Below are positions 1-64,000 of a stretch of DNA of 64,000 nt, one piece after another. The translations under genes were made by a program, and so were the position numbers. The stretch is from positions 62,001-126,000 of IMG/VR virus record IMGVR_UViG_3300044653_000098. One strand, given 5' to 3'. Within the stretch, counting starts at the first letter, position 1. Every line of letters begins with the position of its first letter. The stretch comes from a virus. The notes beneath the pieces were generated by a model, which was not told where the DNA came from, did no database searches, and saw only the letters and a list, made by a program, of their open reading frames with translations.

Positions 1-24
1 CCGTAAGGCCGTTCACACGCGCCG

Positions 25-639
25 ATGTGTGCGAGCGTGCCTGTTGTCGACTCGGCGGATATCTCCGATCTTCCGCCGGCGTTGCGGCCGCGTAAGGCCA
101 GCGTGCCCGACGCGCTCTCTGATCTGCCCGTCGGGTTCAACGTGCTGCATGAGCCACGGCCGGCCGCTCAGCGCGCGGAGGCTGCACCGCTAGTTGTCCA
201 GTGCTATCACTGTGCGCGCATCCGCCACAGCAAGTGTGCGCGCATTGCCGGAACGGGCCCGTGCCTGTGCTACCAATGCCACAGATTTAAGATCATTGCC
301 GACGCTGAGTCAGCGCTCACCTCGCGTGACGCGCGGCGTTTGGCCGAATCGCTGCAGCTAACTCTGATCTTGCTAGCGCAGCGCATAGGCCGTGAGCCTA
401 AAGACAATCCCGACCCCTATCCTCCTCGCGCTTGCGCGTGCGGCTGTGGCCGGCTCGTCTACAGCTCATCCCGCGGAGGCGCACGGAAGAAATACGCTCG
501 CAAGTCATGCCTCAAGGCGGCCGACGCGCGACGTTCCCGGGCCCGCAAGCGAGAAGGGAAAACGGGCACGTTCGTGCTTATCTCCGCGTTCGATGCAGAT
601 GGTTTCCCCCTGCCTGGCATGGTGGCTCCGCCGGCCTAG
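25..639 (+). CDS. Cysteine-rich protein of unknown function, two zinc-binding-like clusters
   Basis: I do not recognise the family. Two cysteine clusters are visible in 204 residues: C60, C63, C71, C80, C82 and C85, then C137, C139, C141 and C162 followed and preceded by many lysines and arginines. Paired clusters with basic linkers are typical of small zinc-ribbon or treble-clef nucleic-acid-binding proteins, so a DNA- or RNA-binding role is an inference. The ATG follows an in-frame stop at 4-6. No good ribosome site is seen. It is transcribed against the neighbouring leftward genes, and its stop lies inside a hairpin shared with the next gene. Confidence 0.65.
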   Translation: MCASVPVVDSADISDLPPALRPRKASVPDALSDLPVGFNVLHEPRPAAQRAEAAPLVVQCYHCARIRHSKCARIAGTGPCLCYQCHRFKIIADAESALTSRDARRLAESLQLTLILLAQRIGREPKDNPDPYPPRACACGCGRLVYSSSRGGARKKYARKSCLKAADARRSRARKREGKTGTFVLISAFDADGFPLPGMVAPPA

Positions 640-653
640 GCGGGCCCTAGGCC
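633..653. terminator. Hairpin between convergent genes
   Basis: GGCCTAGG at 633-640 and CCTAGGCC at 646-653 form a perfect 8-bp stem with a 5-base loop. It overlaps the stop of the gene on the left and lies just beyond the stop of the leftward gene at 676, so it could end transcription from both sides. There is no T-tract. Confidence 0.45.
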
Positions 654-675
654 CGGACGGTATGCCACGATGCAC

Positions 676-975
676 TTATTTTGTGAGGTGCGCGTAGGGG
701 TCTTGACCTTCTGGGTAGATCACCCATGGCTCGTCTGGGCCAGCCTCCCCGTAGCACGTGCCTAGCGGGTGGGGGGTCTCGTTATCCGCTATGGCCAGGA
801 AAGCATCACGGTCGAATCCGGGTAGCAAGTTCTCAAGATCATAAGAGACTTGCTCCATGAAAGCTCCGGCTATCCGCGCGCAATCGTCGGTTGGCTCCAT
901 GCCCATATCGATCATCTGCCGGTACATTTCGCTCATGCGCCGTGCGAGCGTTCCGGTAAGGCTGTCTGTGCTCAT
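676..975 (-). CDS. Small acidic protein of unknown function
   Basis: A 99-residue acidic protein without cysteine clusters or membrane segments; no family recognised. The start at 975 (MSTDSLTG) was chosen because GAGGAG lies 8 bases upstream. An ATG at 981 and a GTG at 984 are also in frame but too close to that site. It is the last leftward gene of the left arm before the convergent hairpin. It lacks the conserved GCCTCCGTTT leader of its neighbours. Confidence 0.6.
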   Translation of the reverse strand: MSTDSLTGTLARRMSEMYRQMIDMGMEPTDDCARIAGAFMEQVSYDLENLLPGFDRDAFLAIADNETPHPLGTCYGEAGPDEPWVIYPEGQDPYAHLTK

Positions 976-1046
976 GGTCATCACTCCTCACCAATCCACG
1001 GCTATCCAGCAGATAGCCTCTCCGGACGGTGTGGGCACGGTGTCAG

Positions 1047-1994
1047 TCATGAGAGCGCGCCAATCTGGTAACCGAGGCGGGCAGTGAATGCGCGCATGCC
1101 GTCAAGATCCCCGGTGCAGCGGGGATCGGCTGTGGCAATCGAGAGCGTGAGCGCTCCCCATACCATCCACAGCTCAGCGAGCGACAGCACCCATGGCTGC
1201 GGGTTGCTGAGCTTGCCGTGGAGCGAGCGGAGCCGCGCGGAGTTAGCTTCCGTCGCGCCGGCGTTCTCAAGCTCGCTCAGCGCGTTCTCTGCGGCATCCT
1301 GAGCCATGGCACGCTCAGCGCTCGTGAGCAGTCCGGCCGGCCGCGGGTAGGTCTCTATCGGCCGTTGCTCTCCGTTGACGAACTGAAAATGATCTCCCGC
1401 GTACTCAGCCGACCACACGCGCTCGCGGTCCGCTTCCCGTGCCCACAGCTCAGACGCCATGAGCGCGGCTGAGTCAAAGTCAATCCCTGCGTACTGCTGC
1501 AGCGCTTGCGCTATCTGACACCAGCACGCGCACGTTCCCGCGTGCACAGGATTACCGCAGCTCTGGCACCAATCCGGAGCGCCGCGCGAGCGGAGCCATG
1601 CATCTACCGCGTCCGTAACCGCATTGGCCATGTCCGTTTCAGCGTCGCTGAACATCACCTCGCTCAGCTCATCCCCGCGCGGCTGGTAGCCGTCTAGCGC
1701 TGTGATCACGTATTCGTTGGCGTCCACATGATCATGCAGCTCAGCAAACGAGCGCGCGGTGTCCGGGATGACGCCGGCCGCTATGTCCTCCGTGATCATG
1801 CGCTGCACCTCTGTGGCGTAGCGCTGAATATCGGCCGGCTGTGGCACTATCGCTAGCGCATCCTTGTGCTCTGCCGACCGTAGGCAGTTCCCGCACGTGA
1901 CGTCAGACCATGCTGCGGTGTAGACGCAACGGTGCGCCGGCATGTGGCACGGTGACCAGGATGCGCCCGGTTGCCTGTAATGGGTCTTGCTCAT
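1047..1994 (-). CDS. Unknown protein with an N-terminal zinc-binding-like motif
   Basis: A 315-residue protein. The N-terminus has the pattern C-H-x3-H-x-C, then C-x2-C-x4-EH, suggesting a metal-binding knuckle in the first 45 residues. A second group, CQSCGNPVHAGTCACWC, sits near the middle. The rest is rich in Ala and Glu. The start at 1994 was preferred over upstream codons because AAACGGAGGC lies just before it, as in three neighbouring genes. The promoter region carries the 18-bp palindrome at 2044-2060. Function unknown. Confidence 0.65.
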   Translation of the reverse strand: MSKTHYRQPGASWSPCHMPAHRCVYTAAWSDVTCGNCLRSAEHKDALAIVPQPADIQRYATEVQRMITEDIAAGVIPDTARSFAELHDHVDANEYVITALDGYQPRGDELSEVMFSDAETDMANAVTDAVDAWLRSRGAPDWCQSCGNPVHAGTCACWCQIAQALQQYAGIDFDSAALMASELWAREADRERVWSAEYAGDHFQFVNGEQRPIETYPRPAGLLTSAERAMAQDAAENALSELENAGATEANSARLRSLHGKLSNPQPWVLSLAELWMVWGALTLSIATADPRCTGDLDGMRAFTARLGYQIGALS

Positions 1995-2001
1995 CTCGCT
2001 A

Positions 2002-2030
2002 GCCTCCGTTTGTGGGCTGTGGAGTCTCCA
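2002..2030 (-). promoter_or_regulatory. Conserved leader motif upstream of the gene at 1047-1994
   Basis: On the coding strand this reads GGAGACTCC, then CAGCCCACAAACGGAGGC, 7 bases before the ATG. The GGAGG is a ribosome site. The longer flanking identity with the leaders at 2654-2683, 2743-2761 and 4675-4691 goes beyond what a ribosome site needs. Confidence 0.6.
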
Positions 2031-2043
2031 CCGTACCATGCAC

Positions 2044-2060
2044 GGTTGACACGTGTCTAC
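2044..2060 (-). promoter_or_regulatory. GACACGTGTC palindrome box and promoter of the gene at 1047-1994
   Basis: In the leftward direction TAGACA is followed after 18 bases by TACGGT, a plausible -35/-10 pair. The -35 is buried in the palindrome GACACGTGTC, so a dimeric regulator bound here would block or steer polymerase. The same box recurs at 2697-2714 and, in variant form, at 4724-4741, 25320-25335 and 57461-57476. Confidence 0.55.
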
Positions 2061-2068
2061 TCAGCACA

Positions 2069-2095
2069 AGACCCCCGGAGGCTATCCGGGGGTCT
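2069..2095 (-). terminator. Hairpin downstream of the leftward gene at 2115-2645
   Basis: AGACCCCCGGA (2069-2079) and TCCGGGGGTCT (2085-2095) form a perfect 11-bp stem with a 5-base loop, 20 bases beyond the stop of the leftward gene. There is no clear T-tract, as is common in actinobacterial terminators. Confidence 0.6.
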
Positions 2096-2114
2096 GTGTG
2101 GGCTTGGTTGTGGC

Positions 2115-2645
2115 CTAGTGGTTGTTCCCCTCGTCATACAGCCACGTGCCGCACATACGCTCATCACGGCAGATTGCCGACCCGTAGACCTCCGTTTTCC
2201 AGCCGGCCACGAGCTGAGCGAACTCAAGGTCAAGGCTGATCAGCACTATGTCTTGGGCACCATCGGCCGTCCAGTCATACACGGTGTAGGTCACCACGCC
2301 GGCGTCTTGCGCGCGGAGCCATGCGTTGCCGGCCGGAATCGCGGCGAACATCGGCGCGCACTCTGAGAAGTCCTCCGCAAGCTCAGCCTCCGCTGCTTCT
2401 ACGCGAGCACGGTCGGCTGTCGGGTCGTACATTCGGTTCCCAAAGTGTGAGAGCGGTGCATGGATCGGTTCGTCAAGCTCTCCAGCCTCCGCGGCGTCCA
2501 TAGCTGCGCTAATGGCGGCCGAGTTGCGCTGCAGCTCATCCTGCAACTGTGCGGCCGCGCGCTTGGCTACGGCGATCTTCTGTTCCGGGGACAGCTCCCC
2601 AAACCTCTTGCCGGCCGGCCACGCTGTGGGATCGTTCGGGTCCAT
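2115..2645 (-). CDS. Unknown protein, helical N-terminal half
   Basis: A 176-residue acidic protein beginning MDPNDPTAWPAGKRF. Its first half looks helical (Ala/Glu/Gln-rich) and its second half mixes strands. No domain is recognised. The start at 2645 follows the conserved AAACGGAGGC leader. An in-frame ATG further upstream lies within that leader and was rejected. It is transcribed away from the gene at 2772, and the two share one palindrome-bearing control region. Confidence 0.6.
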   Translation of the reverse strand: MDPNDPTAWPAGKRFGELSPEQKIAVAKRAAAQLQDELQRNSAAISAAMDAAEAGELDEPIHAPLSHFGNRMYDPTADRARVEAAEAELAEDFSECAPMFAAIPAGNAWLRAQDAGVVTYTVYDWTADGAQDIVLISLDLEFAQLVAGWKTEVYGSAICRDERMCGTWLYDEGNNH

Positions 2646-2653
2646 TGCTCTGT

Positions 2654-2683
2654 GCCTCCGTTTGGTGGGCTGTGGAGACTCCA
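2654..2683 (-). promoter_or_regulatory. Conserved leader motif upstream of the gene at 2115-2645
   Basis: On the coding strand GGAGTCTCC and CAGCCCACCAAACGGAGGC precede the ATG by 8 bases. It matches the leader at 2002-2030 over nearly its whole length. Confidence 0.6.
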
Positions 2684-2696
2684 TAGTCGCATGCGG

Positions 2697-2714
2697 GGTA
2701 GACACGTGTCAACC
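2697..2714. promoter_or_regulatory. 18-bp near-palindrome between divergent genes, likely operator with promoters
   Basis: GGTAGACACGTGTCAACC is a near-perfect inverted repeat. Rightward, TAGACA plus 18 bases leads to TAGACT at about 2725, a good promoter for the gene at 2772. Leftward, the same bases read TTGACA for the gene at 2115-2645. A single site can therefore control both genes. The regulator itself is not identified. Confidence 0.6.
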
Positions 2715-2742
2715 AGACACGCTAGACTCATCCCACGATGCA

Positions 2743-2761
2743 CAGCCCACCAAACGGAGGC
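2743..2761 (+). promoter_or_regulatory. Conserved leader motif upstream of the gene at 2772-3101
   Basis: CAGCCCACCAAACGGAGGC precedes the ATG at 2772 by 10 bases. It is the rightward copy of the motif found in three leftward leaders. Confidence 0.6.
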
Positions 2762-2771
2762 AAAGACTCAG

Positions 2772-3101
2772 ATGGCAAACATCAAATCTCATGACGGCCA
2801 GGCGCACATGAGCGCCACCTACAGCAAGCCGGAAGAGACGGCCAGCCTCACCACAGACGGCAAGACGCACCTGACGCTGACCGTCACCACAGACGGCCGC
2901 TTGCTGCGCAAGACAGCTCACCGTTTCCGCTCATCACAGCGCAAGTGCGGCTACCGGCTCAGCAGCACGGATTACCGCCTCGTGACCAAGGTCAGGGTGC
3001 ATCCTTCCCGCCTCACAGAGGAATACCGGCCGCAGCTCCGCGCTGATCTGGCAGCCATAGCGGCACGGTGGGGGTATGCCCCCGACCACACGGAAGCCTG
3101 A
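2772..3101 (+). CDS. Small basic protein of unknown function
   Basis: A 109-residue protein beginning MANIKSHDGQ. It has alternating Thr-rich strands (residues ~25-45) and a basic middle, and ends in a short helix. No domain is recognised. The start was placed at 2772 because the conserved leader with GGAGG stands just upstream; longer in-frame forms would run through the promoter. A perfect 13-bp hairpin follows 42 bases after the stop. It is the only rightward gene of the palindrome-linked group in the left arm. Confidence 0.6.
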   Translation: MANIKSHDGQAHMSATYSKPEETASLTTDGKTHLTLTVTTDGRLLRKTAHRFRSSQRKCGYRLSSTDYRLVTKVRVHPSRLTEEYRPQLRADLAAIAARWGYAPDHTEA

Positions 3102-3143
3102 GCACGCCCACAGACGCACGTGCTGTTAGCTCAGCTCCCAAAA

Positions 3144-3183
3144 TACGGGCCGGAGGAAAAGCACAGCTAGCCTCCGGCCCGTA
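3144..3183 (+). terminator. Strong hairpin after the gene at 2772-3101
   Basis: TACGGGCCGGAGG at 3144-3156 pairs perfectly with CCTCCGGCCCGTA at 3171-3183 across a 14-base loop. Its position fits a terminator. The stretch from 3102 to 3455 otherwise shows only this hairpin and the one at 3375-3402. Confidence 0.65.
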
Positions 3184-3374
3184 CTCATGCGCCTAGGTGT
3201 CTCCACAGCAATCCGCGCACAAGAGCTAGCTCAGCTCTCCAGCCCCGCACAGCCGCTCGCGTGGCCTCCGTCCCGGGCGTGCCTGTGGGCATGATGTAGA
3301 GCCGTTATGCACCCATAGCCACAGCCCGCTAGTAGCGTCTGCGCGGGGCTGAGCTTAACGGAGACAGCCGTACA

Positions 3375-3402
3375 GCCCTACCCGTATGTAATCGGGTAGG
3401 GC
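3375..3402 (-). terminator. Hairpin after the leftward gene at 3456-4670
   Basis: GCCCTACCCG (3375-3384) and CGGGTAGGGC (3393-3402) form a perfect 10-bp stem with an 8-base AT-rich loop, 54 bases past the leftward stop. Confidence 0.6.
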
Positions 3403-3455
3403 AAACGGCAGAATCGCTCTCAGGGCCGTACAGCTACAAGCGCTGCAGCCATGCG

Positions 3456-4670
3456 TCATCTATCGCGGCGTCCGTCTTGCGGTGCTTGCCTTCCCGCGTG
3501 CCGCGCCTTCATGCCGGCCTCCCACCTGTCCAGAGCGGACAGCACGTCAGCCTGTGCAGTGAGGCTGAGTGTCGCGGTGTAGACGAGTCCGTCAATGACT
3601 ACGAGTGTCAGGCTGACATAGCACTGCGGGCACACGGGCATGTCCCCGCCACACAACTCGCTGTAGGCGGTCAGTGTGCCATCACACGGGGCTGAGCAGT
3701 TCTCACAGCTCACAAGCTCAGCCGGCGCGGTGTAGGGGTGACCCTGCCATGGTGAGTCCGGCCGGTGCGCGTTACGGCCGCACGTGGTGCAGCGCTTGGA
3801 GTTGTGAGCCCCGGACACGTCATCCTTGGCCGGCTGTGCCGTGTCCTCACGCACGGGGCGGAGGTTCGGCCACGTGTAGCCAAGCGCGTAGTGGTCGGCA
3901 CTGTGCCCGTCGGTGAAACTGCAGGTCAGACCCGGCATTCCGGGGTGCATGGACGGGCACGGCTGAGCGTTCGCGCTGGTCCGCTCTTCCGCCGGCTCGT
4001 GCCGTTCCGTGCACGGGATCACCGCTATGGAGTCCCCATCGCTGTAGTGCCGCAGCTCTTCGTGGTAGTGCAGCTCGTGCCGCTCGCTGATCTCGTCTAT
4101 GAGCGCGTTCGTGTCGGCTAGCTCCCGCGCGTCATCGGCCGGCAGCACCTCTAGCGGCTGGTCAGTGTCGTGGGGTCCGTTCATGCCCCGCGCGTCACAC
4201 AGCCACGTGCGCTCGTACTCCACGTACACCAGACGCCACGTGCCTCCGGGGGTCATGCGGAACACTGGCCGGTGACAGTAGCTGCAGGTTCCCTCTTCCG
4301 GCTTCTCAGCTCCCACAACCACAGCAGCCTGAGCGTGCCCGCGTACGCGCGCCTCTTCCGGGCTGGTCACCATGGCTAGCAGCTCATCCGCTACGTGGCC
4401 GGTCTCCGCCATGCGCACGCGCTTGCCTGAGTCCGTCAGCACGTTGCCGTTGTCCTCGTGTCCGGGGCTGAGCGCTTCCGCTGCGGCTGTGGGCACGTAG
4501 AACACCTGCAGCTCAGGGTGAGCCGTGCCAAAGATTCCAGCAAGCTCATAAGCCTGATCCCACGTGCCCGCGTAGTTCGCCGCGCGCTGGAACCGGTTGG
4601 CTGTGGGCTTGCGGTAGGCGATCGTCCATGTGGCTATGGTGCGACTCTCGTGCGTGTTGGTGCTGGTCAT
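3456..4670 (-). CDS. Unknown multi-zinc-motif protein
   Basis: A 404-residue protein with at least three CxxC-type modules: CSYCHRPVF near residue 125, CTTCGRNAH near 300, and CENCSAPC followed by CGGDMPVCPQC near 325-350. Linkers are acidic and proline-rich. The modules resemble zinc ribbons, so nucleic-acid or protein binding is likely but unproven. The start at 4670 sits 4 bases after the conserved AAACGGAGGC leader; an upstream in-frame ATG at 4706 lies inside that leader. It is the longest gene of the left arm. Confidence 0.65.
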   Translation of the reverse strand: MTSTNTHESRTIATWTIAYRKPTANRFQRAANYAGTWDQAYELAGIFGTAHPELQVFYVPTAAAEALSPGHEDNGNVLTDSGKRVRMAETGHVADELLAMVTSPEEARVRGHAQAAVVVGAEKPEEGTCSYCHRPVFRMTPGGTWRLVYVEYERTWLCDARGMNGPHDTDQPLEVLPADDARELADTNALIDEISERHELHYHEELRHYSDGDSIAVIPCTERHEPAEERTSANAQPCPSMHPGMPGLTCSFTDGHSADHYALGYTWPNLRPVREDTAQPAKDDVSGAHNSKRCTTCGRNAHRPDSPWQGHPYTAPAELVSCENCSAPCDGTLTAYSELCGGDMPVCPQCYVSLTLVVIDGLVYTATLSLTAQADVLSALDRWEAGMKARHAGRQAPQDGRRDR

Positions 4671-4674
4671 CTGT

Positions 4675-4691
4675 GCCTCCGTTTGCTGGGC
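4675..4691 (-). promoter_or_regulatory. Conserved leader motif upstream of the gene at 3456-4670
   Basis: On the coding strand GCCCAGCAAACGGAGGC precedes the ATG. It is the fourth leader copy. Two shorter copies of the core (GCCTCCGTTT) at 4788-4797 and 4868-4877 lie further upstream and lead only to very short reading frames. Confidence 0.55.
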
Positions 4692-4723
4692 AGTTGGGTC
4701 AACCATGCTCAGGCTTTCAATGG

Positions 4724-4741
4724 AGTAGACCTGTGTCTACC
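4724..4741 (-). promoter_or_regulatory. Variant palindrome box upstream of the gene at 3456-4670
   Basis: Leftward this reads GGTAGACACAGGTCTACT, a variant of the 18-bp box at 2697-2714 with a changed centre. TAGACA could serve as a -35, but no convincing -10 is visible 17-18 bases on. Confidence 0.5.
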
Positions 4742-4742
4742 C

Positions 4743-5262
4743 GTTCAGCTCCCATTGTTATCAACCTGTAACCTACCCAAACGATCAGCCTCCGTTTATC
4801 GCCAGGCGCGCTACCAGCCATGACTTACCATCCGCCGGCTAGCCCAGTACCCAAATAGATGGGTACAGCCTCCGTTTAGCTCAGCCGTTCCCATACCTCG
4901 ATAGTCCCACCCAATGGGACACCCCCCGCGCCAACCGCTGCAGCTCCCCTGTGCCCGTGCCGCACAGCTCCCCGTGCGCAGCTCTCAGCGCCACGCACAG
5001 CCGCTCACAGCCCCTGCCCTGTGTCAGCACATGGCCAGCACCGCAGCGTGCCTCTCAGCCCCGCGGGCACACAGCTCAGCTCGGCCGGTCAGCTCAGCTC
5101 CCCGCGGCCGTCCGTTCGGCTGCCCCCGTTGCCGGCTAGGCCCCCGCCCCCGCCGTGCCCGCCCCCCGTCGTGCGGGGCGATGAGGGTTAGGAGTCCCGT
5201 TCCTCCGCCCCCGCACTGACCGGCGCCTTCCATTAACAGATGCACCCGCACACGTCACAGCA
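4743..5262. other. Non-coding stretch with dyads and pyrimidine-rich low-complexity DNA
   Basis: No supportable gene. Two short dyads stand out: GTACCCA/TGGGTAC (4847-4853 and 4860-4866) and GTCCCA/TGGGAC (4904-4909 and 4915-4920). From about 4920 to 5220 the top strand is strongly C-rich and repeats words such as CAGCTCAGCTC (5072-5082 and 5090-5100). It forms the boundary between the left arm and the rest of the element. Confidence 0.6.
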
Positions 5263-5452
5263 CATCACCCGTCCCTGCGGAGCCCAGGGTTTGATGGCCT
5301 GGGGAAGTGATTGTGATGTGTGATGGGGCCCCCTGACCTGTGATAACTCCAGGAAAGGTGGTCACAGTGATGTACCGCATCACTCATGTGCCCGGATGAT
5401 GTCACATGCCGCTGACCTGGGCGCATCACTATCTTGTGATGGAGGACATCAC
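5263..5452. repeat. Cluster of eight CATCAC/GTGATG hexamers, possible origin or transfer site
   Basis: CATCAC occurs at 5263, 5378, 5424 and 5447. Its complement GTGATG occurs at 5313, 5320, 5367 and 5436. Two pairs form tight dyads: 5367-5383 (GTGATG, 5 bases, CATCAC) and 5424-5441 (CATCAC, 6 bases, GTGATG). Clusters like this act as iterons of replication origins, as partition sites, or as targets of TraB-type translocases. Which applies here cannot be decided from sequence, but a TraB/FtsK-type gene lies 2 kb away. Confidence 0.55.
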
Positions 5453-5605
5453 AGCTGCCGCCAAGTGGTGTGATCTGGCGCCTGGCCGGTAATAATGGCA
5501 GGGCGTGCCCCGGGGAGCCTGCGGAACGATGATCAGCGTCCTCGTTCCGGCCAGGACCGTTACCCCCCGGGGCCGCCCCGCCAGCGAAACGGAAGGCGGA
5601 GGCCC

Positions 5606-5773
5606 ATGAACGTAGCTAGCAAGGTGCCGGAGCGGCCGCAGCCGCCAGCTGCACCGGGCGGATATCACCAGGAAGCTGCGCCTGATAGTGCGTGGCGGGT
5701 GATCGGGGGGCTTGCCACGATCGGGAGCAAGCGGTGCCGGGCAGGCGCGACGCGGAACAAGCGGGCGGGATGA
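5606..5773 (+). CDS. Short protein of unknown function preceding the HNH gene
   Basis: A 55-residue basic, proline-rich protein beginning MNVASKVPERP. The start at 5606 has GGCGGAGG 4 bases upstream; an earlier in-frame start at 5495 lacks a ribosome site. Its stop overlaps the next start (ATGA at 5770), which suggests translational coupling with the HNH gene. No domain recognised. Confidence 0.5.
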   Translation: MNVASKVPERPQPPAAPGGYHQEAAPDSAWRVIGGLATIGSKRCRAGATRNKRAG

Positions 5774-6363
5774 GCCGCAGGCGCCGCAGGCGCCGCAGGA
5801 GGTTCCAGGCGGGCTGGCTGAGCTGGGCGGTGCCGCTGGCCGGGGGTGTGTGGATCTGGACGTCCCTGCACGATCCTGGACGCCAGGCGGGCATGTGGAC
5901 GATCGAGGGCGCCGCGGTGCTGGCCTGGCCGCTGGCGCTGACCGCGGCGTTCTACGTGCTGCCCGCGACTGCGATGTCTGCGGTACCGAGGGGGCTGCGC
6001 AAATGGTGGCGCCGGAGCTACACCGCGCGGCCGGCGATTCCGCTGTTCATCCGCCGGGCTGTGATGTACGCCGACGCGCACCGCTGTGTGCACTGCGGGG
6101 AGTGGCTGGACCTGCAGCTGGACCACGTCTTCCCCTGGAGCCTCGGCGGCCTGAGCGTGCTGTTCAACCTGATGGTGCTGTGCGGGACGTGCAACCGCGT
6201 GAAGTCCAACTACTGGCGGTTCCGCTCGGGGCATGAGATCTACCGGGCGTTCGACAACGCTGACAACATCCGGATGGCCCGGGAGATCCTGAGGTCGGAG
6301 AAGCTGGCGAGGATCAGCCCGCTGCGGTGGTACCGGGCTTCGCTCGCGCTAGGGGTGATCTAG
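5770..6363 (+). CDS. Membrane-anchored HNH endonuclease
   Basis: A 197-residue protein. An N-terminal arginine run is followed by two hydrophobic segments (residues ~14-32 and ~47-68). The C-terminal half is an HNH domain: CVHCGEW, then LDHVFPWSLGG, an asparagine, then LCGTCNRVKSN. The first and last CxxC pairs would hold a structural zinc, and the histidine of LDH is the catalytic base in this family. HNH enzymes nick or cut DNA in packaging, homing and defence. Two membrane segments fused to HNH are unusual and suggest action on DNA at the membrane, for example entering or leaving DNA. Confidence 0.8.
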   Translation: MSRRRRRRRRRFQAGWLSWAVPLAGGVWIWTSLHDPGRQAGMWTIEGAAVLAWPLALTAAFYVLPATAMSAVPRGLRKWWRRSYTARPAIPLFIRRAVMYADAHRCVHCGEWLDLQLDHVFPWSLGGLSVLFNLMVLCGTCNRVKSNYWRFRSGHEIYRAFDNADNIRMAREILRSEKLARISPLRWYRASLALGVI

Positions 6364-6795
6364 GTGAACTGGGGAGCGCTGGAGGCGGTCGCGGCCGGGC
6401 TGGTCACCGCCGTTGTGGTGGTTGGCCTCGTCTGGCTCTATGTGACCCATTCCCCAGCGGCCTTCAGGCACAAGGCCGACGAGCACTACCTGGAGGCGCG
6501 GGACGCGGTGCTGGCGGCCGTCAGGCACCTGCCTAAGCGCAAGGTGGTGGTCCGGTCGGCCGACGGCACGGTGTTCCAGGTCGCCCGGCGCCCTCCGCTG
6601 CGGATCTACCTGCTGATGGTCGGCTGCAAAGGCACGACGTTCAGCTTCGGCCGGGACGGCCGGGTCGACCTCGGCGGGAACCGCGGGCGGTCTCTGTCAC
6701 AGGCGATGCGGGACGGCCATCATTCGTGGGCGAGCAGGGCGGAGCTATTCAAGATGGCCGAGCAGCTGAAGACGGCAAAGCCGGTGAAGCGGTGA
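6364..6795 (+). CDS. Small single-pass membrane protein, unknown
   Basis: A 143-residue protein with a GTG start directly after the HNH stop. One transmembrane helix spans residues ~8-28, followed by a soluble domain with alternating strands and helices. No family recognised. It shares an operon with the HNH gene and overlaps the next gene by GTGA, so the three are probably made together. Confidence 0.65.
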   Translation: MNWGALEAVAAGLVTAVVVVGLVWLYVTHSPAAFRHKADEHYLEARDAVLAAVRHLPKRKVVVRSADGTVFQVARRPPLRIYLLMVGCKGTTFSFGRDGRVDLGGNRGRSLSQAMRDGHHSWASRAELFKMAEQLKTAKPVKR

Positions 6796-7112
6796 TAGAC
6801 GACATGCCGCTATGCGACTGCGAGTGGTGCCTGTCGTTCCGGCCTTACCCGGAGCCGCGTTGCCGTCCTCTGCGCTCTGTGCGCATCCGCGAGCGCCGGG
6901 CACGCAGGCGCCGCTGGCTCCAGGACGCCGCGTACATGCCGCTGTGGTGCCTGGATGCCACGCTGGGCGGGATGAGCCCCTCCGTGGCGCTGACGGCCGC
7001 CTGCGGGGTTTACCTAGGTGTGCTGTTCGAGATGCCGCTGTGGCTGGTCTGCGCCATCCTGTTCGTGGCCAGCGTCCTGCCCGCGCCCCCGGATCACACC
7101 TCCCAGCAGTGA
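6792..7112 (+). CDS. Small membrane protein with an N-terminal cysteine motif
   Basis: A 106-residue protein with a GTG start overlapping the previous stop. It begins with CDCEWC and a further cysteine, then an arginine-rich stretch, then two hydrophobic helices near the C-terminus (~60-80 and ~82-100). It ends 24 bases before the stop of the convergent translocase gene. Unknown function. Confidence 0.6.
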   Translation: MIDDMPLCDCEWCLSFRPYPEPRCRPLRSVRIRERRARRRRWLQDAAYMPLWCLDATLGGMSPSVALTAACGVYLGVLFEMPLWLVCAILFVASVLPAPPDHTSQQ

Positions 7113-7136
7113 TCTGGCCAGCTCAGCGGTGTGACA

Positions 7137-9176
7137 TCACTGCTGGGGCGGAGGCGGCGTCTTCGGGTACCAGCGGCCGTTCTTGCTGTCGAGCAGCTCA
7201 GCGTCACGGTCCTTGCCCAGCTCGCGCTGGATGTGCGCACGGTCGACCCCGATCCCCTCTCTCTTGAGGATCGTGAGGATCTCGCTGGTCGCGATGCCCA
7301 TCCGGGAGCGCTCCGCGATCAGCGCGTAGGCCCGCAGCTTCCACGCCGGGGCGTTGCCCTGCGGGGTGTATCCCTGGGCGAAGGTGGTCAGGTCCGCCAG
7401 GGTGTCGCCCATCATCTCCTGGAACACGTCCAGCTGGGCCCTGCGCTCTTCCTCGCGGTCGATCACCGCGGTAGCTGCGGCGCTGCGCGCCGGGGCGGCT
7501 GCGGCCGGGGGCTCGGGCGCCAGGTTCTGGAACAGCTCGGAGCGGTTCCACCGCTCGGTGTAGTCCTCGCCCAGCACGGCGAGGTCGGCCTCGTCAAAGA
7601 CCGGCCGTATGGACGAGCAGCGGGCCGCGATCCGGTCGACCTTCGCGCGGTCCTCGGGGTGCTCGTCGCCGGGGTCGAGGCGGAAGAACTTCCACACCTT
7701 CAGCTTCCGGTCACGGTCGCCCATCCGCCAGATGAGCCCGGTGCCCCTGTGCTGGAGGCGGGAGATCGCCTTGGCCGCCGGGTCGGAGTCCGGGACCGCG
7801 GACCGGGCGTCCATCTCCGTCATCTGGCCGAGAGTAATTTTCAGGCCGCTCTGGCTCTTGAGGTCGCCGGAGCCGGCCTGGGAAACGGTTGGCCGCTGTG
7901 TGGTCCAGATTGGGTCGACCGCGGACGGCCGGCCTTTCCGGGTGATGTCGTTGGCCCAGGCGACCATCTGGACGTTGGAGACGCCGGCCAGCTGCTGCTT
8001 CTCCCGCGGGGCGTCGAGCATGAAAATGTCGGCCACCTCATCGCCCACGAGCATCACCGCGGGCTTGGCCCGGCTCGGCACGAGCTTGGTCCGGTGCCTG
8101 ACGGCGTTCTCGTCCCGGCGTCCCGCCACGAGCCGGTCGGCTGCCTTGAACATCAGGTATGCCTCCGCTCTGGTGGTGGCGACCCAGTCGATGCACGGGC
8201 GCAGGCCCTTGGCCCCGTTGTTGAGTACCTCGTCGTTGATCCATGGCTGGATCCACGGTCCCGACAGCGAGCCGCCGCCGAGGTCGACGCACCAGACGAT
8301 GACGTCCTCGCACGCGGAGAACTGCGCGATCAGGACGTTGAGAAGATTGCTCTTGCCCCAGCCCCGGATACCTGTCAGGAACGTTGCTACCTCGCGGAAC
8401 AGGATGCGGCCCAGCTCTCCGATCGCTGCGACGCCGATTGGGATGGGCTTGTTGATGGTGAGGACTTCGTCGTGCTCGGGGAACAGCACGGTCTCCTCAA
8501 AGATGTCTTCCTCGTTGAGGGTCATGATGGCCTCGCCACCGTGCTTGCCCCCCTCGAAGGTGATCGCTCCCGGGTCCATCTTCAGCGGGATGCAGAGCTT
8601 CTCCACACAGGTCCGCAGGGTGTTCAGGGTGACCGAGCCGTCCGTCGGGAGGCGCAGGTACACGATGCGGTTGCCTCGTGCCTCCTCGATCTGGATGATC
8701 GAGATGTTCAGCAGGCCGATCCGGGTGAAGGCCGCGATGAGCTTGCGCCGCTCTGCCGCTGCGGCGAACGACGCCGCGCGGGTGTTCGCCTGGTGGCTCT
8801 CCATGGCATGGCGTTCCCAGACCAGGCCGCCAGCGACAATCACGGCCCCGATAACCGCGACCAGAGAGACCAACGCCGGCCAGTGCCACACGCCGGTCAG
8901 CTTCGCATACACCAGCCATCCCGGAACAGTGACCGCGACCGCTATGGCGCAAATGACGACCGAGGAGGACTTCGACCGGATCGAGATCCCGGCCGCAACT
9001 GAGCCGGAGATCACGAGTGCGAGCGCCCCCGCCGGGAAAGCGTGGATCTTGGTGAGTGCGAACAGGAACAACGCCACGCCCACAGCCAGCCCGGTCTCGA
9101 TCATGTGCGTCCACACATGACGGGGTGCCGGGTCAAGGGACTTCGCCGGGGCGGGCTGGCTGCGGGTCGTGGTCAT
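7137..9176 (-). CDS. FtsK/TraB-type DNA translocase
   Basis: A 679-residue protein with four predicted membrane helices in the first ~120 residues, then an FtsK-like motor. The Walker A is GIRGWGKSN near residue 270 and the Walker B is VMLVGDE near residue 375. The last ~75 residues look like a winged-helix domain, as in the gamma domain of FtsK or the DNA-reading tail of TraB. This layout fits the single-protein translocases that move double-stranded DNA between actinomycete mycelia. In a phage setting it could instead pump or partition phage DNA. It is the last gene of a leftward operon; AGGAGG precedes the ATG. Confidence 0.85.
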   Translation of the reverse strand: MTTTRSQPAPAKSLDPAPRHVWTHMIETGLAVGVALFLFALTKIHAFPAGALALVISGSVAAGISIRSKSSSVVICAIAVAVTVPGWLVYAKLTGVWHWPALVSLVAVIGAVIVAGGLVWERHAMESHQANTRAASFAAAAERRKLIAAFTRIGLLNISIIQIEEARGNRIVYLRLPTDGSVTLNTLRTCVEKLCIPLKMDPGAITFEGGKHGGEAIMTLNEEDIFEETVLFPEHDEVLTINKPIPIGVAAIGELGRILFREVATFLTGIRGWGKSNLLNVLIAQFSACEDVIVWCVDLGGGSLSGPWIQPWINDEVLNNGAKGLRPCIDWVATTRAEAYLMFKAADRLVAGRRDENAVRHRTKLVPSRAKPAVMLVGDEVADIFMLDAPREKQQLAGVSNVQMVAWANDITRKGRPSAVDPIWTTQRPTVSQAGSGDLKSQSGLKITLGQMTEMDARSAVPDSDPAAKAISRLQHRGTGLIWRMGDRDRKLKVWKFFRLDPGDEHPEDRAKVDRIAARCSSIRPVFDEADLAVLGEDYTERWNRSELFQNLAPEPPAAAAPARSAAATAVIDREEERRAQLDVFQEMMGDTLADLTTFAQGYTPQGNAPAWKLRAYALIAERSRMGIATSEILTILKREGIGVDRAHIQRELGKDRDAELLDSKNGRWYPKTPPPPQQ

Positions 9177-9185
9177 CTTGTCCTC

Positions 9186-10925
9186 CTACTGGGTCAGCCA
9201 GAGACGGTGCGCCGCGCGGTGCGTGGCGAACGCGTCGCTTGCCGCATCCCCCGTGCTGGCGAGAGCTGAGCCGTACTCCCTCAGGCTCTCGATGAACGCC
9301 GGGTGGATGTGCTCGTCCGTCATCCCGTCAGCGGCCGCCTGGACTGCTTTGCCGATCACGCTGGGCAGCTCGGCCATCCGCTTAGCCCACTGGTCCAGGT
9401 CGTCGCCGCTGGTGGGATGGAACGTGGCAATGTGGTCGTGGACGGCCTCCTCGACCGCATCAAGGTTTCCTGACATAGGGCCTCCTCTAGTTGATGGTGC
9501 TCGCTGCCTGCGCACCTGCGGTGCTTGCAGCCGGGGTGCCGGAGCGGGGGCCGACCTTGGTGCTCCCTGCGGGGAAGCTGGTGCCGGAGCGGGGTTTGGC
9601 TTGCTCTGGCGCTCCTGCTCCCGCCTGGCGCGCTCGCGCTCTCTCCGTTCCTCCCTCATCCGCTTGTTCCAGACCTCCTGCCAGCGGCGGCCAAGCTGAG
9701 CGCCGCTGAGCAGACCTGGAATCCGGCGCTGCCGGGGTTCTCCCAGCCGCGGGACCGGGCGCCATTTGCCTGGAGCCCAGTTGCCTTTGCCCTGGACTTT
9801 GCGCAGCTTGCGCCTGCGGTGCAGCTGGCGCAGTCCTGCAGCCAGGGCGATGGGAGCCAGAATCCGGTCCCGCCACCGTGGCCGCTGGCTGCGGATGTGC
9901 TGGCGCAGGGCTCTTCGCTGAGCCCTGGTCTGCTTGCGCAGTGTCCTGCGGCGCTGCCCGCGCAGCCGCCGGCCGTGGCCTTTGGCTCCAGGACCCCACT
10001 GAACCTGCGGGCCGCCTGCGGGACGGACCGCCCCTGGCTGCCGCCGCCGGAGCCTGGCCGGGACGAGCTTTCGCAGTCTCCTGCGTGCCCGCCCAGGCTT
10101 AGGCGTGCTGCCTGTCGGGATGCCCGGAGGCCGTCCGCCAGCTGGCCGCAGACCGCGGCGTCCGCGCACCCGCGGGCGGCTGCCCGTGCCTGGCCGTGCG
10201 CCTGAGCCTCCAGCAGTCCGGGGACGGTGCGGGATGAACCGCCTGATGCCCCCTCGCGGACGGCTGGCGGTACCCGGGCGCCGCCCGCCTCCTGGGCGCC
10301 CGCCCGCCGGGCGTGAGCCCGCTGGACGGTGTGGCCGGTGCGGCAGGAACCTCCGCATGCCACGACGTGGGCCGCCCGCACCGGTTCCTGTGCCGGAGCG
10401 CCGTCGACCCGCGCCCGGACCAGTTCCCGAACGGCGCCTTCCGCTCCCCAGACCGCCGCCTGGGGACATAGTGCGCCTGCGCGAGCGCCCGGACGATCCG
10501 GAAGCGCCTGACCCGGAGCGCCTGCCCCGTCCCAGGCCCAGACCGCCGCGCCCTGATCCGCCGCCGGATCTCCGGCCTCCGCCCGCACTGCCGCGCGAGC
10601 GGCCGCCTCCGCCGAGCCTCGGCAGTACCCTCCCGCCCGAGGACCGGCTGCTTGAGCGCCGCTCCCTGCGGGACGAGCTGCCCGGAGGCCGTGCGAAGTG
10701 CTTCCGGATACGCGGGTACTGCCAGATTCCGGCTGCCCCGGTCCCGGCTGCCCCGGTCCCGGCCGCTGCCATCTCCACCGGGCCTGCGCCGAAACCGTGG
10801 ACAGCTCCGACCACGGCCGCGATGCCTCCCAGCAGATAGAGAATCGGCCTGCGGCCCCGGACATGCCCCGGGCGTTCCTGCGGGCCTGCACGCGGCTCTT
10901 CATCGAGGGTCTCTTCATCAGCCAC
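9186..10925 (-). CDS. Arg/Gly/Pro-rich membrane protein with an internal start for its C-terminal domain
   Basis: A 579-residue open frame. It starts at GTG 10925 with AGGAGG upstream, overlapping the preceding stop by 8 bases. One hydrophobic helix (residues ~29-46) is followed by ~350 extremely basic, low-complexity residues. The last 96 residues are ordinary and acidic, and an ATG at 9476 with its own GGAGG could also yield them as a separate product. Basic membrane proteins of this kind lie beside traB in Streptomyces conjugative plasmids as spread (Spd) proteins; that link rests on position and composition, not on a recognised domain. Confidence 0.6.
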   Translation of the reverse strand: MADEETLDEEPRAGPQERPGHVRGRRPILYLLGGIAAVVGAVHGFGAGPVEMAAAGTGAAGTGAAGIWQYPRIRKHFARPPGSSSRRERRSSSRSSGGRVLPRLGGGGRSRGSAGGGRRSGGGSGRGGLGLGRGRRSGSGASGSSGRSRRRTMSPGGGLGSGRRRSGTGPGAGRRRSGTGTGAGGPRRGMRRFLPHRPHRPAGSRPAGGRPGGGRRPGTASRPRGGIRRFIPHRPRTAGGSGARPGTGSRPRVRGRRGLRPAGGRPPGIPTGSTPKPGRARRRLRKLVPARLRRRQPGAVRPAGGPQVQWGPGAKGHGRRLRGQRRRTLRKQTRAQRRALRQHIRSQRPRWRDRILAPIALAAGLRQLHRRRKLRKVQGKGNWAPGKWRPVPRLGEPRQRRIPGLLSGAQLGRRWQEVWNKRMREERRERERARREQERQSKPNPAPAPASPQGAPRSAPAPAPRLQAPQVRRQRAPSTRGGPMSGNLDAVEEAVHDHIATFHPTSGDDLDQWAKRMAELPSVIGKAVQAAADGMTDEHIHPAFIESLREYGSALASTGDAASDAFATHRAAHRLWLTQ

Positions 10926-11691
10926 TAGCCACCTCCTGTGCCATTCCTCGTGCTGCTGCCAGCACCTGCCTTGCGATGTGACGACTGCTCAGGCCGTACG
11001 CTTCGCGGAGCCCCCGCTCAGTGAAGCTCGTGCCCTTGCGGATTTCCTTGGAGATTTCTTGCACGAGCTGGCGCATCGCCGGGTCGGTGTCGAGCTTCGG
11101 CTTCGGGCCGCGCTTCGCGTTGATGCTGACCACGTTCTTCTCGCGCTGCTTTTCGGTGTGCTCGGTCACCACCACCGGGCGCTTGGGCTTCGGCTGCCTG
11201 CGCAGCTCCTCGGCTGCCTTGGCCTTGGCCACCGCGTCCTTGACCAGCCCGAGCCCAATGCCCAGCGCGATGGTGGCGACGAGCGGCGCAACGGCGCTGC
11301 CCAGCTTCACGACGATTCCGGCGTGCAGCCCGTCGTGCACGGCGTTTCCCAGGATCGATACCGTCAGTGCTCCGGTCGTCACGATCCATGCCCAGCCGCG
11401 GGTGCGCCACCGGGTGTCCCCGCGCAGAGCGCACAGGAACAGCCGCAGCTCCCCCAGGGCAATGAGCCAGTCAATTATGATGGGATAGCCAGCGGCCCAG
11501 GGCTCGTGAAGATGAAGGTAGTTAATAGCGAGAGCGAACAGGCCCCGGTAGGACTCCCCGAAAGCCCACGATGTTGCCGAAATGATGATTACTGTCAGGC
11601 CCCACATGGTAATGGGGTCTGCGCGCTGAAGCGCCTTGCTCAGGTTGCCTGCGTGTGCAGCTGCGCGGAACCTGGTCATCCTGCCGGCCAT
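10918..11691 (-). CDS. DUF2637-type membrane protein, plasmid-spread (SpdB-like) family
   Basis: A 257-residue protein with about four transmembrane segments in the first 140 residues, a charged linker, and a C-terminal helix-turn-helix-like tail (SFTERGLREAYGLSSRHIARQVL). This is the layout of the DUF2637 family, common on actinobacterial conjugative plasmids and integrative elements. The start at 11691 follows CCAGGAGGG. It heads the leftward operon with the basic membrane protein and the translocase, the order expected for a transfer/spread module. Confidence 0.75.
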   Translation of the reverse strand: MAGRMTRFRAAAHAGNLSKALQRADPITMWGLTVIIISATSWAFGESYRGLFALAINYLHLHEPWAAGYPIIIDWLIALGELRLFLCALRGDTRWRTRGWAWIVTTGALTVSILGNAVHDGLHAGIVVKLGSAVAPLVATIALGIGLGLVKDAVAKAKAAEELRRQPKPKRPVVVTEHTEKQREKNVVSINAKRGPKPKLDTDPAMRQLVQEISKEIRKGTSFTERGLREAYGLSSRHIARQVLAAARGMAQEVASG

Positions 11692-11809
11692 CCCGGACCC
11701 TCCTGGGTTCGTAGTCGGGTGGTTACAGCTCTCGGTGCGAGTTACTGTAGCCATAACGATTGTGGAACGCGATTGTTCCTGCGTATGCTGGCCTGTTCGG
11801 TGTTTGCCT

Positions 11810-11840
11810 TTGACACAGTGCTGGCCCTCGCCATTTAGAT
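11810..11840 (+). promoter_or_regulatory. Candidate promoter, rightward
   Basis: TTGACA at 11810-11815 is a perfect -35. TTTAGA or TTAGAT stands 18-19 bases downstream. It points toward the gene at 11876 and away from the DUF2637 operon. Confidence 0.45.
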
Positions 11841-11875
11841 GGACGCACTTATGCCGCCGTCGCCGTGGCCTGCCG

Positions 11876-12271
11876 ATGAACGCGGTCATGGACAGGAACC
11901 TAAGCCGTTTGCTCCAGACGGGGCACTCGATTCCCGCAGATCTCCAGCAAGACGACACCGGCCCGCAGGTAGACGCGGCGGCGGCCGGGTGGGCACGGGT
12001 GCGCCAGATCCGCGGTACACAGGCCGATCCGAGGATGCCCCGCGAGCAGACTCCGTCCCCGGAGCCGGGGCAGCCGCCGGTCAACCACGCGCTGAGGCAG
12101 TTCCTGGCCACCGGCTCCTCGGCACCTCCGAGTGTGCGTGCCACCGGCCGCACGCCGCAGGCTCCCAGCGAGGTGCCGCCTGCCAAGGATGACGGCCGGT
12201 GGACCGGCCCCGGTTCAGCAGCGGCCGCGGTCCCGGTTGGCCTGGAGCAGGCGATGGGGCAGGACCGGTAG
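11876..12271 (+). CDS. Proline-rich protein of unknown function
   Basis: A 131-residue hydrophilic protein rich in Pro, Gln and Ser with no recognised domain. Codon third positions are GC-biased, which supports coding. The start at 11876 is uncertain: ATG 11888 is an alternative and neither has a clear ribosome site. It is divergent from the DUF2637 operon. An overlapping +1 frame (11839-12192) looks less like protein. Confidence 0.45.
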   Translation: MNAVMDRNLSRLLQTGHSIPADLQQDDTGPQVDAAAAGWARVRQIRGTQADPRMPREQTPSPEPGQPPVNHALRQFLATGSSAPPSVRATGRTPQAPSEVPPAKDDGRWTGPGSAAAAVPVGLEQAMGQDR

Positions 12272-12607
12272 CCGCCCCGTATAAGGTGCAGGCGCGGCTC
12301 CTGGCTTCTCTTGACCGGGGTTGTCTGGGAGCCGTGCCGCAGATGTCTCAGGCACGACAGCTGTCCCGTGCCCCTCCTGGGAAGGGCACGGTCCCGAGCC
12401 CGGAGTCTGAGACGCGGAGACGAGGGAGGGGCCTTTAAGCAGGTCCCCTGTAGGTCCCTCCCGACTCTCGGCGCCGGAAGATCACGACTTGGCACCTCCC
12501 CTTTTTGCGGTCTTGTCATTTTCTGGACACGACCGGTAGCCTCCAGCCGATAAGAGACGCCCCTGAGGCGCAGGTCACTGGTCTTGCACCTCGGCTAGGG
12601 GGCGTTC
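12272..12607. other. Intergenic region with hairpin and promoter
   Basis: No gene is supported here. A hairpin (CCGTGCCC 12366-12373, GGGCACGG 12384-12391) could end the upstream transcript. A promoter-like pair lies at 12513-12518 (TTGTCA) and 12537-12542 (TAGCCT), spacing 18, ahead of the gene at 12608. Confidence 0.5.
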
Positions 12608-12949
12608 ATGAATGCTGCTGCGAAGGTCCGGCATGAGCCGGCCGTCTACTTCGTCACCGTCCTGGGCACGCTCGTCGCGCTCATCGTGGCGTTCGCCCAC
12701 CTCTCCCAGACCGATGCCGCCTACCTCGGCATGCTGGTTACCGGGCTGGGCACGATCATCACCGCCCTGCTGGCCCAGCCGCGCCACGTCGCGGTCATCG
12801 GCGGGGCGGCCGCTGACATCCTGCAGTCCCTCGTGCTGTTCAAGATTCACATGAGCAGCGGGGAGCAGGCCGCGATCCTCCAGGCGGTGGCGCTGCTCAC
12901 TGGCTACCTGGCGATGCGGCCGAACCTCACGCCCGACCACAGCGACTGA
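12608..12949 (+). CDS. Small membrane protein, possible holin
   Basis: A 113-residue protein with two clear hydrophobic helices (~15-32 and ~40-57) and a third weaker one near the C-terminus. Size and topology match phage holins, which permeabilise the membrane for the endolysin. The endolysin gene is far away (39899) and no holin family signature is recognised, so this is only one possibility. GGGGGCG precedes the ATG. Confidence 0.6.
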   Translation: MNAAAKVRHEPAVYFVTVLGTLVALIVAFAHLSQTDAAYLGMLVTGLGTIITALLAQPRHVAVIGGAAADILQSLVLFKIHMSSGEQAAILQAVALLTGYLAMRPNLTPDHSD

Positions 12950-12973
12950 TCCGGGCGGAGCGGGGACCAGCAC

Positions 12974-13702
12974 ATGATGTTCATCGGTGGTATTTGCGTT
13001 TCCCAGGAACAGGCCGTCCATGCCCTCGACGTCCTGCGCGAAAGCCCTGGGATGATGGTCCGGCAGCCTCTCCAGCGGGCCGGGAACCCGCTGGCGGCCT
13101 GCGACTACCACGCGGCCGCAGCGCCGTACCGTTCCCGGCCCCAGGATGTGCCTGCGGCCGGCCGGGGCGCTGCCGGGCGGCACCTGACCAAGCCCGCGTT
13201 CGTGCTCGCGGTTGAGACAGCCCTGGCCCTCGACCGCCAGGCGGACGAGCGCAAGGCCGAGCTGGAGCGTGCGGTGGCTGCTCTGCAGCCACCTGTGTCC
13301 CGCGAGGATGTCGACGCGGCCATGGCAGCCTTCGCCGTTGATTGCTCTTACGTGACCTCGATGGCCAATAACGCCGTCGCGGTCCTGCGCAAGCGCTACG
13401 CCACGGGCCGGAGGTTTGCCCTCCGCGCGGCCTCCCAGGCGGCCGTGGCGCTGTGCTCCAGCCGTCCGGGTGCGTTCCGGTGCGCCGCGGTCGCGCCGTG
13501 CGGGACGGGAGACTGCAGGCTCGCCCGCGGGGTGCTGGCGGGGCTCGACATCCCGGCCGGCCGGGAAGCACGCGGCCCGGCGCTGGCCCGCCCGGGCAAC
13601 CATGTGGCGGCCGGGGACCGGTTCGCGCCTGATGTCATGCTCGACTCGCTGCTGGAGCGGCAGCCCTGGATCGCTGGCGGGGGTTTGTCTGTCGCCGTAT
13701 AG
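12974..13702 (+). CDS. Unknown protein sharing a domain with the sigma-like protein at 25411
   Basis: A 242-residue protein. Residues ~8-45 contain VLRESPGMMVRQPLQRAG, closely matching VLRSAPGIMVRQPLAKAG in the C-terminal part of the sigma-like protein at 25411-26499. The shared block looks like a small helical DNA- or protein-binding module. The remainder is Ala-rich and basic, with a scattered group of cysteines near residues 160-185. Function unknown. It lies alone between two membrane-protein genes and is followed by a strong hairpin. Confidence 0.6.
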   Translation: MMFIGGICVSQEQAVHALDVLRESPGMMVRQPLQRAGNPLAACDYHAAAAPYRSRPQDVPAAGRGAAGRHLTKPAFVLAVETALALDRQADERKAELERAVAALQPPVSREDVDAAMAAFAVDCSYVTSMANNAVAVLRKRYATGRRFALRAASQAAVALCSSRPGAFRCAAVAPCGTGDCRLARGVLAGLDIPAGREARGPALARPGNHVAAGDRFAPDVMLDSLLERQPWIAGGGLSVAV

Positions 13703-13770
13703 TGACCGGTGCCTCCAGCCATCGCGCTGGGTGGCGGACAGCCCAGCAGGCGAGCAGGGCTGATGAAGCA

Positions 13771-13802
13771 GAGGGCCGGGGCCTACCGTGATCCCGGCCC
13801 TC
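13771..13802 (+). terminator. Intrinsic-type hairpin
   Basis: GAGGGCCGGG (13771-13780) pairs perfectly with CCCGGCCCTC (13793-13802) across a 12-base loop, between the genes at 12974 and 13825. TATGCT at about 13813 lies just after it and could be the -10 of the next gene. Confidence 0.6.
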
Positions 13803-13824
13803 CTGCATCTCCTATGCTCTCCCG

Positions 13825-14466
13825 GTGCCTGAAGTCCCTACCCTGCGCGAGAAGTGGCCCTCCATCCTGGCCACAGTGATCATTGCCCCAGCATCAGCGT
13901 GGCTGCTGAGTTTCGCCGGGGTGGCCGGCACCGTCACCGGGATCGCCGTCGGCAGCGCGCTGTCGGGCACGGCCGGGTCGGTGGTCGAGCGGTGGATCCG
14001 GCTGTCTCACCAGGCAGCCGCCCGCAAGCTGACCGAGCACAAGGCAGCATCCGCCCACGGCCGCCAGCCTCCTGCGCATGCGGAGGTGGAGGATCCCTGG
14101 GAGAGCTACTACCGGCCGGGCACGGCGGTGCGGCGTTTCGACATCCCGTGGCGCAGGGCGGCGCTGTGGGCAGCAGCCGCCATCGTGCTGTCCGGAGGAT
14201 CGGTAGTGGTGGCCCAGGCGGTCAGCCACCGTTCGGCCAGCGATCTGGTGCGGGGGATACCGGCGCGGCGTCGACCAGTGCCTGAGAACACGGTTGCTCC
14301 CGTTCCGTCCTATTCTCCGTCACCTTATGTAAGCCCTACGCCGGCCGTGACCCCCAGCTCATCACCCTCCGTCACGCCCAGCCCTTCGTCGTCGCCTTCC
14401 CCCACACCGGTCCCCTCCTCCACCCCGACGCCGGTCATCAGTCCGTCTCCGATAATCCCGGAGTGA
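13825..14466 (+). CDS. Membrane protein with a Ser/Pro-rich tail
   Basis: A 213-residue protein. Hydrophobic helices at ~13-32, ~35-50 and ~112-130 flank a charged loop. The last ~70 residues are a Pro/Ser/Thr repeat-like tail (SPSP, PTPV), likely extracellular. The GTG start at 13825 is 6 bases after a TATGCT -10-like box, which suggests a leaderless mRNA. No family recognised; a role in cell-surface interaction or superinfection exclusion would be a guess. Confidence 0.65.
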   Translation: MPEVPTLREKWPSILATVIIAPASAWLLSFAGVAGTVTGIAVGSALSGTAGSVVERWIRLSHQAAARKLTEHKAASAHGRQPPAHAEVEDPWESYYRPGTAVRRFDIPWRRAALWAAAAIVLSGGSVVVAQAVSHRSASDLVRGIPARRRPVPENTVAPVPSYSPSPYVSPTPAVTPSSSPSVTPSPSSSPSPTPVPSSTPTPVISPSPIIPE

Positions 14467-14497
14467 GGATCGTCGCTGATCTGACGATGGCGCGGGC

Positions 14498-14941
14498 ATG
14501 AATGTCGTCACGGCGCCTGACCCGCGCTCTGCGCGGCTGCCGGTCCGGAGTCTTCTGCTCATCGCCGCGCTCTGCGTGCTCGCGGTCTTCTACACGATCC
14601 ACATGCGCCAGTGCCAGTCCGAGGCGTGGCGGATCATCGGCTCGCGCGACCCCTCCGGCGCTTGGTACGGGTTCTGGTCGGGGCTGGGCGGCTCGCTGCC
14701 GGACATCGCGCTGTTCACCGGGGTGACGGCGTGGTATCTGCACCACACCTGCCATATGAGCCCCTGGTGCCTGCGCTGGGGCAAGTTCGAGGCTGCCGGA
14801 GGGGTGTTCAGGCTGTGCCGTCACCACCACCCAGACATCGACGCGCTGAAGCATCTCTCGCGCCGCGACATGATTCACAAGCTGCACCGGGAGCACCTGG
14901 ACCGGACCTCTCGCAGAGCGCCGGCCAAGCCCAGGGCATGA
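14498..14941 (+). CDS. Membrane protein with Cys/His motif
   Basis: A 147-residue protein with helices at ~18-36 and ~62-80, followed by HHTCHMSPWC and CRHHHPD. The Cys/His spacing could bind a metal on one side of the membrane. Its stop overlaps the start of the potassium-channel-like gene (ATGA at 14938), so the two are likely translationally coupled. They may work together. Confidence 0.65.
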   Translation: MNVVTAPDPRSARLPVRSLLLIAALCVLAVFYTIHMRQCQSEAWRIIGSRDPSGAWYGFWSGLGGSLPDIALFTGVTAWYLHHTCHMSPWCLRWGKFEAAGGVFRLCRHHHPDIDALKHLSRRDMIHKLHREHLDRTSRRAPAKPRA

Positions 14942-15294
14942 ACGGCCACCACAAGGCCGCGCTCGCGACGATCTCGGCCTGCTCGGCCCTCACGATGCTG
15001 TGGGGCTGGCTGTTCTCGCTGGCCGAGCAGCTGCCGGCCACCACCGGCCTGTACTGGTCGGTGATCACCGCGGCGACCGTCGGCTACGGCGACGTGATCC
15101 CGCACAACCCGCTGGGCCGGCTGATTGCCGTGGCCGCCGCCATCACCGCGATCCCGCTCTACTCGGCCAGCGTCGGCCTGTTCATCGGGGGAGTGGCTGC
15201 CCGGGTCATCCACAACGTTGTGCACGATGCCAAGACCGAGATCAAGGACCATGTCGAGGAGCGTCTGCGGCATCATCTGCAAAACCGCATGTAG
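14938..15294 (+). CDS. Minimal potassium-channel-like pore protein
   Basis: A 118-residue protein with two transmembrane helices enclosing a pore loop that reads TAATVGYGDVIP. TVGYGD is the potassium selectivity filter of two-helix channels (Ion_trans_2 type); four copies would make one pore. The C-terminal helix is charged (HVEERLRHHLQ). Viral two-helix K+ channels are known from algal viruses, where they depolarise the host membrane. Finding the filter in a presumed actinophage suggests control of membrane potential during entry, lysis or exclusion. That role is inference. Confidence 0.85.
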   Translation: MNGHHKAALATISACSALTMLWGWLFSLAEQLPATTGLYWSVITAATVGYGDVIPHNPLGRLIAVAAAITAIPLYSASVGLFIGGVAARVIHNVVHDAKTEIKDHVEERLRHHLQNRM

Positions 15295-15364
15295 CCTGCG
15301 CGTTCGCCTGCGCTGGGCACCTCACCTGCGGTAAGTTCACCGCGCAGCCTCCGGAAGGGACGCC

Positions 15365-15970
15365 ATGAGCAAGCAGCTGGGCCGCCGCGACGCACTCCGG
15401 ATCGAGGCGCTGCACGCCGCGGTCGCTTTCGCGGCCTCGGCTGAACCGGAGGTAGTGCTGCTTGCAGTAGCCGACGACTGTTTCGGCTGGCTCGTACGGC
15501 ACGAGACGGAGAAGCTCGCCGTCTCCGTTAAGGTGACCCGTCCCGATGGGACAGTCGCATTCACCGCCCAGCTCACCCAGTCAGCAGGAGAAGGGAACAC
15601 GCCGCTCATGACCGCTATGTTCGACGCAGACACCGCCACCATCACTATCGAGCCGGAAGACTCGATGAACCAGCCGACCGGCGACAGCCTGACCGTTGCG
15701 CAGAGCGACAACGGCACGCCGACGACCGGCGGCGCCCCGGCCACGCCTGGCACGATCGCCAACGTCACCTACACCACCGACGACAACGGCGCGATCACCG
15801 ACGTCACGGTCGCTCCGGTGGCCACGGGCTCGGTCACGATCACGGTGTCGGACCCGAGCGCGCCGGGCGTGGCCCCGTTCACCAACACCTTCGACGTCGC
15901 TGCGGGCGCAACTGCGTCGCTGGTCGGCGCCGTCACGGTCAACGCAGGGGCGAACTCGCCTTCTGCCTGA
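15365..15970 (+). CDS. Unknown protein with a beta-rich C-terminal half
   Basis: A 201-residue protein. The N-terminal ~50 residues look helical, and the rest is Thr/Val/Ala-rich with alternating strands, as in immunoglobulin-like or other virion-surface domains. GGAAGGG lies upstream of the ATG. A virion role is plausible but not shown. It is followed by a strong hairpin. Confidence 0.6.
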   Translation: MSKQLGRRDALRIEALHAAVAFAASAEPEVVLLAVADDCFGWLVRHETEKLAVSVKVTRPDGTVAFTAQLTQSAGEGNTPLMTAMFDADTATITIEPEDSMNQPTGDSLTVAQSDNGTPTTGGAPATPGTIANVTYTTDDNGAITDVTVAPVATGSVTITVSDPSAPGVAPFTNTFDVAAGATASLVGAVTVNAGANSPSA

Positions 15971-16024
15971 TTTACCGGACGATGCCCAGGACGTGAGCCC
16001 TGAGGCACGTGCCGGCGCAGCCGG

Positions 16025-16061
16025 GAACTGGCGGTCCTTTCCTCCTCTGGTCCGCCAGTTC
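16025..16061 (+). terminator. Hairpin after the gene at 15365-15970
   Basis: GAACTGGCGG (16025-16034) and CCGCCAGTTC (16052-16061) form a perfect 10-bp stem across a 17-base loop. Confidence 0.6.
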
Positions 16062-16136
16062 GTCCGGCCGGCGCGCTTTCATGACCCCTGATCTGCTCTC
16101 ATCTGGGCATAGAGGTGCCCGATAGCAAGCCACCGG

Positions 16137-16142
16137 TATAAG
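16137..16142 (+). promoter_or_regulatory. TATAAG box 4 bases before the start of the helicase gene
   Basis: TATAAG is followed by four bases and then GTG 16147, so transcription would begin at or near the start codon (leaderless). No TTGACA is seen upstream. The same four-base spacing occurs at 24559 and 30386. Confidence 0.45.
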
Positions 16143-16146
16143 AGAC

Positions 16147-17868
16147 GTGATCGCTGACGTCAGAACGTGGGATCCGCGTGTCCGCATGCAGGCTGCCTGG
16201 ATGGCCCACGAGGCGCCCGACATCACCGACTACGAGGTGCCAGCCTGCTGGAATGATAGAGTCTGCCTCCAGCACCGGCAGTCTGCCGGCCGCTGCCCGC
16301 TGTGCGGCTCGGACCGCAGCCCGCACCTGTGCCCGCTGTGCGACTACTGCGGGGTCATGCTCCGGCGCCACCAGCGGACTGGTTCGATGTGGCTGTTCCT
16401 GGCCGGGGATGCCCTGCTGGCGGACACGGTCGGCCTGGGCAAGACGCCCTCGGTGACCGGGATGCTCGCCTTCTGCAAGGAATCCGGCGAGCTGAGCCTG
16501 CAGAACCGGGCGGTGGTCGTCGCCAAGTCCAGCGCCGTCGGCCAGTGGGCCACGCAGCTGACCCGCATGATTCCGTCGCTGCGGGTGATCGCCACGACCG
16601 GCAGCATGCCCAAGCAGCAGCGGATCAACGCCTACCTGACCCCGTGGGAGGTAGCGGTCATCTCCGAGCGCACGCTGGCCTCGGCCCGCGGGGCGAAGCG
16701 GAGCAAGGAAGGCGACCTCACGTACCTGTCGCACTTCCCGGTCGGGATCGTCGTTGCCGACGACACCGATGCCATGCGCACCCGCACGACCCGGACGTCG
16801 CACGCGGTCCGTGAGCTGGCTGGCCGGGCGTCCAGGGTGGTCATCGTGCACGGCACGCCACTCCAGAAGAAGATGGATGAGCTTTACAACTTCCTGGAGC
16901 CGATCGGCGGCCCGGCCCGCCTCGGCAGCCAGCGGCAGTTCCATTACCGGTACGTCACCACCTCGACCGACTCCTACTACACCCGTGACAGCACCGGGCA
17001 GGTGGTCGAGTGCGAGCGCACCACCGACACCGGGGTCAAGAACGAGCAGGAGCTGCAGCGGCTGATCGCCCCGCTGATCCTGCGCCGCCGGCCCGAGCAC
17101 GTGGACGACATGACCCTGCCCGCGATCCAGCCGCACGTGGTCTGGCTCGACCCCTCCCCGGCCCAGGCCCGGCGCTATGCCGAGCTGCAGGACGGGGTGC
17201 TGCGTCTGATACGGGAGCAGGGCGAGACCATCTCCCGGCCGCAGGCGGCCGCGCTGTGGACCCACGGCTGGCAGATCTGCTCCGGGCTGGCCACCCTGGA
17301 CGAGGGGCCCGGTGACGACAGCATCAAGCTCGACTGGATCATGGAGCATGTCGAGCCGCCGAGCGCCATGAGCCTGGGCGGGTTCGCCGGCGATAAGGCC
17401 GTGGTCTTCGTCAACTTCAAGCCGAATGTGGAGGCCCTGTCCCGGAGACTGGACGTCGCGGGCATCCGGCATGTAGTCATGTGGGGGAACGAGACCGGCC
17501 AGGCCGAGCGTGACCGCCGGCTGGCCGCATTCCGCCAGGATCCTGGCTGCCGGATGCTGATCGGGACGACGACTATCGAGATGAGCCTGAACCTTCAGGC
17601 CGCGCGCCACCTCGTTGCCGTCGATACCATCCCGAACCCCGCGCGCATGACGCAGCTAGCGGGGCGCGTGAGGCGCGCGGGGTCTCCGTTCAGCACGGTG
17701 TACTTTCATCAGCTTCTGCTTCGTGGGACGCAGGAGGAGGGTATTCTCAACCAGCTGTACTCCGAGCAGGAGACCGCGGACACCGTCTGGGGAGAGCAGG
17801 GCGATCTGTTCCAGGACAGAACCCCGCTGGAGATGCTGCGGATGATCGCAGCCCGGAGGGCGGCATAG
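16147..17868 (+). CDS. SNF2-family helicase/translocase with zinc knuckles
   Basis: A 573-residue SF2 ATPase. Near residues 56-74 sits a double CPLC knuckle (CPLCGSD...CPLCDYC). Motif I is DTVGLGKT near residue 95. The Walker B position reads VVADDTD instead of the usual DEAH. Motif III-like HGTPLQKKMDELY follows, and the C-terminal lobe has NPARMTQLAGRVRRAG (motif VI). Such phage SNF2 proteins remodel DNA-protein complexes during replication or recombination. GTG start with a TATAAG box 4 bases upstream. It heads a long rightward run of genes. Confidence 0.8.
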   Translation: MIADVRTWDPRVRMQAAWMAHEAPDITDYEVPACWNDRVCLQHRQSAGRCPLCGSDRSPHLCPLCDYCGVMLRRHQRTGSMWLFLAGDALLADTVGLGKTPSVTGMLAFCKESGELSLQNRAVVVAKSSAVGQWATQLTRMIPSLRVIATTGSMPKQQRINAYLTPWEVAVISERTLASARGAKRSKEGDLTYLSHFPVGIVVADDTDAMRTRTTRTSHAVRELAGRASRVVIVHGTPLQKKMDELYNFLEPIGGPARLGSQRQFHYRYVTTSTDSYYTRDSTGQVVECERTTDTGVKNEQELQRLIAPLILRRRPEHVDDMTLPAIQPHVVWLDPSPAQARRYAELQDGVLRLIREQGETISRPQAAALWTHGWQICSGLATLDEGPGDDSIKLDWIMEHVEPPSAMSLGGFAGDKAVVFVNFKPNVEALSRRLDVAGIRHVVMWGNETGQAERDRRLAAFRQDPGCRMLIGTTTIEMSLNLQAARHLVAVDTIPNPARMTQLAGRVRRAGSPFSTVYFHQLLLRGTQEEGILNQLYSEQETADTVWGEQGDLFQDRTPLEMLRMIAARRAA

Positions 17869-17871
17869 GCC

Positions 17872-18066
17872 ATGGCTGTCACCGATCAGTTCTGGCGAGT
17901 GACTTTGAGACTGCCCCACGGAGCCGTGATGATATTTTCCGTAACGGGCGCTACGCGCCGGGACGCTGCGGCGGCCATGTTCCTGCACCTGCTGCACCAT
18001 GGCCCAGCCCCTAGCAAGATCAGCGACATCAAGTTGTGGCAGCAGGCTTCTCGCGTTAAGCCGTGA
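17872..18066 (+). CDS. Short unknown protein
   Basis: A 64-residue protein with no recognised domain. It begins 3 bases after the helicase stop and overlaps the following sigma-factor start (GTGA at 18063), so it is wedged in an operon and probably real. Confidence 0.5.
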   Translation: MAVTDQFWRVTLRLPHGAVMIFSVTGATRRDAAAAMFLHLLHHGPAPSKISDIKLWQQASRVKP

Positions 18067-18746
18067 CGCCGGAGATCGAGCGTCTTGTTGCGGAGCTGAT
18101 GCCCCAGGCCAAGGCCGAGGCGTGGAAGCTGTTCAACACGGCGCCCCAGCAGCTGAGCCTGGACGAGCTGGTCTCCTGGGCTTATCTCGGGCTGTCCAAG
18201 GCCGGGGACCGGTGGCAGGGGTACTGCGAGAAGAACAGCTACAGCCCGGATGCCACGCAGTATTTCGCTGCGTATGCGCTGCGCTACATCCGCGGGACGA
18301 TGGTCGACTCCCTGCGCTCCTCCGACCACGTCACCCGTTCGATGCGCCGCCGGGCCAAGGATCTGCGCGACGCCGGCCAGGATCTTGGCGTCGGTGAGAG
18401 TGAGCTGGCGGAGAAGACCGGCCTGACGGTCCAGCAGATCCGGGCCACGGTTGCCGCGGTGGCCCGGCGGCCGGTGTCCATGGATGCCGAGCCCGTCGAC
18501 ATCGCGGATGATGACGACGTGGAGGGCCAAGCGGTGGTTAACACCGTGCTGGCCGCCGCGGTGCAGGTGCTGCTGGCCCAGCCCCCCGACGTCCAGGCCG
18601 TGATCGCGCTGCGCTACCACCAGGGGATGGACCTGCGGGCGGTGGCTACGCAGCTGGGCTGGCCGGAATCCGAGGTGGGCGACCTGCACACCGCAGGCAT
18701 CCTCGCCGTGCACGAGGCCATGCTGTCCGCGGTTGATGAGTCCTAG
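18063..18746 (+). CDS. RNA polymerase sigma factor (sigma-70 family)
   Basis: A 227-residue protein. Residues ~30-95 match sigma region 2 in layout (LDELVSWAYLGLSKA, then YALRYIRGTMVDSLRSSD), as in FliA/WhiG-type factors. A region-3-like stretch follows (SELAEKTGLTVQQIRATVAAV). Residues ~165-215 form a region 4 helix-turn-helix (VIALRYHQGMDLRAVATQLGW). It would redirect host polymerase to element promoters, perhaps the TATAAG/TAATAC/TAATAG boxes ahead of several genes. GTG start overlapping the previous stop. Confidence 0.8.
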   Translation: MTPEIERLVAELMPQAKAEAWKLFNTAPQQLSLDELVSWAYLGLSKAGDRWQGYCEKNSYSPDATQYFAAYALRYIRGTMVDSLRSSDHVTRSMRRRAKDLRDAGQDLGVGESELAEKTGLTVQQIRATVAAVARRPVSMDAEPVDIADDDDVEGQAVVNTVLAAAVQVLLAQPPDVQAVIALRYHQGMDLRAVATQLGWPESEVGDLHTAGILAVHEAMLSAVDES

Positions 18747-18763
18747 GGAGCGGTAACAGCCTC

Positions 18764-19228
18764 ATGCTGGATCGTGCAGAGAAGCTGGCCGGGCGCTGGT
18801 TCAAGGCGCAGATGGATGCCTACCTGGACCGCCTGAACGCCGAGGATCCCCCGAACTTCACGGTGCCTGAGGTGCTGCGCAACCCCCGCCACGACTGCAA
18901 GCACCGCGGCGGGATGTCGACGTCCTTCCGGATGGCGGAGATCTACGTCACCTCGCCGGAGATCTGGATCTGCTATTGCAGCAAGACTGGCCTGATGGGG
19001 CCGGACTTCCCTCATGACGACTGCCAGGGAGGCGTCGTGGCTGCCGTGGAGGCCCGCTTCGGCTTCCTGTACTCCGAGGGCCGGTGCCGCTGCGGGATCC
19101 ACGGCCGCTCGCCTCATGGCCGCATTGTCGATGCCGTAGAGCGTCCTCCGATCGGAAGGGTACGGGCGTGGCAGACGACGGACATGGCGGCAAAGTCCCC
19201 GGGAAGTGGAAGGACGCCCTCCCGGTAG
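18764..19228 (+). CDS. Unknown cysteine-containing protein
   Basis: A 154-residue protein with cysteines and histidines spread as CKH, CYC, C and CRCGIH, possibly one metal site. The C-terminal ~20 residues are encoded by DNA that also encodes the start of the next gene in another frame. No family recognised. Confidence 0.6.
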   Translation: MLDRAEKLAGRWFKAQMDAYLDRLNAEDPPNFTVPEVLRNPRHDCKHRGGMSTSFRMAEIYVTSPEIWICYCSKTGLMGPDFPHDDCQGGVVAAVEARFGFLYSEGRCRCGIHGRSPHGRIVDAVERPPIGRVRAWQTTDMAAKSPGSGRTPSR

Positions 19229-19782
19229 TCCCCGATAAGGTTGCGGAGCACCTCGATGCGGGCCACGACGTGCCGCTGGAGGCCATGGTCAGCGAGAAGG
19301 CCATGGAGCAGTTCGAGGACCATGTCAGGCGCCAGGCAGAGCCGGTGCACGCTGAGGATCTGATCCCGGTCGCCCGCAACGACCCGCGGATCCAGGGGCC
19401 CGCCCCGGGCAACGGCTCGGTGCTGCCCAAGGTGCCGGTCCGGCGCCGCGTCATCCCCGCCCCGTTCAAGCGGCCGAGCATCCACATCGACCACCACGGC
19501 AAGAGCTGGCAGGTTAAGCACGTTGAGTCGGTGCAGGCCGGCGACATCGTGCCGGACGTCGGCCGGGTGGCCAAGGCTGAGCAGCGGACCCGGTACGTGC
19601 GGATGTCGGAAGTGATGAGGCTGGAGGATCTTCAGCTGCACGCCCTGAACCCGCACAAGCAGGTGGCGGTCGGCCTCGAAGTCGTGCTCACCGGTATAGA
19701 TGGCCGTGAGCACCTATTTGAGCCGTCTCAGCGCATACGAGTCTTCACCGCGGAAGAGCACGCGGGTGCCAGCGCCGACTAA
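19168..19782 (+). CDS. Unknown protein
   Basis: A 204-residue protein with a GTG start at 19168 preceded by GGAAGGG, overlapping the upstream gene by 61 bases. The middle is proline-rich and the C-terminal ~90 residues look like a compact mixed fold (SIHIDHHGKSWQVKHVESV). No domain recognised. It lies in the helicase/methylase operon. Confidence 0.6.
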   Translation: MADDGHGGKVPGKWKDALPVVPDKVAEHLDAGHDVPLEAMVSEKAMEQFEDHVRRQAEPVHAEDLIPVARNDPRIQGPAPGNGSVLPKVPVRRRVIPAPFKRPSIHIDHHGKSWQVKHVESVQAGDIVPDVGRVAKAEQRTRYVRMSEVMRLEDLQLHALNPHKQVAVGLEVVLTGIDGREHLFEPSQRIRVFTAEEHAGASAD

Positions 19783-19966
19783 GGCCGAGCTGGGAGCCGT
19801 CCCGGCCGGCCTGATCACCGGCCTGCGCCCGCACGACTGCATCAACTGCACCTGGACCATGGTCCGCGGGGTGTGGACCCTGAAGTTCATCCACTCCGAG
19901 TGCCCGGCGCACCGCGGCCTGCCGCGCGCCACCGACGGCCTGCGCTCCTGGATGCTTACCGGATGA
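19766..19966 (+). CDS. Small unknown protein with CxxC
   Basis: A 66-residue protein from GTG 19766, preceded by GCGGAAGAG. A start at ATG 19700 is also in frame but would overlap the previous gene by over 80 bases. It contains CINCTW and a later cysteine and histidine, suggesting a small zinc site. Stop and next start overlap (ATGA), coupling it to the methyltransferase. Confidence 0.55.
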   Translation: MPAPTKAELGAVPAGLITGLRPHDCINCTWTMVRGVWTLKFIHSECPAHRGLPRATDGLRSWMLTG

Positions 19967-20571
19967 AGACAGGCAGCCTCTGCACGGGCTACAGCGGCCT
20001 GGAGCTGGGCGCTGCCGCCTACTTCGACATCGACTTGCAGTGGGTGGCTGACAACGACTCTGACGCCGCGGTGGCGCTGGCTGAGCACCATCCTGGGGTG
20101 CTGAACCTCGGGGACATCAAAGAGGTCGACTGGTCCCGCGTCACCCCGGTCGAGCTGCTGCTCCTGGGCTTCCCGTGCCCGGACGTCTCGTCGGCCGGCC
20201 GGCGGGCAGGGCTGCAGCCCGGTAACAGGAGCGGGATCTGGTCGCACTGCGCTTATGCGATAGGAGTGCTACGACCTCAGCTGATCTTGGTGGAAAATGT
20301 AAAGGGGCTGCTCAGTGCTCGTGCCCACAGCGACGTGGAACCCTGCCCGTGGTGTATGGGAAACGCCACAGATCGCATCCTGCGGGCACTTGGTGCCGTA
20401 CTCGGTGACCTTGCCACGCTCGGGTACGATGCGGAATGGGAAACTCTATCCGCCTCTGACGCCGGCTGCTGCCATCCCCGTGATCGGGTCTTCATCGTCG
20501 CCTGGCCCCGTGCTGCTGAAGACACCGACAGCCCAGCTGGGGATCAACGGCGGGAGCCAGCATCCGTCTAA
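19963..20571 (+). CDS. C5-cytosine DNA methyltransferase, catalytic part
   Basis: A 202-residue protein with the ordered motifs of C5 methyltransferases: motif I (TGYSGLELGA), motif IV with the catalytic cysteine (GFPCPDVSSAG), motif VI (VENVKGLL) and motif VIII (HPRDRVFIVAW). It lacks the target-recognition domain and motifs IX-X, which are encoded by the overlapping next frame. It transfers methyl groups to cytosine in DNA, probably for protection from host restriction or for marking replicated DNA. It may work as a two-subunit enzyme or through a frameshift product. Confidence 0.8.
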   Translation: MKTGSLCTGYSGLELGAAAYFDIDLQWVADNDSDAAVALAEHHPGVLNLGDIKEVDWSRVTPVELLLLGFPCPDVSSAGRRAGLQPGNRSGIWSHCAYAIGVLRPQLILVENVKGLLSARAHSDVEPCPWCMGNATDRILRALGAVLGDLATLGYDAEWETLSASDAGCCHPRDRVFIVAWPRAAEDTDSPAGDQRREPASV

Positions 20572-21037
20572 GCGCAAGGCAGGCGGCCACGGCCCGACCC
20601 TGGCCGACGAGGTCGAGCACGAGATCCTGCTGAGGGACTGGGATCTGCTGCCAACGCCCGCGGCCCGCGACTTCAAATCAGGCGAGTCGAATCTGCTGGA
20701 GCGCAATGCGCGGCCGCTCAACGAGGTAGCCGTCAACTGGCTGCGTCCGGCCGGCGGGGTGGTCGACTGGGGCAAGTTCGCCCGTGCGGTGTTGCGGTGG
20801 GAGCAGGTGTTTGGTCACCTTGTGCCCTGCCCCCTGGAGCCCGGCCGGTTTGGCAACCTTGTGCTGGCTCCTGTGTTCGTGGAGTGGATGATGGGACTGG
20901 AGCCTGGGTGGGTGACGGACCTTCCCATCTCCCGTAACGCCAAGCTGAAGCTGCTTGGCAATGGTGTGGTTCCCCAGCAGGTGGCGCTTGCGCTGCCCCG
21001 GCTGCTGCAGCGGGTACCAGTGTCATGGATTCGCTAG
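20315..21037 (+). CDS. C5-cytosine methyltransferase, C-terminal/target-recognition part in an overlapping frame
   Basis: A 240-residue protein in the +1 frame relative to the upstream methylase, overlapping it by 257 bases. The N-terminal part has LPRSGTMRNGKLYPPLTP and LLKTPTAQLGINGG, stretches seen in phage methylase-associated proteins. The C-terminus has the end motifs of C5 methyltransferases (PAFVEW-like VFVEWMMGLEPGW, then KLLGNGVVPQQVALAL). GTG start with AAAGGGG upstream. Both frames look genuinely coding across the overlap. Confidence 0.75.
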   Translation: MLVPTATWNPARGVWETPQIASCGHLVPYSVTLPRSGTMRNGKLYPPLTPAAAIPVIGSSSSPGPVLLKTPTAQLGINGGSQHPSKRKAGGHGPTLADEVEHEILLRDWDLLPTPAARDFKSGESNLLERNARPLNEVAVNWLRPAGGVVDWGKFARAVLRWEQVFGHLVPCPLEPGRFGNLVLAPVFVEWMMGLEPGWVTDLPISRNAKLKLLGNGVVPQQVALALPRLLQRVPVSWIR

Positions 21038-22506
21038 ATCACGGAAAGCGTGTTCTGGGAACGATACTGGGCCACCAGGACCGGCAGGCTCTCGACTACG
21101 CCCTGCGCTGGCTCCAGCCCGAGCACTTCACCGACGCCGTCCAGGCCAACATCTGGGTGATGTGCCAGCGGTACCTGGACCAGGCTGGCCACGTGCTTAC
21201 CCGCAGCGCGCTGGAAGACATCATGAGCCACCAGCCGCCCGGCACAGCCCTCATGTATACGGAGATGTTCGACAGCCTCGTGACGTGGAAGGCCGACGCC
21301 ACCGCGGCCGGCGTCGCTGCGTTTCAGTGGTCGGTGCAGCAGCTGCGCGATCTGGCCGCCGAGCGGCTGACGGGCGAGGCCCTGACCCGCGGGATGGAAA
21401 TCCTGCGCCGGGGCTGGACGGAGGGCCGCCAGTCCTGGTCCGGCCACGACGACGCCCGGCGCTGGCTGATCACCCGTTTCTCCGAGATCGAGCGCCAGAT
21501 GCGTTACGCCGAGGTGCCCGAGGGCGACATGCGCACCGAGGGCGCAGCCATGCTGAGCGAGTACGGAAATCGCAAGGCCATGGCTGCCCGAGGCGAGACC
21601 GGGAGCATCGCCACTGGCATCCTGGAGCTGGACAAGCTGCTCGGCGGCGGTCTGGAGCGGGGCGAGCTGGATTTCATCGCCGCCTACACCAGCGTCGGGA
21701 AGACCAGCCTGTGCGTCCACCTCGCCTGGCACGCCGCAGTGATGCAGGGCAAGAACGTCGTCTACTTCACCAGCGAGACGCTGCGCGAGCAGATCAAGAT
21801 CAAGGTGATCTCCCGGCACTCCCGGCTGGAGAAGTTTGGGCTGAAGTACGGGCTCAACAGCAAGGACATCAAGGCGGGACAGCTGACCCCGGAGGGCGAA
21901 CGGTCCTTCGCCGCGGTGAGGGACGATTTCGACCGGATCGCCGGGCGGCTGTTCATTGCCCAGGTGCCCAAGGGCGCCACGGTCAGCGTCATCGATGCGA
22001 GCCTGGAGCGCATTACCCGGGACTGGGAGGCCGATCTGGTCATCCTGGACTCGGTAAACCTGCTGCGGCCTGAGGAGACGCGCCGGTCCGGCTGGGAGGA
22101 GCACTCCCGCACGATCAAGGCGTCCAAGGAACTGGCAGCCACCTACCACGATGGCCGTGGGGTGCCTTTGGTTAGCCCGTGGCAGATATCCGAGTCCGGC
22201 CAGCGCGCGGCCCGCGAGCGCGGGCACTACCTAGTCGGGGATTTGGCCGAGTCACACGAGGCGGCCACCAGCTCGGATGTGGCCCTGTCGCTCATGAGTC
22301 CCGCGGACTTTGGCGGCGGCCGCAACGTCACGCTGGAGATGAGCGTGCTGAAGAACCGCGACGGTGAGTCCCTGCAGGGCGCAAGCTCCACCATCAAGCT
22401 GCGCACCGACTACGCCACGAGCTACTTCATGGCCCAGGGCGGAGGCTCCGACAGCGTCACCCAGCTGATGCAGTACCAGGCCAACGGGTCCAATGTCTTC
22501 GGGTGA
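21025..22506 (+). CDS. dnaB: Replicative DnaB-type helicase
   Basis: A 493-residue protein. The N-terminal ~110 residues match the helical DnaB N-domain and the C-terminal half is a RecA-like motor. Walker A is AYTSVGKTSL near residue 216, and Walker B is LVILDSVNLL near residue 340. A long helical linker joins them. It would unwind DNA ahead of the element's polymerase. It overlaps the upstream methylase by 13 bases and the following primase-like gene by 14, so these are one operon. Confidence 0.85.
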   Translation: MDSLDHGKRVLGTILGHQDRQALDYALRWLQPEHFTDAVQANIWVMCQRYLDQAGHVLTRSALEDIMSHQPPGTALMYTEMFDSLVTWKADATAAGVAAFQWSVQQLRDLAAERLTGEALTRGMEILRRGWTEGRQSWSGHDDARRWLITRFSEIERQMRYAEVPEGDMRTEGAAMLSEYGNRKAMAARGETGSIATGILELDKLLGGGLERGELDFIAAYTSVGKTSLCVHLAWHAAVMQGKNVVYFTSETLREQIKIKVISRHSRLEKFGLKYGLNSKDIKAGQLTPEGERSFAAVRDDFDRIAGRLFIAQVPKGATVSVIDASLERITRDWEADLVILDSVNLLRPEETRRSGWEEHSRTIKASKELAATYHDGRGVPLVSPWQISESGQRAARERGHYLVGDLAESHEAATSSDVALSLMSPADFGGGRNVTLEMSVLKNRDGESLQGASSTIKLRTDYATSYFMAQGGGSDSVTQLMQYQANGSNVFG

Positions 22507-23062
22507 GCTGGCCGGCGGCGAGCTGATCTCCCTGGCCAACCGGATCGTGCCTTTCCCGCTGGCATGCCGCGAGGCCGGGATGGACAACGTGCCAGAGCCC
22601 CGGCAGAGCGGCAGCCGGGCCTATTGCCCGTTCGGTGAGTTCAGCCACCCCGATGGTGGCCGGGATCAGGCGCTGCGCGTCTACTACGATCACGGGTTCT
22701 GCTTTGCGGAATGGCTGTACCTGTCCCCGGTCAAGATCCTCGCTCTGGCCCGGGATCTCGCCGCGGAGGAGGCTGCCAGGCACCTGCTCGACTGCGTCGG
22801 GTACCAGCCGGCCTCGTGGCAGGAGCGGTGGGAGGAGCTGCTGGAAGAGCGGCCGGAACCGGATTACGCTGCCCTGGCCCGTGCTCTTCGTTCCCGGCTG
22901 GAGGTTAGGTACGCTGACTGGGGGAATCGCCAACTCGATTCTAATGTTTCGACAATGCTGGCCAGCTGCCTTGGGCTGCTGACACGGGTCCACTCGGAGG
23001 CGGACTGCAAGCTTTGGCTGGAGCGGTCCTCAGAAGTGATGGCGCAGGCACTAGGAGGATGA
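22493..23062 (+). CDS. Primase-associated zinc-binding protein
   Basis: A 189-residue protein. Residues ~43-80 read YCPFGEFSHPDGGRDQALRV..., then a cysteine in FCFAEW. This resembles the zinc-binding N-domain of DnaG-type primases (CPFH...HSD...), with some ligands replaced. No TOPRIM domain follows, so it is either a helicase-partner subunit or a reduced primase. Its position directly after the DnaB-type gene supports a priming role. Confidence 0.6.
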   Translation: MSSGELAGGELISLANRIVPFPLACREAGMDNVPEPRQSGSRAYCPFGEFSHPDGGRDQALRVYYDHGFCFAEWLYLSPVKILALARDLAAEEAARHLLDCVGYQPASWQERWEELLEERPEPDYAALARALRSRLEVRYADWGNRQLDSNVSTMLASCLGLLTRVHSEADCKLWLERSSEVMAQALGG

Positions 23063-23063
23063 G

Positions 23064-23354
23064 ATGACTGCAAAGACCACGCTGAACGTCCCAAAGCTGC
23101 CCGGATGGATCACGCTGAGCGAGGCGGGAAAGATCCTGGGAGTCTCCCGGTGGGCGGTCCACAAGATGTGCGACCGGGAAGCTCTCAAGCCGGGTGAGAA
23201 GCCGGTGCTGAATGCTTTCTACATCGGGGATCCGGACCGCCCGGTATACCTTGTGCGCGAGGCGGAAGTCTCGGCCCTCAAGAGGAACCGGGGCCGCCCA
23301 GCCCAGCCCTCGGCTAGTTCCGCAGAGGCAGTGCCCGAGGTGCAGACGGCGTAA
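23064..23354 (+). CDS. Helix-turn-helix DNA-binding protein
   Basis: A 96-residue protein. LSEAGKILGVSRWAVHKM is a clear helix-turn-helix, like excisionase/MerR-type or small phage regulators. A strand-rich wing and a polar tail follow. GGAGG precedes the ATG. It sits at the end of the helicase operon, just before a strong hairpin, and may be a transcriptional regulator or a replication accessory. Confidence 0.75.
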   Translation: MTAKTTLNVPKLPGWITLSEAGKILGVSRWAVHKMCDREALKPGEKPVLNAFYIGDPDRPVYLVREAEVSALKRNRGRPAQPSASSAEAVPEVQTA

Positions 23355-23364
23355 CAAGAGCAGG

Positions 23365-23396
23365 GCCCTGGGATCCACGGGCGGTGGTCCCAGGGC
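23365..23396 (+). terminator. Strong hairpin ending the helicase operon
   Basis: GCCCTGGGA (23365-23373) pairs with TCCCAGGGC (23388-23396); flanking AAGAG and CTCTT can extend the stem with a small bulge. It is followed by CTTCACGTT, weakly T-rich. Confidence 0.7.
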
Positions 23397-23419
23397 TCTT
23401 CACGTTGGAGGGTGGGGAT

Positions 23420-23914
23420 ATGGCGATCTTCGCGGACATGGTGGCCGAGCAGGCGACGGAAGCTGCTGCCACCTATGATGGCCACCGCTGGCGCTGGCTG
23501 GTTGAGCAGTGGGGGCGCCCGGTACGCAGAAACGGTCTTGTCCTCCCGGAGCAGCAGCTGAGCGACGGCGCGGTTATTGATGTAGCAGGCGCCCTGACCT
23601 GTGATGCTGTCATGCGGCGCTGGCTTGGGCTGCCTGGCGAGGAGAATGCCCCCAGGCGGCGGGCTGCCCTGGAGCTGCAGGAGGCCCTGCACGGCTTCGA
23701 GATGGAGCGCGCAGCCCGGCCGCCGCAGGTGACCTACTCGCTGCCGCTCAGTGCTCCGGTGACGGAGGATCCGTACGGCAGCACCTATCCCATCCCCGCG
23801 CCTGCCACCAGCCCGGCAACCATGCCCGTGCCCGCGGTGCATCCGGCCCGTCCCGGCCTCATCGAGACCACCCATCAGGTCCGGGCGTTTCTCAGAGACC
23901 GCCTGCACAGATGA
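23420..23914 (+). CDS. Unknown protein
   Basis: A 164-residue protein beginning MAIFADMVAEQ, with GGAGGGTGGGGA upstream. The N-terminal ~100 residues are helical and acidic; the C-terminal part is Pro-rich. No domain recognised. First gene after the terminator at 23365-23396; overlaps the next start by ATGA. Confidence 0.6.
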   Translation: MAIFADMVAEQATEAAATYDGHRWRWLVEQWGRPVRRNGLVLPEQQLSDGAVIDVAGALTCDAVMRRWLGLPGEENAPRRRAALELQEALHGFEMERAARPPQVTYSLPLSAPVTEDPYGSTYPIPAPATSPATMPVPAVHPARPGLIETTHQVRAFLRDRLHR

Positions 23915-24315
23915 AAACCATCCTCACGTTCCTGGCACCGCGGGAGATGCTGTCTCCCGCACAGCTGTGGTTCCTGGCCGGGCAGGACCCCGCTCGCTAT
24001 CTGGAGCTGATGCGTGAGTATGGGTACATCGTGCCCTCCCGTGGCGCTCCCCAGGAGCCACTGCCGTGCGGCTGGCCAGACAATGGGCACCGGGTGCCAC
24101 TCGAGTATGACGACACCCTGGTCTGGGAGGAGCCGTCGGACAGCGGCAACGGTGTCTACCTGGTTCGCCAGCTGGCCGATGGGCGCTGGTACTGCCCATG
24201 TGAGGACTTCGAGTACCGCGGCATGGAGCGGCCTTGCAAGCACATCGTGCGCCGGCAGCGGAAGATCGCAGAGGCTGTCGCAAGCCAGGACGGCAGAGGT
24301 AGGGTGACGGCGTGA
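23911..24315 (+). CDS. SWIM-type zinc finger protein
   Basis: A 134-residue protein. Near residues 93-112 WYCPCEDFEYRGMERPCKHIVRR follows the SWIM pattern CxCx(n)CxH. SWIM fingers bind DNA or proteins and occur in helicases and plasmid proteins. The rest of the protein is unknown. It is coupled to its neighbours by ATGA and GTGA overlaps. Confidence 0.65.
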   Translation: MKTILTFLAPREMLSPAQLWFLAGQDPARYLELMREYGYIVPSRGAPQEPLPCGWPDNGHRVPLEYDDTLVWEEPSDSGNGVYLVRQLADGRWYCPCEDFEYRGMERPCKHIVRRQRKIAEAVASQDGRGRVTA

Positions 24316-24563
24316 ATGAGCTGCTGGAGGAACGCGGGTGGGAAGAGCTTCCTCCAGGGGAGCTGTGCTGGCTGGACTGTGCCGGGCAGGCCCTGCACAA
24401 GGAATGGCATCACAGCGAGATAGATCTCTGCGAACCGCACGCCCTGGTGCTGGAATCCGGGCGCAAGAACGCCACCTACGCTGGGGCGCTGACCCCGTCC
24501 GACTCGGTTGCAATCGAGTGGCCGTGGCGCCGCATTGCCCGTCAGCTTGTCGACGTCGTATAA
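24312..24563 (+). CDS. Small acidic unknown protein
   Basis: An 83-residue protein with GTG start 4 bases inside the preceding gene. Contains two cysteines and several histidines but no clear motif. No family recognised. Confidence 0.5.
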   Translation: MNELLEERGWEELPPGELCWLDCAGQALHKEWHHSEIDLCEPHALVLESGRKNATYAGALTPSDSVAIEWPWRRIARQLVDVV

Positions 24564-24564
24564 G
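24559..24564 (+). promoter_or_regulatory. TATAAG box 4 bases before the next start
   Basis: TATAAG overlaps the stop of the previous gene and is followed by four bases and ATG 24569, the same spacing as at 16137 and 30386. A leaderless start is possible. No -35 is evident. Confidence 0.35.
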
Positions 24565-24568
24565 TCCT

Positions 24569-24835
24569 ATGGCGGCAGGACGATGCGAGGGCTGTGGCAG
24601 ATCAGACTCTGCGTCCAAGATTGCGCGTCACATCCAGGCATGCGATGAGTGGCTGAAGCTGTACGCCAGGGATCCGGCGCTGGCGCTGTCTCCCGAGGAG
24701 TCGGCCCGGCGGTGGAAAGGCGGGGGCCGCGCTTCCGAGCGCGCGGCATATCTGCTGGCTGTAACCTCTGACATCGAGGAGCGCCGGGCCGCTGCCCTGG
24801 AGCGCTTCCGTCCCGCCGACATCCTGGCCGATTAG
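24569..24835 (+). CDS. Small zinc-finger protein
   Basis: An 88-residue protein. CEGCGRSDSASKIARHIQAC is a C2HC-like finger at the N-terminus. The rest is helical with many alanines and arginines. A nucleic-acid-binding role is likely by motif only. Confidence 0.6.
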   Translation: MAAGRCEGCGRSDSASKIARHIQACDEWLKLYARDPALALSPEESARRWKGGGRASERAAYLLAVTSDIEERRAAALERFRPADILAD

Positions 24836-24842
24836 GAGCGCC

Positions 24843-25283
24843 ATGCCCGATGATGCGCAGCCCACGACCAACTCCAAGATCGAGAACATGAAGCGGGCGC
24901 GGGAAGCTCAGTTCGCCGGCTGGTTCGAGAAACGGCACTGGCGGGTGGCCGAGGAGACCAACGGCCTGCGGACGCGCGATGGCATCACCATTCTGTACGA
25001 CCACGGGGAGTTCTGGGTCCAGCATCCCGGTGTGTTCAAGACCCCGCTCGGGCACCGCGGCAAGCGCGGGTTCCTGGTCAGGGAGACCGACGCCAAGGGC
25101 AATGACCTTGATCCTGCGTCGGTGCAAGCCTTCGGCCATCTCACCCTGAAGACGGCCGGGGAGCGCTACGGGACGATCCACGGCCTGCCGGCCGAGCCCC
25201 GCAGAGAGCCTCCTGAGGAGCTGCTGGGACAGCTGGACCCCCCTCACCCGGATTCGGACGACCCTCCTGAGCCGACTGGCTGA
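24843..25283 (+). CDS. Unknown protein
   Basis: A 146-residue charged protein with a compact middle (residues ~20-110, alternating strands and helices) and a Pro/Asp-rich tail. No domain recognised. GGAG precedes the ATG. Last gene before the boxed promoter at 25320. Confidence 0.55.
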   Translation: MPDDAQPTTNSKIENMKRAREAQFAGWFEKRHWRVAEETNGLRTRDGITILYDHGEFWVQHPGVFKTPLGHRGKRGFLVRETDAKGNDLDPASVQAFGHLTLKTAGERYGTIHGLPAEPRREPPEELLGQLDPPHPDSDDPPEPTG

Positions 25284-25319
25284 GAACTGTCGCCCCTGGG
25301 TGGTAGGATTCCCTTCCAG

Positions 25320-25348
25320 TTGACACGGGTCTACCTCCCGGCTAGTCT
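25320..25348 (+). promoter_or_regulatory. Promoter with TTGACACGGGTCTACC box
   Basis: TTGACA (25320-25325), 17 bases, TAGTCT (25343-25348). The -35 lies within TTGACACGGGTCTACC, identical over 16 bases to the box of the tRNA-array promoter at 57461 and related to the palindromes in the left arm. Confidence 0.7.
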
Positions 25349-25410
25349 GCTAGATGGAAGAGCCCAGCACGCCTGGGCGCGCATTCCAGCTCGGAAGCAG
25401 GAGGATGCGC

Positions 25411-26499
25411 ATGCCGCAACCTGTAAGTGCAGTGCCGTCATCGCCGGAAGAGTTCGTCAGGCTGTACCGCGATTATGTCGTGCATCTGGTCCGCAAGCTC
25501 GGGGTTCCGGACCAGGACTGTGAGGACGTCGCGAACGACATCCTGGAGAAAGAGCTGAGGGCCAGGGACACGCTCGGCCGCGAGGTCGGGGTCCTGGCGC
25601 TCTACAACCCCCGGCACGAGGTCGAGTTCCAGGGCGAGCGCAAGCGGGTAACCTTCCGCGCGTTCCTGTCCGCCCGGGTAGCCCTGAGAGTGCGGGGCAA
25701 GCGCGAGACCATTCAGCGCCGCGCCGGGCGCGAGCTGCTGATCTGCGACTCCGCGGTCAGCGACGGCCAGAGCTGGATCGACCTGTTCGGGGGATCGGTC
25801 ACCGACGACTACAGCCACCTGGACGCCGAGGAGTGGCTGGCCGCCATGCGTGACCGGCTGGCCCGCGTTCCCCGCAGCTCCCCCGGTGACAGCTGCGACC
25901 TCATCGCCTTGTTTGATGAGCTGGTCAGCCAGATCAAGCGGACCGGGGCGATCGACCGGTCCGCGGTGCAGTCCCGCTTCGACGTTGCCGACACCACGGT
26001 GACCAACTGGCTGCACCGGCTTCGCGAAATTATGGGCGCCGTCCCCGGCACCGAGCTGGCCCCGCCGGAGAGCCGCGTCATCGGCGGCGTGACCCTGACC
26101 ATGGCCGACATCCGGATGGCGCTCAACGTTCTGCGCAGCGCCCCCGGCATCATGGTCCGGCAGCCGCTGGCCAAGGCCGGGCACCCGCTGGCCAGGGCCG
26201 AGGCGGGCTGGTACCACTCTTTCTCCAAGGAAGAGATCAAGGCTTTCCCCGAGATCGCGGTCGACCCCCAGACCCACCGCAAGCCTGCCGGGCACGTGAA
26301 GCTCGCCGTGATCCACCGGCTGGAGCGGATGCTCGGGCTGCTCATGGCCGAGGCCCCGGCGCCCGAGCCGGAAGAGCCGCTGACCGAGTGGGAGCTGACC
26401 GAGGCCCGCCTGTGGTCGGCCGGCCTGAAGGACACCTCGGTGCTGGATGAGATCCACAAGTGGTGGGAGACCAGCCACTCGGAGGTATCAGTCGCATGA
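25411..26499 (+). CDS. Sigma-like regulator with an extra C-terminal domain
   Basis: A 362-residue protein. The N-terminal ~110 residues resemble sigma region 2 of ECF type (EEFVRLYRDYVVHLV, DCEDVANDILEKEL, FLSARVALRVRGKRE). Residues ~175-215 look like a region 4 helix-turn-helix (AVQSRFDVADTTVTNWLHRL). The following ~100 residues share VLRSAPGIMVRQPLAKAG with the protein at 12974. Start at 25411 is 6 bases after AGGAGG; in-frame starts at 25354 and 25405 are less well placed. Its boxed promoter suggests it belongs to the same regulon as the tRNA array. Confidence 0.65.
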   Translation: MPQPVSAVPSSPEEFVRLYRDYVVHLVRKLGVPDQDCEDVANDILEKELRARDTLGREVGVLALYNPRHEVEFQGERKRVTFRAFLSARVALRVRGKRETIQRRAGRELLICDSAVSDGQSWIDLFGGSVTDDYSHLDAEEWLAAMRDRLARVPRSSPGDSCDLIALFDELVSQIKRTGAIDRSAVQSRFDVADTTVTNWLHRLREIMGAVPGTELAPPESRVIGGVTLTMADIRMALNVLRSAPGIMVRQPLAKAGHPLARAEAGWYHSFSKEEIKAFPEIAVDPQTHRKPAGHVKLAVIHRLERMLGLLMAEAPAPEPEEPLTEWELTEARLWSAGLKDTSVLDEIHKWWETSHSEVSVA

Positions 26500-26642
26500 T
26501 GGCAGAACAGACGGTTGTCGTTCAGGGTCTGGATGTCCTGGGCATCGTTGCAAGTATCGGGCTGGTGGTACTGATCTTTGGTCTTGTGTGGGTCATCAAT
26601 CTCCTGGGCGACATCCGCAGAGAGCTGCGGAGGAATCGGTGA
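26496..26642 (+). CDS. Tiny single-pass membrane protein
   Basis: A 48-residue protein with one hydrophobic helix (residues ~13-33) and a charged C-terminal tail (DIRRELRRNR). ATGA overlap with the upstream gene and GTGA overlap with the downstream one support its reality. Function unknown. Confidence 0.55.
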   Translation: MMAEQTVVVQGLDVLGIVASIGLVVLIFGLVWVINLLGDIRRELRRNR

Positions 26643-27427
26643 TCGTCGGCCACGACCGCGTCATGACCGAGTTGCTGTGCTGCTCCGAGCCGGCCATGCT
26701 TCTGCAGGGCCCCGCCAGCGTCGGCAAGTTCACCGCAGCCCGTCACGTCGCCTACTCCTGGGAAGTGCAGCAGGCCGACCTGTTCTGCATCGAGAAGCTT
26801 TCAGCAAACGATGCTAAGCGGGTGGCTGACCAGCTGGCTTACATCCCGCCGTTCGGTGAGCTGAAGGCGTTCATCATCCGGACGGACGGATCCACCCCCA
26901 TCGCCCAGAACATCCTGCTGAAGACGCTGGAGGAGCCCACGCCCGGCATCCGGTTCTTCCTGGTGGCTTCGGAGCCTGTGCTGCCCACGATCGCCTCGCG
27001 GTGCCGCCTGTTCCAGTTCGGGCTGCTCAGCGACGGTGAGGTCGAGCAGGTGCTTCGCCAGACCGGGATGAATGCCGAGTCGGCCGCCTTCCACGCACCG
27101 CTCGGCGCGGGCCGGGTGCAGGCCGCCAGGGCCGGGGTCAGTCCCCATGCCCGCGGTCAGGTCGTCTCAGCGCTGCGTGCGCTGGCCGCCAGGGATCCGT
27201 CCATGCTGCCCGCCGCCCTGAGGGAATGGGACGAGGCGGCTCACGAGCTGCTCAAGTTGTGGGCTGCTGAGGCCGCCTCCGGCCGGTGGCGCGTGTTCAC
27301 TGACGAGAGCGCCCCCGGTGCCAGTGCGGACATGGCCCGGAAGTTGCTCGGCCGGCTGGGCAGCTACTCCCAGAGCGCTCCCAAGCTGGCGGCTTACGCC
27401 GCGCTCGACTCCCTGTGCTGGAGCTGA
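26639..27427 (+). CDS. DNA polymerase III delta'-like clamp-loader subunit
   Basis: A 262-residue AAA+ protein. The P-loop region reads QGPASVGKFTAARH (residues ~22-35). The stretch APIAQNILLKTLEEP followed by FFLVASEP and TIASRCRLFQF is the typical order NALLKTLEEP / sensor 1 / SRC of delta' and gamma subunits. The Walker B acidic pair is replaced by RTDGST, as expected for a non-catalytic delta'. It would help load the element's clamp (43656). Confidence 0.75.
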   Translation: MIVGHDRVMTELLCCSEPAMLLQGPASVGKFTAARHVAYSWEVQQADLFCIEKLSANDAKRVADQLAYIPPFGELKAFIIRTDGSTPIAQNILLKTLEEPTPGIRFFLVASEPVLPTIASRCRLFQFGLLSDGEVEQVLRQTGMNAESAAFHAPLGAGRVQAARAGVSPHARGQVVSALRALAARDPSMLPAALREWDEAAHELLKLWAAEAASGRWRVFTDESAPGASADMARKLLGRLGSYSQSAPKLAAYAALDSLCWS

Positions 27428-27489
27428 TTTCCTGCGCGATACCCCTCCTGTCGTGCAGCATTGCACCGACCACATAGGAGGGGAATACG

Positions 27490-28047
27490 ATGCCTGACGA
27501 GATCGGGGCTGTCGACCTCAGCGGACTGCCCGGCAGGATGGATGCCGCCCGGCGGCAGAGGAGTGAGCCGCCTCACCCGCAGCGCCCTCCGTCCCGGACC
27601 ACCGCCAGGGTGCACTCGGCGGTGACCAATCCAGATGGATCTGGCGTAGCCCAGATCATGGTCACGGACGACGCTCCTCCGTGGATGACCCCTGAGCTGG
27701 AGCAGAGCCACAAAGACCTGCTCGACCTGGGTGAGCAGGTGCAGCGGCGCAGTCAGGAGGTGCTGCGCTACGGGGGGAACATCCCCCTGGAGAGCATGTT
27801 CTCCCTGCAGCTGTTCACGCTGGTCGACATGCTCTTCCCGCGGACCACCGAGCGCGGCCAGAGGCAGTTTCTGGAGTATCAGGTCCGGGTGCAGAACCGG
27901 CTGCTGGAGATTCTCGACTCCGTTGAGGCGCAGATCCACCAGGCAGCCCTGGCCGCCGGGAGTCACGTTCCCCCGGAGGCCCTGGCCCGGATGGCTGAGC
28001 GCGCCGGGATACCCACCCCGGCGGCCGAGCAGAGACGAGGTGGATGA
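27490..28047 (+). CDS. Unknown protein, probably helical
   Basis: A 185-residue protein with a disordered Pro/Arg-rich N-terminus (to ~60) and a helical C-terminal part with a coiled-coil-like run (LEQSHKDLLDLGEQVQRRSQ). No family recognised. AGGAGGGG precedes the ATG. It lies between the two clamp-loader genes. Confidence 0.6.
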   Translation: MPDEIGAVDLSGLPGRMDAARRQRSEPPHPQRPPSRTTARVHSAVTNPDGSGVAQIMVTDDAPPWMTPELEQSHKDLLDLGEQVQRRSQEVLRYGGNIPLESMFSLQLFTLVDMLFPRTTERGQRQFLEYQVRVQNRLLEILDSVEAQIHQAALAAGSHVPPEALARMAERAGIPTPAAEQRRGG

Positions 28048-29015
28048 TGGCAACTTACGGGCAGTGGGCTAAGAAACGGGAGCTGGGCAGGATCAGCTGG
28101 GTCTGCGGCAATGAGCCCGTGCTGATCGAGGAGATCGTCGCCACGGCGCTGGCGCAGGCCACGTCCAGCCTCGTCCTTGATGCGGCGGAATGCACTGAGG
28201 CCGACGTCTGGTCCGCGGCCGCCTCACCGCCGGCCGATCCGGACGAGCGCCTGCTGGTTCTCGTCCGCAGCGCCCAGCGGCTGAAACGGTGGGATCAGCT
28301 CGCCCCGCTGCTCACCGCCCGCGACCTCGGTCAGGTCCGGGTGCTGTTCGTCTCCTCTGAGGAACGGCTGGCCAGGCGCCGCGGTGAGGACGAGGAGAAG
28401 GCGGTCCTCGCACCGCATCTGGCCCTGCTGCGCGACAGCCGGCCGGGGATGGTGGTGGAGTGCCGGGTGCCGGAAGACTGGCGGGACATGCCCGAGTGGC
28501 TGCTTGAGTGGGCCAGCACGGCGCTCGGCGGTGCCGGGCGCGTGGCCGGGGAGATGCTGCTCATGCTGTCCGGCAGCATCACCGAAGCGGCTGCGGTGGC
28601 TGCCAAGCTCACCGGAGCCGGGATCCCCCCGAGCCGGGAGATGATCACTGCCCTGGCCGACCCGGCCGCTTCCTACACCGAGGCTGTGATAGCTGGACGC
28701 ACGGCGGAGGCCCTGGCAGCGGCCGCGGGCATGACCCGCGAGGACACCGGGGCTGCGATCGGGCTGCTTGCCTCCCGGCTCGACCTGCTGCTTGCCCTCC
28801 ACGAGGCCGCCATGAGGCACTGGGACGCCCGTGAGACCGCGGTGAAGGGCAGCGTGCCCAGCTTCCTCCAGCTGCGCTACAGGGCCGCTGCGGCCTCGTA
28901 CAGCCACGAGCGTGCCCGCTCGCTCCGGCTGGTCCTGGCGGAAGCTGACGCAGCGTGGCGCTCGGGAGCCCAGGATGGGGTGCCGGAGTTCGTCGCGGTG
29001 CTGTGGGCGGCTTAG
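28044..29015 (+). CDS. DNA polymerase III delta-like clamp-loader subunit
   Basis: A 323-residue protein with the layout of delta (HolA): a degenerate P-loop region (WVCGNEPVLIEEIV), LVLVRSAQRLKRWDQLAPLL, then FVSSEERLARR. The C-terminal helical collar contains AIGLLASRLDLLLALHEA and TAVKGSVPSFLQLRYRAAA, as in delta. Sequence identity to bacterial delta is low by eye. Its proximity to the delta'-like gene supports the call. Confidence 0.65.
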   Translation: MMATYGQWAKKRELGRISWVCGNEPVLIEEIVATALAQATSSLVLDAAECTEADVWSAAASPPADPDERLLVLVRSAQRLKRWDQLAPLLTARDLGQVRVLFVSSEERLARRRGEDEEKAVLAPHLALLRDSRPGMVVECRVPEDWRDMPEWLLEWASTALGGAGRVAGEMLLMLSGSITEAAAVAAKLTGAGIPPSREMITALADPAASYTEAVIAGRTAEALAAAAGMTREDTGAAIGLLASRLDLLLALHEAAMRHWDARETAVKGSVPSFLQLRYRAAAASYSHERARSLRLVLAEADAAWRSGAQDGVPEFVAVLWAA

Positions 29016-29029
29016 GAGGTAGCAGGGAC

Positions 29030-29470
29030 ATGACGACCAAGCCACGCCAGCGCCCTGGCGATCAGCCGCTGCCGGTCCCGAATGAGCGTCCCTCGATTCA
29101 TGATCTGGCAATCGAGGATCTGACGACCGGGCTGTTCAGTGATCCCGCCCCCGGCATCGACCTCATGGGGTCGCGCAAAGACCTTGGACTGGAGCGGTAC
29201 GGCTCCCTGCTGCAGGCGTTCAACGGCCGTGACGCGCACCGGGATTCCCTGGAAGAGATGGCTGATCTAATCGTCTACACCAGGCAGATGATTGAGGAGC
29301 ACCGGGAGGCTGGAACACCCCCTGGGCCCATGCTCATTAGGCTGGAGGTTGTCTACCAGACCCTGCTGTTCCTGCTAGTCGATATGTCGACACTCTCGCT
29401 TCCTGCGCCAGAGCCGAGCTATGGTGATGGTGAGCAGGCAGGAGAGCCTGCGGACGGAGCTGGTTCATGA
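29030..29470 (+). CDS. MazG-like / dATP-dGTP pyrophosphohydrolase-related protein
   Basis: A 146-residue protein. The stretch RYGSLLQAFNGRDAHRDSLEEMADLIVYTRQMIEE resembles the all-alpha NTP pyrophosphohydrolase (MazG-like) core found in many actinophages, with an EE..D arrangement for metal binding. It would cleave nucleoside triphosphates and reshape the nucleotide pool. GGAGG stands upstream of ATG 29030. Confidence 0.6.
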   Translation: MTTKPRQRPGDQPLPVPNERPSIHDLAIEDLTTGLFSDPAPGIDLMGSRKDLGLERYGSLLQAFNGRDAHRDSLEEMADLIVYTRQMIEEHREAGTPPGPMLIRLEVVYQTLLFLLVDMSTLSLPAPEPSYGDGEQAGEPADGAGS

Positions 29471-29859
29471 CAGGCGCAGCCCCGCCCAGCTGGCGGGTTT
29501 ACCAGAAGGAATGGACCGTCGTCTACACCAGTGATGCAACGGACAAGGAAGGCGCGGCGGAGACCAGCCGGTTCCTTGCCGAGCATTATGATGGCCGCCT
29601 GAACGACGAGGACATCCGGATGAGTCTTACGGTCCCTGTCCTCGTGAACGGCCAGCGCCCCGAGAACTGCGAGCCAACGCATGCGCGCGGCTCGGTGCGG
29701 ACCTGGAACCTCCGTGGTGAGTGGGGCCTGCGCGAGGACGCAGACAACCACGTCGAGAGGATCTGGGCCGCAGAAGGTGTAGTCCCTACCGTGGTGGGGG
29801 CAGAAACACCACAGGAGCAGGAGCTGCTCGATTACGGGAAGAGGATGCTGCCCGCATGA
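29467..29859 (+). CDS. Unknown protein
   Basis: A 130-residue protein, mixed strands and helices, no recognised family.  Its start overlaps the upstream stop (ATGA) and its stop overlaps the next start, so it belongs to a coupled run. Confidence 0.55.
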   Translation: MTGAAPPSWRVYQKEWTVVYTSDATDKEGAAETSRFLAEHYDGRLNDEDIRMSLTVPVLVNGQRPENCEPTHARGSVRTWNLRGEWGLREDADNHVERIWAAEGVVPTVVGAETPQEQELLDYGKRMLPA

Positions 29860-30032
29860 GCCCAGTTGCTGTCGAGGCACTCGAAACCAGGCTGGCGCAG
29901 ACAGAGCGCGAGCGTGACTTCGCGAACACGGTGGCCGCGGAGGCCGTCCGCATGCTCAGCGATGATCAGCTTCACGCGCTGCGCCGCCGGCTGGCGGGGT
30001 GCGACGAGCCTGCGCTCGTCCGCACGGGCTGA
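29856..30032 (+). CDS. Short helical protein
   Basis: A 58-residue protein that looks fully helical, rich in Ala, Glu and Arg. Overlaps both neighbours by 1-4 bases. Unknown function. Confidence 0.5.
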   Translation: MSPVAVEALETRLAQTERERDFANTVAAEAVRMLSDDQLHALRRRLAGCDEPALVRTG

Positions 30033-30373
30033 TGCGTGTCTACCGGGATCGCTCCGGGCGTGTCGCCGGCACGTCCCAGGGCTGCTTGTCCTACTTTATC
30101 GGATGGTCGTTCGGGGTCATCCTCACACTTGGGGGAATCGCCCTCATCTTCCTGTGGCCGCTGGCGGTCTTCCAGGGACCTAACGACTGGCAGCCCCGGC
30201 TCTTCTGGTTCTTCACCCAGTGGTTCCTCGTCTCCCTGATCGTCCGCCGGGTCTCCCGCGTCGCCAGGCGCCGCCGGCTCGCCGCGCAGGCCGACCGGGC
30301 CATCGCTGAAAAGTACGGGCCCGGCCCGAGGGACTGGTCGCCCATGACCGACGACGGCCGACGGGCAATCTGA
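30032..30373 (+). CDS. Two-helix membrane protein
   Basis: A 113-residue protein with hydrophobic helices at ~20-45 and ~55-72 and a basic, soluble tail. Its ATG overlaps the upstream TGA by one base (TGATG). No family recognised. Confidence 0.55.
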   Translation: MRVYRDRSGRVAGTSQGCLSYFIGWSFGVILTLGGIALIFLWPLAVFQGPNDWQPRLFWFFTQWFLVSLIVRRVSRVARRRRLAAQADRAIAEKYGPGPRDWSPMTDDGRRAI

Positions 30374-30385
30374 GCCTCACACGAG

Positions 30386-30391
30386 TAATAC
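30386..30391 (+). promoter_or_regulatory. TAATAC box 4 bases before the polymerase start
   Basis: TAATAC, four bases, then GTG 30396. The spacing equals that at 16137 and 24559, suggesting leaderless transcription from an element-specific promoter. Confidence 0.45.
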
Positions 30392-30395
30392 AGGC

Positions 30396-32927
30396 GTGAG
30401 CCAACCCACGACTGCGTTTGCGCCGGACTACGGTCTTATCTCCAGCGACGACGAGTTCGAGCAGCTCTGCCAGAAGCTGGTAGAAGATGGTCTGCCCTTC
30501 GGCTTTGACATCGAGACCAGCTATGACGGCGAGCCCCGCGAGGAAGCCCAGCTGCACCCGGAGACTAACTTCGTCTGCGGGCTGAGCTTCACCAATGCCA
30601 CGACCTGGGCCCGGTATGCACCGCTGCGCCACGACTTCGGGTTCAACCTGGACAACAAGCGCGCCGCCGTCGCCTTCTGGCAGGTGGTGCAGACCCGGCT
30701 GGGGATCCCGCACAACGCGAAGTTCGAGCGTCGCTGCCTGTCCCGCTGGTTCATGGAGTACCTGGGCGATCACCCGCTGCTGGGCGCCGCGGTGCGTGCG
30801 GCCTGCGGGTACTTCGACGTCCTGTCCGACACGATGCTGGAATCCTACGTCGAGGCGGCCAACCAGAAGCACGGGCTAAAGGAAATCACCTTCCTCAACT
30901 TCGGCCACAAGATGGCTGAGATCTTCGACCTGTTCCCGCAGCGCCTGACCAAGGGCGGCAAGCCGCGCAAGCTCACGCAGAAGGAACAGAAGAGCATCCG
31001 GTTCAGTGAGCTGGACCAGCACGACCCTAAGGTCATCGCGTACGCCTGCGAGGACTCCCTGTGGGCGCTGGTCCACCACTACCGCCGCTACCCGGTGGTC
31101 AAGGACAACTGGATCTACCAGCTGGAGATGGCGATCCTGCCGATCGCCTGCAAGATGGAGGACCGGGGGGTCCAGTACGACTGGAACTTCCTGCGTGAGG
31201 GAGCAGTGCGCGCCCGGGCGTTCCAGGACAAGCTGGCGCGGGTGATCAACGCTGAGCTGACCAAGCTCGTGCGCGGGATGGACCCGGAAGCCGACGAGGT
31301 TGACATCAACCTCGCCTCCCCGGCGCAGATCTCCGCGGTGCTCTACGACAAGCTCGGGTTCACGACCCGGCGCAAGACCAACAGCGGGAAGAACTCGACC
31401 GACGAGGTCGCGCTGACCGGGCTGGCCAAGTCCTATCCGGTGGTCCAGCGGATCCTGGACTGGAAGTCGCTGAATAAGCTCGCAGGCACCTATCTGGAGG
31501 TCTACGAGGAGCGGTTCAGCTACGCACCTGATGGCAGGGCCCACCCCGGCTGGCTCCAGCATGGGGTGCCGGCCGGCCGGTTCGCGGCCGCGGGGCCGCC
31601 GGTCCAGCAGAGCCCCAAGCACTACCACTACAAGATCACCCGCGAGGAGTGGCAGGAGGCCACCGGCACCGCGGCGGAGCAGGACATTACCTTTGACTTC
31701 AACTTCCGCGATGCGATCGTCGCCCCGCAGGGCTACTACCTGATCGGGTTCGACTACAAGAACATGGAGCTGCGGGTTCTGGCCGGCGAGGCCCAGGAGC
31801 CCGCGCTGCTGGAGGCGTTCGGCCGAGGCGAGGACGTCCACATGCTGACCGCCACGCTCATGCTCGGGCGCCCGGCGGCCCAGATCGCCAAGGACGACCG
31901 GGACAAGTTCGGCAAGATCATGAACTTCGCCCTGTCCTATCAGATGGGTGTTGACGGCCTGTCCCAGCGTCTCGGTGTCAGCAAGGACGAAGCTCAGGCT
32001 TTGTTCGATCAGTATTTTTCTGCCTACACCCGGATCAAGGCGTACATGGACCAGACCGTGGCCAGCGCCAAGGCGCTCGGCTACATCACCACCCGGTTCG
32101 GCCGGAAGGTGAAGATCTGGGAGTTCCTGAGCAATGAGCGGTGGATCTACGCCGCCGGGGAGCGCCTGGCTGGGAACGCGCCGATCCAGGGCGCCGGGAC
32201 CGGGGACTACCCGAAGATCGCCATGGTGCGCGCTGAGGCGGCTCTGCAGCAGGCTGGGCTGGCGGACTCGGCCGAGCTGGTCATGAACATGCACGACGCC
32301 CTGTACTGGTACGTGAAGGCCGACGTGGCCCCGGCCGACGTTATTCGCGTCCTGCAGCCCGCGGTTGTCTTCCCGGTTGAGGGCTGGCCGCCTATCGAGG
32401 TCGAGTGGTGCGCCGGGTACCGGTGGGGATCAATGAAGGACTTGGAGGTGCTGCCAGATGGCTCTGTACGGATCGCCGGAGCAGAGGAGCCAGCAGTCGG
32501 AGTACGTGAACCGGCTGGAGTACCTGAGCAAGATGAACCAGCCGCTGAGCCAGTCGGAGCGCGAGTGGCGGTTCCAGAGCCGGCGGTGGCCAGCGCTGCT
32601 CCTGCTGTGCTCGCTGGGCCTGCTCGCAGCCCTGACCCTGGCCTACCTGCTCTGGACACTGCGCCCCGCACTGTGATCGTCACGCTCGAACGTCAGCCCG
32701 AGGTCTTGGCCTGGACGGGTTTCTGCGGCTGGTTGCAGAGCGATGAGATGGCCGGGAGCAACCGGGTGATCGTGCGTGTGCCCGCGGGAGAAGTGGAGCT
32801 GGATATGCGGTGCAAGCTCGACCCGGCGTGGCAGCCTAATGTGTCCCTGCTCTTCGGCGGGGCGGTGGTCAACTACGCTCCTGATAGCGTCGATACAGGA
32901 GCCCTGGCCGCCGGACTGAGCCTTTAG
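30396..32927 (+). CDS. polA: Family A DNA polymerase with 3'-5' exonuclease domain and an odd C-terminal extension
   Basis: An 843-residue open frame. Residues ~1-220 are a DnaQ-like exonuclease (FDIETS, NAKFERR, YACEDSL). Residues ~230-685 are the polymerase domain: motif A DYKNMELRVLA, motif B KIMNFALSYQMG, motif C MHDAL (HDA where HDE is usual). The family normally ends near residue 690. Here about 150 more residues follow: an Ala/Pro linker and a compact ~80-residue domain. A separate membrane-protein gene sits in another frame inside the linker, and a GTG at 32673 could start the last domain as its own protein. Confidence 0.85.
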   Translation: MSQPTTAFAPDYGLISSDDEFEQLCQKLVEDGLPFGFDIETSYDGEPREEAQLHPETNFVCGLSFTNATTWARYAPLRHDFGFNLDNKRAAVAFWQVVQTRLGIPHNAKFERRCLSRWFMEYLGDHPLLGAAVRAACGYFDVLSDTMLESYVEAANQKHGLKEITFLNFGHKMAEIFDLFPQRLTKGGKPRKLTQKEQKSIRFSELDQHDPKVIAYACEDSLWALVHHYRRYPVVKDNWIYQLEMAILPIACKMEDRGVQYDWNFLREGAVRARAFQDKLARVINAELTKLVRGMDPEADEVDINLASPAQISAVLYDKLGFTTRRKTNSGKNSTDEVALTGLAKSYPVVQRILDWKSLNKLAGTYLEVYEERFSYAPDGRAHPGWLQHGVPAGRFAAAGPPVQQSPKHYHYKITREEWQEATGTAAEQDITFDFNFRDAIVAPQGYYLIGFDYKNMELRVLAGEAQEPALLEAFGRGEDVHMLTATLMLGRPAAQIAKDDRDKFGKIMNFALSYQMGVDGLSQRLGVSKDEAQALFDQYFSAYTRIKAYMDQTVASAKALGYITTRFGRKVKIWEFLSNERWIYAAGERLAGNAPIQGAGTGDYPKIAMVRAEAALQQAGLADSAELVMNMHDALYWYVKADVAPADVIRVLQPAVVFPVEGWPPIEVEWCAGYRWGSMKDLEVLPDGSVRIAGAEEPAVGVREPAGVPEQDEPAAEPVGARVAVPEPAVASAAPAVLAGPARSPDPGLPALDTAPRTVIVTLERQPEVLAWTGFCGWLQSDEMAGSNRVIVRVPAGEVELDMRCKLDPAWQPNVSLLFGGAVVNYAPDSVDTGALAAGLSL
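32458..32676 (+). CDS. Small membrane protein embedded in the 3' end of the polymerase frame
   Basis: A 72-residue protein with a polar N-terminus (many Gln, Ser, Glu) and a strong hydrophobic helix (residues ~46-66, LLLLCSLGLLAALTLAYLL). GGAGGT lies 7 bases before the ATG. It is read one base shifted relative to the polymerase. In this interval the polymerase frame gives only Ala/Pro-rich linker, which suggests that this frame is the selected one. Its stop overlaps a GTG (32673) in the polymerase frame. Confidence 0.55.
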   Translation: MALYGSPEQRSQQSEYVNRLEYLSKMNQPLSQSEREWRFQSRRWPALLLLCSLGLLAALTLAYLLWTLRPAL

Positions 32928-32941
32928 GGAGTAACAGGATC

Positions 32942-33325
32942 ATGGATATCGAATACCACTGGGCGAGTGAGTACGCCCGCCGCAAGTTCGGCGTCACATT
33001 GAACGATGGAGACGATCTCTACCGTCTCCTCCGGGACATCCACCTCCGGGGCAGCGCCCCTGAGATTGCTGCGAAGCTGACGGGCGATCAGGTGTTCAAC
33101 CTGCTGAGCCTGGAGGCTGAATACCGCGCTCTTACCGCATACGGGATCTACGTCGGCGGCCTGTACGAGGCCGGAGGCGAGGCTGCGCTGCCTCCCGATG
33201 CACAGGACACCGCCACTAGGCTGCGTAAGCTGGCGGCGACACGCCAGGAGATGTTCGCTGACCTGCGCTCCAAGTTCGGGGCCGAGGAGCCTGCTATGGC
33301 CGGCGCGGCCGGGGCCGGTGTCTAG
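32942..33325 (+). CDS. Unknown protein
   Basis: A 127-residue acidic helical protein. No family recognised. The following gene starts inside its last codons. GGAGTAACAGG precedes the ATG. Confidence 0.55.
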   Translation: MDIEYHWASEYARRKFGVTLNDGDDLYRLLRDIHLRGSAPEIAAKLTGDQVFNLLSLEAEYRALTAYGIYVGGLYEAGGEAALPPDAQDTATRLRKLAATRQEMFADLRSKFGAEEPAMAGAAGAGV

Positions 33326-33830
33326 CCCGGACCCATCCGCTAACCTCCGCGCTGCGATACTCAGCTGGCTTCAGGAGGCACAGCGCCTGCGCGCTCAGGT
33401 GTCGGCCGCTGTGCCTCCTCTGGGCTCTCACCCGGACCGCTTCGCTGAGGCGCTGCTGGTGGCCCGCGGGTGCCAGGACCGGGTCGAGCAGATCCTCGGT
33501 GAGGCGGAGAGCCTGCGGCACATGTCCCGTCGGTGGGCCTGGGATCTGGAAGCCACCGCCGACGACGCCTACGATGCCCAGGTGGCTGCGAACCGCCAGA
33601 TGGGTCGCGGCGGTGAAGGCGACTACCGCACCGGCCGCGAGCGCCAGGCGGAGATCAATCTTTCGATACTTACCCAGCTTCAGGCTCACCGGAGCGCCCG
33701 TCGTTTCTACGATGAAGTGGACGAGCTGGTCGAGCGGCTGCGGATCCTGCATCGCGGGATTGATGGAACGCGCCAGGATCTCGGCAACTACCTGCGTCAC
33801 GTGCAGTGGGAAAAGAGCATGGAACGATGA
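33318..33830 (+). CDS. Unknown helical protein
   Basis: A 170-residue protein from GTG 33318, predicted to be long helices (LRHMSRRWAWDLEATADDAYDAQVA). Similar-looking helical proteins occur in actinophage replication regions, but no function is known to me. It overlaps the previous gene by 8 bases and the next by ATGA. Confidence 0.55.
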   Translation: MSSPDPSANLRAAILSWLQEAQRLRAQVSAAVPPLGSHPDRFAEALLVARGCQDRVEQILGEAESLRHMSRRWAWDLEATADDAYDAQVAANRQMGRGGEGDYRTGRERQAEINLSILTQLQAHRSARRFYDEVDELVERLRILHRGIDGTRQDLGNYLRHVQWEKSMER

Positions 33831-34057
33831 GATGCCACAGGTGCCATAAAATGATAGGCCCTGGCGTCGCATGGGCTAAGCACGTGGAGTGTCGCCGGGT
33901 AGATGGAGTGCTGAAGGTCTTCGGCAAAGACATGCCGGACGGGAAACTGGCCGACGCCCGCGGCGAGCTGGTGTGGGCCAAGGACTCCAAGTGCTACTGG
34001 ATTGATGCAAAGCATGAAAAGCGATCTGGAACTCCTGCGTCAGCGGCTGCGAGCTAA
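33827..34057 (+). CDS. Small zinc-finger-like protein
   Basis: A 76-residue protein. MRCHRCHKMIGPGVAWAKH followed by a cysteine gives a CxxC...H...C arrangement at the N-terminus, then a lysine-rich body. Nucleic-acid binding is likely by composition. Confidence 0.55.
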   Translation: MRCHRCHKMIGPGVAWAKHVECRRVDGVLKVFGKDMPDGKLADARGELVWAKDSKCYWIDAKHEKRSGTPASAAAS

Positions 34058-34196
34058 GCAGGCCGAGCGCGCCGCTGACCCCGGCTACCGGGAACGGCCG
34101 TCATCCGATTGGCGTCCCCAGGATGTAGCCGACGTGGAGGAGCTGCTCAGTGCTGGCCAGCAAGATGAGAGACGAGCTGGACGAGAAGATCAATGA
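34014..34196 (+). CDS. Short charged helical protein
   Basis: A 60-residue protein beginning MKSDLELLRQRLRAKQ. An ATG at 34005 and a TTG at 34002 are alternative starts. Highly charged and helical; function unknown. Overlaps both neighbours in different frames. Confidence 0.45.
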   Translation: MKSDLELLRQRLRAKQAERAADPGYRERPSSDWRPQDVADVEELLSAGQQDERRAGREDQ

Positions 34197-34314
34197 GTTC
34201 GGGGACTTTGATGTCTGCATGGTCGACACTCTGCAGCCGGAGTGGCGCATTCCGGTGGCCGACATAGTTGTAGAGCTGGGCGATGCAGATAGATTCACGC
34301 TCGTCTCCGAGTAA
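34150..34314 (+). CDS. Short acidic protein
   Basis: A 54-residue protein from GTG 34150, with GTGGAGGAG upstream; ATG 34165 is an alternative. It is acidic (DELDEKINEFGDFD) and ends before the promoter of the next gene. It overlaps the preceding gene in another frame. Modest support. Confidence 0.4.
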   Translation: MLASKMRDELDEKINEFGDFDVCMVDTLQPEWRIPVADIVVELGDADRFTLVSE

Positions 34315-34339
34315 GTGGCTTTGTCAGAGCCCTCGGGTG

Positions 34340-34345
34340 TAATAG
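34340..34345 (+). promoter_or_regulatory. TAATAG promoter-like box
   Basis: TAATAG stands 33 bases before the SSB-like gene start, in a short non-coding gap. The same hexamer precedes the gene at 37500 (37465-37470). No consensus -35 is visible for either. Confidence 0.35.
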
Positions 34346-34378
34346 CTGTAACGATGACCCAAGCGCGAGGAGCGTGGC

Positions 34379-35830
34379 ATGGGACGAGTTCCATACAACG
34401 AAGAGTTCGGCGGCGGTACCGGCGGCCCCAAGTTCCCCAGGGTGTCTCTGGTCAAGGATCAGAAGATGCGTCTGATCTGCCCGGAGCAGCCTTACATGGA
34501 GTGGGTGCACAGGCTGGAGGCTCCCGAGTTCCAGAATGGCGAGCCCCTGAAAAAGAAGAGGGAGGGCCGTAACGGCGAACCGGACACCCTGGTCTGGTCG
34601 CTGGAGTGGATGGGCAACCCCATCTGCGCGGGCGTCCACGAGACGCTCAGGGCCAACGCTGGTCTGGACCCGCAGAACTGCCCGATCTGCGCTGTTTCCG
34701 TGCAGATGAACGGCAGGGGAGTTCGCGCGGCGCAGTGCCGGTACGCGATGAACGTGCTGGAATACCCGATGCTGCCGAACGGTCAGCTGGTCAGCCCGTT
34801 CAGCCTCCGGGTCCTGCTCTGGGCGTTCACGTCCAGGATGTACGACAAGCTCGTCGCGCTGCGGAACGAGCACGGCAGCTTCCAGGACCACGACATCATC
34901 ATCGGCCCGGTCGAAGGCCCGATCAATTTCCAGAAGTACCCGATCGAGATTGGGCGGCAGGCGTACTGGCAGCAGATCCCGAACGGCGAGCAGGTGGTCC
35001 GGGGCACCTACACCCCTGCCAATCTGGCCACCGAGATTCAGCTGCGTGACGCTTGCGGGCGGCCGCCGTCGCAGTACCTGACCCAGGATCTGGAGCGGGT
35101 GCAGCAGCGGTGGCAGATGGCTGACGCCGCGGAAGCTCAGGCCAACGGCAGCGCGGCGCCGCAGTTCAGCGGCCAGCTGCAGGCTCCGGCGCAGCAGAGC
35201 CTGCAGGCGGGGTTCGAGAACGTCCTTTCCGGAGGGCAGCAGGGCGGCCCGGCTCAGCCCATGTACGCCGGGCAGCAGCAGGCTCCGGGACAGTCCCAGT
35301 TCGGCGGGTTCCCGGCCCAGCCGCAGAACGGCCAGGCACCCCAGCCCGCGGCGGTCGCCGCGCCTGTGGGTAACCCGTTCGAGCAGCAGGCTGCTGCTCC
35401 CCAGGGCAACCCGTTCCCCGTGCAGGAGCAGCCCTCGGCTCAGCAGCCGGACTTCGCTGGGCAGGGGTACGGTCAGGGCTTCGGTCAGCAGCCACCTGCC
35501 ACTCCTCAGGGCAACCCGTTCGCCCCGCAGCAGGCAGCCGCGCCGCAGCAGCCCGCCCCTCAGGGCAACCCGTTCGCGCCGCAGCAGGGTGCTCCGGCCC
35601 AGGCCCAGCAGCCGTTCGCCGGCGTCCAGCCGGCGCAGCCTGCCCCGGGCCAGCAGCTGCCTCCGGGTCTGGCGATGTTCCAGCCCATGACCCAGGGTCA
35701 GCAGGCGCCTGTTCAGCCGTCGCTCGAAGCTCCGCCCGCTCAGGCTGCCCCGCAGGCTGGCCAGTCGGTGGCTTTCGGAGATCTCATGAACATGGGCGGC
35801 CAGCCACAGCAGGGCCCGCCGAGCCAGTGA
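34379..35830 (+). CDS. Single-stranded-DNA-binding-like protein with Gln/Pro-rich GNPF-repeat tail
   Basis: A 483-residue protein. The N-terminal ~250 residues form a structured domain with a possible metal site (C ... CAG ... CPIC). The C-terminal ~220 residues are disordered, rich in Gln, Pro, Ala and Gly, and repeat GNPF four times. A folded core with a long disordered tail in a replication/recombination operon before ruvC and recA suggests the phage SSB, but no OB-fold signature is certain by eye. The RecA encoded downstream ends in VGNPFATT, sharing the repeat motif. Confidence 0.55.
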   Translation: MGRVPYNEEFGGGTGGPKFPRVSLVKDQKMRLICPEQPYMEWVHRLEAPEFQNGEPLKKKREGRNGEPDTLVWSLEWMGNPICAGVHETLRANAGLDPQNCPICAVSVQMNGRGVRAAQCRYAMNVLEYPMLPNGQLVSPFSLRVLLWAFTSRMYDKLVALRNEHGSFQDHDIIIGPVEGPINFQKYPIEIGRQAYWQQIPNGEQVVRGTYTPANLATEIQLRDACGRPPSQYLTQDLERVQQRWQMADAAEAQANGSAAPQFSGQLQAPAQQSLQAGFENVLSGGQQGGPAQPMYAGQQQAPGQSQFGGFPAQPQNGQAPQPAAVAAPVGNPFEQQAAAPQGNPFPVQEQPSAQQPDFAGQGYGQGFGQQPPATPQGNPFAPQQAAAPQQPAPQGNPFAPQQGAPAQAQQPFAGVQPAQPAPGQQLPPGLAMFQPMTQGQQAPVQPSLEAPPAQAAPQAGQSVAFGDLMNMGGQPQQGPPSQ

Positions 35831-36357
35831 GCGACCTGCGCATCGCCGGGCTGGATCTGAGCCTCACCAGCACAGGTGTCGCTCTCATCCAGCCCGGCGG
35901 TCCCGTCTCTGTGTACCGGATCCAGCCGCCGTCCGCGGCCAAGGCCACTGTGCACGAGCGCCTGAAATTCCTCTACACCGAGGTCCGGCAGCTCGTGGCT
36001 GGCGCTACCCACATCACCGTCGAGGGGCCCGCATTCAACCAGAATGCGGCCGCCCACAAAATGGGCGGCGTGTGGTGGAACGTGATGCATGTTCTCTGGC
36101 TCGATAACCCCGATGCTGAGGTCGTGGTGGTGTCCCCGACCACGCTCAAGGTCTACGCCACCGGCCGGGGTAACAAGCTGGAAAAGGACGAGGTGGCCAT
36201 CAAGGTGGTCCGCCGCTACCCGGCCGTCGACATCCGTAATAACGACATGGCCGACGCGTGGGTCCTGGCGGCTATGACCGCCGATCAGCTCGGCTGCCCG
36301 GTGGTCGAGGTTCCCAAGGATCACCGCCGGGCCCTGAAGGACTGGCCCTACAAATAG
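35827..36357 (+). CDS. ruvC: RuvC-type Holliday junction resolvase
   Basis: A 176-residue protein with RNase H-fold motifs: GLDLSLTSTG with the first catalytic Asp (residue 10), VEGPAF with the second acidic residue, and NNDMADAWVLAAM carrying the last acidic pair. It would resolve or debranch four-way junctions before packaging. GTG start overlapping the previous stop; RecA follows 9 bases later. Confidence 0.85.
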   Translation: MSDLRIAGLDLSLTSTGVALIQPGGPVSVYRIQPPSAAKATVHERLKFLYTEVRQLVAGATHITVEGPAFNQNAAAHKMGGVWWNVMHVLWLDNPDAEVVVVSPTTLKVYATGRGNKLEKDEVAIKVVRRYPAVDIRNNDMADAWVLAAMTADQLGCPVVEVPKDHRRALKDWPYK

Positions 36358-36366
36358 GAGCGCTAC

Positions 36367-37440
36367 ATGGCAGGTAAGACCAAGCAGGACGGTGCTGAGG
36401 TTGCCGACCCGCTGGCTGCGTTCATGGCCAAGGTCAACAAGGAACACGGTGAGGGGTCCATGCTGACCCTGAATGACAGCGCCATCGAGGTCGAGCGCAT
36501 CACCACCGGCTCGATCGGCCTGGATGACGCGCTCGGTGGCGGACTGCCCCGCGGCCGGATCGTGGAGATCTACGGCCCGGAGAGCTGCGGGAAGACGACC
36601 GTGGCCCTGCAGGCGGCCTACCGGGTGCAGCAGGCTGGCGGGCGGGTGTTCTTTGTCGACGCCGAGTATGCGCTGGACCCGGACCTGTGCCGGGGGATCG
36701 GGATCGACACCGACCAGCTGTATTTCCTTCAGCCTGACACCGGGGAGCAGGGGCTGAACGTCACCCAGGACGCGATTGAGTGCGGGCTGTTCGACCTGAT
36801 CATCGTGGACTCGGTCGCGGCCCTGGTGCCCAAGGCGGAGATCCAGGGGGAGATCGGGGACTCGTTCGTGGGGCTTCAGGCCCGGCTTATGTCACAGGCC
36901 ATGCGAAAGCTGGTCGGGGCGTTCCCGGGCCCAGGTGAGCCCGGTCGCCGCGCGGTCGTCATTTTCATCAACCAGCTGCGCATGAAGATCGGTGTGCAGT
37001 TCGGCAGCCCGGAGGACACGCCTGGCGGCAAGGCGCTGAAGTATTACTCCTCGGTCCGGCTCGACGTCCGGCGCATCGAGACCCTTGGCGGCCACGCCGC
37101 TGCCTACGGCAACAAGCTGAGGATCAAGGTCACCAAGAACAAGGTCGCGCCGCCGTTCAAGACGGCTGAGGTGGACCTGCTGTTCGGCCGCGGGATCAGC
37201 CGTGAGGGCGAGCTGGTCGACCTGGGTGTGGAGCGGGGTGTCATCCGCAAGTCCGGCTCCTGGTACATCTACGGGGATCTCCAGATCGGGCAGGGCAAGG
37301 CCAACGCCGTCGACTGGCTTGCTGCTAACCCGGACATCGCTGGGGAGATCGACGTCCAGATCCGGGCGCTGCTGGCCAGTAGCGCTCCGGCCCCCGTCCC
37401 GGTGGTGGCTGAGGTGGGGAATCCGTTCGCCACCACCTGA
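36367..37440 (+). CDS. recA: RecA recombinase
   Basis: A 357-residue RecA with N-terminal [13 protein letters not shown], Walker [10 protein letters not shown] (residues ~71-79), Walker [11 protein letters not shown], and the L2-region [14 protein letters not shown]. It catalyses strand exchange and could induce SOS-type cleavage. Length matches bacterial RecA. The C-terminus lacks the acidic tail of bacterial RecA and ends [12 protein letters not shown] precedes the ATG. It lies in an SSB-ruvC-recA run. Confidence 0.95.
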
Positions 37441-37464
37441 TGGTGCTTCCTGTCCCCTGATGCG

Positions 37465-37470
37465 TAATAG
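37465..37470 (+). promoter_or_regulatory. TAATAG promoter-like box before the DUF932-like gene
   Basis: TAATAG lies 29 bases ahead of ATG 37500, in the gap after recA, followed by GAGGAGG. It matches the box at 34340. Confidence 0.35.
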
Positions 37471-37499
37471 CGTCAGAAGCTCATGTCCGAGGAGGCACT

Positions 37500-38678
37500 A
37501 TGGCAACCGTTACCTTCGAGCAGATGCGTGACAAGCTCCTGACCGTCGACCAGACTCTGGAGTCGCTGCGCTCGACCGAGCCCCTGACCGAGGTGGTCTT
37601 CCATCCGGCCGAGACCGTCACGTTCCGGATCGCGCCCGGCTGGCAGGAGGGGAACAAGAACGACAACTACGCCGCGGTCGACGCCCACATCCAGATCCCC
37701 AGTGGCGAGGAGTACCAGCTGAGCCGGCTGGCGCTGCTGGAGGCCGGGGCTCTCGCTGGCATCCCGCGGCACAAGCAGGAGGAGTGGCCGGCCTCGTTCA
37801 TGGAGACCCTGCTCAACTGGTGGTTCCAGGAGAAGGCCGAGCGTGACCACAAGCTGCTCATCCGCGCAGCCAACGGCGGCAACCCCTCGCTGGCTCTGGC
37901 CGCCTGCCGCTCGACCATCACGCCGTTCTCAAACGTCCGGCTGATGGAGATCATGATCGACCGGGTCCGCCACAAGCTCGGTGCCGACGCCGAGGTGCTG
38001 GTCGACTACAAGTTCAGCCACAGCCTGGAATGGACGACCCTGCGGCTGGTCGTGCCGGACCTCAACCGGGTCATCACCGGCACCCGCGACGAGAACGACA
38101 CGTGGTGCGGCGGGATTGACCTGTCCAACTCGCTGGTCGGCATCCACCCAAGCCGCCTGCAGGGTTACGCCTTCCGGTGGTGGTGCACCAATGGCGAGAC
38201 CACCGACCTCGCCCAGACCACCCAGTTCTCCCGCAAGGGCTCCTACGACCCTGCCGACGTGTGGGCGTGGGCCCGGACCTCGGTAGATGAGATCCTGGGC
38301 GGTCTGAGTGGCGTGTTCGATAGCGTCCAGCAGCTTACCGCGGCGCCGGTTACCGGAGACTCCGCGAGCGTGACCGCGATCCTGCACGACCTGTTCGCCC
38401 GGTACAACGTCCCCGTCCGCGAGCGCAACCGGATCATCGCCGGGCTGGCTGACCTGGGTGGGGATATCACCATGTACGACCTCATGCAGGAGGTCACCCG
38501 CGCAGCCAACATGGATGGCCTGCCTCCGCGGGCGGTCGCCCAGCTCATGGCGCTCGGCGGTCACATGGCCGAGGCGGGCACCGAGCGGTGCACCGAGGAG
38601 CACCCGTGCCGTCGGCTGCTGCCGCCCGACTTCCAGATCCCGCGCTCGCGCGTCCGGCAGAACCCCGCCACCAACTAG
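37500..38678 (+). CDS. DUF932-like phage/plasmid protein
   Basis: A 392-residue protein. The central region (TRDENDTWCGGIDLSNSLVG..., then YAFRWWCTNG) resembles the DUF932 family of phage and plasmid proteins, whose members are often encoded next to recombination genes and whose activity is unknown. GAGGAGG precedes the ATG. Location after recA fits a DNA-metabolism role. Confidence 0.6.
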   Translation: MATVTFEQMRDKLLTVDQTLESLRSTEPLTEVVFHPAETVTFRIAPGWQEGNKNDNYAAVDAHIQIPSGEEYQLSRLALLEAGALAGIPRHKQEEWPASFMETLLNWWFQEKAERDHKLLIRAANGGNPSLALAACRSTITPFSNVRLMEIMIDRVRHKLGADAEVLVDYKFSHSLEWTTLRLVVPDLNRVITGTRDENDTWCGGIDLSNSLVGIHPSRLQGYAFRWWCTNGETTDLAQTTQFSRKGSYDPADVWAWARTSVDEILGGLSGVFDSVQQLTAAPVTGDSASVTAILHDLFARYNVPVRERNRIIAGLADLGGDITMYDLMQEVTRAANMDGLPPRAVAQLMALGGHMAEAGTERCTEEHPCRRLLPPDFQIPRSRVRQNPATN

Positions 38679-38680
38679 CC

Positions 38681-38926
38681 ATGCCACACGGAGACTCAGA
38701 CGAGCAGGCCCGCTCCGGCGGGCCTCTCGTTCTGACCGCCCTGGTCGACTGCGCCATGGACGAGGGCGGCTGCGGGACGACCTTTCAGGCCATCTGGACG
38801 GACGACTCCCTCTCGGTCGAGGACATGGCCGAGCCCCCGGTGGCCAGCATCACCTGCCCGGAATGCGGCCACGTCCACGTGGCCATGGAATGGCCGGGCT
38901 GGACCTTCTACAGTGAAGCCGGGTGA
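38681..38926 (+). CDS. Small zinc-ribbon protein
   Basis: An 81-residue protein with C-x5-CG and, later, CPECGH, together a likely four-cysteine zinc ribbon. It starts 2 bases after the upstream stop. Unknown function. Confidence 0.55.
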   Translation: MPHGDSDEQARSGGPLVLTALVDCAMDEGGCGTTFQAIWTDDSLSVEDMAEPPVASITCPECGHVHVAMEWPGWTFYSEAG

Positions 38927-38935
38927 TAGAGCAGG

Positions 38936-39862
38936 ATGATTGACACCCTGGAGATAGAGAACTACCAGTCGCTGCGGAAGGTCCGGCTGCGCCTTGGCCG
39001 GTTCACCGTTATCACCGGGCCGACCGGCTCGGGCAAGACCGCGATCTTCCGGGCCGCCCGGCATCTGGTCTTCAACTCCCGCGGGGACTCCTACATCACC
39101 CGCGGGCAGAAGAGCTGCAAGGTGATCGCCAGCGTCCAGGAGGAAGGCTGGTCGGCCGGGATCGAGCGCGGCAAGACCAGCTGCTACCGGATCTCCAAGC
39201 TCGCAGGTGAGCCCGAGACGGCAACCTTCACCAAGCTCGCCGGGGGCGTCCCTGACGCGGTTACCGGGTTGCTGCGGCTGGGCAAGCTGAACTTTGCCTC
39301 CCAGTTCGACGGCCCGTTCCTGCTGGAGGAGTCGGCCGGCGAGGTCGCGCGGGTGCTCGGCGCGCTCACCAACGTCACCGTGGTCTTCGAGGCCGCCCGC
39401 GAGGCGACCCGGCGCAAGCAGAGGCTGGGCGACCAGCTGAAGGACCGCCAGGCAGAGCTGGCCCGGCTCCAGGAGGAGGCGCAGGGCTTCGCTGGCCTCC
39501 CGGGCCGCCTGCAGGCTGTCCAGGCGGCTGAGGCCGCTCAGGAGCGTCTGGAGGGTACCCAGGCCAGGGGGCAGCGCCTGCAGCAGCTTCTGGCGCAGCG
39601 CGCGGCCGCTCACGAAGCGCTCCAGCGAGCGGCCGCCGCGGTGCGGCCGGTGCCAGATCTTGATAAAGCTGAGGCCGCGTACTCACGCTGGAGGCGTCTG
39701 GCGGACCTACTTACTGAGCGCGAATCGCTGCGGGTGCGGTACATGGGAGCCGACTCCGACGTGGCGCTTGCTACCGAGCGGATCCTCGGCCTGGAGAGAG
39801 AACACCACGAGATGCTCACGCAGGCCGGGGTCTGCCCGGTGTGCGGGCAGGCGGTCGGGTAG
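38936..39862 (+). CDS. Rad50/SbcC N-terminal half (split SMC-like ATPase)
   Basis: A 308-residue protein. It begins with the SMC-type ATPase start (LEIENYQSLRKVRL) and Walker A GPTGSGKT (residues ~29-36), then a coiled coil (residues ~160-290). It ends at CPVCGQAVG, the CxxC of the Rad50 zinc hook. The second ATPase half is absent here and appears as a separate gene at 44920-45591. With the Mre11-type nuclease (40971) it would form an SbcCD complex that trims DNA ends. Confidence 0.8.
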   Translation: MIDTLEIENYQSLRKVRLRLGRFTVITGPTGSGKTAIFRAARHLVFNSRGDSYITRGQKSCKVIASVQEEGWSAGIERGKTSCYRISKLAGEPETATFTKLAGGVPDAVTGLLRLGKLNFASQFDGPFLLEESAGEVARVLGALTNVTVVFEAAREATRRKQRLGDQLKDRQAELARLQEEAQGFAGLPGRLQAVQAAEAAQERLEGTQARGQRLQQLLAQRAAAHEALQRAAAAVRPVPDLDKAEAAYSRWRRLADLLTERESLRVRYMGADSDVALATERILGLEREHHEMLTQAGVCPVCGQAVG

Positions 39863-39898
39863 GGTCGATTGGCCGGGTGTGCCTAGCCGGGAGGATCC

Positions 39899-40963
39899 GT
39901 GAGCGCAGAGGGCCAGGACCGCAGCAACTGGCAGCGTGTCGGGCCCTGGACCGGCCTCGGGTTCGGATTCTGCAAGGCCACCGAGAGCACCAACTACGTC
40001 GACCCGACCTTCGCCTCGAACTGGGCGAACATGCGCAGCGAGGGTGTGCCCCGCGGCGCCTACCATTTCTTCCACCCTTCCGTGGACGCGGCCGCGCAGG
40101 CTGAGTTCTTCGTCGCCCGCGTGCGCGACGAGGGGCTGGCCGACGGGGACATGCTCGTCTCCGATACCGAGATCACCGTGGGCACCGACGGCACGCTCCG
40201 GATGAGCCCGCACGCTGCCCGCCGCTCGGCCCTGTTCGACACCGACGAGGACAGCCGGCTTGTGCCGCTGGCCACCGACACCGGGGCCATCCCGCTCACG
40301 GCGGACGCAGCGGCGTTCCCCGGCTCGGTCAAGACGTTCCTGGACAGGGTGCACGAGCTGGCCCCGCACAGCCCGGTGCTGATCTACACCAACCTGTCGG
40401 TGGGGCGCCAGCTGGCCAGCTGCTCCGGCTACCTGCTGTGGATCGCCTGGCCAGAGGACACCCCGCCGCCGGACGTGGCCCCGTGGAAGAGCTGGAAGTT
40501 CTGGCAGTGGTCGTGGAGCGGAGGGTTCGATAACTGCGACCGGGACGCCTACAACGGCACGGTCGCTGAGCTGCACGACTGGCTGGGCAAATACAGGCGG
40601 GCGGATCCTGCCCCTGCGCCAAAGCCGGCGCCTGCTGTTCACCTGATGGAGGAAGACGTGCCGGTACTCAACACCGGGATCAACGCCCAGACGGAAATCT
40701 CGGTCCAGAAGGGCCAGGCCAAGGCCATCCAGTTCATCAACGACTGCGAGGGAGCTGGCGACCCGGCGCCCCATCTGCGCGTCGCGATCCTGTCCGAGGA
40801 GCACGGCTGGAGCCAGATCGAGGGCGCGCAGGAGGGCACGTTCGTGCTGAAGCCCTCGGGCGCCACCCAGGTCAACTTCACGGCCGGCGACGTCGTAGGG
40901 GTCAGCGTGAGCCGGTACGCCCAGGGCGCGCAGGTGCAGGTGGCGTACGCGCTTTTGACGTAG
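39899..40963 (+). CDS. GH25 muramidase endolysin
   Basis: A 354-residue protein. The N-terminal ~220 residues are a glycosyl hydrolase 25 (N-acetylmuramidase) domain: DRSNWQ near the start, GFCKATES, YHFFHP, the catalytic DTE in VSDTEI, and FWQWSWSGG. A Pro/Ala linker (ADPAPAPKPAPA) leads to a ~100-residue C-terminal domain, probably wall-binding. No signal peptide, so a holin is needed. GTG start. It cleaves peptidoglycan at lysis and is the best single sign that this is a phage. Confidence 0.85.
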   Translation: MSAEGQDRSNWQRVGPWTGLGFGFCKATESTNYVDPTFASNWANMRSEGVPRGAYHFFHPSVDAAAQAEFFVARVRDEGLADGDMLVSDTEITVGTDGTLRMSPHAARRSALFDTDEDSRLVPLATDTGAIPLTADAAAFPGSVKTFLDRVHELAPHSPVLIYTNLSVGRQLASCSGYLLWIAWPEDTPPPDVAPWKSWKFWQWSWSGGFDNCDRDAYNGTVAELHDWLGKYRRADPAPAPKPAPAVHLMEEDVPVLNTGINAQTEISVQKGQAKAIQFINDCEGAGDPAPHLRVAILSEEHGWSQIEGAQEGTFVLKPSGATQVNFTAGDVVGVSVSRYAQGAQVQVAYALLT

Positions 40964-40970
40964 TAGAGGT

Positions 40971-41999
40971 GTGGCCAAATACCTCATCTTCGGTGACGTC
41001 CATCTCGGGCCGACGCCGAGCAGCTGCACCGGCACCTACGTAGATGATCTGTTCGATCTGCTGGAGCAGTGCATCTACCTAGCGCGTTCCCGGAACGTGG
41101 CTGCCGTGGTGATCGCCGGGGATCTGTTCCACTCGAAGGCACCGACGCGCACCAGCCACGCGCTGGTGACCCGGCTGATCAAGCTGCTGCGGCGGTTCGG
41201 GGTCACGGTCTGGTTCGTGCCCGGCAACCACGACATGCAGCACGACCGGATCGAGTCACTCGATGAGACTCAGCCTGCCGGGGAACTCCTGGCCTCCGGC
41301 GTGGTCAAGCTGCTGGACGGCTGGGACGACGAGTACAAGCACCTTTACGGCGTGCCCTGGCAGCAGCTCTGGGAAGACGAGATCGTCTTTGGCGCGCTGG
41401 CGGACTACCGGTCTCTGCACGAGACCCGGCCGCCGGAGCATTCTCTGGTCGTGACCCATGCCCCGCTGTACCCGCCTGGCCTGGAGCTGGCATACGAGTT
41501 CTACCCGCCTGGGAGATGGGCTTACGCCATGGGCCCGGGCCAGCACAGCTGCTACTACGGGCATGTGCACGAGCGCGCGGGCATCTGGCAGGTCCAGCCG
41601 CCCGACCTTCGTCCCGGGCACGATGTTGTCTATGCCGGGGATCCTCCGGGTGCAAGCGTTGTCACCTTCTGCAACCCCGGCGCCCTGTCCCGCGGCAGCC
41701 TGCACGAGCACAACCTGACCCGGATGCCCGCGGTCGCGATCTGGGACTCCGCCGACGGCCAGTTCACCGAGATCACCCTGAATGCCAAGCCGCCGGAGGA
41801 GGTCTTCCGGCTCCAGGAGAACCGCCAGACCACCGACATGACCGGCCGGCTGGAGGAGTTCCTGGTCTCGGTCGGCAGCACCCAGCTGGAAGTGATGAGC
41901 GTGGAATCCGTGGCGGCGCATGTCCGCGGCCTCGGATTGTCAGAGGCCGACACTACTTTGGCCATAGAACTATTGATGGAGGCTGCCAATGTCCGCTGA
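40971..41999 (+). CDS. sbcD: Mre11/SbcD-type nuclease
   Basis: A 342-residue calcineurin-fold phosphoesterase. The metal-binding motifs appear in order: GDVHLG, AGDLFHSK, PGNHDM, VTHAPL, YYGHVHERAG. This is the nuclease partner of Rad50/SbcC; it opens hairpins and trims ends. Encoded between the two Rad50 halves. GTG start after GTAGTAGAGGT. Confidence 0.9.
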   Translation: MAKYLIFGDVHLGPTPSSCTGTYVDDLFDLLEQCIYLARSRNVAAVVIAGDLFHSKAPTRTSHALVTRLIKLLRRFGVTVWFVPGNHDMQHDRIESLDETQPAGELLASGVVKLLDGWDDEYKHLYGVPWQQLWEDEIVFGALADYRSLHETRPPEHSLVVTHAPLYPPGLELAYEFYPPGRWAYAMGPGQHSCYYGHVHERAGIWQVQPPDLRPGHDVVYAGDPPGASVVTFCNPGALSRGSLHEHNLTRMPAVAIWDSADGQFTEITLNAKPPEEVFRLQENRQTTDMTGRLEEFLVSVGSTQLEVMSVESVAAHVRGLGLSEADTTLAIELLMEAANVR

Positions 42000-42558
42000 C
42001 GCCAGGACCGCGGTGCTGTTCGACCTGGATTCGACGCTGCGCAACTCCCGCCAGCGCCACCACCTGTCCCCGGTCCGTCTGGCCAACGGCCAGCCTCCGG
42101 ATAACGGGGGCCTGACCCCTCGGGACTGGCACGATTATGCGATGGCGGGAATCACTGACGTGCCTATGATGGGCCCGATCACCGCGCTGCGGCTGTTCTG
42201 GCCACACCATCAGATCCACATCGTCTCCGGCAGCAACGAGTCAGCCCGCGGAAACACCCTGCAGTGGCTGGACCGGCATGTCGGCCTGAACTGGATCGAC
42301 GGCGTCCACCTTCGCGCCGACGACGACTTCACCGAGAACGGTCCGTACAAGGTCGCCCACGTCCTCGCGCTGCGCGAGCAGGGGATCGAGACCGTGCTGT
42401 TCTTCGAGGACTGGGCGCCCGCCGCGCAGCATATCGAGGCTGTGGGCCTGGTGCCGGTCGTCTGCGTGAACCCCTGCTACCCGTGCAAGACGTGCGGCGT
42501 CGACCCGCTGGCGGATGCGCTGGCCGGGCAGATCGACAACCGTGGCGGGGGGCTGTGA
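41989..42558 (+). CDS. HAD-superfamily phosphatase
   Basis: A 189-residue protein with the HAD nucleophile motif FDLDSTL near residue 12, a motif II-like HIVSGSNES, and FFEDW as the late acidic motif. Related phage enzymes are the 3'-phosphatase domain of polynucleotide kinase and small nucleotidases. A cysteine group (CYPCKTC) lies near the C-terminus. Substrate unknown; repair of 3'-phosphate ends of DNA or RNA is one option given the SbcD neighbour. Confidence 0.7.
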   Translation: MSADARTAVLFDLDSTLRNSRQRHHLSPVRLANGQPPDNGGLTPRDWHDYAMAGITDVPMMGPITALRLFWPHHQIHIVSGSNESARGNTLQWLDRHVGLNWIDGVHLRADDDFTENGPYKVAHVLALREQGIETVLFFEDWAPAAQHIEAVGLVPVVCVNPCYPCKTCGVDPLADALAGQIDNRGGGL

Positions 42559-43397
42559 GCGTCCTCGCCGGCGCAGAGGAGCGTGCACTCAGGGTCAGCT
42601 GGAGCCTGATGCGCGTGAACTTCGAGTGCAAGCAGAAGCGCCATCTCAAGCAGACCACCAAGAAACCTACCAACATGGACATCCGGAACTTCTTCCCCGG
42701 AACCGTGGTGGACATCTGCATGCGCCGCTGGCTGGAGCTGGACGACCCCCCGGCCGGCGGCATGCAGGCCATGCTGGATGAGGTGCTGGAGTTCGCTGAG
42801 ACCAACGCCCGCGAGACAGGCGATGGGATCGTTCAGTGGCGCGACCTGCACGATAAAAAGCGCGTCCGGGCGGACTGCTGGGAGCTGCTCGGCCGGCTGG
42901 AGCCGATCCTGCACCGGTATGCGCTGTCCGTCGACTACTCCCCCGCGGTGCGGTTCAAAGAGCCGTTCATCCTGCCGTACCTGGACGGCACTCCGCAGCA
43001 GATCTGGCTCGTGGGGGAGATGGACCTGTTCACCCGCACCCAGCCAGTGCCTGACCTGCGCGTCTGGGACCTGAAGAACACCAAGAACGCCCAGTACTGG
43101 CGCAAGACCGTCGGCCAGCTGCTGTTCTATGACCTCGCGGTGTGGGCACAGCACAAGCAGTGGACCGTCGAGTGCGGCCTGATCCAGCCCATGTGCCCTG
43201 AGCAGGTGCTGTCGTTCCAGTTCACCGACCAGAACCGGCGTGAGCTGATGATGCACCTCGCTGCCTTCTGCCGGGATGTCTGGATCAAGGACGTCACCCC
43301 AAAAGCCGGGACTGAGGGCTGCTCGTACTGCGAGATGCGCACCGCCTGCGTCCGGTATGCGGGCAACCGCGGCCGCGTCGCGTGGCCCGCGGCGTAA
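42555..43397 (+). CDS. Cas4/RecB-like PD-(D/E)XK nuclease
   Basis: A 280-residue protein. The catalytic core reads GEMDLF, then VWDLKNTKN (the D-x-K motif), then QLLFYDLAVW. The C-terminus has CSYCEMRTAC, and with an early cysteine this could hold an iron-sulfur cluster as in Cas4/AddB-type nucleases. It probably works with RecA and SbcCD in recombination. GTG start overlapping the upstream stop. Confidence 0.8.
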   Translation: MSVLAGAEERALRVSWSLMRVNFECKQKRHLKQTTKKPTNMDIRNFFPGTVVDICMRRWLELDDPPAGGMQAMLDEVLEFAETNARETGDGIVQWRDLHDKKRVRADCWELLGRLEPILHRYALSVDYSPAVRFKEPFILPYLDGTPQQIWLVGEMDLFTRTQPVPDLRVWDLKNTKNAQYWRKTVGQLLFYDLAVWAQHKQWTVECGLIQPMCPEQVLSFQFTDQNRRELMMHLAAFCRDVWIKDVTPKAGTEGCSYCEMRTACVRYAGNRGRVAWPAA

Positions 43398-43404
43398 TAG
43401 AGCC

Positions 43405-43659
43405 ATGGACGATCTCGAACAGCGGCTGGCCGGCGTGCGCGCCCAGGCTGAGCAGGCGCGTCAGCGCCAGGCGCGGGCGGAAGCTGAGCGCCACCAGGCC
43501 CAGGGCTCCCTGGCTGCCGCAGACCAGACGCTCCGGGACGAGTTCCCTGAGCTGGTGAGCCAGAATCCGGAGAGCCTGCTGGCCGCGCTCCGCCAGCAGG
43601 CCGAGGCCGAAGTCAGCAACGTACTGACGGCCCTGGCGGCCGCGGAGGGAGCGTCATGA
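43405..43659 (+). CDS. Short coiled-coil protein
   Basis: An 84-residue protein that is almost entirely coiled coil (LAGVRAQAEQARQRQARAEAE). It lies between the nuclease and clamp genes and between the two Rad50 halves. It could be a remnant or separate piece of the Rad50 coil, but nothing in its sequence proves that. Confidence 0.5.
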   Translation: MDDLEQRLAGVRAQAEQARQRQARAEAERHQAQGSLAAADQTLRDEFPELVSQNPESLLAALRQQAEAEVSNVLTALAAAEGAS

Positions 43660-44912
43660 CGGCAATCAGTGAAGTGCTCGGGGCGCCGGAAGACAGCCCG
43701 TTCGCGGCAGCGACACCGCCGGTCTCGGCCAGCCACCAGGAGTTCAGCTTCACCTGCCCCCGGTTCCAGCTGGCCCTCATGGCCACCCGCGCCGGGAACG
43801 TGGTGCCTGCCCGCGAGGGCCACCAGATGGTTCTCAACAACTTCGCCATCCAGGTCACGGCTGATCCGCCCCGGCTGGAGGTCACCGGCACCGACCTGGA
43901 GCTGCGCGTCATCGCCGCTACCCCCGCAGTGCAGGTGACCCGCTCGGCCGACCAGGACTCGCTGCCGCTGCTCATGCTGCCGGCCAAGCGCCTGCAGGCG
44001 ATCCTGTCCGAGGCGCCCGATGGCGACGTAACGGTCAGCGTCAAGGGGGACAAGGCTGTCATCACCGCCGGGTCGGTGAGCTGGGAGCTGCAGGTGCCTT
44101 CGGATGGCTCGGACTACCCGCGCCCGCCCGCCCTGGACGAGGTGGACTGGCAGGAGACCGCGCGGGTGCCGCTGCTGTCGGCGTTGCGCACGGTCCGGCA
44201 CGCGGTCAGCAAGTCCGGCACTAAGCCGAACCTCTCCCAGGTCGACATCCGCTCCCGCGACACCGACGGCGTGCCGTGCATGACCGCGGCCGATGGCACC
44301 CGGTTTGCGCAGATCCCGCTGCCCGGGTTCCCGGTCGAGATGCGGATCCCCGCTGCGGGCTCCCCGGCCGCCACCGACGAGCTGATCCGCCTCCTGATAG
44401 CTTCCGAGGCGGACACCGTGCGGGTGGGAAAGCAGGGGAAAAGCTTGTTCTTCGGTGTGGATTCGACGGTTTTCCGGGTTTTTCAGCTGCCGCTGGAGTA
44501 CCCGGACATCTGGAAGCTGCTGCTGGAGCCCACCCTGGCCAACACCGACCTGCTCACGGTCAGCCGCGACGAGCTGAAGCGCGCGATCAGCCGGGTGCGG
44601 ATCAACGCCGACGACGGCACGCACGCCATCGGCCTGCAGCTGTGCGCCGGCCGGCTGACCGTCTTCACCCGCGACACCCGCGGCAATCAGGCTGAGCAGA
44701 CGATCGAGGCAACCTGGGATCAGCCGGAGCGCTCGCTGCTGGTCAACCACCTGTTCCTGGCCGAGATGCTGGGCGTCCACCCCAGCGGCGAGTGCATCTT
44801 CCGGCTCGGCAGGGACTCCGGGAAAAAGCGCTCGGTGGTGCTGCTCCGCGACGATGCGAGCGGGATCACCGGCATCATCAACCAGATGTCCGGGTCGCTG
44901 GCCGGGGCGTAG
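43656..44912 (+). CDS. dnaN: DNA polymerase sliding clamp (beta subunit)
   Basis: A 418-residue protein with three-domain beta-clamp layout. Domain 1 has VLNNFAIQV and ELRVIAATPAVQV, the middle domain has DGTRFAQIPLP, and the C-terminal part has DELKRAISRVRI and LLVNHLFLAEMLG. It encircles DNA as a processivity factor. Together with delta, delta' and DnaX genes here, the element carries its own clamp and loader. Confidence 0.8.
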   Translation: MTAISEVLGAPEDSPFAAATPPVSASHQEFSFTCPRFQLALMATRAGNVVPAREGHQMVLNNFAIQVTADPPRLEVTGTDLELRVIAATPAVQVTRSADQDSLPLLMLPAKRLQAILSEAPDGDVTVSVKGDKAVITAGSVSWELQVPSDGSDYPRPPALDEVDWQETARVPLLSALRTVRHAVSKSGTKPNLSQVDIRSRDTDGVPCMTAADGTRFAQIPLPGFPVEMRIPAAGSPAATDELIRLLIASEADTVRVGKQGKSLFFGVDSTVFRVFQLPLEYPDIWKLLLEPTLANTDLLTVSRDELKRAISRVRINADDGTHAIGLQLCAGRLTVFTRDTRGNQAEQTIEATWDQPERSLLVNHLFLAEMLGVHPSGECIFRLGRDSGKKRSVVLLRDDASGITGIINQMSGSLAGA

Positions 44913-44919
44913 CAGGGAC

Positions 44920-45591
44920 ATGAGCACCGAGCTGGCACAGCGGGTCAGGGCGGCACGCAGCCGCACCGACATGGACATCGGCCGCGCCCGCGAGGTGGGC
45001 CGGGCCGGGCAGCTGGCCGAGTCCGCCGTAGCCCGGCTACAGGAGGAGATCGAGCGCCACGAGCGCACGGCGAAGCTGTTCACCACCATTGGCGAGACGC
45101 GCCAGGAGCTGGCCCGCCAGCAGATCGAGGGTCTCGTCACCCGCGGGCTGCAGACCATCTTCGATGAGGATCTGAGCTTCCACCTCGTGCCGTCGGTGCG
45201 GGGGAACAACGCCCAGGTCGACTTCATGATCCGGTCGGTGCACGACGTGCCGCCAGATCCTGAGAGGCAGACCTACGGGCCGGTCCAGGTCGACACCCCG
45301 GTGCTGGAGGCGCGCGGCGGGGGCATGGCTGTGGTTGTGGCCTTCATGCTGCGGCTGGTCGTGCTCCTGCTTACGCCAGGCACCCGCAAGGTGCTGTTCC
45401 TCGATGAGAGCTTCGCTCACGTCTCGCGTGGCTACGAGCCGAGAGTGGCCGAGTTCCTGAGAATGGTGAGCGAGAATGCTGGGGTGCAGATAGTTCTGAT
45501 CACCCACTCTGACGCGTTCTCCGACCTTGCCGACGCCCTCTACCGGCTGGAGCTGGAAGGCGGCGTGACCGTGGTGCGCCAGGAGGGCTAA
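44920..45591 (+). CDS. Rad50/SbcC C-terminal half (split SMC-like ATPase)
   Basis: A 223-residue protein. The N-terminal ~70 residues are coiled coil. The rest is the second ATPase lobe: a signature-like EARGGGMAVVVAFMLRL, Walker B KVLFLDESFAHVS, and the switch ITHSD. It completes the ATPase begun at 38936-39862. AGCAGGGAC precedes the ATG. Confidence 0.8.
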   Translation: MSTELAQRVRAARSRTDMDIGRAREVGRAGQLAESAVARLQEEIERHERTAKLFTTIGETRQELARQQIEGLVTRGLQTIFDEDLSFHLVPSVRGNNAQVDFMIRSVHDVPPDPERQTYGPVQVDTPVLEARGGGMAVVVAFMLRLVVLLLTPGTRKVLFLDESFAHVSRGYEPRVAEFLRMVSENAGVQIVLITHSDAFSDLADALYRLELEGGVTVVRQEG

Positions 45592-46229
45592 TGCGGCCTC
45601 TCCTGAGCATTCTCATCGCGACGCTGGGCAGTCGGCAGGACAAGTTCTTCGAGCTGCTCGATATGCTGCTGCCGCAGGCAGAGGAAAGCGGCGAGGTGGA
45701 GGTCACCGGCCTCTACAACCACGGCGAGCACCGGCTGGCGGTCGTCCGGCAAAGGCTGCTGGAAAGTGCCAGCGGCACGTACCTGTGCTTCGTGGATGAC
45801 GACGACATGGTCAGTCCGGACTATGTGGAGACCCTCCTGGCCGTCCTTCGGGACCACACCCCTGACTCGGTTGGGTTCAAGGTGTTCCTGAGTCACCGTG
45901 CCCAGGTCTCCACCTGCAGCCGCGTCCGCTTTGGCCAGAAGGTTTACGGCCACACCTGGGACTGGGGCATCATGACCCCGGTCCGGACTGAGATCGCCCA
46001 GAAGTGCCGGTTCGACACCTACACGGGCGGCCGCGTCGGTGAGGACGGCTGGTTCAAGGCCCAGCTGTTGTCCCTGCTCGGCCCCGAGGAGTTCATAGAT
46101 AAAGTGCTCTATGAGTACCGGTGGGACGCTGAGGACTCGACGCAGACCCACCTCGCCCGGCAGCCTCGCCTCCCGCGGCCCTACGTTGGGTCACTGGCGT
46201 TCCGGTGGCATGAATGGAGCAGCAGATGA
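45591..46229 (+). CDS. Family 2-like glycosyltransferase
   Basis: A 212-residue GT-A fold protein: LSILIATLGSRQDKF at the start and the metal-binding run FVDDDDMVSPDYVETLL near residue 68. It would transfer a sugar from a nucleotide donor. It starts at the last base of the upstream stop. First gene of the sugar/radical-SAM region. Confidence 0.75.
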   Translation: MRPLLSILIATLGSRQDKFFELLDMLLPQAEESGEVEVTGLYNHGEHRLAVVRQRLLESASGTYLCFVDDDDMVSPDYVETLLAVLRDHTPDSVGFKVFLSHRAQVSTCSRVRFGQKVYGHTWDWGIMTPVRTEIAQKCRFDTYTGGRVGEDGWFKAQLLSLLGPEEFIDKVLYEYRWDAEDSTQTHLARQPRLPRPYVGSLAFRWHEWSSR

Positions 46230-46417
46230 AAGACCGCAGCAAGATTGTCTACTGCACCATGGACAGCTCTCAGTGGCTGATCCTGATCCCGCCCGCAGGC
46301 TTGGTGTCCCCTCCGGTGATAACCCTGCATCAGTCATTTGTCGGGCCCGTGGAGTTCTACCACGCCTCGGCCTACAACATCCCGGTGCCCGACGACGCTA
46401 AGGCGGCCGCGAAATGA
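46226..46417 (+). CDS. Short unknown protein
   Basis: A 63-residue protein with mixed strands, no motif recognised. ATGA overlaps on both sides couple it to the glycosyltransferase and to the radical SAM gene. Confidence 0.5.
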   Translation: MKDRSKIVYCTMDSSQWLILIPPAGLVSPPVITLHQSFVGPVEFYHASAYNIPVPDDAKAAAK

Positions 46418-49365
46418 CCAGTCCTGCGTCCGTCCAGAGCTGGCTCGACCAGACCGCCTACAAGATGGACCTGAGCTGCCAGTACCTCGGGGATGAGCCG
46501 AACACCCTGAACCGGGACTGGGACTCCGCCACGCTGCGGTGGCTCATGTGCGCGAGCTGGCCCTATGAGCATGCGGCCGGCAACCAGTCGATCCCCTACG
46601 TCGCCAAGGCGGTCACTGATGCTTCCCCGCATTATCTGTGCGACCGGTTCTACCTGCCTGCGACGCCACGCGATATGCGACTTCTGGAGCGCGGGGGCGT
46701 GCCCGTATTCGGTATCGAATCAAAGCACCAGCTCAGTGACTTTGACGTGGTGGGAACCTCTATCTCCTACCTTGTTCTGCTGATGAACTTCGCCAAGATG
46801 CTGACCATGAGCGGGATTCCGCTGCGGTGGCGCGAGCGGGAGGACGACCCCGGCGCCTACCCCATGGTCATCATCGGCGGCCAGGCGTTCAGCGCCCCTG
46901 CTGCGATGGAGCCGATCGCGGATTGCATCTGGCTGGGCGAGGCCGACACCGAGCCCGGCAACGGCGGGATGGCCGCGGTGTGCCGGAGGATCGAGGAGTT
47001 CAAGGCCGACGGCTCCTGGCGGCAGGACCGGATCGGGTGCTACCGCGAGCTGGCGCTGGAGTTCGGGTACCTGCACTTCCCGCGGTTCGTGAAGACGCAC
47101 TACCGGTACGAGGACCGCGGCCTGCCGCAGCCCTCGAAGGTGGTTGCGGGCTATGAGTCCCTGCTGCCGGGCATGACCTTCCCCCGGCGCTCGCGCCGGG
47201 TCCGCGACATGAACGCCATCTCCCCGCTGACCGCCGCGCCGCTGCTGTACTCCGACCCCGCGCTCGGCGCCGGGGACATGGAAGTCGCCCGCGGCTGCCC
47301 GGCGTGGTGCAGCTTCTGCCGGCTGAGCTGGCTGACCAAGCCGTACCGCCAGCGGGACGTCGCCTTGTCCGTCGAGCACGCTGCTCAGTGGCACCGCGCC
47401 ATGGGTGCGGTCGAGCTGAGCCCGTTCGCCCCGGACTTCCCGATGCACACGCAGCGCCAGCTGCTGATCAAGCAGTTGCTGGAGCAGGTCAACGACGAGG
47501 CCGACGCGGTGGCCATGCGCATTGACGACGCCATCGCGGACAAGGGCGTTTACATCCAGCTCCAGGCCCTCGGCGGGATGGACGCGATCACCCTCGGCCT
47601 GGAGGGCAACTCCCAGCGCATGCGTGACCTCGTCGGCAAGGGCACCTCCGACAACGAGGTGATCGAGGCGGTCCGGCAGGGGATCCAGGCTGGCCTGCGC
47701 AAGTTCAAGCTCTTCATGATCACCAACCTGCCCGGCGAGGAGAAGGGCGACGTCCTGCGGATCGTCCGGCTGGGCGAGCAGCTGGCCGCGGTCCGCGACG
47801 AGCTGGGGCAGCCAAACGTCCAGATCCAGTTCAGCTGGACTCCGCTGCTCATCGAGATGGGCACGCCGTTCCAGTGGTTCGCCGTGACCCACGCCGACCA
47901 CACGCTGATCAAGATCGCTGAGTTCTTCCGCGACCTGAAGATCGCCTTCAAGATCGGGACCAAGGCCGAGCCCAACAAGGTGGCATTCTTCCAGCTGTGC
48001 CAGCGAGCCTCCGCCGAGGTGGGCGAGGCGATCGTGGACGTCATGGAGGAGATGGACATCGCCTGCTGGGGTGGTGTGCCCCGCGGCGATCCAGGCAAGC
48101 GCAACGGGATGAAGGACCGGCTGGAGGACGCCCTGATCGCCCACGGCTTCCTCAACGGTTTCGATGACTGCTTTGACGAGCGTCGCCTGCGTGACCTGTT
48201 CGGCGCCGAGTACATCGACACCGGGGTGCCCCGCCGGCTGCTGTGGAGCACCTATCTCCAGATGGTGGAGTTCCTGGAGCAGACGGACGCCGACACCTAC
48301 GACGACCTGCTCGACCCGGCCTACCGCGGCAACGAGTGGGTCGGCCGGTGCGACACCGCCTGCCAGGGCAATTCCTGCGGAGTGTGCTCACGCAGTGACT
48401 TGGAGTTGCGACGGGACTACATCAGTGCTGCGAAGAATGAGCTGACCACCGGCCTAGCGGGGGTCCGGCCGATCGACCAGTCTTCGGTGGTCATGCGCAT
48501 CCGGCTCCGGCTGGTCCGGAGCGAGAAGTACCGCTTCGTCGGCAACGACCACTGGCGGTTCGCGGTCCGGCGCGCGGCCTACCAGGCCGCCTACGCCATG
48601 GCCAACACGCTGCCTTCCGGCTTCTCGATAGCCAAGCGCACCATCCGCTTCGCCAGCGATAGGTTCGGCAGCCAGGGGCTGGCGGGCACCGACTACGTCG
48701 AGTTCGGGATCACCCGCGAGCTGGATGACTGGCAGCTGCACGCGTTCGTTGCCGGGATGTCAGCTCTTCTGGACCGGTGGGTGTCGGTGATCGAGGAGAG
48801 CCGGACCCAGCTGCCCCCGGTGGCCGGGGAGCTGCGCAAGGACGCGGATGTCAGCTTCTGCTCTATGACCCTGGCAGCGAGCCCTGACGTGGCCGCTGCG
48901 CGCCTCGCAGCCTGGGGCCGGGCAGAGACCGTGCCCATGATCCTGCGCCATCCTGGGGTCTACTTCGGGCTCGCCGCCGAGGAGGTCGACGCCCGCGAGT
49001 TCGTGGACGACATGTGGGTGGCTGCCACCGGCAACAAGCTCGAACTCAAGATGTTCACCCGCGGGGAGCCGGGGCCCTACCAGCTGATGTCGACGCTCAT
49101 GGGCAAAAAGAGCTGGATCGAGGCCATGGCTCACCCGGCGTGGCGGCATGACTTCTTCCTGCCTGGCGCGACCGGGCTGGCTGCCATCCAGGGCGACATG
49201 CTGGCGGCCGCCTGCACGGAGTGCGGGCTGCCAGTGCCATACGGCGCCGACGGCCAGCCGTGGCTGCGCGCAGACCTCAGCGACTCCCTCGACATCTGCC
49301 CGCGGTGTCTCGATGAGCGCCATGGCCGGGTGCTCGCGGGCCTGCCCCGCCTCGCGGCCGTATAA
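46414..49365 (+). CDS. B12-binding-type radical SAM protein with C-terminal DUF2344-like domain
   Basis: A 983-residue protein. Residues ~110-185 resemble a B12-binding Rossmann fold (VVGTSISYLVLLMNFAK, VIIGGQAFSAPAAM). Near residue 295, ARGCPAWCSFCR is the radical SAM Cx3Cx2C iron-sulfur motif. Residues ~690-800 (RIRLRLVRSEKYRFVG, ...LPSGFSIAKRTIRFASD) resemble the DUF2344 domain linked to such enzymes in actinobacteria. CTECG and CPRC close the protein, probably a zinc ribbon. It likely performs radical chemistry on RNA, DNA or a sugar; the substrate is unknown. Confidence 0.75.
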   Translation: MTSPASVQSWLDQTAYKMDLSCQYLGDEPNTLNRDWDSATLRWLMCASWPYEHAAGNQSIPYVAKAVTDASPHYLCDRFYLPATPRDMRLLERGGVPVFGIESKHQLSDFDVVGTSISYLVLLMNFAKMLTMSGIPLRWREREDDPGAYPMVIIGGQAFSAPAAMEPIADCIWLGEADTEPGNGGMAAVCRRIEEFKADGSWRQDRIGCYRELALEFGYLHFPRFVKTHYRYEDRGLPQPSKVVAGYESLLPGMTFPRRSRRVRDMNAISPLTAAPLLYSDPALGAGDMEVARGCPAWCSFCRLSWLTKPYRQRDVALSVEHAAQWHRAMGAVELSPFAPDFPMHTQRQLLIKQLLEQVNDEADAVAMRIDDAIADKGVYIQLQALGGMDAITLGLEGNSQRMRDLVGKGTSDNEVIEAVRQGIQAGLRKFKLFMITNLPGEEKGDVLRIVRLGEQLAAVRDELGQPNVQIQFSWTPLLIEMGTPFQWFAVTHADHTLIKIAEFFRDLKIAFKIGTKAEPNKVAFFQLCQRASAEVGEAIVDVMEEMDIACWGGVPRGDPGKRNGMKDRLEDALIAHGFLNGFDDCFDERRLRDLFGAEYIDTGVPRRLLWSTYLQMVEFLEQTDADTYDDLLDPAYRGNEWVGRCDTACQGNSCGVCSRSDLELRRDYISAAKNELTTGLAGVRPIDQSSVVMRIRLRLVRSEKYRFVGNDHWRFAVRRAAYQAAYAMANTLPSGFSIAKRTIRFASDRFGSQGLAGTDYVEFGITRELDDWQLHAFVAGMSALLDRWVSVIEESRTQLPPVAGELRKDADVSFCSMTLAASPDVAAARLAAWGRAETVPMILRHPGVYFGLAAEEVDAREFVDDMWVAATGNKLELKMFTRGEPGPYQLMSTLMGKKSWIEAMAHPAWRHDFFLPGATGLAAIQGDMLAAACTECGLPVPYGADGQPWLRADLSDSLDICPRCLDERHGRVLAGLPRLAAV

Positions 49366-49407
49366 GGCACCAAGCAGCACTCCCTAACCGAGCTGGGGAG
49401 CGCAGCA

Positions 49408-49467
49408 GGCGCGGAGGGCGCCGGTATCCAAGTATGGCTACTGGGATCGCACGTCGCCCTCCGCGCC
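49408..49467 (+). terminator. Long-loop perfect hairpin between genes
   Basis: GGCGCGGAGGGCG (49408-49420) and CGCCCTCCGCGCC (49455-49467) form a perfect 13-bp stem with a 34-base loop. It may terminate the radical SAM transcript or be a structured leader of the next gene (GTG 49495). Confidence 0.55.
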
Positions 49468-49494
49468 GAATAGCCCAGGAGTCTGGAGGGCGCG

Positions 49495-49743
49495 GTGGCC
49501 GAGGTGTGGGTTGACGGGGCGGTGTCCTGTTATGACCCTGAGTGCTCCGGCCACGCCGAGCCCGAGAGTGACGGCGAGACGCGCTGGTACGAGTGCACGA
49601 AGTGCGGCTACCAGTTCGAGTTCCGGGTGGTCCGCCAGGCGGACTCCGGAACCTGCGCCATCGGTGTGAGCGCCGAGACCCGGCGTGCCGCTCCTGGACC
49701 GGTCCTACTGCAGATCGGGAGGCGGCCAGATGACCGACACTGA
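49495..49743 (+). CDS. Small zinc-ribbon protein
   Basis: An 82-residue protein with C-x4-C and CTKCGY, a probable four-cysteine ribbon. GTG start with GGAGGGC upstream. Overlaps the next gene in another frame. Confidence 0.55.
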   Translation: MAEVWVDGAVSCYDPECSGHAEPESDGETRWYECTKCGYQFEFRVVRQADSGTCAIGVSAETRRAAPGPVLLQIGRRPDDRH

Positions 49744-50302
49744 GACAGCACAGCAGCCCAAGTCCCTGAGCGCGATGGCTGACGAGGTTCTGGCATGGTG
49801 CCAGGACAAGGGCTGGTACGACACCCCGGTCAGCTTCGCGGAGGCCATGGCCCTGCTGCACAGCGAGGTGGCCGAGGTCTCCGAAGCGTGGCGGCAGTGG
49901 GGGCTGGCTGACAACACTGCCGTGCTCACGTATACCGACCAGGCCACCGGACAGTACGCACTGGCAAAACCCGAGGGCGTCGGCAGCGAGTTCGGAGACA
50001 TCCTGATCCGGTGGCTGGACGACTCCCGGCGCTTTGGCGTCGACCCCGACCTCAAGGTCAACTCGCTGCCCAAGATCTCCAGCTCGTTCCTGGAGAACAT
50101 GAACGCGCTGCACACGCTGATCGCCTCGTCGTCCGAGGCGTTCTACGAGAACGACGCTTGGTGGTACCGCAAGCACGCCCGGATCGTCACGTTCCTGCTC
50201 CAGCTCTGCGCGCACTACGAGATCGATCTGCAGGCGGAGTACGAGCGGAAGATGGCCTACAACCGCACCCGTGCCTACCGGCACGGCGGTAAGCGCCAGT
50301 AA
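49730..50302 (+). CDS. MazG-like nucleotide pyrophosphohydrolase
   Basis: A 190-residue helical protein with the MazG metal-binding pattern: LLHSEVAEVSEAW near residue 42 and GSEFGDILIRWLD near residue 85. It would hydrolyse NTPs or dNTPs, adjusting nucleotide pools or alarmone levels. GGGAGG precedes the ATG. Confidence 0.75.
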   Translation: MTDTETAQQPKSLSAMADEVLAWCQDKGWYDTPVSFAEAMALLHSEVAEVSEAWRQWGLADNTAVLTYTDQATGQYALAKPEGVGSEFGDILIRWLDDSRRFGVDPDLKVNSLPKISSSFLENMNALHTLIASSSEAFYENDAWWYRKHARIVTFLLQLCAHYEIDLQAEYERKMAYNRTRAYRHGGKRQ

Positions 50303-50508
50303 TGGCTGGCGGAAGGCCCCAGAAGTACCCGTGGGATGAGTGGGCGGACGGCCGTGAGCATGTGATCTCCCGCGGCACGCACTTCCAGGTGCCGGTGGAG
50401 ACCATGCGGGTCAATCTGCACAAGTTCGCTGTCGGCCAGCGGCTGAAGGTGAGCACGCGCCGCCGGCAGGACAGCCTGAAGTTCACGTTCTCGGAGGCAG
50501 CTACATGA
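50302..50508 (+). CDS. Small DNA-metabolism-associated protein, unknown
   Basis: A 68-residue basic protein (GRPQKYPWDEWADG, ...VSTRRRQDSLKF). Similar short proteins occur in actinophages, function unknown. It overlaps both neighbours (TAATG-type and ATGA). Confidence 0.5.
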   Translation: MAGGRPQKYPWDEWADGREHVISRGTHFQVPVETMRVNLHKFAVGQRLKVSTRRRQDSLKFTFSEAAT

Positions 50509-51668
50509 TCGGTGACGACCTGGAATCCCTGGCTCTGCGCTACCGCCCGCGGCGGTTCGCTGACGTGGCCGGCCAGCTTGCTTCGGTGGCGGTGCTCTAC
50601 CAGATGTCTATCCGCGGGAAGATCCCGGGCGCCTCGATCCTCTATGGCAACCGGGGGTCAGGCAAGACCACCTCAGCCCGGATCGTCGCGGCCGCTCTCA
50701 ACTGCAAGGCAGGCCCCGGGCAGCCGGACGCCTACCCGTGCCTGGACTGCCCGTCCTGCCGGGCGGTGTGGAACAACACCAGCCTGGACTACATGGAAAT
50801 CGACGCCGCGAGCAACGGCTCGGCCGAGAAGGTGCGCACGCTTCGTGAGGAGCTGGCCTACTCCAGCTCGACCGGGCAGCGGGTTGTGGTCCTGGACGAG
50901 GCGCACTCGATGTCCGTGGTGGCGTTCAATGCCATCCTCAAGCTGCTGGAGGAGCCACCTCCCGGTGTGTCGTTCATCCTGTGCACCACCGAGCTGGCCA
51001 AGATTCTGGCCACGGTGCGCAGCCGGTGTGTCCCGTTCCGGTTCGCCCGGCTGGGGATCGACGTCATCGCCTCCCGGCTGGCCTGGATCTGCCAGCAGGA
51101 GAGCATCCCGGCCGAGCCAGCGCTGCTGGCTGCCATCGCTGAGCAGGCTGACGGCGCTATGCGCGACGCGGTCATGACGCTGGACCAGCTGCAGAGCGTG
51201 GGGATCTACGACCTCGCCCGCTTCCAGGCCATGACCGGCTGGGCCGACTACGCTCCGGGCCTCATCTCCGCCATGCTGGCCGGGGACGACGCCTCGATGT
51301 TCACCCAGCTCGACACGGTGCTTCAGCAGAACGGCGACTACGCCGAGGTGAGCACCAAGCTGACGGGCTGCCTGCGGGACATTCTGGTGCTGCTCGGCGG
51401 CGGCCAGATCACCGCTCAGGGAGCTGCCCTGGAGGCCCGCACGTCACTGGCTAGCCGGCTGGACGCCCCGCGTGTTGCCCGCGCCATGCGGGTGATGTGG
51501 GAGCTGAAGACCCGGGTGGCCAAGACTGAGCCCAAGGCCACCCTGGAGCTGGCGTGCTCGGTGATCTCCGCCGAGCTGCGCCCGCCGCAGGCCGCCCCGT
51601 CGCTGTCCGCGGTGCCGCAGCCGCTGACCCTCGCTCAGATGGGGAACGGGCACCGCGTTTCTGCCTGA
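50505..51668 (+). CDS. dnaX: DNA polymerase III gamma/tau-like clamp-loader ATPase
   Basis: A 387-residue AAA+ protein: Walker A GNRGSGKTTSA (residues ~48-58), a zinc module (C...CLDCPSC), Walker B VVLDEAH, then ILKLLEEPP, sensor CTTE and SRC. The long tau C-terminus of bacterial DnaX is missing, so this is a gamma-like loader motor. With the delta- and delta'-like genes it completes a clamp loader for the clamp at 43656. Confidence 0.9.
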   Translation: MIGDDLESLALRYRPRRFADVAGQLASVAVLYQMSIRGKIPGASILYGNRGSGKTTSARIVAAALNCKAGPGQPDAYPCLDCPSCRAVWNNTSLDYMEIDAASNGSAEKVRTLREELAYSSSTGQRVVVLDEAHSMSVVAFNAILKLLEEPPPGVSFILCTTELAKILATVRSRCVPFRFARLGIDVIASRLAWICQQESIPAEPALLAAIAEQADGAMRDAVMTLDQLQSVGIYDLARFQAMTGWADYAPGLISAMLAGDDASMFTQLDTVLQQNGDYAEVSTKLTGCLRDILVLLGGGQITAQGAALEARTSLASRLDAPRVARAMRVMWELKTRVAKTEPKATLELACSVISAELRPPQAAPSLSAVPQPLTLAQMGNGHRVSA

Positions 51669-51704
51669 GGCTGCCGCCGGTCACCGGGTGGCGATAGCTC
51701 GTGC

Positions 51705-52661
51705 ATGAGAATCCTGGTGACCGGCGGGGCCGGCTTTATCGGGTCGGCCCTGGTTCGCCGGCTGGCAGGGGAAGATCATGAGGTCGTCGCGCTGGACGAC
51801 TGCTCCCGCGGGCAGTTCGAGCGCCTGACGGGGGTGCCCTGCCGCCGGATTCCCGGGGATGTCCGGGATGAGGACGCGGTCCTGGAGGGTATGCAGGGCT
51901 GCGATGCTGTGATTCACGCCGCGTACTTGCAGGGCACTCAGACGTTTTACGCCGAGCCCAGGCAGGTTCTCGACGTCGCACTGCGCGGGATCCTGAACGT
52001 CCTGTCGGCCTGTGAGAAGCGCGGGACTCCTGACCTGCTGCTCATCTCCAGCTCCGAGGCATACCAGGTTGCTCCCACGGTGCCGACGCCTGAGGAGATC
52101 CCGCTCGTCGTCCCCGATGTGCAGAACCCGCGGTACAGCTACGGGGGCGGGAAGATCTCCTCCGAGCTGGCTACTCTCGCCTGGCATCACGCCGGGGTGC
52201 TCGACCGCGCCATCATCGCCCGGCCGCACAACGTCGTTGGCCCGGACATGGGCCGCGAGCATGTGATCCCGGAGTTCGCCATCCGGATGGGCAAGCTCGT
52301 GCGCGAGTACCGCAGCGGGATCATCCCGTTCCCGATCCAGGGCACGGGCGAGGAGACGCGCAGCTTCTGCTACATAGATGACTGCGTGGAGCAGCTGTAC
52401 CGGCTGCTCATGCGTGCGCCGGAGGGCCCGAGCGTCTGGCACGTCGGGAACATGGACGAGCGCACGATAGCTGACGTCGCGCACGCTGTGGCTGCCTGCT
52501 ACGGCCGGGAGATCAAGGTCGTCCCCGGCAAGCTTCCCAAGGGCTCGCCCCCGCGGCGCCTGCCGGACACGGCCAAGATCGAGGCTCTCGGATATAAGGC
52601 CGTGGTTCCCTTTGATGAGGCTGTGCGGCGTTCCGTGGAGTGGTACCAGCACAATGGGTGA
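51705..52661 (+). CDS. NAD-dependent sugar epimerase/dehydratase
   Basis: A 318-residue extended short-chain dehydrogenase. The NAD-binding GGAGFIGSALV is at the N-terminus, the active-site tyrosine and lysine are in YSYGGGK, and SSSEAYQ supplies the usual serines. It would convert a nucleotide-activated sugar (epimerisation or dehydration). First gene of the sugar cluster. Confidence 0.85.
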   Translation: MRILVTGGAGFIGSALVRRLAGEDHEVVALDDCSRGQFERLTGVPCRRIPGDVRDEDAVLEGMQGCDAVIHAAYLQGTQTFYAEPRQVLDVALRGILNVLSACEKRGTPDLLLISSSEAYQVAPTVPTPEEIPLVVPDVQNPRYSYGGGKISSELATLAWHHAGVLDRAIIARPHNVVGPDMGREHVIPEFAIRMGKLVREYRSGIIPFPIQGTGEETRSFCYIDDCVEQLYRLLMRAPEGPSVWHVGNMDERTIADVAHAVAACYGREIKVVPGKLPKGSPPRRLPDTAKIEALGYKAVVPFDEAVRRSVEWYQHNG

Positions 52662-53784
52662 GGTAACCGAGTGCGGGATCTGCGGCAGCCCGGAGCTGGA
52701 CCGCATCCTGGACATGGGTTTGCAGCCGCTGGCCGAGCGCGAGAGTGATCTGTACCCGCTGGCTCTGCTGAAGTGCTCGAACTGCACGCTGGTGCAGCTC
52801 AGTTACATCGTGGATCAGCAGGAGGTGTTCCCGCTCAACCACCCGTACGCCACCGGCAACACCAGGTTCCTGCGGGAGCACTTCGCTAAGCTGGCCGCCG
52901 AGCTGGCGGACCAGAGGCTGAAGCCCGGCGATCTGGCGGTCGACATAGGCGCCAACGACGGCACCCTGCTGGCTGCGATCGGGCTGGCAGCGCCGGGCGT
53001 GCGTCTGGCCGCGGTCGAGCCCACCAACCAGGCCCGCAAGTGCCGTGAGCGCGGCATCAGCACCTACCAGAAGTTCTTCACGCCCGCGGTGGCCGGCGAG
53101 ATCCTGCACGACCTCGGATGGGCCAAGGTCGTCATCGCCAGCAATGTGCTGGCTCACGTCCCGGACCCGCACGGGTTCGTGCACGGGGTCACCACGCTGC
53201 TGGACCCCGCTGGCGGGGTGTTCATTACCGAGAACCATGATTGGGCCAGCATCCTCAATGGTCTGCAGGTAGACACCATCTACCACGAGCATCTGAGGTA
53301 CTACTCTGTCGCGGCTCTGTCGCATCTGCTGGCCGTGCACGGCCTTGAGGTGGCCGGTGTCGAGCCGGTGCCGACACACGGGGGATCCCTGCGGGTGACC
53401 GCCCGCAAGACCAGAGGCTCGCTCAGGGACCGCTCCCGGGACGCCATGTACCGGCTGCGTAACCTGCTGGCCCAGGCAGCGGCTCGTGGCGCGGTCTACG
53501 GCATCGGAGCGGCGACCCGCGCGACGCCGCTGATCCACTATGCGGATATCGCCGGCTTTATCGACTGCGTCTGCGAGGTCTCCACCAGCGAGAAGATAGG
53601 AACGTGCATGCCGGGCACCTCTATCCCGGTGGTGGACGAGGCCAAGCTGGTGGCTGACCAGCCGCCGCACGCTCTGCTGTTCTCCTGGCACATCGCGGAC
53701 AGTCTGGTCCCCAAGCTCCGTGAGATGGGTTACCGTGGCAGGCTGATCGTCCCCCTCCCAGAGCCGAGGATCATAGATGGCTGA
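52654..53784 (+). CDS. SAM-dependent C-methyltransferase of sugar type
   Basis: A 376-residue protein with three modules: a zinc-binding N-terminus (CGICGSPEL ... CSNCTLVQ), a class I methyltransferase core (VDIGANDGTLL), and a C-terminal domain containing YGIGAATRATPLI. This is the layout of NovU/TylC3-type sugar C-methyltransferases. Start at ATG 52654 overlaps the epimerase gene by 8 bases. It would add a branch methyl to a nucleotide sugar. Confidence 0.8.
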   Translation: MGEVTECGICGSPELDRILDMGLQPLAERESDLYPLALLKCSNCTLVQLSYIVDQQEVFPLNHPYATGNTRFLREHFAKLAAELADQRLKPGDLAVDIGANDGTLLAAIGLAAPGVRLAAVEPTNQARKCRERGISTYQKFFTPAVAGEILHDLGWAKVVIASNVLAHVPDPHGFVHGVTTLLDPAGGVFITENHDWASILNGLQVDTIYHEHLRYYSVAALSHLLAVHGLEVAGVEPVPTHGGSLRVTARKTRGSLRDRSRDAMYRLRNLLAQAAARGAVYGIGAATRATPLIHYADIAGFIDCVCEVSTSEKIGTCMPGTSIPVVDEAKLVADQPPHALLFSWHIADSLVPKLREMGYRGRLIVPLPEPRIIDG

Positions 53785-54139
53785 CCGGTTCGAGGATCAC
53801 CGTGGCGTGATCCAGGACATCCTGCCCGGCCCGATCGACTGCGTCACCCGGATCTTCACCCGGGCCGGGATGGTTCGCGGGAACCATATTCACCGCGAGA
53901 CCCACCAGTGGACCTACATCATCAGCGGGACCATGGAGACGGTCCTGTCGGATGATGTAGGGCGTGTGCACACGGATACCCGCATGACGGGCGACCTGTT
54001 CCACGAGCCTCCGGGGATGGCGCACGCCTGGAGAGCTGTGTCCGATGTCTGGGTGCTGGTTTTTACCCGTGGGCCGCGCTCGGGCGAGAACTACGAGAGC
54101 GACGTCCAGCGCCTGGCACCGGAGGAACACCTGCTGTGA
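53777..54139 (+). CDS. Cupin, sugar isomerase/WxcM-like
   Basis: A 120-residue single-domain cupin with GNHIHRETHQWTYIISG and a later PGMAHAW, giving the His/Glu metal ligands. Small cupins in sugar clusters often act as ketoisomerases or epimerases (FdtA/WxcM type). Overlaps the preceding gene by 8 bases. Confidence 0.7.
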   Translation: MADRFEDHRGVIQDILPGPIDCVTRIFTRAGMVRGNHIHRETHQWTYIISGTMETVLSDDVGRVHTDTRMTGDLFHEPPGMAHAWRAVSDVWVLVFTRGPRSGENYESDVQRLAPEEHLL

Positions 54140-54960
54140 GCGACTTCAAGGACATGTGCGTCATCGTGATGGCGTGGCGCAGGCCCTACTACCTGAAGCA
54201 GACCCTGGAGTCCTGGGCAGCGGCCGACGGCATCAAGGACATCCGCAGCTTCATCGTCGGGCTCGGAGAGCACCCGCGCAAAGGCGAGAACCTGGCTGTC
54301 ATAGCCGAGGCTGAGCAGGCGATGGGGCGCCCGATCTGGATCCTGGAGGACAGCGACCGGGCCAAGGCCAGCCCGGCCATGCACCGCCCTATGGCCGAGG
54401 CGTGCAACGCCGCCTGGGGCAGCCACGTCGAGGGCGTGCCGGACGCCGGGTGGGTGATCCTGTCGGAGGAGGACAACACCGTCGCTGATGACGTTCTGCA
54501 CTACAACAGCTGGTGCCGCGATACCTTCCAGGACCGTAAGGATGTGCTGCTGGTCTGCTCCCACGACATCCCCTGGGTGGAGGGCTGGTTCGGGCCCGCG
54601 CCGGCTGAGCGTGAGCCGCTGCGCGCCGACGGCGACCCCAACCCCGAGATCGTCCGGCTCAAGCTCGGGTTCGACTCCCACGCCTGGGGCACGTGGCGCG
54701 ACCGGTGGGAGCAGATCCTGGAGCCCACCTGGGACTATGAGTGTAACTCCGGCGGCCCCGACAACTCCGGGTGCGACTGGAACATCGCCACCCGGGTCAT
54801 GCCCAACGGCGGGTATCTAGCGGCCTGCCCCGATGCCTCCCGCTCGTGCAACATCGGCCGCGATGAGGGCGTCTACATGCGCCCGGAGAACTGGCACGTC
54901 AATGAGGCGTTCAAGCCGGTTTACGGGCAGCAGAAGTACCGGCTGGTCGAGGGCTCCTGA
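54136..54960 (+). CDS. Glycosyltransferase-like protein
   Basis: A 274-residue protein with a GT-A-like start (CVIVMAWRRPYYLKQTLESW), an acidic metal-binding candidate (LSEEDNTVADD) and SNIGRDEGVYMRP near the end. GTG start coupled to the cupin gene. Confidence 0.65.
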   Translation: MSDFKDMCVIVMAWRRPYYLKQTLESWAAADGIKDIRSFIVGLGEHPRKGENLAVIAEAEQAMGRPIWILEDSDRAKASPAMHRPMAEACNAAWGSHVEGVPDAGWVILSEEDNTVADDVLHYNSWCRDTFQDRKDVLLVCSHDIPWVEGWFGPAPAEREPLRADGDPNPEIVRLKLGFDSHAWGTWRDRWEQILEPTWDYECNSGGPDNSGCDWNIATRVMPNGGYLAACPDASRSCNIGRDEGVYMRPENWHVNEAFKPVYGQQKYRLVEGS

Positions 54961-55583
54961 TGGCTGACATCTCCGTCCTGCTGCCGACACGCAACCGGCC
55001 AGAGCTGCTGTGCCGCAGCCTCAACTCACTGTTTAACCTGGCAGATGAGCCGGACCAGATTGAGGTCTTGCTGGCGGAGGACCCGGATGCGATCTACGAC
55101 CCCAAGTACGGCAACGTCCTCATCTGGGTGGCTCCGGAGCGCTACGGCAGCGCCCGGATGCACGAGTATTACAACGCCCTGGCCCGGCTGGCTCACGCTC
55201 CGCGCCTTATGATCTGGAATGATGATGCGCTTATGTGCTCCTGGGGGTGGGACACTGCTGTGCGCAGTGCGCCCCCGGACGGCTGCCTGTGGCTGGACCA
55301 CATGGGCACCGGTCCTGATCACTGCAACATGTTCCCGGTCTGGCCCAAAGCCTGGACTGACCTGCTGGGTCACATCGCTGACGGCTCTCCCCGCGTGGAT
55401 ACCTGGATCCAGGAAGTGGCCGAGATCATGGGCCGGCAGGTGAAGGTGCCGGTCCAGCTCCGGCACATCAGCCCGGACGATCAAACGTGGCGAGAGGGGC
55501 GGGAGTATTTCCTGCCCGAGTTCCATGCGCTGCGGCATCTGCGCGAGCGTGACGCCGAAATCCTGCTGGCTAGCGGATTCTAG
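54960..55583 (+). CDS. Family 2-like glycosyltransferase
   Basis: A 207-residue protein beginning ISVLLPTRNRPELLCRSLNSL, the typical GT2 start, with IWNDDAL as the DxD-like metal site. Start overlaps the previous stop by one base. Confidence 0.75.
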   Translation: MADISVLLPTRNRPELLCRSLNSLFNLADEPDQIEVLLAEDPDAIYDPKYGNVLIWVAPERYGSARMHEYYNALARLAHAPRLMIWNDDALMCSWGWDTAVRSAPPDGCLWLDHMGTGPDHCNMFPVWPKAWTDLLGHIADGSPRVDTWIQEVAEIMGRQVKVPVQLRHISPDDQTWREGREYFLPEFHALRHLRERDAEILLASGF

Positions 55584-55591
55584 GAGCTGAG

Positions 55592-56374
55592 ATGGCCCGG
55601 CGCTGGCATCCCATGATGTTCTATAACGAGCTGGACTGGCTGGAATGCCAGCTCTGGGAGACCTACGAGGTGATGTACCGCTACATCATTGTCGAGGCCA
55701 CCCTGGATCACCAGGGCCATCCCAAGCCGCTGTACTACGACGACAGCAAATCGCGCTTCGATCAGTGGCGAGACAAGATAATTCACGTCATTGTGCGCGA
55801 CCTGCCGACGGCGCAGACGACGGCCAACCACTGGGAGAGGGAACGGCCGCAGCGCGACGCGGCTATGCCCGTCCTCTTCGAGCAGGGCAAGCCGGAAGAC
55901 CTGATCTTCAACCTGGATGTGGACGAGATCCCGAGCCAGACCGCTCTGGCTGCCGAGACCCCGGAGATCAAGGGCCTGCAGCTGAGCAACCACCTGTTCG
56001 CGGTCGACTGGTACTCCGAGATGAACGTCATGGGATCGCTCGTGCCGGTGAACTGCCTGGAGCGGTCCATGCAGCCCTCCGAGTTGCCAGGCGCGGTCCG
56101 CGGCGGTCTGTCCTGGATCCGGGAGCACCGCTACGGCTACCCGGTCATCCACAACGCCGGCTGGCACTTCAGCTGGGTCGGCGGGGTGGACGAGTACATC
56201 TCCAAGGACCAGCGCACCCCGCACACCGAGCACCACGATGAGCGAATGCGCCCCGGCGGACCGGAATACTCCTACTATGAGGGAGCCGGGCAGACGCCTG
56301 TCGATGTTGGCCCGGACTGGCCGCGGTACATCCGGGAGCGCCGTTGCCCTGCCAGCTGGTTCCGGCCCCGGTAG
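55592..56374 (+). CDS. GT17-like glycosyltransferase
   Basis: A 260-residue protein resembling the GT17 (N-acetylglucosaminyltransferase) family: FYNELDWLECQLWETYEVMYRYIIVEA at the start, FNLDVDEIPS as the DxD site, and HNAGWHFSWVGG later. It would add a hexosamine to an acceptor glycan. Family call by pattern only. Confidence 0.7.
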   Translation: MARRWHPMMFYNELDWLECQLWETYEVMYRYIIVEATLDHQGHPKPLYYDDSKSRFDQWRDKIIHVIVRDLPTAQTTANHWERERPQRDAAMPVLFEQGKPEDLIFNLDVDEIPSQTALAAETPEIKGLQLSNHLFAVDWYSEMNVMGSLVPVNCLERSMQPSELPGAVRGGLSWIREHRYGYPVIHNAGWHFSWVGGVDEYISKDQRTPHTEHHDERMRPGGPEYSYYEGAGQTPVDVGPDWPRYIRERRCPASWFRPR

Positions 56375-56382
56375 GAGTCCTC

Positions 56383-57048
56383 TTGCTGATCGCGATGCCG
56401 GTAGACAGCCACTCCCCCGGTGATCTCGCTCACTCCCTAGATAGCTGGAGCCGGGTGCGGCCGCCGGGCGGCGAGCCTCTGGAGTTCATCTTCGCGGTCG
56501 AGCCTGACCCCGACATCGTCCCGGAGGTCATCAACCGCTACGCCGGGACGTTCAGCTGGAAGGTGGACATCTTCCAGAACGAGAACCGGCTGGGCCCGGA
56601 CCTCAACCCCGCCCACGTGCTGGAGCTGGCGTTCCGGCGCTCGCCTCAGGTGGTGTTCGCTGACGCCAGCGCGATCGTGTCCACCGACGTTGCCGAGTAC
56701 CTGAGCTGGGCCCTGGAGTGGTTCGAGCACGATGCTCAGTGCCTGGCGGTCTGCACCTTCGAGGAGCACGGCACCTCGCTCAACCCGTCTCTCGCGCGCA
56801 CCGACTTCGCGTTCACCCCGGCCTGCTTCGGGATGTGGGGAAACCGGTGGGACCGGATGCGGCACTGGGATTTCAAGGCCACGGATGACTTCCGGTGGAC
56901 CGACTACGTCCAGCAGCGCCACCTCATGCCCACCGGCCGGTATGTGATCAAGCCCTGGCAGTCCCGCTCGCAGCCGATCCGCGGACCGCGGTCCGCCAGC
57001 TTCGAGCAGGAGGTCGAGCCTCAGCCGACCTACAGCCTGACGGCCTGA
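56383..57048 (+). CDS. Glycosyltransferase-like protein
   Basis: A 221-residue protein with TTG start at 56383 after TAGGAG; ATG 56395 is an alternative. GT-A-like features include FIFAVEPDPD, a VVFADASAIV segment and a late aromatic region. Last of four tandem transferase-type genes. Confidence 0.6.
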   Translation: MLIAMPVDSHSPGDLAHSLDSWSRVRPPGGEPLEFIFAVEPDPDIVPEVINRYAGTFSWKVDIFQNENRLGPDLNPAHVLELAFRRSPQVVFADASAIVSTDVAEYLSWALEWFEHDAQCLAVCTFEEHGTSLNPSLARTDFAFTPACFGMWGNRWDRMRHWDFKATDDFRWTDYVQQRHLMPTGRYVIKPWQSRSQPIRGPRSASFEQEVEPQPTYSLTA

Positions 57049-57073
57049 TGAAGCCCTGCACCGTAACAGGTGC

Positions 57074-57310
57074 ATGCCAAGAGGATGGGATCCCGCGTAC
57101 GACCCGTTCGGCGGGTACCGGGCAACCCGGTCGTTCCTGGGTGTCCGGATCAGCGACAAGACTTTCTCAGACGACTCGATCGACAAGATCCTGAAGGACG
57201 GCAAGGACCCGAAGAAGGTGCTCGGCAAAAAGATGAAAGAGCTGAGCATCAAGGACAAGCAGAAGCTGATCAGGCGTATCGAGGCCCGTGAGAAAAAGAG
57301 AAACCAGTGA
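57074..57310 (+). CDS. Short lysine-rich protein
   Basis: A 78-residue protein with a Tyr/Pro-rich start (WDPAYDPFGGYRATRSF) and a lysine-rich helical tail. Highly basic; may bind nucleic acid or be a small virion protein. Unknown. Last protein gene before the tRNA array. Confidence 0.55.
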   Translation: MPRGWDPAYDPFGGYRATRSFLGVRISDKTFSDDSIDKILKDGKDPKKVLGKKMKELSIKDKQKLIRRIEAREKKRNQ

Positions 57311-57342
57311 GGAAGAGATGATCTTACGCAGGGGGAGACCCA

Positions 57343-57423
57343 GCCCCCGTAGCCCAAAACACCAAGAGGCAGAGGCGCCGCTTTAAAACCGGTCGAGTGT
57401 GGGTTCGAGCCCCACCGGGGGCA
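57343..57423 (+). tRNA. trnL(uaa): tRNA-Leu (anticodon UAA), enlarged D-loop
   Basis: Acceptor GCCCCCG/CGGGGGC, anticodon loop TTTAAAA, T-arm GTGGG TTCGAGC CCCAC, and CCA encoded at 57424-57426. The variable loop is short, unlike normal bacterial tRNA-Leu. The D-loop is about 8 bases longer than usual. There is a C-C mismatch at the top of the anticodon stem. It lies before the array promoter. Confidence 0.7.
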
Positions 57424-57460
57424 CCAGATGGAAGTTCTGCAAGATGGTCCGGAAAAAGAG

Positions 57461-57489
57461 TTGACACGGGTCTACCGGCATCGTAAGGT
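57461..57489 (+). promoter_or_regulatory. tRNA-array promoter with TTGACACGGGTCTACC box
   Basis: TTGACA at 57461-57466, 17-base spacer, TAAGGT at 57484-57489. The box TTGACACGGGTCTACC is identical over 16 bases to that at 25320-25335. Confidence 0.75.
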
Positions 57490-57611
57490 GGGTACATGAT
57501 GCAACGCAGGTACTCAGAGCAGCGGAATCAGGATGGGCATTTTGCCATCCCGTGCCCCGCCATGCTGGGGACCAGCGAGGTGGCTTCTGGGTAGAGGAAG
57601 ATCAAGCTCGG

Positions 57612-57649
57612 AAGCCGCCCGCAGGGACAGAAGCCCTCGCGGGCGGTTT
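57612..57649 (+). terminator. Hairpin between array promoter and second tRNA
   Basis: AAGCCGCCCGC (57612-57622) pairs with GCGGGCGGTTT (57639-57649), and the inner AGGG/CCCT lengthens the stem. It ends with a short T-run, like an intrinsic terminator or attenuator. Confidence 0.65.
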
Positions 57650-57666
57650 GCGTTACAGCTGAACAT

Positions 57667-57737
57667 GGGGAGCAGGCGACGGCTGCCGGCGGGATTCCAA
57701 ACCCCGCGACGAGTGGGTTCGACTCCTACGCACCCTG
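57667..57737 (+). tRNA. trnW(cca): tRNA-Trp-like (anticodon CCA), degenerate
   Basis: Anticodon loop TTCCAAA, T-arm GTGGG TTCGACT CCTAC. The acceptor GGGGAGC/GCACCCT has one A-A mismatch and one G-T pair, and the D-arm is irregular. Length 71. Possibly functional, possibly decaying. Confidence 0.55.
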
Positions 57738-57896
57738 CGGAGCACCACCCTGAAGGCTGGGGTGAACGTGCCAGCAGATTGATAACTCAACAGCGTGAGC
57801 ATCGCCCAGGGCGCCATCCCTGGGCACAAGCTCCCCCGTCCGCGCCTGCGCTCAGGTCTTCCTGGGTCACCATCGGGCACGGCCGGGGGAGATCAT
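57738..57896. other. Array spacer with hairpins, no gene seen
   Basis: About 160 bases without a T-arm or reading frame. GCCCAGGG/CCCTGGGC (57804-57811 and 57818-57825) is a perfect hairpin. CTCCCCCG and CGGGGGAG near the two ends could also pair. Smaller spacers at 59587-59683, 61129-61216 and 61435-61520 likewise show hairpins but no gene. Confidence 0.5.
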
Positions 57897-57968
57897 GGGG
57901 ATGAGAAGCTGAGGTAGCGACCGCGCCCTGCAAGCGTTGGTGACTCGGTTCGATTCCGAGCATCTCCA
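57897..57968 (+). tRNA. trnA(ugc): tRNA-Ala (anticodon UGC), C33
   Basis: Acceptor GGGGATG/CATCTCC contains the G3-U70 pair that identifies alanine tRNAs. The anticodon loop is CCTGCAA, read as UGC with C at position 33, and the T-arm is CTCGG TTCGATT CCGAG. The D-arm is short and irregular. A Cys (GCA) reading would break the anticodon stem. Confidence 0.65.
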
Positions 57969-58047
57969 CGAGACCGCCGCTTGGGGAACAGCTGGGATGG
58001 CCTGGTACCGGGCGTTACCCCCAGACCTGAAACGGAGCGGCGGCAGA

Positions 58048-58122
58048 CTGGGTATAGCTCAGGTTGGTCAGAGCGCGCGGTCCGGGGCCGCGAGGCCGCT
58101 GGTTCAAATCCAGCTACTCAGA
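58048..58122 (+). tRNA. trnP(cgg): tRNA-Pro (anticodon CGG), C33
   Basis: Acceptor CTGGGTA/TACTCAG, anticodon stem CGCGG/CCGCG with loop TCCGGGG, T-arm GCTGG TTCAAAT CCAGC. C replaces U at position 33. Its 3' end abuts the 3' half of the permuted tRNA. Confidence 0.8.
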
Positions 58123-58124
58123 CC

Positions 58125-58258
58125 GGGGGGAGATGCGGGTTCGAGTCCCGCCCTGTCCGTGAAAACTCTCCGCGGTGGCCGATCTGCAGGCGGCTGGCCG
58201 GCCAGGGCCCTGGTCAGGAGAGGGACAGGTAGTCCAATTGGCAGGACGCCCCCTACAT
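58125..58258 (+). tRNA. Candidate circularly permuted tRNA (3' half before 5' half)
   Basis: The 3' half comes first: GGGGG (58126-58130), a T-arm GCGGG TTCGAGT CCCGC (58135-58151) and acceptor strand CCTGTCC (58152-58158). The 5' half follows at 58223-58258: acceptor GGACAGG (58223-58229), D-arm GTCC/GGAC, and CCCCC (58249-58253). The acceptor strands pair 7/7 and the anticodon-stem strands 5/5. The 64-base link also pairs, CTCTCC (58166-58171) with GGAGAG (58217-58222), extending the acceptor helix. Neither half has another partner nearby. The anticodon cannot be assigned because the loop is broken between the halves. Confidence 0.6.
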
Positions 58259-58382
58259 TTTCTGGTGCGGCTTACCACGATCCGGCTGGGGTTCGGGAGA
58301 AGAACGTCCGGGAGGTCGAGCGCAATACGCGGGCGCAGTTCCGCGCAAACGGCGGCCGGATGCTGTGGGAGCACCAGAACAA

Positions 58383-58454
58383 CGGGATGTCGCGTAAGGG
58401 TTAGCGCGCCTGGTTTGGGACCAGGCAGTCAAGGTTCGAGTCCTTGTATCCCGA
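58383..58454 (+). tRNA. trnP(ugg): tRNA-Pro (anticodon UGG)
   Basis: Acceptor CGGGATG/TATCCCG, anticodon stem CCTGG/CCAGG with loop TTTGGGA, T-arm CAAGG TTCGAGT CCTTG, and CCA encoded at 58455-58457. Canonical U33. Confidence 0.85.
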
Positions 58455-58524
58455 CCAGCGGCCAGGATGTTCACCGTGTCCTGGTGCAGCGGAGGCTCGT
58501 TAGGGAGCACCCAACGGTGACGGC

Positions 58525-58597
58525 GGGTCTGTAGCTCAGACGGGAGAGCGGTCCCCTGAAAAGGGACAGGTGGAGGATTCGATCGCCTCCGGGCCCA
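58525..58597 (+). tRNA. trnF(gaa): tRNA-Phe (anticodon GAA)
   Basis: Acceptor GGGTCTG/CGGGCCC with wobble pairs, anticodon stem GTCCC/GGGAC with loop CTGAAAA, T-arm GAGGA TTCGATC GCCTC with one mismatch. Confidence 0.75.
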
Positions 58598-58615
58598 CGC
58601 TGTAGCAGGTAGCCC

Positions 58616-58687
58616 GCCGCACTAACACAATGGCTAGTGTGTCTGTCTTCCAAGCAGAGAATGCGAGTTCGATTCTCGCGTGCGGCT
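58616..58687 (+). tRNA. trnG(ucc): tRNA-Gly (anticodon UCC)
   Basis: Acceptor GCCGCAC/GTGCGGC, D-stem ACAC/GTGT, anticodon stem TCTGT/GCAGA with loop CTTCCAA, T-arm GCGAG TTCGATT CTCGC. Confidence 0.85.
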
Positions 58688-58792
58688 CGGTGACGAGCAG
58701 AGCTGAAACCTCTGTGATCGCGCAAGTGGCTGGCAGGCCACGGCCGGGCAGGCTCTGGGGGACTGCCATCTCGCAGGGGTGCCCGGTTCTGA

Positions 58793-58865
58793 GTGCCGCT
58801 AGCACAACGGTTACTGCACCTGACTCTTAATCAGGGGGTTCTCGGTTCGAGTCCGAGGCGGCGCA
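58793..58865 (+). tRNA. trnK(cuu): tRNA-Lys (anticodon CUU)
   Basis: Acceptor GTGCCGC/GCGGCGC, anticodon stem CCTGA/TCAGG with loop CTCTTAA, T-arm CTCGG TTCGAGT CCGAG. Confidence 0.85.
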
Positions 58866-58866
58866 C

Positions 58867-58942
58867 GGGCGAGTACGTCCAACTGGCAGAGCGGCCGGCC
58901 TCAAAATCCGCGCGGTTGCGGGTTCGACTCCCGCCTCGCCTA
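58867..58942 (+). tRNA. trnL(caa): tRNA-Leu (anticodon CAA), short variable loop
   Basis: Acceptor GGGCGAG/CTCGCCT, loop CTCAAAA, T-arm GCGGG TTCGACT CCCGC. Anticodon stem has two mismatches. Lacks the long variable arm normal for tRNA-Leu, as does the UAA gene at 57343. Confidence 0.7.
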
Positions 58943-58947
58943 CACGA

Positions 58948-59021
58948 TGGAGCATGGTGGTAATTCGGTATCCCACTGGGCCCTGAACCCAGGGATCCAG
59001 GTTCGAGTCCTGGTGCTCCAG
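58948..59021 (+). tRNA. trnQ(cug): tRNA-Gln (anticodon CUG), C33
   Basis: Acceptor TGGAGCA/TGCTCCA, perfect anticodon stem CTGGG/CCCAG with loop CCCTGAA, T-arm CCAGG TTCGAGT CCTGG. C at position 33. Confidence 0.8.
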
Positions 59022-59120
59022 CTAGTCCTGGCCCGGCTTTCCCTGAATTGACAGGCGACCCCGAAGCGTGACGGCGCATAAGGGGACGGGCACGACGGTG
59101 CGGTCCGGCCGGGACTTCAT

Positions 59121-59192
59121 GCCTCCGTAGCTCAATGGTGGAGCAGTGCCCCCGTAAGGCACAGGCCGCAGGGTCAGTACCTGCCGGAGGCT
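59121..59192 (+). tRNA. trnT(cgu): tRNA-Thr (anticodon CGU), C33
   Basis: Acceptor GCCTCCG/CGGAGGC, anticodon stem GTGCC/GGCAC with loop CCCGTAA, T-arm GCAGG GTCAGTA CCTGC (T-loop departs from TTCRA), CCA encoded at 59193-59195. C33. Confidence 0.8.
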
Positions 59193-59196
59193 CCAT

Positions 59197-59282
59197 GCGC
59201 TCGTGGCGGAATAGGTATACGCGCTAGCCCGAGATGCTAGTGCTCCGCGAGGGGCGTGCGGGTTCGACTCCCGCCGAGCGCA
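59197..59282 (+). tRNA. trnL(gag): tRNA-Leu (anticodon GAG), C33
   Basis: Acceptor GCGCTCG/CGAGCGC, anticodon stem CTAGC/GCTAG with loop CCGAGAT, long variable arm, T-arm GCGGG TTCGACT CCCGC, CCA encoded at 59283-59285. Class II Leu with C33. Confidence 0.8.
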
Positions 59283-59359
59283 CCACGCCGCCGCGCACGG
59301 CTTGCGGCCCGGCTCCTGTAAAGCTGGAGGTCCGGATCGGCACCGGACGGCGGCTCTGC

Positions 59360-59433
59360 TCCGGGATCGGGTTGCCGGCATCCCGACGCGGCTTTGGACC
59401 GCGGTCACGCTGGTTCGAGTCCAGCTCCCGGAA
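59360..59433 (+). tRNA. trnQ(uug): tRNA-Gln (anticodon UUG)
   Basis: Acceptor TCCGGGA/TCCCGGA, anticodon stem CGCGG/CCGCG with loop CTTTGGA, T-arm GCTGG TTCGAGT CCAGC. Confidence 0.85.
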
Positions 59434-59437
59434 CGAT

Positions 59438-59509
59438 GCCTGCCTAGTGATAACGGCAGCACGCGTCCTTGGTAAGGACGTAGACGGAGTTCAATTCTCC
59501 GGGCAGGCT
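59438..59509 (+). tRNA. trnT(ggu): tRNA-Thr (anticodon GGU)
   Basis: Acceptor GCCTGCC/GGCAGGC, anticodon stem CGTCC/GGACG with loop TTGGTAA, T-arm CGGAG TTCAATT CTCCG. Confidence 0.85.
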
Positions 59510-59513
59510 CTGT

Positions 59514-59586
59514 GTGGACGTGGCGAAGCTGGTATCGCATCTGCTTGCCAAGCAGAAGATCGCGGGTTCGATCCCCGTCGTCCACT
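59514..59586 (+). tRNA. trnG(gcc): tRNA-Gly (anticodon GCC)
   Basis: Acceptor GTGGACG/CGTCCAC, anticodon stem TCTGC/GCAGA with loop TTGCCAA, T-arm GCGGG TTCGATC CCCGT. Confidence 0.85.
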
Positions 59587-59683
59587 CTCCGGCTGCGGTG
59601 TTCACCGTGCCAATGCGAAGGGCCCGACAGGTTCGGTAACCCGGATGGATAAGTCTGCTAGGCCAGCAGGCAAACGGTTGAAT

Positions 59684-59767
59684 GTCCCGGTGGCGTAATT
59701 GGTAGCCGCGCACGGCTCAGACCCGTGTGCCTTAACGGGCGTGAGGGTTCGACCCCCTCCTGGGACA
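59684..59767 (+). tRNA. trnL(cag): tRNA-Leu (anticodon CAG)
   Basis: Acceptor GTCCCGG/CTGGGAC, anticodon stem CACGG/CCGTG with loop CTCAGAC, long variable arm, T-arm GAGGG TTCGACC CCCTC. Class II Leu. Confidence 0.85.
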
Positions 59768-59887
59768 CGATCGGAACTCCCTCCCGCCGCGGTTCGCGAA
59801 CGCGGTGATCAGGAGAGCTAAGGGTCTGGCCCCGCGCCCGGCCGGAGGAGTTCACAGTCAATGCGCATGGCAAGCGGGGCGTGACAT

Positions 59888-59961
59888 GGTCTGCGACCAG
59901 CTGGAGGTTGGAGGCGGCCTGCAAAGCCGTCAGCAGCGGGGTTCGATTCCCCGGCGGGCCT
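59888..59961 (+). tRNA. trnC(gca): tRNA-Cys (anticodon GCA)
   Basis: Acceptor GGTCTGC/GCGGGCC with two G-U pairs, D-stem CCA/TGG, anticodon stem GCGGC/GCCGT with loop CTGCAAA, T-arm CGGGG TTCGATT CCCCG. Confidence 0.75.
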
Positions 59962-60102
59962 CTAACAGGCTCCGTCTGCGTGGATTTCGCAGTTCGGGCC
60001 GTTCCCCGGCGGGATGGCATTGGCGGAGGCTGCGGCCGCGCTCAGGAGGGTGCCGAGTGCAATACCCGCGGCGAGAAGGGCTGCTAGAAGTCGGTAGCGC
60101 AT
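59962..60102 (-). CDS. Tiny secreted peptide on the antisense strand of the array
   Basis: A 46-residue frame on the strand opposite to the tRNAs. It begins MRYRLLAALLAAGIALGTLL, a textbook signal peptide with a probable cut after ASANA, and leaves a ~17-residue mature peptide with two cysteines (PNCEIHADGAC). AAAGGTG precedes the ATG. It fills the largest tRNA-free gap in the middle of the array. A secreted or surface peptide is likely if expressed; function unknown. Confidence 0.55.
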   Translation of the reverse strand: MRYRLLAALLAAGIALGTLLSAAAASANAIPPGNGPNCEIHADGAC

Positions 60103-60164
60103 GGTCTTCACCTTTCTGCTGGTAGCTGTCACGGTACGCCTAAGTGATTGTTCTGCACAGGCAT

Positions 60165-60249
60165 GGAGCGGTGGCCGAGCGGCCTATGGCGGTGTCCTGC
60201 TAAGGCACTCACCGGAAACGGTGCGCGGGTTCAAATCCCGCTCGCTCCT
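60165..60249 (+). tRNA. trnS(gcu): tRNA-Ser (anticodon GCU)
   Basis: Acceptor GGAGCGG/TCGCTCC, anticodon stem GTGTC/GGCAC with loop CTGCTAA, long variable arm, T-arm GCGGG TTCAAAT CCCGC. Confidence 0.85.
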
Positions 60250-60252
60250 CTT

Positions 60253-60337
60253 GGAAGGTAGCGCCGAGGATGGCGAACTGGTCCCGAAAACCAGGCCGGG
60301 GTGAGTAGCCCCGAGGGTTCGATTCCTTTACCTTCCT
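60253..60337 (+). tRNA. trnS(cga): tRNA-Ser (anticodon CGA), C33
   Basis: Acceptor GGAAGGT/ACCTTCC, perfect anticodon stem CTGGT/ACCAG with loop CCCGAAA, long variable arm, T-arm GAGGG TTCGATT CCTTT. C33. Confidence 0.8.
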
Positions 60338-60341
60338 CTGA

Positions 60342-60415
60342 CCGCCCCGGCTCAGCCGGTGAAGAGGCCCGTCTGATAAGCGGGTAGTCGCATGGTTCAA
60401 CTCCATGGGGGCGGA
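60342..60415 (+). tRNA. trnI(gau): tRNA-Ile (anticodon GAU)
   Basis: Acceptor CCGCCCC/GGGGCGG, anticodon stem CCCGT/GCGGG with loop CTGATAA, T-arm CATGG TTCAACT CCATG. Confidence 0.85.
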
Positions 60416-60416
60416 C

Positions 60417-60488
60417 TGGCCAGTAGCACAAAGGTAAGTGCACCCGTCTTATAAGCGGGCGATACGGAGTCAAGACCCGGCTGGCCTA
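60417..60488 (+). tRNA. trnI(uau): tRNA-Ile (anticodon UAU), mismatched first pair
   Basis: Acceptor TGGCCAG/CTGGCCT pairs except T1-T72. D-stem GCAC/GTGC, anticodon stem CCCGT/GCGGG with loop CTTATAA, weak T-arm, CCA at 60489-60491. UAU reads AUA directly; bacteria normally use a modified CAU tRNA. Only one base separates it from its upstream neighbour. Confidence 0.75.
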
Positions 60489-60491
60489 CCA

Positions 60492-60564
60492 GCTCCCCGC
60501 GCCCGACTGGACGGGCACCGGACTTTTAATCCGGACTGACTGGGTTCGATTCCTTGGGGGAGCA
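60492..60564 (+). tRNA. trnK(uuu): tRNA-Lys (anticodon UUU)
   Basis: Acceptor GCTCCCC/GGGGAGC, D-stem GCCC/GGGC, anticodon stem CCGGA/TCCGG with loop CTTTTAA, T-arm CTGGG TTCGATT CCTTG. Confidence 0.85.
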
Positions 60565-60569
60565 CGCAA

Positions 60570-60641
60570 GCGTCGCTGGTGTAAAGGAAGCGCGCTCGCC
60601 TTCTAAGCGAGATGGTCTCAGTTCGATTCTGGGGCGACGCA
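60570..60641 (+). tRNA. trnR(ucu): tRNA-Arg (anticodon UCU)
   Basis: Acceptor GCGTCGC/GCGACGC, anticodon stem CTCGC/GCGAG with loop CTTCTAA, T-arm CTCAG TTCGATT CTGGG. Confidence 0.8.
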
Positions 60642-60642
60642 C

Positions 60643-60713
60643 GGCTCGTTAGGTTAACGGCAGACCGCCTGGTTCTCAGCCAGGGAGCAGGGGTTCAATT
60701 CCCCTACGAGCTA
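60643..60713 (+). tRNA. trnE(cuc): tRNA-Glu (anticodon CUC)
   Basis: Acceptor GGCTCGT/ACGAGCT, anticodon stem CCTGG/CCAGG with loop TTCTCAG, T-arm AGGGG TTCAATT CCCCT. Confidence 0.85.
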
Positions 60714-60717
60714 CTTT

Positions 60718-60795
60718 GCCGCTGTTACTCTGATGGTAAGGGGTAGCCGGGTTTTCACCCCGGACACGACGCGGGTTCGAGTCCCGTCAGCGGCT
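60718..60795 (+). tRNA. trnE(uuc): tRNA-Glu (anticodon UUC)
   Basis: Acceptor GCCGCTG/CAGCGGC, anticodon stem CCGGG/CCCGG with loop TTTTCAC, T-arm GCGGG TTCGAGT CCCGT. Confidence 0.8.
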
Positions 60796-60796
60796 C

Positions 60797-60870
60797 TGCG
60801 GACAGCAGCACCGGTCGTGCTGAACGGTCTCATAAGCCGAGATAGCTGGGTTCGACTCCCAGGTCCGCAA
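60797..60870 (+). tRNA. trnM(cau): tRNA-Met (anticodon CAU)
   Basis: Acceptor TGCGGAC/GTCCGCA, D-stem CAGC/GCTG, anticodon loop CTCATAA, T-arm CTGGG TTCGACT CCCAG. The T1-A72 pair argues against an initiator. An Ile (modified CAU) identity cannot be excluded. Confidence 0.8.
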
Positions 60871-60883
60871 CTGTTCAATCTGA

Positions 60884-60957
60884 TCCGGCGTAGCTCAGTC
60901 TGGTAGAGCAGCCGCCCGTTAAGCGGAAGCGCGCAGGTTCGAGCCCTGCCGCCGGAG
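60884..60957 (+). tRNA. trnN(guu): tRNA-Asn (anticodon GUU), C33
   Basis: Acceptor TCCGGCG/CGCCGGA, D-stem GCTC/GAGC, anticodon loop CCGTTAA on a CCGC/GCGG stem, T-arm GCAGG TTCGAGC CCTGC. C33. Confidence 0.8.
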
Positions 60958-60969
60958 CGCAGTAATCAT

Positions 60970-61042
60970 GGTTCTGTAGCTCAGTGGTCAGAGCGTCCGC
61001 CTGTCGAGCGGAGGGCCGCGGGTTCGACTCCCGTCAGGACCG
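60970..61042 (+). tRNA. trnD(guc): tRNA-Asp (anticodon GUC)
   Basis: Acceptor GGTTCTG/CAGGACC, anticodon stem TCCGC/GCGGA with loop CTGTCGA, T-arm GCGGG TTCGACT CCCGT. Confidence 0.85.
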
Positions 61043-61053
61043 CGCATGATAAA

Positions 61054-61125
61054 GGGTGCTTAGCTCAGCGGAAGAGCAGCAGCACGACACGCTGAAGGCC
61101 GCAGGTTCGATCCCTGCAGCGCCCA
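61054..61125 (+). tRNA. trnV(gac): tRNA-Val (anticodon GAC), C33
   Basis: Acceptor GGGTGCT/AGCGCCC, anticodon loop ACGACAC on CAGC/GCTG, T-arm GCAGG TTCGATC CCTGC, CCA at 61126-61128. C33. Confidence 0.8.
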
Positions 61126-61216
61126 CCATGCGCGTTACGCCGGAGAACGGCCGCCCAATACGCGCAGCAGGGGACTGTCGTACAGGCGGAGGAAGTCGGC
61201 TTGGCGGTCCCAACTA

Positions 61217-61288
61217 GCGTCCATCGTTCAACGGATAGGACGGCAGGCTACGGACCTGCTGATGGGAGTTCGAGTCTTCCTGGACGCA
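61217..61288 (+). tRNA. trnR(acg): tRNA-Arg (anticodon ACG)
   Basis: Acceptor GCGTCCA/TGGACGC, anticodon stem GCAGG/CCTGC with loop CTACGGA; A34 would be edited to inosine by the host deaminase. Confidence 0.85.
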
Positions 61289-61289
61289 C

Positions 61290-61361
61290 GGGCCGTTAGC
61301 TCAGCGGCAGAGCGGCGCCCCCACACGGCGCGCAGCGGAGGTTCGAGTCCTCCATGGCCCA
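61290..61361 (+). tRNA. trnV(cac): tRNA-Val (anticodon CAC), C33
   Basis: Acceptor GGGCCGT/ATGGCCC, perfect anticodon stem GCGCC/GGCGC with loop CCCACAC, T-arm GGAGG TTCGAGT CCTCC. C33. Confidence 0.8.
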
Positions 61362-61363
61362 CT

Positions 61364-61434
61364 GAGGGCGAACCGCATGGCGCGGAGGCTGGTTGTGAGC
61401 CAGTCAGCAGCGGGTTCGAATCCCGTCGTCCTCC
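61364..61434 (+). tRNA. trnH(gug): tRNA-His (anticodon GUG)
   Basis: Acceptor GAGGGCG/CGTCCTC, D-stem CCGC/GCGG, anticodon stem GCTGG/CCAGT with loop TTGTGAG, T-arm GCGGG TTCGAAT CCCGT. Position -1 is T rather than the usual G, opposite C73. Confidence 0.75.
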
Positions 61435-61520
61435 CTTTCCCCCGGTCGTAGGGCCGCACCCGGCAGGGTGATCCGGAGAGCCTGTGTCCATCAGGGCGGG
61501 GATCAAAAACTCCGGGCTAT

Positions 61521-61601
61521 GGCGGAGTGACCCGAGATGGCATGGGAGCGGTCTGTAAAACCGTCGCTTCGGCACGGCTGGTTCGATTCCAGCGTCCGCC
61601 A
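61521..61601 (+). tRNA. trnY(gua): tRNA-Tyr (anticodon GUA)
   Basis: Acceptor GGCGGAG/GTCCGCC with one mismatch, anticodon stem GCGGT/ACCGT with loop CTGTAAA, variable arm, T-arm GCTGG TTCGATT CCAGC. Confidence 0.8.
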
Positions 61602-61656
61602 CTCTCCGGGTGCAGGAGCCACACGGCTTGGCCGCCGTGCCTGCCCCGGAGCGTAA

Positions 61657-61728
61657 GCGCCTATCGTTCAGTGGATAGGATCGCGGCCCCCGAAGCCGCA
61701 GACGCTGGTTCGAGTCCAGCTGGGCGCA
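61657..61728 (+). tRNA. trnR(ccg): tRNA-Arg (anticodon CCG), C33
   Basis: Acceptor GCGCCTA/TGGGCGC, perfect anticodon stem GCGGC/GCCGC with loop CCCCGAA, T-arm GCTGG TTCGAGT CCAGC. C33. Confidence 0.8.
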
Positions 61729-61729
61729 C

Positions 61730-61801
61730 TGGCCTGAAGCTCAATGGACGAGCGGTCGCCCCCTAAGCGAACGGCTGCGGGTTCGAGTCCCGTCAGGCCG
61801 G
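61730..61801 (+). tRNA. trnR(ccu): tRNA-Arg (anticodon CCU), C33
   Basis: Acceptor TGGCCTG/CAGGCCG, D-stem GCTC/GAGC, anticodon loop CCCCTAA on TCGC/GCGA, T-arm GCGGG TTCGAGT CCCGT. C33. Last tRNA of the array. Confidence 0.75.
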
Positions 61802-61927
61802 CCACATCGATGCTCACGCTGCGAGTTGTCCTGGTATCCGGTTCGGCGTTTCTTGCCCGTCGTCCTATCCGGCCCGGCCCCGTCCAAGCGCTCCCGCGGA
61901 GATAGCTGTTGTGGCGGGGCCCGGTCG

Positions 61928-61933
61928 TATGAT
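61928..61933 (+). promoter_or_regulatory. TATGAT -10 box before the right-end genes
   Basis: TATGAT is a near-consensus -10 in the 215-base gap after the array. No clear -35 is seen 17 bases upstream. It would drive the genes from 62017 on. Confidence 0.5.
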
Positions 61934-61949
61934 AGAGTTGCTTTCGTAA

Positions 61950-61988
61950 CCGCCCGGACCTGCCTATCAGTGCGACGCAGCCGGGCGG
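61950..61988 (+). terminator. Hairpin in the leader of the right-end genes
   Basis: CCGCCCGG (61950-61957) pairs with CCGGGCGG (61981-61988), followed by CGCTTTTCC. It may end array transcripts, or attenuate the promoter at 61928. Confidence 0.5.
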
Positions 61989-62016
61989 ACCGCTTTTCCG
62001 GGCCGATGAGCCGGCC

Positions 62017-62511
62017 ATGGACCTGTCCGGCGCCACCCTGGCTGAGCTGAACGCCGAGCTGATCACGCGCACCGCCCCGGTCGAGTCGCTCGACCGGCTG
62101 TTTGCGTTGCCTGATTGGGTGACCGACCCGGATCTGTGCAACTCCTACGAGGTGCTGGTCGCCCGGCTCCGGAGAGAGACCGACCACCTGCCCCTGAACA
62201 CGCTCCAGCAGATGAGGATCGAGCGGATCGTCTTCAACTACATCGTGCTGAAGTTCAGGGAGTCTCACGCGGGCAGCGACCACCAGTTCACGGACCACCT
62301 CAAGGACTGGAACACCTACTGGGCCTCGATCACCCGGGAGTTCGACGCGGTGCTGCGCGCCTGGCAGCCCAAAGAGCAGGACGCGATCATGCACATGGTG
62401 AAGCTGGCCGTCGAAGAGGTGATCGCGACGATCGAGGACACCGGGGTGCGCAATGACCTCGTGCGGAGGTTCCCCGACACCTTCAAGCGCATGGGCCTGA
62501 TCAGCGCCTGA
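62017..62511 (+). CDS. Phage protein, possibly terminase small subunit
   Basis: A 164-residue helical protein (LPLNTLQQMRIERIVFNYIVLKFRE; WNTYWASITREFDAVLRA). Size, helical content and position at the head of what seems the late region recall small terminase subunits of large actinophages, but there is no recognised DNA-binding motif. The ATG has no strong ribosome site. Confidence 0.5.
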   Translation: MDLSGATLAELNAELITRTAPVESLDRLFALPDWVTDPDLCNSYEVLVARLRRETDHLPLNTLQQMRIERIVFNYIVLKFRESHAGSDHQFTDHLKDWNTYWASITREFDAVLRAWQPKEQDAIMHMVKLAVEEVIATIEDTGVRNDLVRRFPDTFKRMGLISA

Positions 62512-62524
62512 CGAAGTATCGTGC

Positions 62525-63103
62525 GTGGCTGGCTACCTGGACAAGCTCCTGGGACTCGCCGCGGTGCGGGTGCCGGAGTACCAGCGCCGGAGCGCGAAGG
62601 GCGGCGCGGTAAGCGTCTCCAGCTATACCCGCATGGGCCGCGACGCGATGCAGTCCCACCTGACCTCCTCGCACGGGATGGACGCCCGCGGGCTGGGAAA
62701 GGACTTCAGCCACCCGACCAGCCTCGCCGCTTGGCACGGCGCCGACCACGTCGCCCGCGGCGACGGGCTGGACCACCAGCACCCCGAGGGCATCGCGGCG
62801 CACGCCGACCACGCCGTGGCTCATGAGAGCGAGCATGGCCACGGGCTCGGGGCTGTGGCCGGCCACATGGCGGTCTGGGAGGCCCCTGCTATCGCCCACC
62901 GTGAGGTGCGCCGGACCGTCGACCGCCAGACGCGCCGCCGGCTCTACCGGCTGGACAAGCACCGCGGTGGCTCGAAGAAGCGCCCAGGAGGCGGCTTCGC
63001 GTCCGGTGTGGCGTCAGGAGCGTCGGGCTCCTCCTCCGGTGGGGGCGGAGGATCGGGTGGCTCAGGGAGCAGCTCAGGCTCGTCTGGAGGCAACAGCCAG
63101 TGA
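62525..63103 (+). CDS. His-rich protein with Gly/Ser tail, likely virion or late protein
   Basis: A 192-residue protein from GTG 62525. It begins MAGYLDKLLGL, has a strikingly His-rich middle (residues ~60-110), and ends in ~45 residues of Gly/Ser repeats. Its start resembles that of the next gene (VTYLERLLAL), hinting at related N-terminal segments. Function unknown. Confidence 0.55.
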   Translation: MAGYLDKLLGLAAVRVPEYQRRSAKGGAVSVSSYTRMGRDAMQSHLTSSHGMDARGLGKDFSHPTSLAAWHGADHVARGDGLDHQHPEGIAAHADHAVAHESEHGHGLGAVAGHMAVWEAPAIAHREVRRTVDRQTRRRLYRLDKHRGGSKKRPGGGFASGVASGASGSSSGGGGGSGGSGSSSGSSGGNSQ

Positions 63104-64000
63104 CGTACCTGGAGAGGCTCCTCGCGCTCACGCCGCAGACGCCCGAGGCGTCGACCGTGCCCAAGCCCATCCACCCTGGTGGCCCTGGTCTCTGGCACCA
63201 TAAGAAATGGATGGCGCCACCCTACGTGGAGCACGTCGCCCAGGCTCTGATGCGCCGGGGCAAGTCCGAGTCCGAGGCGTACCACCTGGCGGTCGGATTG
63301 ATGCACTCATGGAGTGCAGGTCACGACGGTCATGGACACCACGTGCACGCCGACGTCAAGGCGGCGGCCGCCGCCAACCTCGCCAAGTGGGAGGAGCTGC
63401 GCGGCCGCGCCCACGCCAGCCACTTGGCCAAGAAGGCAAAGGGGCACAGCAAGAGCCATCACGATCTCGCGGCGAGCGCTGCGTGGGACGAGATCGGTGA
63501 GCTGATGGTGGAGTTCGCCCGGACCGCCCCGCTCGACATCATGGAGCTGGCCTCGGGCCCGACCTACTTCTACGACGCTTCGATGCTCAAGGGAGGATCG
63601 GAGGCCAGCGCGCCGGGCGCCAAGCGGATCACCAGCAACCAGCTGCGCCAGAATCCGAGCCAGACAGTTGCCGCCAACCCCCCGCTACCGCCCGGCGTCA
63701 CGCTGCCCACCCCGGCCGAGCTGAACCAGCTCGCCGCGAATATCTCCTCGGCCGGCCTGCCCGAGAGCGACCTCATCCGTGGCGCCCGCGATCACGCCAG
63801 GGCAGCAGCCATGAAGATGCAGGCTAACCAGCCGGTCGACGCGCTGCACATGCTGCGCGCGTGCCAGGCGGGGATCGTCTCAGCCCACCGGGAGTACAAC
63901 GGCAGTCTCATCCCGGTGGCCAATGTGTTCAGCGCGCGGCTGGCGCCTGCTGAAGCAGCCTCGGCGCGGGCCGAGATGTTCGAGGGACTGAAGACCCGCG
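63100..64000 (+). CDS. Phage late protein, truncated by the window edge
   Basis: At least 300 residues, running off the right end. It starts at GTG 63100 overlapping the previous stop (GTGA). Residues ~24-95 include PPYVEHVAQALMRRGKSESEAYHLAVGL and KAAAAANLAKWEELRGRAHA. This small helical module is seen in actinophage structural or head-associated proteins as I recall them. The full function needs the missing C-terminus. Confidence 0.6.
   Translation, partial: MTYLERLLALTPQTPEASTVPKPIHPGGPGLWHHKKWMAPPYVEHVAQALMRRGKSESEAYHLAVGLMHSWSAGHDGHGHHVHADVKAAAAANLAKWEELRGRAHASHLAKKAKGHSKSHHDLAASAAWDEIGELMVEFARTAPLDIMELASGPTYFYDASMLKGGSEASAPGAKRITSNQLRQNPSQTVAANPPLPPGVTLPTPAELNQLAANISSAGLPESDLIRGARDHARAAAMKMQANQPVDALHMLRACQAGIVSAHREYNGSLIPVANVFSARLAPAEAASARAEMFEGLKTR

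Follow-up and report, generated by a model that had tools for sequence, protein, structure and literature searches.

A Rad50/SbcC very probably cut at its zinc hook into separate genes in a phage, with relatives in other phages and large plasmids

Results

Organization of the split locus

Two genes located in a 64,000-nucleotide stretch of a phage record (IMG/VR record IMGVR_UViG_3300044653_000098, positions 62,001 to 126,000; named "the window" below) very probably encode a genuine Rad50/SbcC that is cut at its hook, i.e. a multi-chain Rad50, made of an N-half, a C-half and perhaps a short coiled-coil protein named S, which would work together with SbcD. The split arrangement looks conserved and functional in this phage as well as in many other phages and large plasmids; it recurs across phages, IMG/VR contigs and megaplasmids, in 87 C-half loci (a redundant set). 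Most work on Rad50 and its SMC cousins concerns single chains folding back on themselves at the apex, whose role is debated. The features of the window, in which the neighboring genes were compared with Pfam and PHROGs, are the following.

36367-37440, + strand: RecA recombinase, 5' of the N-half (PF00154, 4.6e-102)
38936-39862, + strand: Rad50/SbcC N-half, 308 aa; lobe I with Walker A, an arm of three predicted helices, putative zinc hook at the C-terminal end
39017-39040, + strand: Walker A GPTGSGKT, N-half residues 28-35
39833-39844, + strand: putative zinc hook CPVC, N-half residues 300-303, followed by GQAVG and the stop
39899-40963: GH25 lysozyme, between the halves
40971-41999, + strand: SbcD/Mre11 nuclease (Metallophos, 1.6e-12; phrog_100, 1.5e-10)
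41989-42558: HAD/polynucleotide-kinase-like gene, between the halves
42555-43397, + strand: PD-(D/E)XK (Cas4-like) nuclease (PF12705, 1.3e-8)
43405-43659, + strand: S protein, 84 aa, short coiled coil (iterated profile, 6e-16)
43656-44912, + strand: DnaN-type sliding clamp (phrog_947, 1.3e-29), between S and the C-half in this branch
44920-45591, + strand: Rad50/SbcC C-half, 223 aa; helix 2-80, then signature, Walker B and H-loop
45313-45336, + strand: ABC signature region RGGGMAVV, C-half residues 132-139
45391-45411, + strand: Walker B VLFLDES, C-half residues 158-164

The gap between the N-half and the C-half measures 5,057 bases, in agreement with the distance of about 5 kb given in the first-pass annotation, which had also placed an Mre11-type nuclease, a Cas4-like nuclease, a short coiled-coil protein and a clamp between the halves; all of them are found there, together with the GH25 lysozyme that it did not mention. 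The main catalytic motifs of SbcD are present (D-x-H, GDLF, GNHD and GHVH). RecA is also located upstream of the N-half in several relatives, and polymerase and clamp loader genes are also found in the window. In the phage's own 141.7-kb record, phrog_77 (SbcC) matched only the two halves at E <= 0.01, and no further SbcC was found in that record. As for gene starts, GTG at 42555, which overlaps the stop of the preceding gene, was chosen among the in-frame starts of the PD-(D/E)XK nuclease; the listed C-half start at 44854 was rejected in favor of the ATG at 44920, which is located 7 bases past the clamp stop and has a purine-rich stretch ahead of it (judged by eye).

Sequence and predicted structure of the two halves

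The N-half contains a Rad50/SbcC N-terminal lobe with Walker A, whose residues G28, G33 and K34 are invariant across 34 aligned N-halves. C300 and C303 are likewise invariant in this alignment, which does not include the hook-less N-halves found later. As the first-pass annotation had noticed, the gene ends at the CxxC motif, the stop codon following CPVC after only five residues. The N-half matches phrog_16465 (8.2e-32), and its profile matches archaeal Rad50 (5f3w_B, 5.6e-14; 1ii8_A, 3.6e-9) as well as OLD, SMC and RecN chains; the last ~60 profile positions match the Rad50 chains 6zff_A (6.4e-6) and 1l8d_A (4.2e-5), which we take to be zinc-hook fragments. The AF2 model (pTM 0.42) matches Rad50 N-lobes mainly over residues 1-129, a region over which RecF and SMC heads score equal to Rad50 in a fold comparison that barely probed the part beyond residue 145. 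The final predicted helix ends at residue 297 and is followed by 11 residues including the CxxC; a hinge domain as in SMC proteins is not present at this arm tip. We regard the CxxC as a Rad50-type zinc hook, a putative zinc ligand at the arm tip, which is absent from the ends of four N-halves (Magritte, L101, L104 and L105).

The C-half contains the Rad50/SbcC C-terminal lobe with signature, Walker B and H-loop (LITHS, residues 193-197). The earlier description of a second gene that starts in a coiled coil and carries Walker B is thus confirmed by the long predicted helix 2-80 and by VLFLDES. G133 in the signature, and D162 and E163 in Walker B, are invariant among 50 C-halves. The gene matches phrog_15167 (2e-30), and its profile matches chain B of Pyrococcus furiosus Rad50 (3qkr_B, 5.9e-14; 1f2t_B, 1.9e-13), with SMC and ABC transporters among the other matches. 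A joint alignment of the reversed fusions described below with both halves was dropped, as MAFFT put C-halves onto the N-part. In an alignment of C-halves only, ~170 residues per C-half were placed correctly and the last residues, at least 20, were scattered; for this reason the window's own C-half was used for structure prediction. The resulting AF2 model (pLDDT 95.4) matches the Rad50 C-lobe 9a9j_B with a Z score of 14.0.

A full ATP site is found in neither half, and the motifs are complementary, with Walker A in the N-half and signature, Walker B and H-loop in the C-half. By profiles and predicted folds the halves match complementary lobes of P. furiosus Rad50, and the top Foldseek matches of the two half models are chains A and B of a single entry, 9a9j. 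The single-chain order of Rad50/SbcC (N-lobe, arm, hook, arm, C-lobe) is replaced here by two genes, and in place of two equal antiparallel arms there are a predicted C-half helix of residues 2-80 and an N-arm of ~150 residues, which reaches ~350 in relatives. A canonical Rad50 coil would not call for unequal arms.

Fusions are also found in the family. Six plasmids encode Mre11 and the N-half as a single fused protein; the putative partnership with SbcD has genetic indications only, these fusions and the neighboring SbcD gene of the window. Eight records contain both halves as one reversed fusion, with C ahead of N; a scan of genome contigs for the reversed fusion gave 2 loci, and IMG/VR scans with the reversed fusion and with a single N-half gave no match. 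Bacillus phage 0305phi8-36 was not recovered with the Paenibacillus fusion or the C-half as query. Pairwise distances correlate at 0.92 between N and C, 0.93 between C and SbcD, and 0.91 between N and SbcD. As the N-C correlation is no higher than those with SbcD, it shows only joint inheritance of the module, and it was not retained as evidence that N and C are specifically linked.

Conservation and position of the S protein

S was found in 78 of the 87 C-half loci, and it is located between N and C in 60 of the 61 loci containing all three. The short coiled-coil S is therefore a conserved third member, and three chains are possible. Moreover, the C-half helix of ~80 residues could pair with only part of the N-arm, and for this reason S is probably a third chain, located distally on the arm or at the hook end. 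Accordingly, of the earlier proposal of a two-chain Rad50, the two-gene part stands, and the strict count of two chains was amended to perhaps three. It is also conceivable, but rather unlikely, that the two-chain count is right and that S stays outside, as an accessory to either the PD-(D/E)XK nuclease or the clamp whose place in the operon is incidental. In loci with a partial inversion of the module relative to C (L032, L036, L037, L049 and L054), S indeed stays with the nuclease and/or the clamp. Against this, N and C flank S in vB_BboS-125 and its relatives as well as in the Bacillota plasmids, where the PD-(D/E)XK and clamp profiles had no match in the stretch; in Tunturi_5, S comes after N; and in Leaf58, pMPPla107 and pPL1, S precedes the reversed fusion. 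S was not found by profile in FeN3W, A. macleodii, A. antoniana and Achromobacter.

Co-occurrence and conservation of the halves

An N-half accompanies the C-half in 73 of the 87 cases, in the same locus in 63 and elsewhere in the record in 10 more. For the other 14 no N-half was found, 10 of them in searched records of 15-132 kb that are perhaps incomplete and 4 in loci without a record search. In a Jeotgalibacillus plasmid the N-half was found first, and the C-half was then sought and found 74 kb away. These data bear on the possibility that each half serves a machine of its own, the N-half tethering DNA ends with SbcD and the C-half acting with the clamp or with a different ATPase half. Such a division would fit the large distances in Tunturi_5, Magritte and Jeotgalibacillus, the frequent position of the C-half after the clamp, and the 10 searched records in which no N-half was found. 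We consider it improbable, because each half lacks half of the ATP site, both halves are present in most loci or records, and the halves are near neighbors in vB_BboS-125-like contigs and Bacillota plasmids and fused in the eight records mentioned above.

Somewhat less probable still is a phage-borne defense system of the Lamassu LmuB type instead of a recombination enzyme. LmuB models do match the N-halves (L068, 2.3e-15; window, 8.5e-10), and according to the excerpted text of PMC10586767 LmuB resembles Rad50, many members having a hook. LmuB is, on the other hand, a single chain of ~650 aa holding both lobes, and the partner here is an SbcD with its motifs, beside RecA and the clamp and in a window with polymerase and clamp loader.

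The position of the cut was compared among the N-halves. A CxxC is located <=25 residues from the end in 70 of 75 N-half ORFs; in a comparison with other frames, this was the case for 63/65 N-half ORFs, which exceeds chance, as against 15/152 other module genes and 39/1033 of the remaining stop-to-stop frames (>=250 aa) from these loci, a set that includes many non-genes. Decay or an artefact, i.e. an intact sbcC broken by gene insertion or assembly error, would be in line with the interposed lysozyme gene and with Cetobacterium, where the N-half itself is spread over two ORFs, but its probability is negligible, as it is ruled out by the cut site (the same in 42 of 43 cluster representatives having the N-half in the locus), by the catalytic residues retained in the aligned N- and C-halves and by pN/pS values below 1 for N, S and C in each pair having changes (window vs L009: C-half 0.22, S 0.44), and the six-gene order is identical in 18/18 six-gene loci. 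Decay, against which the first-pass annotation had cautioned, thus left no sign, and the single intact gene that it envisaged in relatives was not seen either, no unsplit N-to-C ORF being present in any of the 87 C-half loci (split forms served as the search seeds, so that more distant intact sisters may have been missed). Its reading of one Rad50 encoded by two genes is supported by the complementary motifs and folds, the conserved cut, the co-occurrence, the selection on each piece, and the Mre11 and reversed C-N fusions.

Discussion

A Rad50 in pieces could work as follows. Lobe I and its Walker A would come from the N-half, together with the hook cysteines and the arm leading out to them; the C-half would contribute lobe II, with signature, Walker B and H-loop, and the helix that returns alongside the head. 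Both chains would fold jointly into a single ABC ATPase head. From the family and the neighboring genes we infer ATP-dependent, SbcD-coupled DNA-end processing: two heads would dimerize on ATP and sit on an SbcD/Mre11 dimer, which would process the ends of the phage DNA to serve RecA-type recombination and recombination-dependent replication. The cut would be placed at least cost, as it disrupts neither the head nor the arm bases nor the CxxC.

With Rad50/SbcC and Mre11/SbcD (MR, SbcCD; T4 gp46/gp47) the system shares the head motifs, the arm, the CPxC hook, the SbcD neighbor and the recombination setting. It differs in the chain cut at the hook, the added conserved S, the unequal arms and, in some plasmids of the split family, the reverse-order or Mre11-N-half fusions. 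The P. furiosus Rad50 head (1f2t, 1ii8, 3qkr, 9a9j) likewise consists of N-lobe and C-lobe as separate chains A and B; it is presumably a laboratory construct cut beside the head, whereas the phage cut is natural and located at the hook. Yoshida et al. 2011 (PMC3175470), in the excerpted text, report Mre11-Rad50 fusions encoded by plasmids and by a phage, one P-loop NTPase segment being not observed in Anaerostipes and Bacillus phage 0305phi8-36; a separate C-half, S, the hook cut and the reversed fusion are not described in that excerpt. Other phage enzymes are also assembled from separate chains, such as NrdA of Aeh1, gp43A/43B and T4 topoisomerase (PMC2988022), and pol III alpha and RNA polymerase subunits of jumbo phages (PMC7824862); Rad50/SbcC is not among the split genes named in the excerpts of these two sources. 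Lamassu LmuB resembles the split family as a Rad50-like ATPase with short arms, a zinc hook in many members and a small partner protein (PMC10586767, in excerpt), and differs from it as a single chain with the effector LmuA instead of SbcD. No description of a split or reordered Rad50/SbcC was found in the open-access literature searched, outside of which most subscription journals lie.

Taking these observations on the multi-chain Rad50 together, we tentatively suggest, as a possibility that we favor less than its contrary, an obligate three-chain Rad50, made of N, S and C and open at its apex. S would complete the arm and zinc would hold it, and the arm could come apart at its tip, which might serve as a gate or an assembly switch for DNA; the arm would consist of 47-residue modules, more or fewer of them depending on the phage, and the open apex might have allowed the C-N fusions, the fusion of Mre11 to one half and the replacement of the hook by another terminal module.

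The split also suggests a common function for phrog_16465, phrog_18563 and phrog_15167, annotated as exonuclease, unknown and ATPase, respectively. Nature seems to have performed the cut-apex experiment several times: some variants retain the hook, others have lost it, and in others again the halves are joined at the head instead. Such natural variants would make the roles of the apex, the hook and the arm length testable with small pieces.

Organization of the split Rad50/SbcC locus

The window spans positions 62001-126000 of an IMG/VR virus record of 141,724 bases. Its Rad50/SbcC homolog is encoded in two separate ORFs, named here N-half (Walker A, arm and zinc hook) and C-half (C-lobe):

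38936-39862: N-half ORF, 308 residues, Walker A at residues 28-35, C-terminus ...AGVCPVCGQAVG-stop
44920-45591: C-half ORF, 223 residues, with signature, Walker B and H-loop

As the first-pass annotation had proposed, the first gene ends at the CxxC zinc hook, and the second starts in predicted coiled coil (a single helix, residues 2-80, in its AlphaFold2 model) and carries Walker B in the lobe that follows. The distance of 5 kb proposed between the halves agrees with the measured gap of 5,057 bases, and the four genes placed between them are present, namely a Mre11-type nuclease (SbcD), a Cas4-like PD-(D/E)XK nuclease (PDEXK), a short coiled-coil protein of 84 residues (S) and a DnaN-type clamp, together with a GH25 lysozyme and a HAD-type gene. 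A RecA gene lies upstream of the N-half, and other parts of the window code for a DnaB-like helicase, a DNA polymerase and a clamp loader. When the whole record was searched with phrog_77 (SbcC family; E <= 0.01), all three matches fell within the N-half and the C-half, so no further SbcC is detectable in the record by this model.

The GH25 lysozyme gene (39899-40963) lies directly 3' of the N-half inside the recombination operon, as is also seen by eye in two other loci (L010 and L011). Thirty tRNA genes form a + strand array at 58048-61804, a further single tRNA gene is found at 20320 on the - strand, and a 983-aa ORF (46414-49365) with a CPAWCSFC motif appears radical-SAM-like by eye and has no PHROG match at 1e-5.

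Identity of the two halves

Profiles were built from 50 C-halves (A9) and 34 N-halves (A8). The top matches of A9 were the C-terminal chain of P. furiosus Rad50 (3qkr_B, 5.9e-14; 1ii8_B, 9e-14; 1f2t_B, 1.9e-13), the next-best other family being SMC3 (1.1e-8). A8 matched best the archaeal Rad50 chains 5f3w_B (5.6e-14) and 3aux_A (6.3e-14); an OLD nuclease came next (7.1e-11), over the first 46 profile positions, and P. furiosus Rad50 (3qkr_A, 1.9e-9; 1ii8_A, 3.6e-9) appeared lower down, as did SMC and RecN chains. The last ~60 positions of A8 matched the Rad50 chains 6zff_A (6.4e-6) and 1l8d_A (4.2e-5), which we take to be zinc-hook fragments.

The AlphaFold2 model of the C-half (pLDDT 95.4) was best matched by the Rad50 C-lobe 9a9j_B (Z 14.0, 166 residues, rmsd 3.8). 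That of the N-half (pLDDT 86.0, pTM 0.42) consists of a lobe, helices 147-184, 188-235 and 242-297, and the hook; its residues 1 to ~129 resemble RecF, Rad50 and SMC heads (Z 10-13), with RecF in the top row (Z 13.2), tied with Rad50 9a9j_A (12.7). Foldseek ranked 9a9j_A first for the N-half, and its best matches for the two predicted structures thus come from a single Rad50 entry, 9a9j, as separate chains A and B.

Distribution of split forms

The searches were seeded with split forms. By tblastn against 50,697 phage records, the N-half was matched in 5 records and the C-half in 6: both halves in Magritte, LR745208, vB_BboS-125 (two records) and Tunturi_5, and the C-half alone in Mvi-JY20, whose N-half was identified by reading its ORFs. 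The C-half search of 72,556 plasmids matched 15 records, the 15th being a second P. polymyxa record of length equal to pSC2; among the 14 inspected, N, S and C are close together in 8, and 6 have a single gene in which the C-half precedes the N-half (reversed fusion). With the N-half of B. velezensis p3 as query, 9 plasmids were matched, 8 already known from the C-half and one new (Jeotgalibacillus). The IMG/VR scans gave 72 loci, which partly duplicate phage records (L063, L065) or one another. The C-half loci total 87; with three more, the 90 loci formed 61 clusters at 80% identity and, given this redundancy, cluster-level counts are fairer. Two Escherichia phages, vB_EcoM_IME392 (MH719082) and EP_H11 (OP688485), have ~125-residue matches spanning the Mre11-Rad50 junction of a Paenibacillus fusion.

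The N-half lies within the same locus as the C-half in 63/87 cases. For the other 24 loci, 20 whole records were searched (all but those of L040, L042, L046 and L050), and the N-half was found elsewhere in 10; it was not found in the remaining 10, which are contigs of 15-132 kb, possibly incomplete, one of them (L009) starting inside SbcD.

Position of the cut

A CxxC no more than 25 residues from the C-terminus was found in 63 of the 65 N-half ORFs (including three reversed fusions, L022-L024), against 39/1033 other stop-to-stop frames (>=250 residues) and 15/152 other module genes. Per cluster representative the figure is 42/43, with 3-22 residues following the CxxC; ten N-halves found later in whole records had this end in 7 cases, giving 70/75 overall. 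Both hook cysteines are conserved without exception in A8, an alignment that does not include the hook-less N-halves. In the exceptional Cetobacterium plasmid (L020) the N-half lies in two overlapping ORFs, the second ending CPTCNKEF. Four N-halves have no hook (Magritte, L101, L104 and L105), the CxxC being replaced by another terminal sequence, similar and helix-like in three of them, which is perhaps an alternative apex joint. The Cetobacterium plasmid also has an IscB gene between the C-half and Mre11; a gene predicted to confer lincosamide resistance is close by.

Natural fusions

An SbcD domain is fused to an N-half ending at the hook in plasmids of Geobacillus, Brevibacillus, P. polymyxa, P. 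thiaminolyticus, Aneurinibacillus and Jeotgalibacillus. In the last, the gene 3' of S had no match to the C-half profile; a C-half elsewhere on the plasmid was predicted beforehand, a prediction that could have failed, and the plasmid-wide search found it 74 kb away (1.9e-47). Reversed fusions ending in CxxC were found in FeN3W, Leaf58, pMPPla107, P. silesiensis pPL1, two Alteromonas plasmids, Alteromonas antoniana and Achromobacter anxifer:

Reversed fusions (C-half then N-half Rad50 genes): L022, L023, L024, L095, L096, L127, L128, L129

In Leaf58, PHROG models place the C-half at residues 57-215 and the N-half at 236-515. These Mre11-N and C-N fusions suggest that both lobes belong together and that the chain end corresponds to the apex. 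A Mre11-like ORF lies 3' of the reversed fusion in pMPPla107 (6.6e-8) and pPL1 (1.4e-4), and in others by eye; after several reversed fusions, its catalytic motifs are seemingly lost, also by eye.

A possible third component and gene order

S is a conserved gene: with an iterated profile built from these same loci, one copy was found in 78/87 C-half loci (E 3e-29 to 4e-10). Magritte has S (1.9e-13); in Tunturi_5, a weak match at its S gene (0.013) became 1e-10 with the iterated profile. Records were searched for seven of the nine loci lacking S (all but L042 and L050): S lies elsewhere in two (L044, 1.7e-14; L052, 7.3e-15), the L024 record gave only a weak match at a different place (0.0016), and the profile found none in the whole records of L030, L041, L047 and L022. 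S precedes the reversed fusion in Leaf58 (4e-10), pMPPla107 (7.9e-8) and pPL1 (6e-5); in FeN3W, A. macleodii, A. antoniana and Achromobacter the profile had no match there, and the upstream ORF is S-like by eye only. The sequence of S suggests two helices flanking a G-V/I-T/D-P-E turn. In vB_BboS-125-like contigs S corresponds to phrog_18563, which the S of the window and of L026 do not match.

The order N-S-C on one strand is kept in 60 of the 61 loci having all three genes, the sole deviation being the reversed Leaf58 (S-C-N). An intact Rad50 has its parts in this order too, provided that S corresponds to the distal return arm. All 18 loci with the full set of six genes show the order N, SbcD, PDEXK, S, clamp, C; among them, L007 and L063 represent a single 485-kb genome, and L060 is closely related to L061. 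In L032, L036, L037, L049 and L054 the module is partly inverted relative to C, and N lies outside the fetched stretch.

Selection and arm length

In all pairs of relatives with changes, pN/pS was <1 for N, S and C (maximum 0.62), synonymous sites being saturated in the most distant pairs; between the window and L009 it was 0.22 for the C-half and 0.44 for S. Measured between the profile start and the end of the ORF, the C-half has 199-221 residues in 48/50 representatives (the other two extend to a later stop), S has 74-94 (28 representatives), and the N-half has 305-526 in 34/37, the rest being two partial sequences and one of 735 residues with an intein-like insert. The N-half of L060 (L060:3686-5911) has a ~320-residue insertion inside Walker A, intein-like by eye, which is missing from the N-half of the near relative L061 (L061:4651-5904).

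The first segment of the N-arm is 40 residues long (41 in 1/34), beyond which length varies mostly stepwise. The 22 long N-arms, which are mutually related (L068, L065 and L063 are examples in A8), have a period of 47 residues: among 110 offsets, 47 and 94 gave the top scores (4.5 and 3.3 standard deviations over the all-offset mean); a modular ruler is possible. N-arm length varies and C-half length hardly does, so the two arms do not lengthen in step as those of canonical Rad50 do, and some of the N-arm must pair internally, with S or with another N-half.

Origin and proposed working

In the open-access literature searched, which leaves out most subscription journals, we found no description of a Rad50/SbcC that is split or has its parts reordered. 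Yoshida et al. 2011 (PMC3175470) reported Mre11/Rad50 fusions, two of them without one P-loop segment, perhaps an early glimpse of the split-Rad50 family; unlike here, a separate C-half is not described in the passages concerning them. SbcC and SbcD are called practically universal in jumbo phages in passages of PMC7824862, which describe split polymerases and do not name a split SbcC. The hinge-less SMC proteins without CxxC in the relevant passages of PMC12153180 differ from the hook-cut Rad50, and SbcC is not among the split genes in those of PMC3322345. Splitting of other phage enzymes by mobile endonucleases is documented in part of PMC2988022; in vB_BboS-125, N and S are separated by an AP2-domain gene, a hint to such an origin that is only suggestive.

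Distances of N and C correlate across 36 loci hand-picked from clusters (r 0.92, 0/2000 permutations as high). Because those of N and SbcD (0.91) and of C and SbcD (0.93) correlate equally well in the same loci, this indicates only co-inheritance of the module.

In the Rad50 family, ATP is sandwiched by two heads, SbcD is at the base, and hooks join through zinc. On the present evidence, all of it from comparison or prediction, each Rad50 head here would be an N-C heterodimer; the cut at the hook leaves the catalytic parts intact. Candidate gains from such a cut would be independent expression of the halves, an openable apex, or an arm free to change in length.

What the first reader, a model, noticed from the sequence alone, without database searches (positions are those of the whole stretch)
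57897..61801. Eleven tRNAs carry C33 in place of the near-universal U33
With the anticodon stems fixed by pairing, Ala-UGC, Pro-CGG, Gln-CUG, Thr-CGU, Leu-GAG, Ser-CGA, Asn-GUU, Val-GAC, Val-CAC, Arg-CCG and Arg-CCU all have C at position 33; the other 24 normal tRNAs keep U33. U33 makes the U-turn and is recognised by many anticodon nucleases. Phage tRNAs that escape host anticodon nucleases through anticodon-loop changes have been reported in mycobacteriophages. A systematic U33C change in a third of one array would be a strong new case, or alternatively a sign of decay.
Basis: partly seen in the sequence, partly recalled or inferred. Interest (0 to 1): 0.85.

Follow-up and report, generated by a model that had tools for sequence, protein, structure and literature searches.

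The report
Phage tRNAs swap U-turn U for C
A group of related phages, this one included, carries many otherwise intact tRNA genes in which a nearly universal U that bends the anticodon loop is written as C, and it is open whether such tRNAs are simply tolerated, protect the phage, or are corrected at the RNA level.

Summary
In detail: ARAGORN places C at position 33 in 10 of 30 array tRNAs, and the four C33 Rfam alignments shown agree; the eleventh, Ala-UGC, is sub-threshold. Background is much lower: 12 of 444 unselected viral tRNAs, 8 of 100 at high GC. It is not decay: stems pair, changes at 33 are only to C, and U54, U55, C56 and A58 hold in 29 or 30 of 30. It is a clade trait: eight phages grouped by DNA polymerase (support 89/93) have 19-37% C33, 73 of 268; four relatives outside have 0-11%. 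Unrelated C33-rich arrays exist. C33-rich arrays also carry more C at position 55, the T-loop U-turn (22/600 against 7/853), with no excess at 54, 8 or 32; the window itself has none. C33 is not enriched in published anticodon-nuclease targets. Best reading: working tRNAs in which cytidine may replace the U-turn uridine; the driver is unknown. Nuclease escape is unsupported, not refuted. RNA editing is the boldest open reading; no PF00383 deaminase was found in five lineage phages.

The parts
57897..57970 (+). Ala-UGC-like tRNA, C33 by eye (loop CCTGCAA)
   Evidence: RF00005 18.9 bits, below gathering 29; not called by ARAGORN
58048..58124 (+). tRNA-Pro(CGG), loop TCCGGGG, C33 at 58082
   Evidence: ARAGORN, 5 stem pairs; RF00005 53.6 bits; C33 kept in sister phage G001
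58948..59022 (+). tRNA-Gln(CUG), loop CCCTGAA, C33 at 58982
   Evidence: RF00005 32.7 bits; identical in G001
59121..59195 (+). tRNA-Thr(CGU), loop CCCGTAA, C33 at 59152; odd T-loop (G54, G58)
   Evidence: RF00005 53.1 bits
59197..59285 (+). tRNA-Leu(GAG), loop CCGAGAT, C33 at 59230
   Evidence: RF00005 55 bits, alignment shows C in the U33 column
60253..60338 (+). tRNA-Ser(CGA), loop CCCGAAA, C33 at 60284
   Evidence: only a weak tRNA-Sec match in Rfam (31.2 bits); in G001 the Ser-CGA gene is 64% identical with the same loop
60884..60958 (+). tRNA-Asn(GUU), loop CCGTTAA, C33 at 60917
   Evidence: RF00005 58.4 bits, alignment; G001 has U33 in a 60% identical Asn gene
61054..61128 (+). tRNA-Val(GAC), loop ACGACAC, C33 at 61085
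   Evidence: RF00005 56.5 bits, alignment; Val-GAC is the commonest C33 tRNA in the cell sample
61290..61362 (+). tRNA-Val(CAC), loop CCCACAC, C33 at 61321
   Evidence: RF00005 56.4 bits, alignment
61657..61729 (+). tRNA-Arg(CCG), loop CCCCGAA, C33 at 61689
   Evidence: RF00005 53.2 bits
61730..61804 (+). tRNA-Arg(CCU), loop CCCCTAA, C33 at 61761
   Evidence: RF00005 46.6 bits; stem changed but loop kept in G001
58048..61804 (+). array of 30 ARAGORN tRNAs (20 with U33)
46414..49365 (+). radical SAM protein of the clade (983 aa); considered as an RNA-modifying helper, not supported as the general cause
   Evidence: PF19864 + PF04055, TIGR03960 155 bits under its cut-off of 462; distribution
30396..32927 (+). 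DNA polymerase I used to define the phage clade

Best explanation
The C33 genes are working tRNAs, not remnants. In this phage clade, and in some unrelated C33-rich arrays, the uridine that makes a U-turn may be replaced by cytidine, a swap that in a riboswitch U-turn keeps the structure through N3 protonation. It is frequent at position 33 of the anticodon loop and, in the C33-rich arrays as a group, slightly raised at position 55 of the T-loop. Shown: the sequence pattern, its clade distribution, the lack of a like excess at positions 54, 8 and 32, largely intact stems, and U/C toggling between homologues. Inferred: that the C33 tRNAs are charged and decode, and that the need for uridine is relaxed or reversed because these tRNAs only supplement the host set, with tolerance depending on isoacceptor. 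What makes the clade differ from its C33-free relatives is not known.
For: C33 in 10 of 30 window tRNAs and 11 of 30 in the sister phage; all eight phages of the polymerase group 19-37%, 73 of 268. C/(C+U) in 28 C33-rich against 45 C33-poor arrays: position 33, 161/615 against 28/869; 55, 22/600 against 7/853 (p = 1.8e-4; against 3/338 in high-GC poor arrays, p = 0.01); 54, 2/585 against 6/832; 8, 2/315 against 0/416; free pyrimidine 32, 0.70 against 0.69. Of 27 C55 tRNAs, 12 are in the clade of eight and 15 in other rich arrays. In 76 homologous pairs at least 80% identical, 33 differs in 13, always U/C. Isoacceptors with C33 are non-random (0 of 2000 shuffles); purine 35 favours C33 (76/231 against 54/264, p = 0.002). 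C33 tRNAs read codons as common as U33 ones do (median 24.6 against 19.4 per mille, p = 0.42). The C-for-U swap in a U-turn: PMC6061696 (abstract passage).
Against: No expression, charging or decoding data. The window has no C55, so the T-loop part rests on other arrays, and 5 of the clade's 12 C55 are in one phage, G164. Other loop positions are also more variable in rich arrays (anticodon loop apart from 33 and the anticodon 42/313 against 6/120; T-loop 98/736 against 20/280), so a wider relaxation is not excluded. In C33/C33 pairs 6 of 19 anticodon-stem changes gain or lose a pair, against 8 of 50 in U33/U33 pairs. C33 fraction correlates with GC (rho 0.39). C33 and C55 are not linked within a tRNA. 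Many rich arrays were found with a C33 pattern that favours type-I tRNAs such as Val, which also tilts the isoacceptor table; the six relatives with arrays chosen by polymerase alone give 32 of 183, modestly above high-GC viral contigs (p = 0.03), and two of the six have none.
Confidence: 0.55

Rival explanations
1. Anticodon-nuclease escape: hosts carry nucleases that cut 3' of U33 (PrrC/RloC type) or read U33, and C33 makes phage tRNAs poor substrates while they still decode.
For: PrrC cleaves 3' of U33 and RloC also cuts there, with a broad substrate range led by tRNA-Glu (PMC2610378 passages); Glu is C33 in 15 of 30 in rich arrays (p = 0.004, picked after seeing the table). Escape by anticodon-loop changes is proposed for mycobacteriophages (PMC10264068, results section), and T5 tRNA-Lys resists AriB through anticodon-stem changes (PMC12409363 passages). 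Which isoacceptors carry C33 differs from phage to phage.
Against: No enrichment in published targets (29/106 against 101/389; PrrC/RloC 53/180 against 77/315). Lys 4/28, Tyr 0/13, Trp 0/13 are low. C55 rises in C33-rich arrays although it lies outside the anticodon loop. Mycobacteriophage LRRHood has 2 of 26, both Val; T5 0 of 21.
Confidence: 0.2
2. GC-driven drift under relaxed constraint: phage tRNAs are weakly selected and T-to-C pressure in GC-rich genomes fills position 33, with no benefit.
For: C33 fraction correlates with GC (rho 0.39); the relatives with GC 0.45-0.49 have 0 of 42; viral contigs below GC 0.45 have 4 of 286 against 8 of 100 at 0.58 or more. Other loop sites are also looser in rich arrays.
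Against: High-GC arrays with no C33: Magritte 0/26, Nonomuraea plasmid 0/35, Tsukamurella plasmid 0/22, Dennebes 0/22. C at free pyrimidine 32 is the same in rich and poor arrays, and U54 and U8 show no excess C, so pressure alone does not choose 33.
Confidence: 0.15
3. RNA editing: genomic C33 and C55 are turned into U by a deaminase after transcription.
For: Precedents: C-to-U editing at base 8 of 30 tRNA species in Methanopyrus kandleri (PMC3695527, abstract in listing) and C32-to-pseudouridine by TrcP in Vibrio cholerae tRNA-Tyr (PMC9553926 passages). In rich arrays the excess of C is at the two U-turn uridines and not at 54 or 8.
Against: No PF00383 deaminase in G000, G001, G152, G157, G158; it is present in unrelated C33-rich G155 but also in C33-free Dennebes. 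No deaminase named among 49 G000 proteins scanned with Pfam. Host enzymes and TrcP-type domains were not tested.
Confidence: 0.06
4. Decay: the C33 genes are pseudogenes.
For: Ala-UGC (57897) scores poorly, Ser-CGA misses RF00005 and Gln-CUG is weak; the one tRNA with G54 and G58, Thr-CGU, is a C33 tRNA.
Against: All ten are called by ARAGORN with 4-5 stem pairs; changes at 33 are only to C; other T-loop invariants kept; seven of the eight C33 isoacceptors shared with the sister phage are 83-100% identical there (Ser-CGA 64%).
Confidence: 0.04

Closest known systems
Anticodon-loop-altered mycobacteriophage tRNAs (van den Berg et al. 2023, PMC10264068)
   Same: Phage tRNA arrays of actinobacterial type with unusual anticodon loops
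   Different: That work rests on changes at known cleavage or recognition sites of particular nucleases; here one position changes to one base across many isoacceptors. The one Bxz1-type phage checked here, LRRHood, has it only in two Val tRNAs. Its supplementary tables were not seen
tRNA array units of actinobacterial plasmids and phages (PMC5966550, PMC12803027)
   Same: Dense arrays on mobile DNA; the 2026 paper notes differences in the 'anticodon domain' (section 3.1 read)
   Different: 'U33' occurs in neither text; 'position 33' was searched only in the 2026 paper and is absent. The five plasmid arrays checked here have 0-14% C33
Cellular tRNA-Val(GAC) with C33
   Same: Natural C33 tRNA in several phyla (74 of 131 C33 tRNAs in the capped cell sample)
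   Different: In that sample C33 is mostly Val (92/131) and Ala (15/131); in the viral C33 sample Val is 37/202
Methanopyrus tRNAs edited C-to-U at base 8 (PMC3695527)
   Same: A conserved tRNA uridine written as C in many genes of one genome
   Different: Different position, archaeon, known editing; no editing evidence here

Membership tests
Nuclease-escape phage tRNAs | Phage-encoded tRNA | tested here: met
   Array in a 141,724-base virus record
Nuclease-escape phage tRNAs | Change falls on tRNAs that known nucleases target | tested here: not met
   29/106 against 101/389 and 53/180 against 77/315; nucleases of other hosts than the unknown true one
Nuclease-escape phage tRNAs | Host carries a matching nuclease | not testable with these tools
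   Host unknown
Nuclease-escape phage tRNAs | Altered tRNA resists cleavage | not testable with these tools
   Needs biochemistry
Pseudo-tRNAs | Broken stems or random base at invariant sites | tested here: not met
   C33 pairs show somewhat more stem-pair losses or gains than U33 pairs (6/19 against 8/50)
C-to-U edited tRNAs | Genomic C at a conserved U in many tRNAs | tested here: met
C-to-U edited tRNAs | A tRNA cytidine deaminase at hand | tested here: inconclusive
   No PF00383 in five lineage phages; TrcP-type and host enzymes not tested
C-to-U edited tRNAs | Edited base in mature RNA | not testable with these tools
   Needs RNA
Cytidine U-turn tRNAs (proposed) | U-to-C excess at both U-turn uridines but not at U54 or U8 | tested here: met
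   Rich arrays as a group; at 55 small (22/600 against 7/853), and not seen in the window's own array

The most novel reading that the evidence does not exclude
These phages, or their hosts, have an RNA-level or chemical means that makes cytidine serve as the U-turn base: either C33 and C55 are edited to U (or pseudouridine) after transcription, or the host cell favours protonated-cytosine U-turns. The tRNA genes then look mutated while the mature RNAs work, perhaps hidden from nucleases that read the uridine.
Probability: 0.08. Interest if true: 0.9.

Novelty: new variant of a known kind. Interest (0 to 1): 0.62.

Why it matters
U33 is among the most conserved bases of tRNA. A phage clade in which about a quarter of tRNAs have C33, with a small matching rise at the T-loop U-turn in C33-rich arrays, is a natural experiment on what the U-turn uridine is for, and nuclease escape, decoding tolerance and RNA editing can be told apart by simple RNA measurements. 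It also warns that anticodon-loop changes in phage tRNAs need not be nuclease escape.

Tried and rejected
Val-GAC remoulding: C33 tRNAs of the window are not recent copies of one C33 ancestor; best in-array identity is 0.77 or less. Codon supply: C33 and U33 tRNAs read equally used codons. tRNA repair: RtcB in none of five lineage phages, but in C33-rich G155 and in C33-free Big4 and Pumpernickel; Rnl2-type ligase above cut-off only in BRock, with a sub-threshold T5 match; Jay2Jay and Magritte carry annotated RNA ligases that these two models did not ring on: not informative. Radical SAM protein (46414-49365): present in all nine lineage records with C33 and in G170 (one tRNA match), absent from G166, G167, Magritte and the 27-kb fragment G168, but also absent from all ten unrelated C33-rich records searched, so rejected as the general cause. 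Fast anticodon stems as a sign of an arms race: no slower in C33-poor arrays (0.293 against 0.233). RecA as a probe for relatives gave four loci at 25-36% identity. Megablast of 55000-64000 against named phages: no match. Scan of 56900-62200: no promoter-like site; 5 terminator-like against 2.6 expected. Positions 8 and 14 were partly misregistered and were replaced by the stricter test (position 8 only).

Rows dropped before counts: tRNAs whose anticodon call is not three letters, loops not of 7 bases, or under 3 or 4 stem pairs; arrays with fewer than 10 tRNAs or sharing 30% identical genes with another; in T-loop counts, tRNAs without G53, C56 and C61 (one search has no such filter); letters other than C and U in the ratios. 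Rich arrays include a few cellular loci (L285, L298, L383, L391). Collection scans stopped at 120 rows, so they are samples of unknown order. The 1,206 total is my transcription of the table, summed. In one search VapC5's second target, initiator tRNA, was left out of the target set.

Papers: PMC10264068 abstract and results section; PMC12803027 passages and section 3.1; passages only of PMC12409363, PMC10287673, PMC7033543, PMC6459853, PMC11555353, PMC2610378, PMC6061696, PMC3711424, PMC11231383, PMC13015707, PMC9553926; PMC3695527 abstract in a listing; PMC5966550 term search only, no passage. I found no paper reporting C33-rich phage arrays in the searches; that library lacks most subscription journals. 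Recalled, from no call: that U33 and position 55 are the two U-turn uridines, the N3-phosphate contact and the purine-35 partner, needs of anticodon-modifying enzymes for U33, and U33's near-universality.


Full report
WHAT IS THERE. The window is bases 62001-126000 of a 141,724-base virus record. Its array at 58048-61804 has 30 tRNAs by ARAGORN, 10 with C33 and 20 with U33. Rfam RF00005 finds 28 tRNAs above its gathering score there, 26 of the 30 and two more; nine of the ten C33 tRNAs are among them, and the four C33 alignments that were printed put C in the U33 column. Ala-UGC at 57897 is a sub-threshold hit. Megablast of 55000-64000 finds no named phage; the best-covering polymerase match in the phage collection is Microbacterium phage Magritte, 35% identical. 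The host is unknown; an actinobacterium is likely from GC content and this kinship (inference).

HOW UNUSUAL. In 116 viral loci sampled with a U33 pattern, leaving out the tRNAs that fit the pattern, 12 of 444 tRNAs are C33: 8 of 100 in contigs of GC 0.58 or more, 0 of 58 at 0.45-0.58, 4 of 286 below 0.45. In 148 Actinomycetes genomes the same type-I pattern gives 21 C33 matches in 18 genomes, 11 of the 21 with a loop I read as Ala-GGC and 5 as Val-GAC, against about 1,206 U33 matches; the pattern covers only part of all tRNAs. In a capped cell sample C33 is mostly Val: 92 of 131 C33 tRNAs in 120 loci, 74 of them Val-GAC. Named arrays: Magritte 0/26, T5 0/21, Pumpernickel 0/18, Dennebes 0/22, Big4 0/28, BRock 0/25, JonJames 0/7, Jay2Jay 1/13 in the part counted (Val-GAC), LRRHood 2/26 (both Val); plasmids of Tsukamurella 0/22, Mycobacterium intracellulare 0/26, Nonomuraea 0/35, Mycolicibacterium 4/30, Bifidobacterium longum 3/21.

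NOT DECAY. In the window U54 departs in 1 of 30, U55 and C56 in 0, A58 in 1, the 53-61 pair in 1, but U33 in 10, always to C. The tRNA with odd 54 and 58 is Thr-CGU, itself C33. The sister phage G001 keeps C33 in eight of these isoacceptors and has three others (Phe, Ile-UAU, Asp); seven of the eight are 83-100% identical, Ser-CGA only 64% but with the same loop; its Phe gene is 88% identical with C33 in place of U33 and a re-paired stem; its Asn gene (60%) has U33. C33 tRNAs read common codons.

A CLADE TRAIT. Polymerase relatives were found first among C33-rich contigs and then by polymerase alone. Array counts: window 10/30, G001 11/30, G152 7/37, G157 10/33, G158 7/33, G164 10/37, G165 8/33, G169 10/35; G163 4/36; G166 0/22, G167 0/20; Magritte 0/26. 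G168, a 27-kb fragment, has no tRNA match and G170 one. In the tree the first eight form one group with support 89/93, under the program's star level; the six without the window and G001 have 100/100; the root is a midpoint for drawing. The six arrays chosen by polymerase alone give 32 of 183, p = 0.03 against 8 of 100 in high-GC viral contigs. Unrelated C33-rich arrays exist: G153 13/37, G154 9/40, G155 10/37, and the Trebonia locus L298 5/14. No polymerase match was found in G153, G154, G156, G159, G160 or G161, and a 27% match in G155.

WHICH TRNAS. In 24 rich arrays (130 C33 of 495 tRNAs) the isoacceptors are non-random: Val 19/28, Glu 15/30, Asn 8/19, Thr 15/37, Ala 8/20, Ser 11/30, Pro 10/31; Tyr 0/13, Trp 0/13, Arg-ACG 0/11, Ser-GCT 0/9, Met 1/24, Phe 1/15. 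The scan pattern that found many of these arrays favours type-I tRNAs, which the shuffle does not correct for. Between homologues at least 80% identical, 33 differs in 13 of 76 pairs, always U/C, against 8 at position 32, 3 at 37 and 12 at 38. In C33-poor arrays it differs in 1 of 40 pairs, in rich ones in 27 of 105; other loop positions are also looser in the rich ones.

THE SECOND U-TURN. In the clade of eight, C55 is 12 of 268 against 3 of 305 in 13 high-GC arrays with under 10% C33. This was noticed while testing for general T-to-C drift, then tested on all arrays: C55 27/666 in 31 rich arrays (14 of them) against 7/861 in 45 poor ones (5 of them); 12 of the 27 are in the clade of eight, 5 of those in G164. 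With one uniform filter (28 rich, 45 poor), C/(C+U): position 33, 161/615 against 28/869; 55, 22/600 against 7/853; 54, 2/585 against 6/832; 8, 2/315 against 0/416; 32, 415/593 against 583/846; 60, 93/567 against 112/815. C33 and C55 fractions correlate across 89 arrays (rho 0.37, p = 3e-4), C33 and GC too (rho 0.39), and C33 and C55 are not linked within a tRNA. The window itself has no C55. The effect at 55 is small and needs an independent sample.

MECHANISM. Position 33 closes the anticodon U-turn and 55 the T-loop U-turn (recalled). In a riboswitch U-turn a C can replace U through N3 protonation (PMC6061696, abstract passage). The joint change therefore points to the U-turn rather than to one nuclease. 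Why this clade allows or favours it is open: relaxed selection with GC pressure, partial nuclease escape, or correction at the RNA level. No PF00383 deaminase was found in five lineage phages; it is in unrelated C33-rich G155 and in C33-free Dennebes. None of 49 G000 proteins scanned with Pfam has a match named as a deaminase or pseudouridine synthase. The clade's radical SAM protein does not track C33 outside the clade.

VERDICT. Observation confirmed; the nuclease-escape reading is not supported but not refuted; the result is a new variant of a known kind (phage tRNA arrays), with an unexpected U-turn signature.

Noticed in passing
window 46414-49365: A 983-aa radical SAM protein (Radical_SAM_N2 + Radical_SAM, weak TIGR03960), 50-55% identical in G157 and G169, about 8.5 kb upstream of the tRNA array; function unknown.
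   Followed up: partly
L298 (Trebonia kvetii), L324 (Actinomycetes MAG), L335 (Pseudonocardia): tRNA-dense loci in actinobacterial genomes: 5 of 14, 5 of 34 and 1 of 17 tRNAs with C33; possibly mobile elements.
   Followed up: partly
window 59121-59195: tRNA-Thr(CGU) has G54 and G58 in its T-loop, kept in the sister phage.
   Followed up: no
window 57650-57735 and 57330-57430: Further tRNA-like stretches upstream of the array; the first has a weak tRNA-Sec match at 57668-57735, the second I saw by eye only.
   Followed up: no
Actinomycetes genomes G010, G011, G013-G015, G024, G027, G038, G056, G064, G090: A C33 tRNA with loop TCGGCAG (read as Ala-GGC) recurs, 11 of the 21 C33 matches in the class sample.
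   Followed up: no
L017 26553-28184 (Magritte): A Ro-like RNA-binding protein is annotated beside the tRNA array of Magritte.
   Followed up: no
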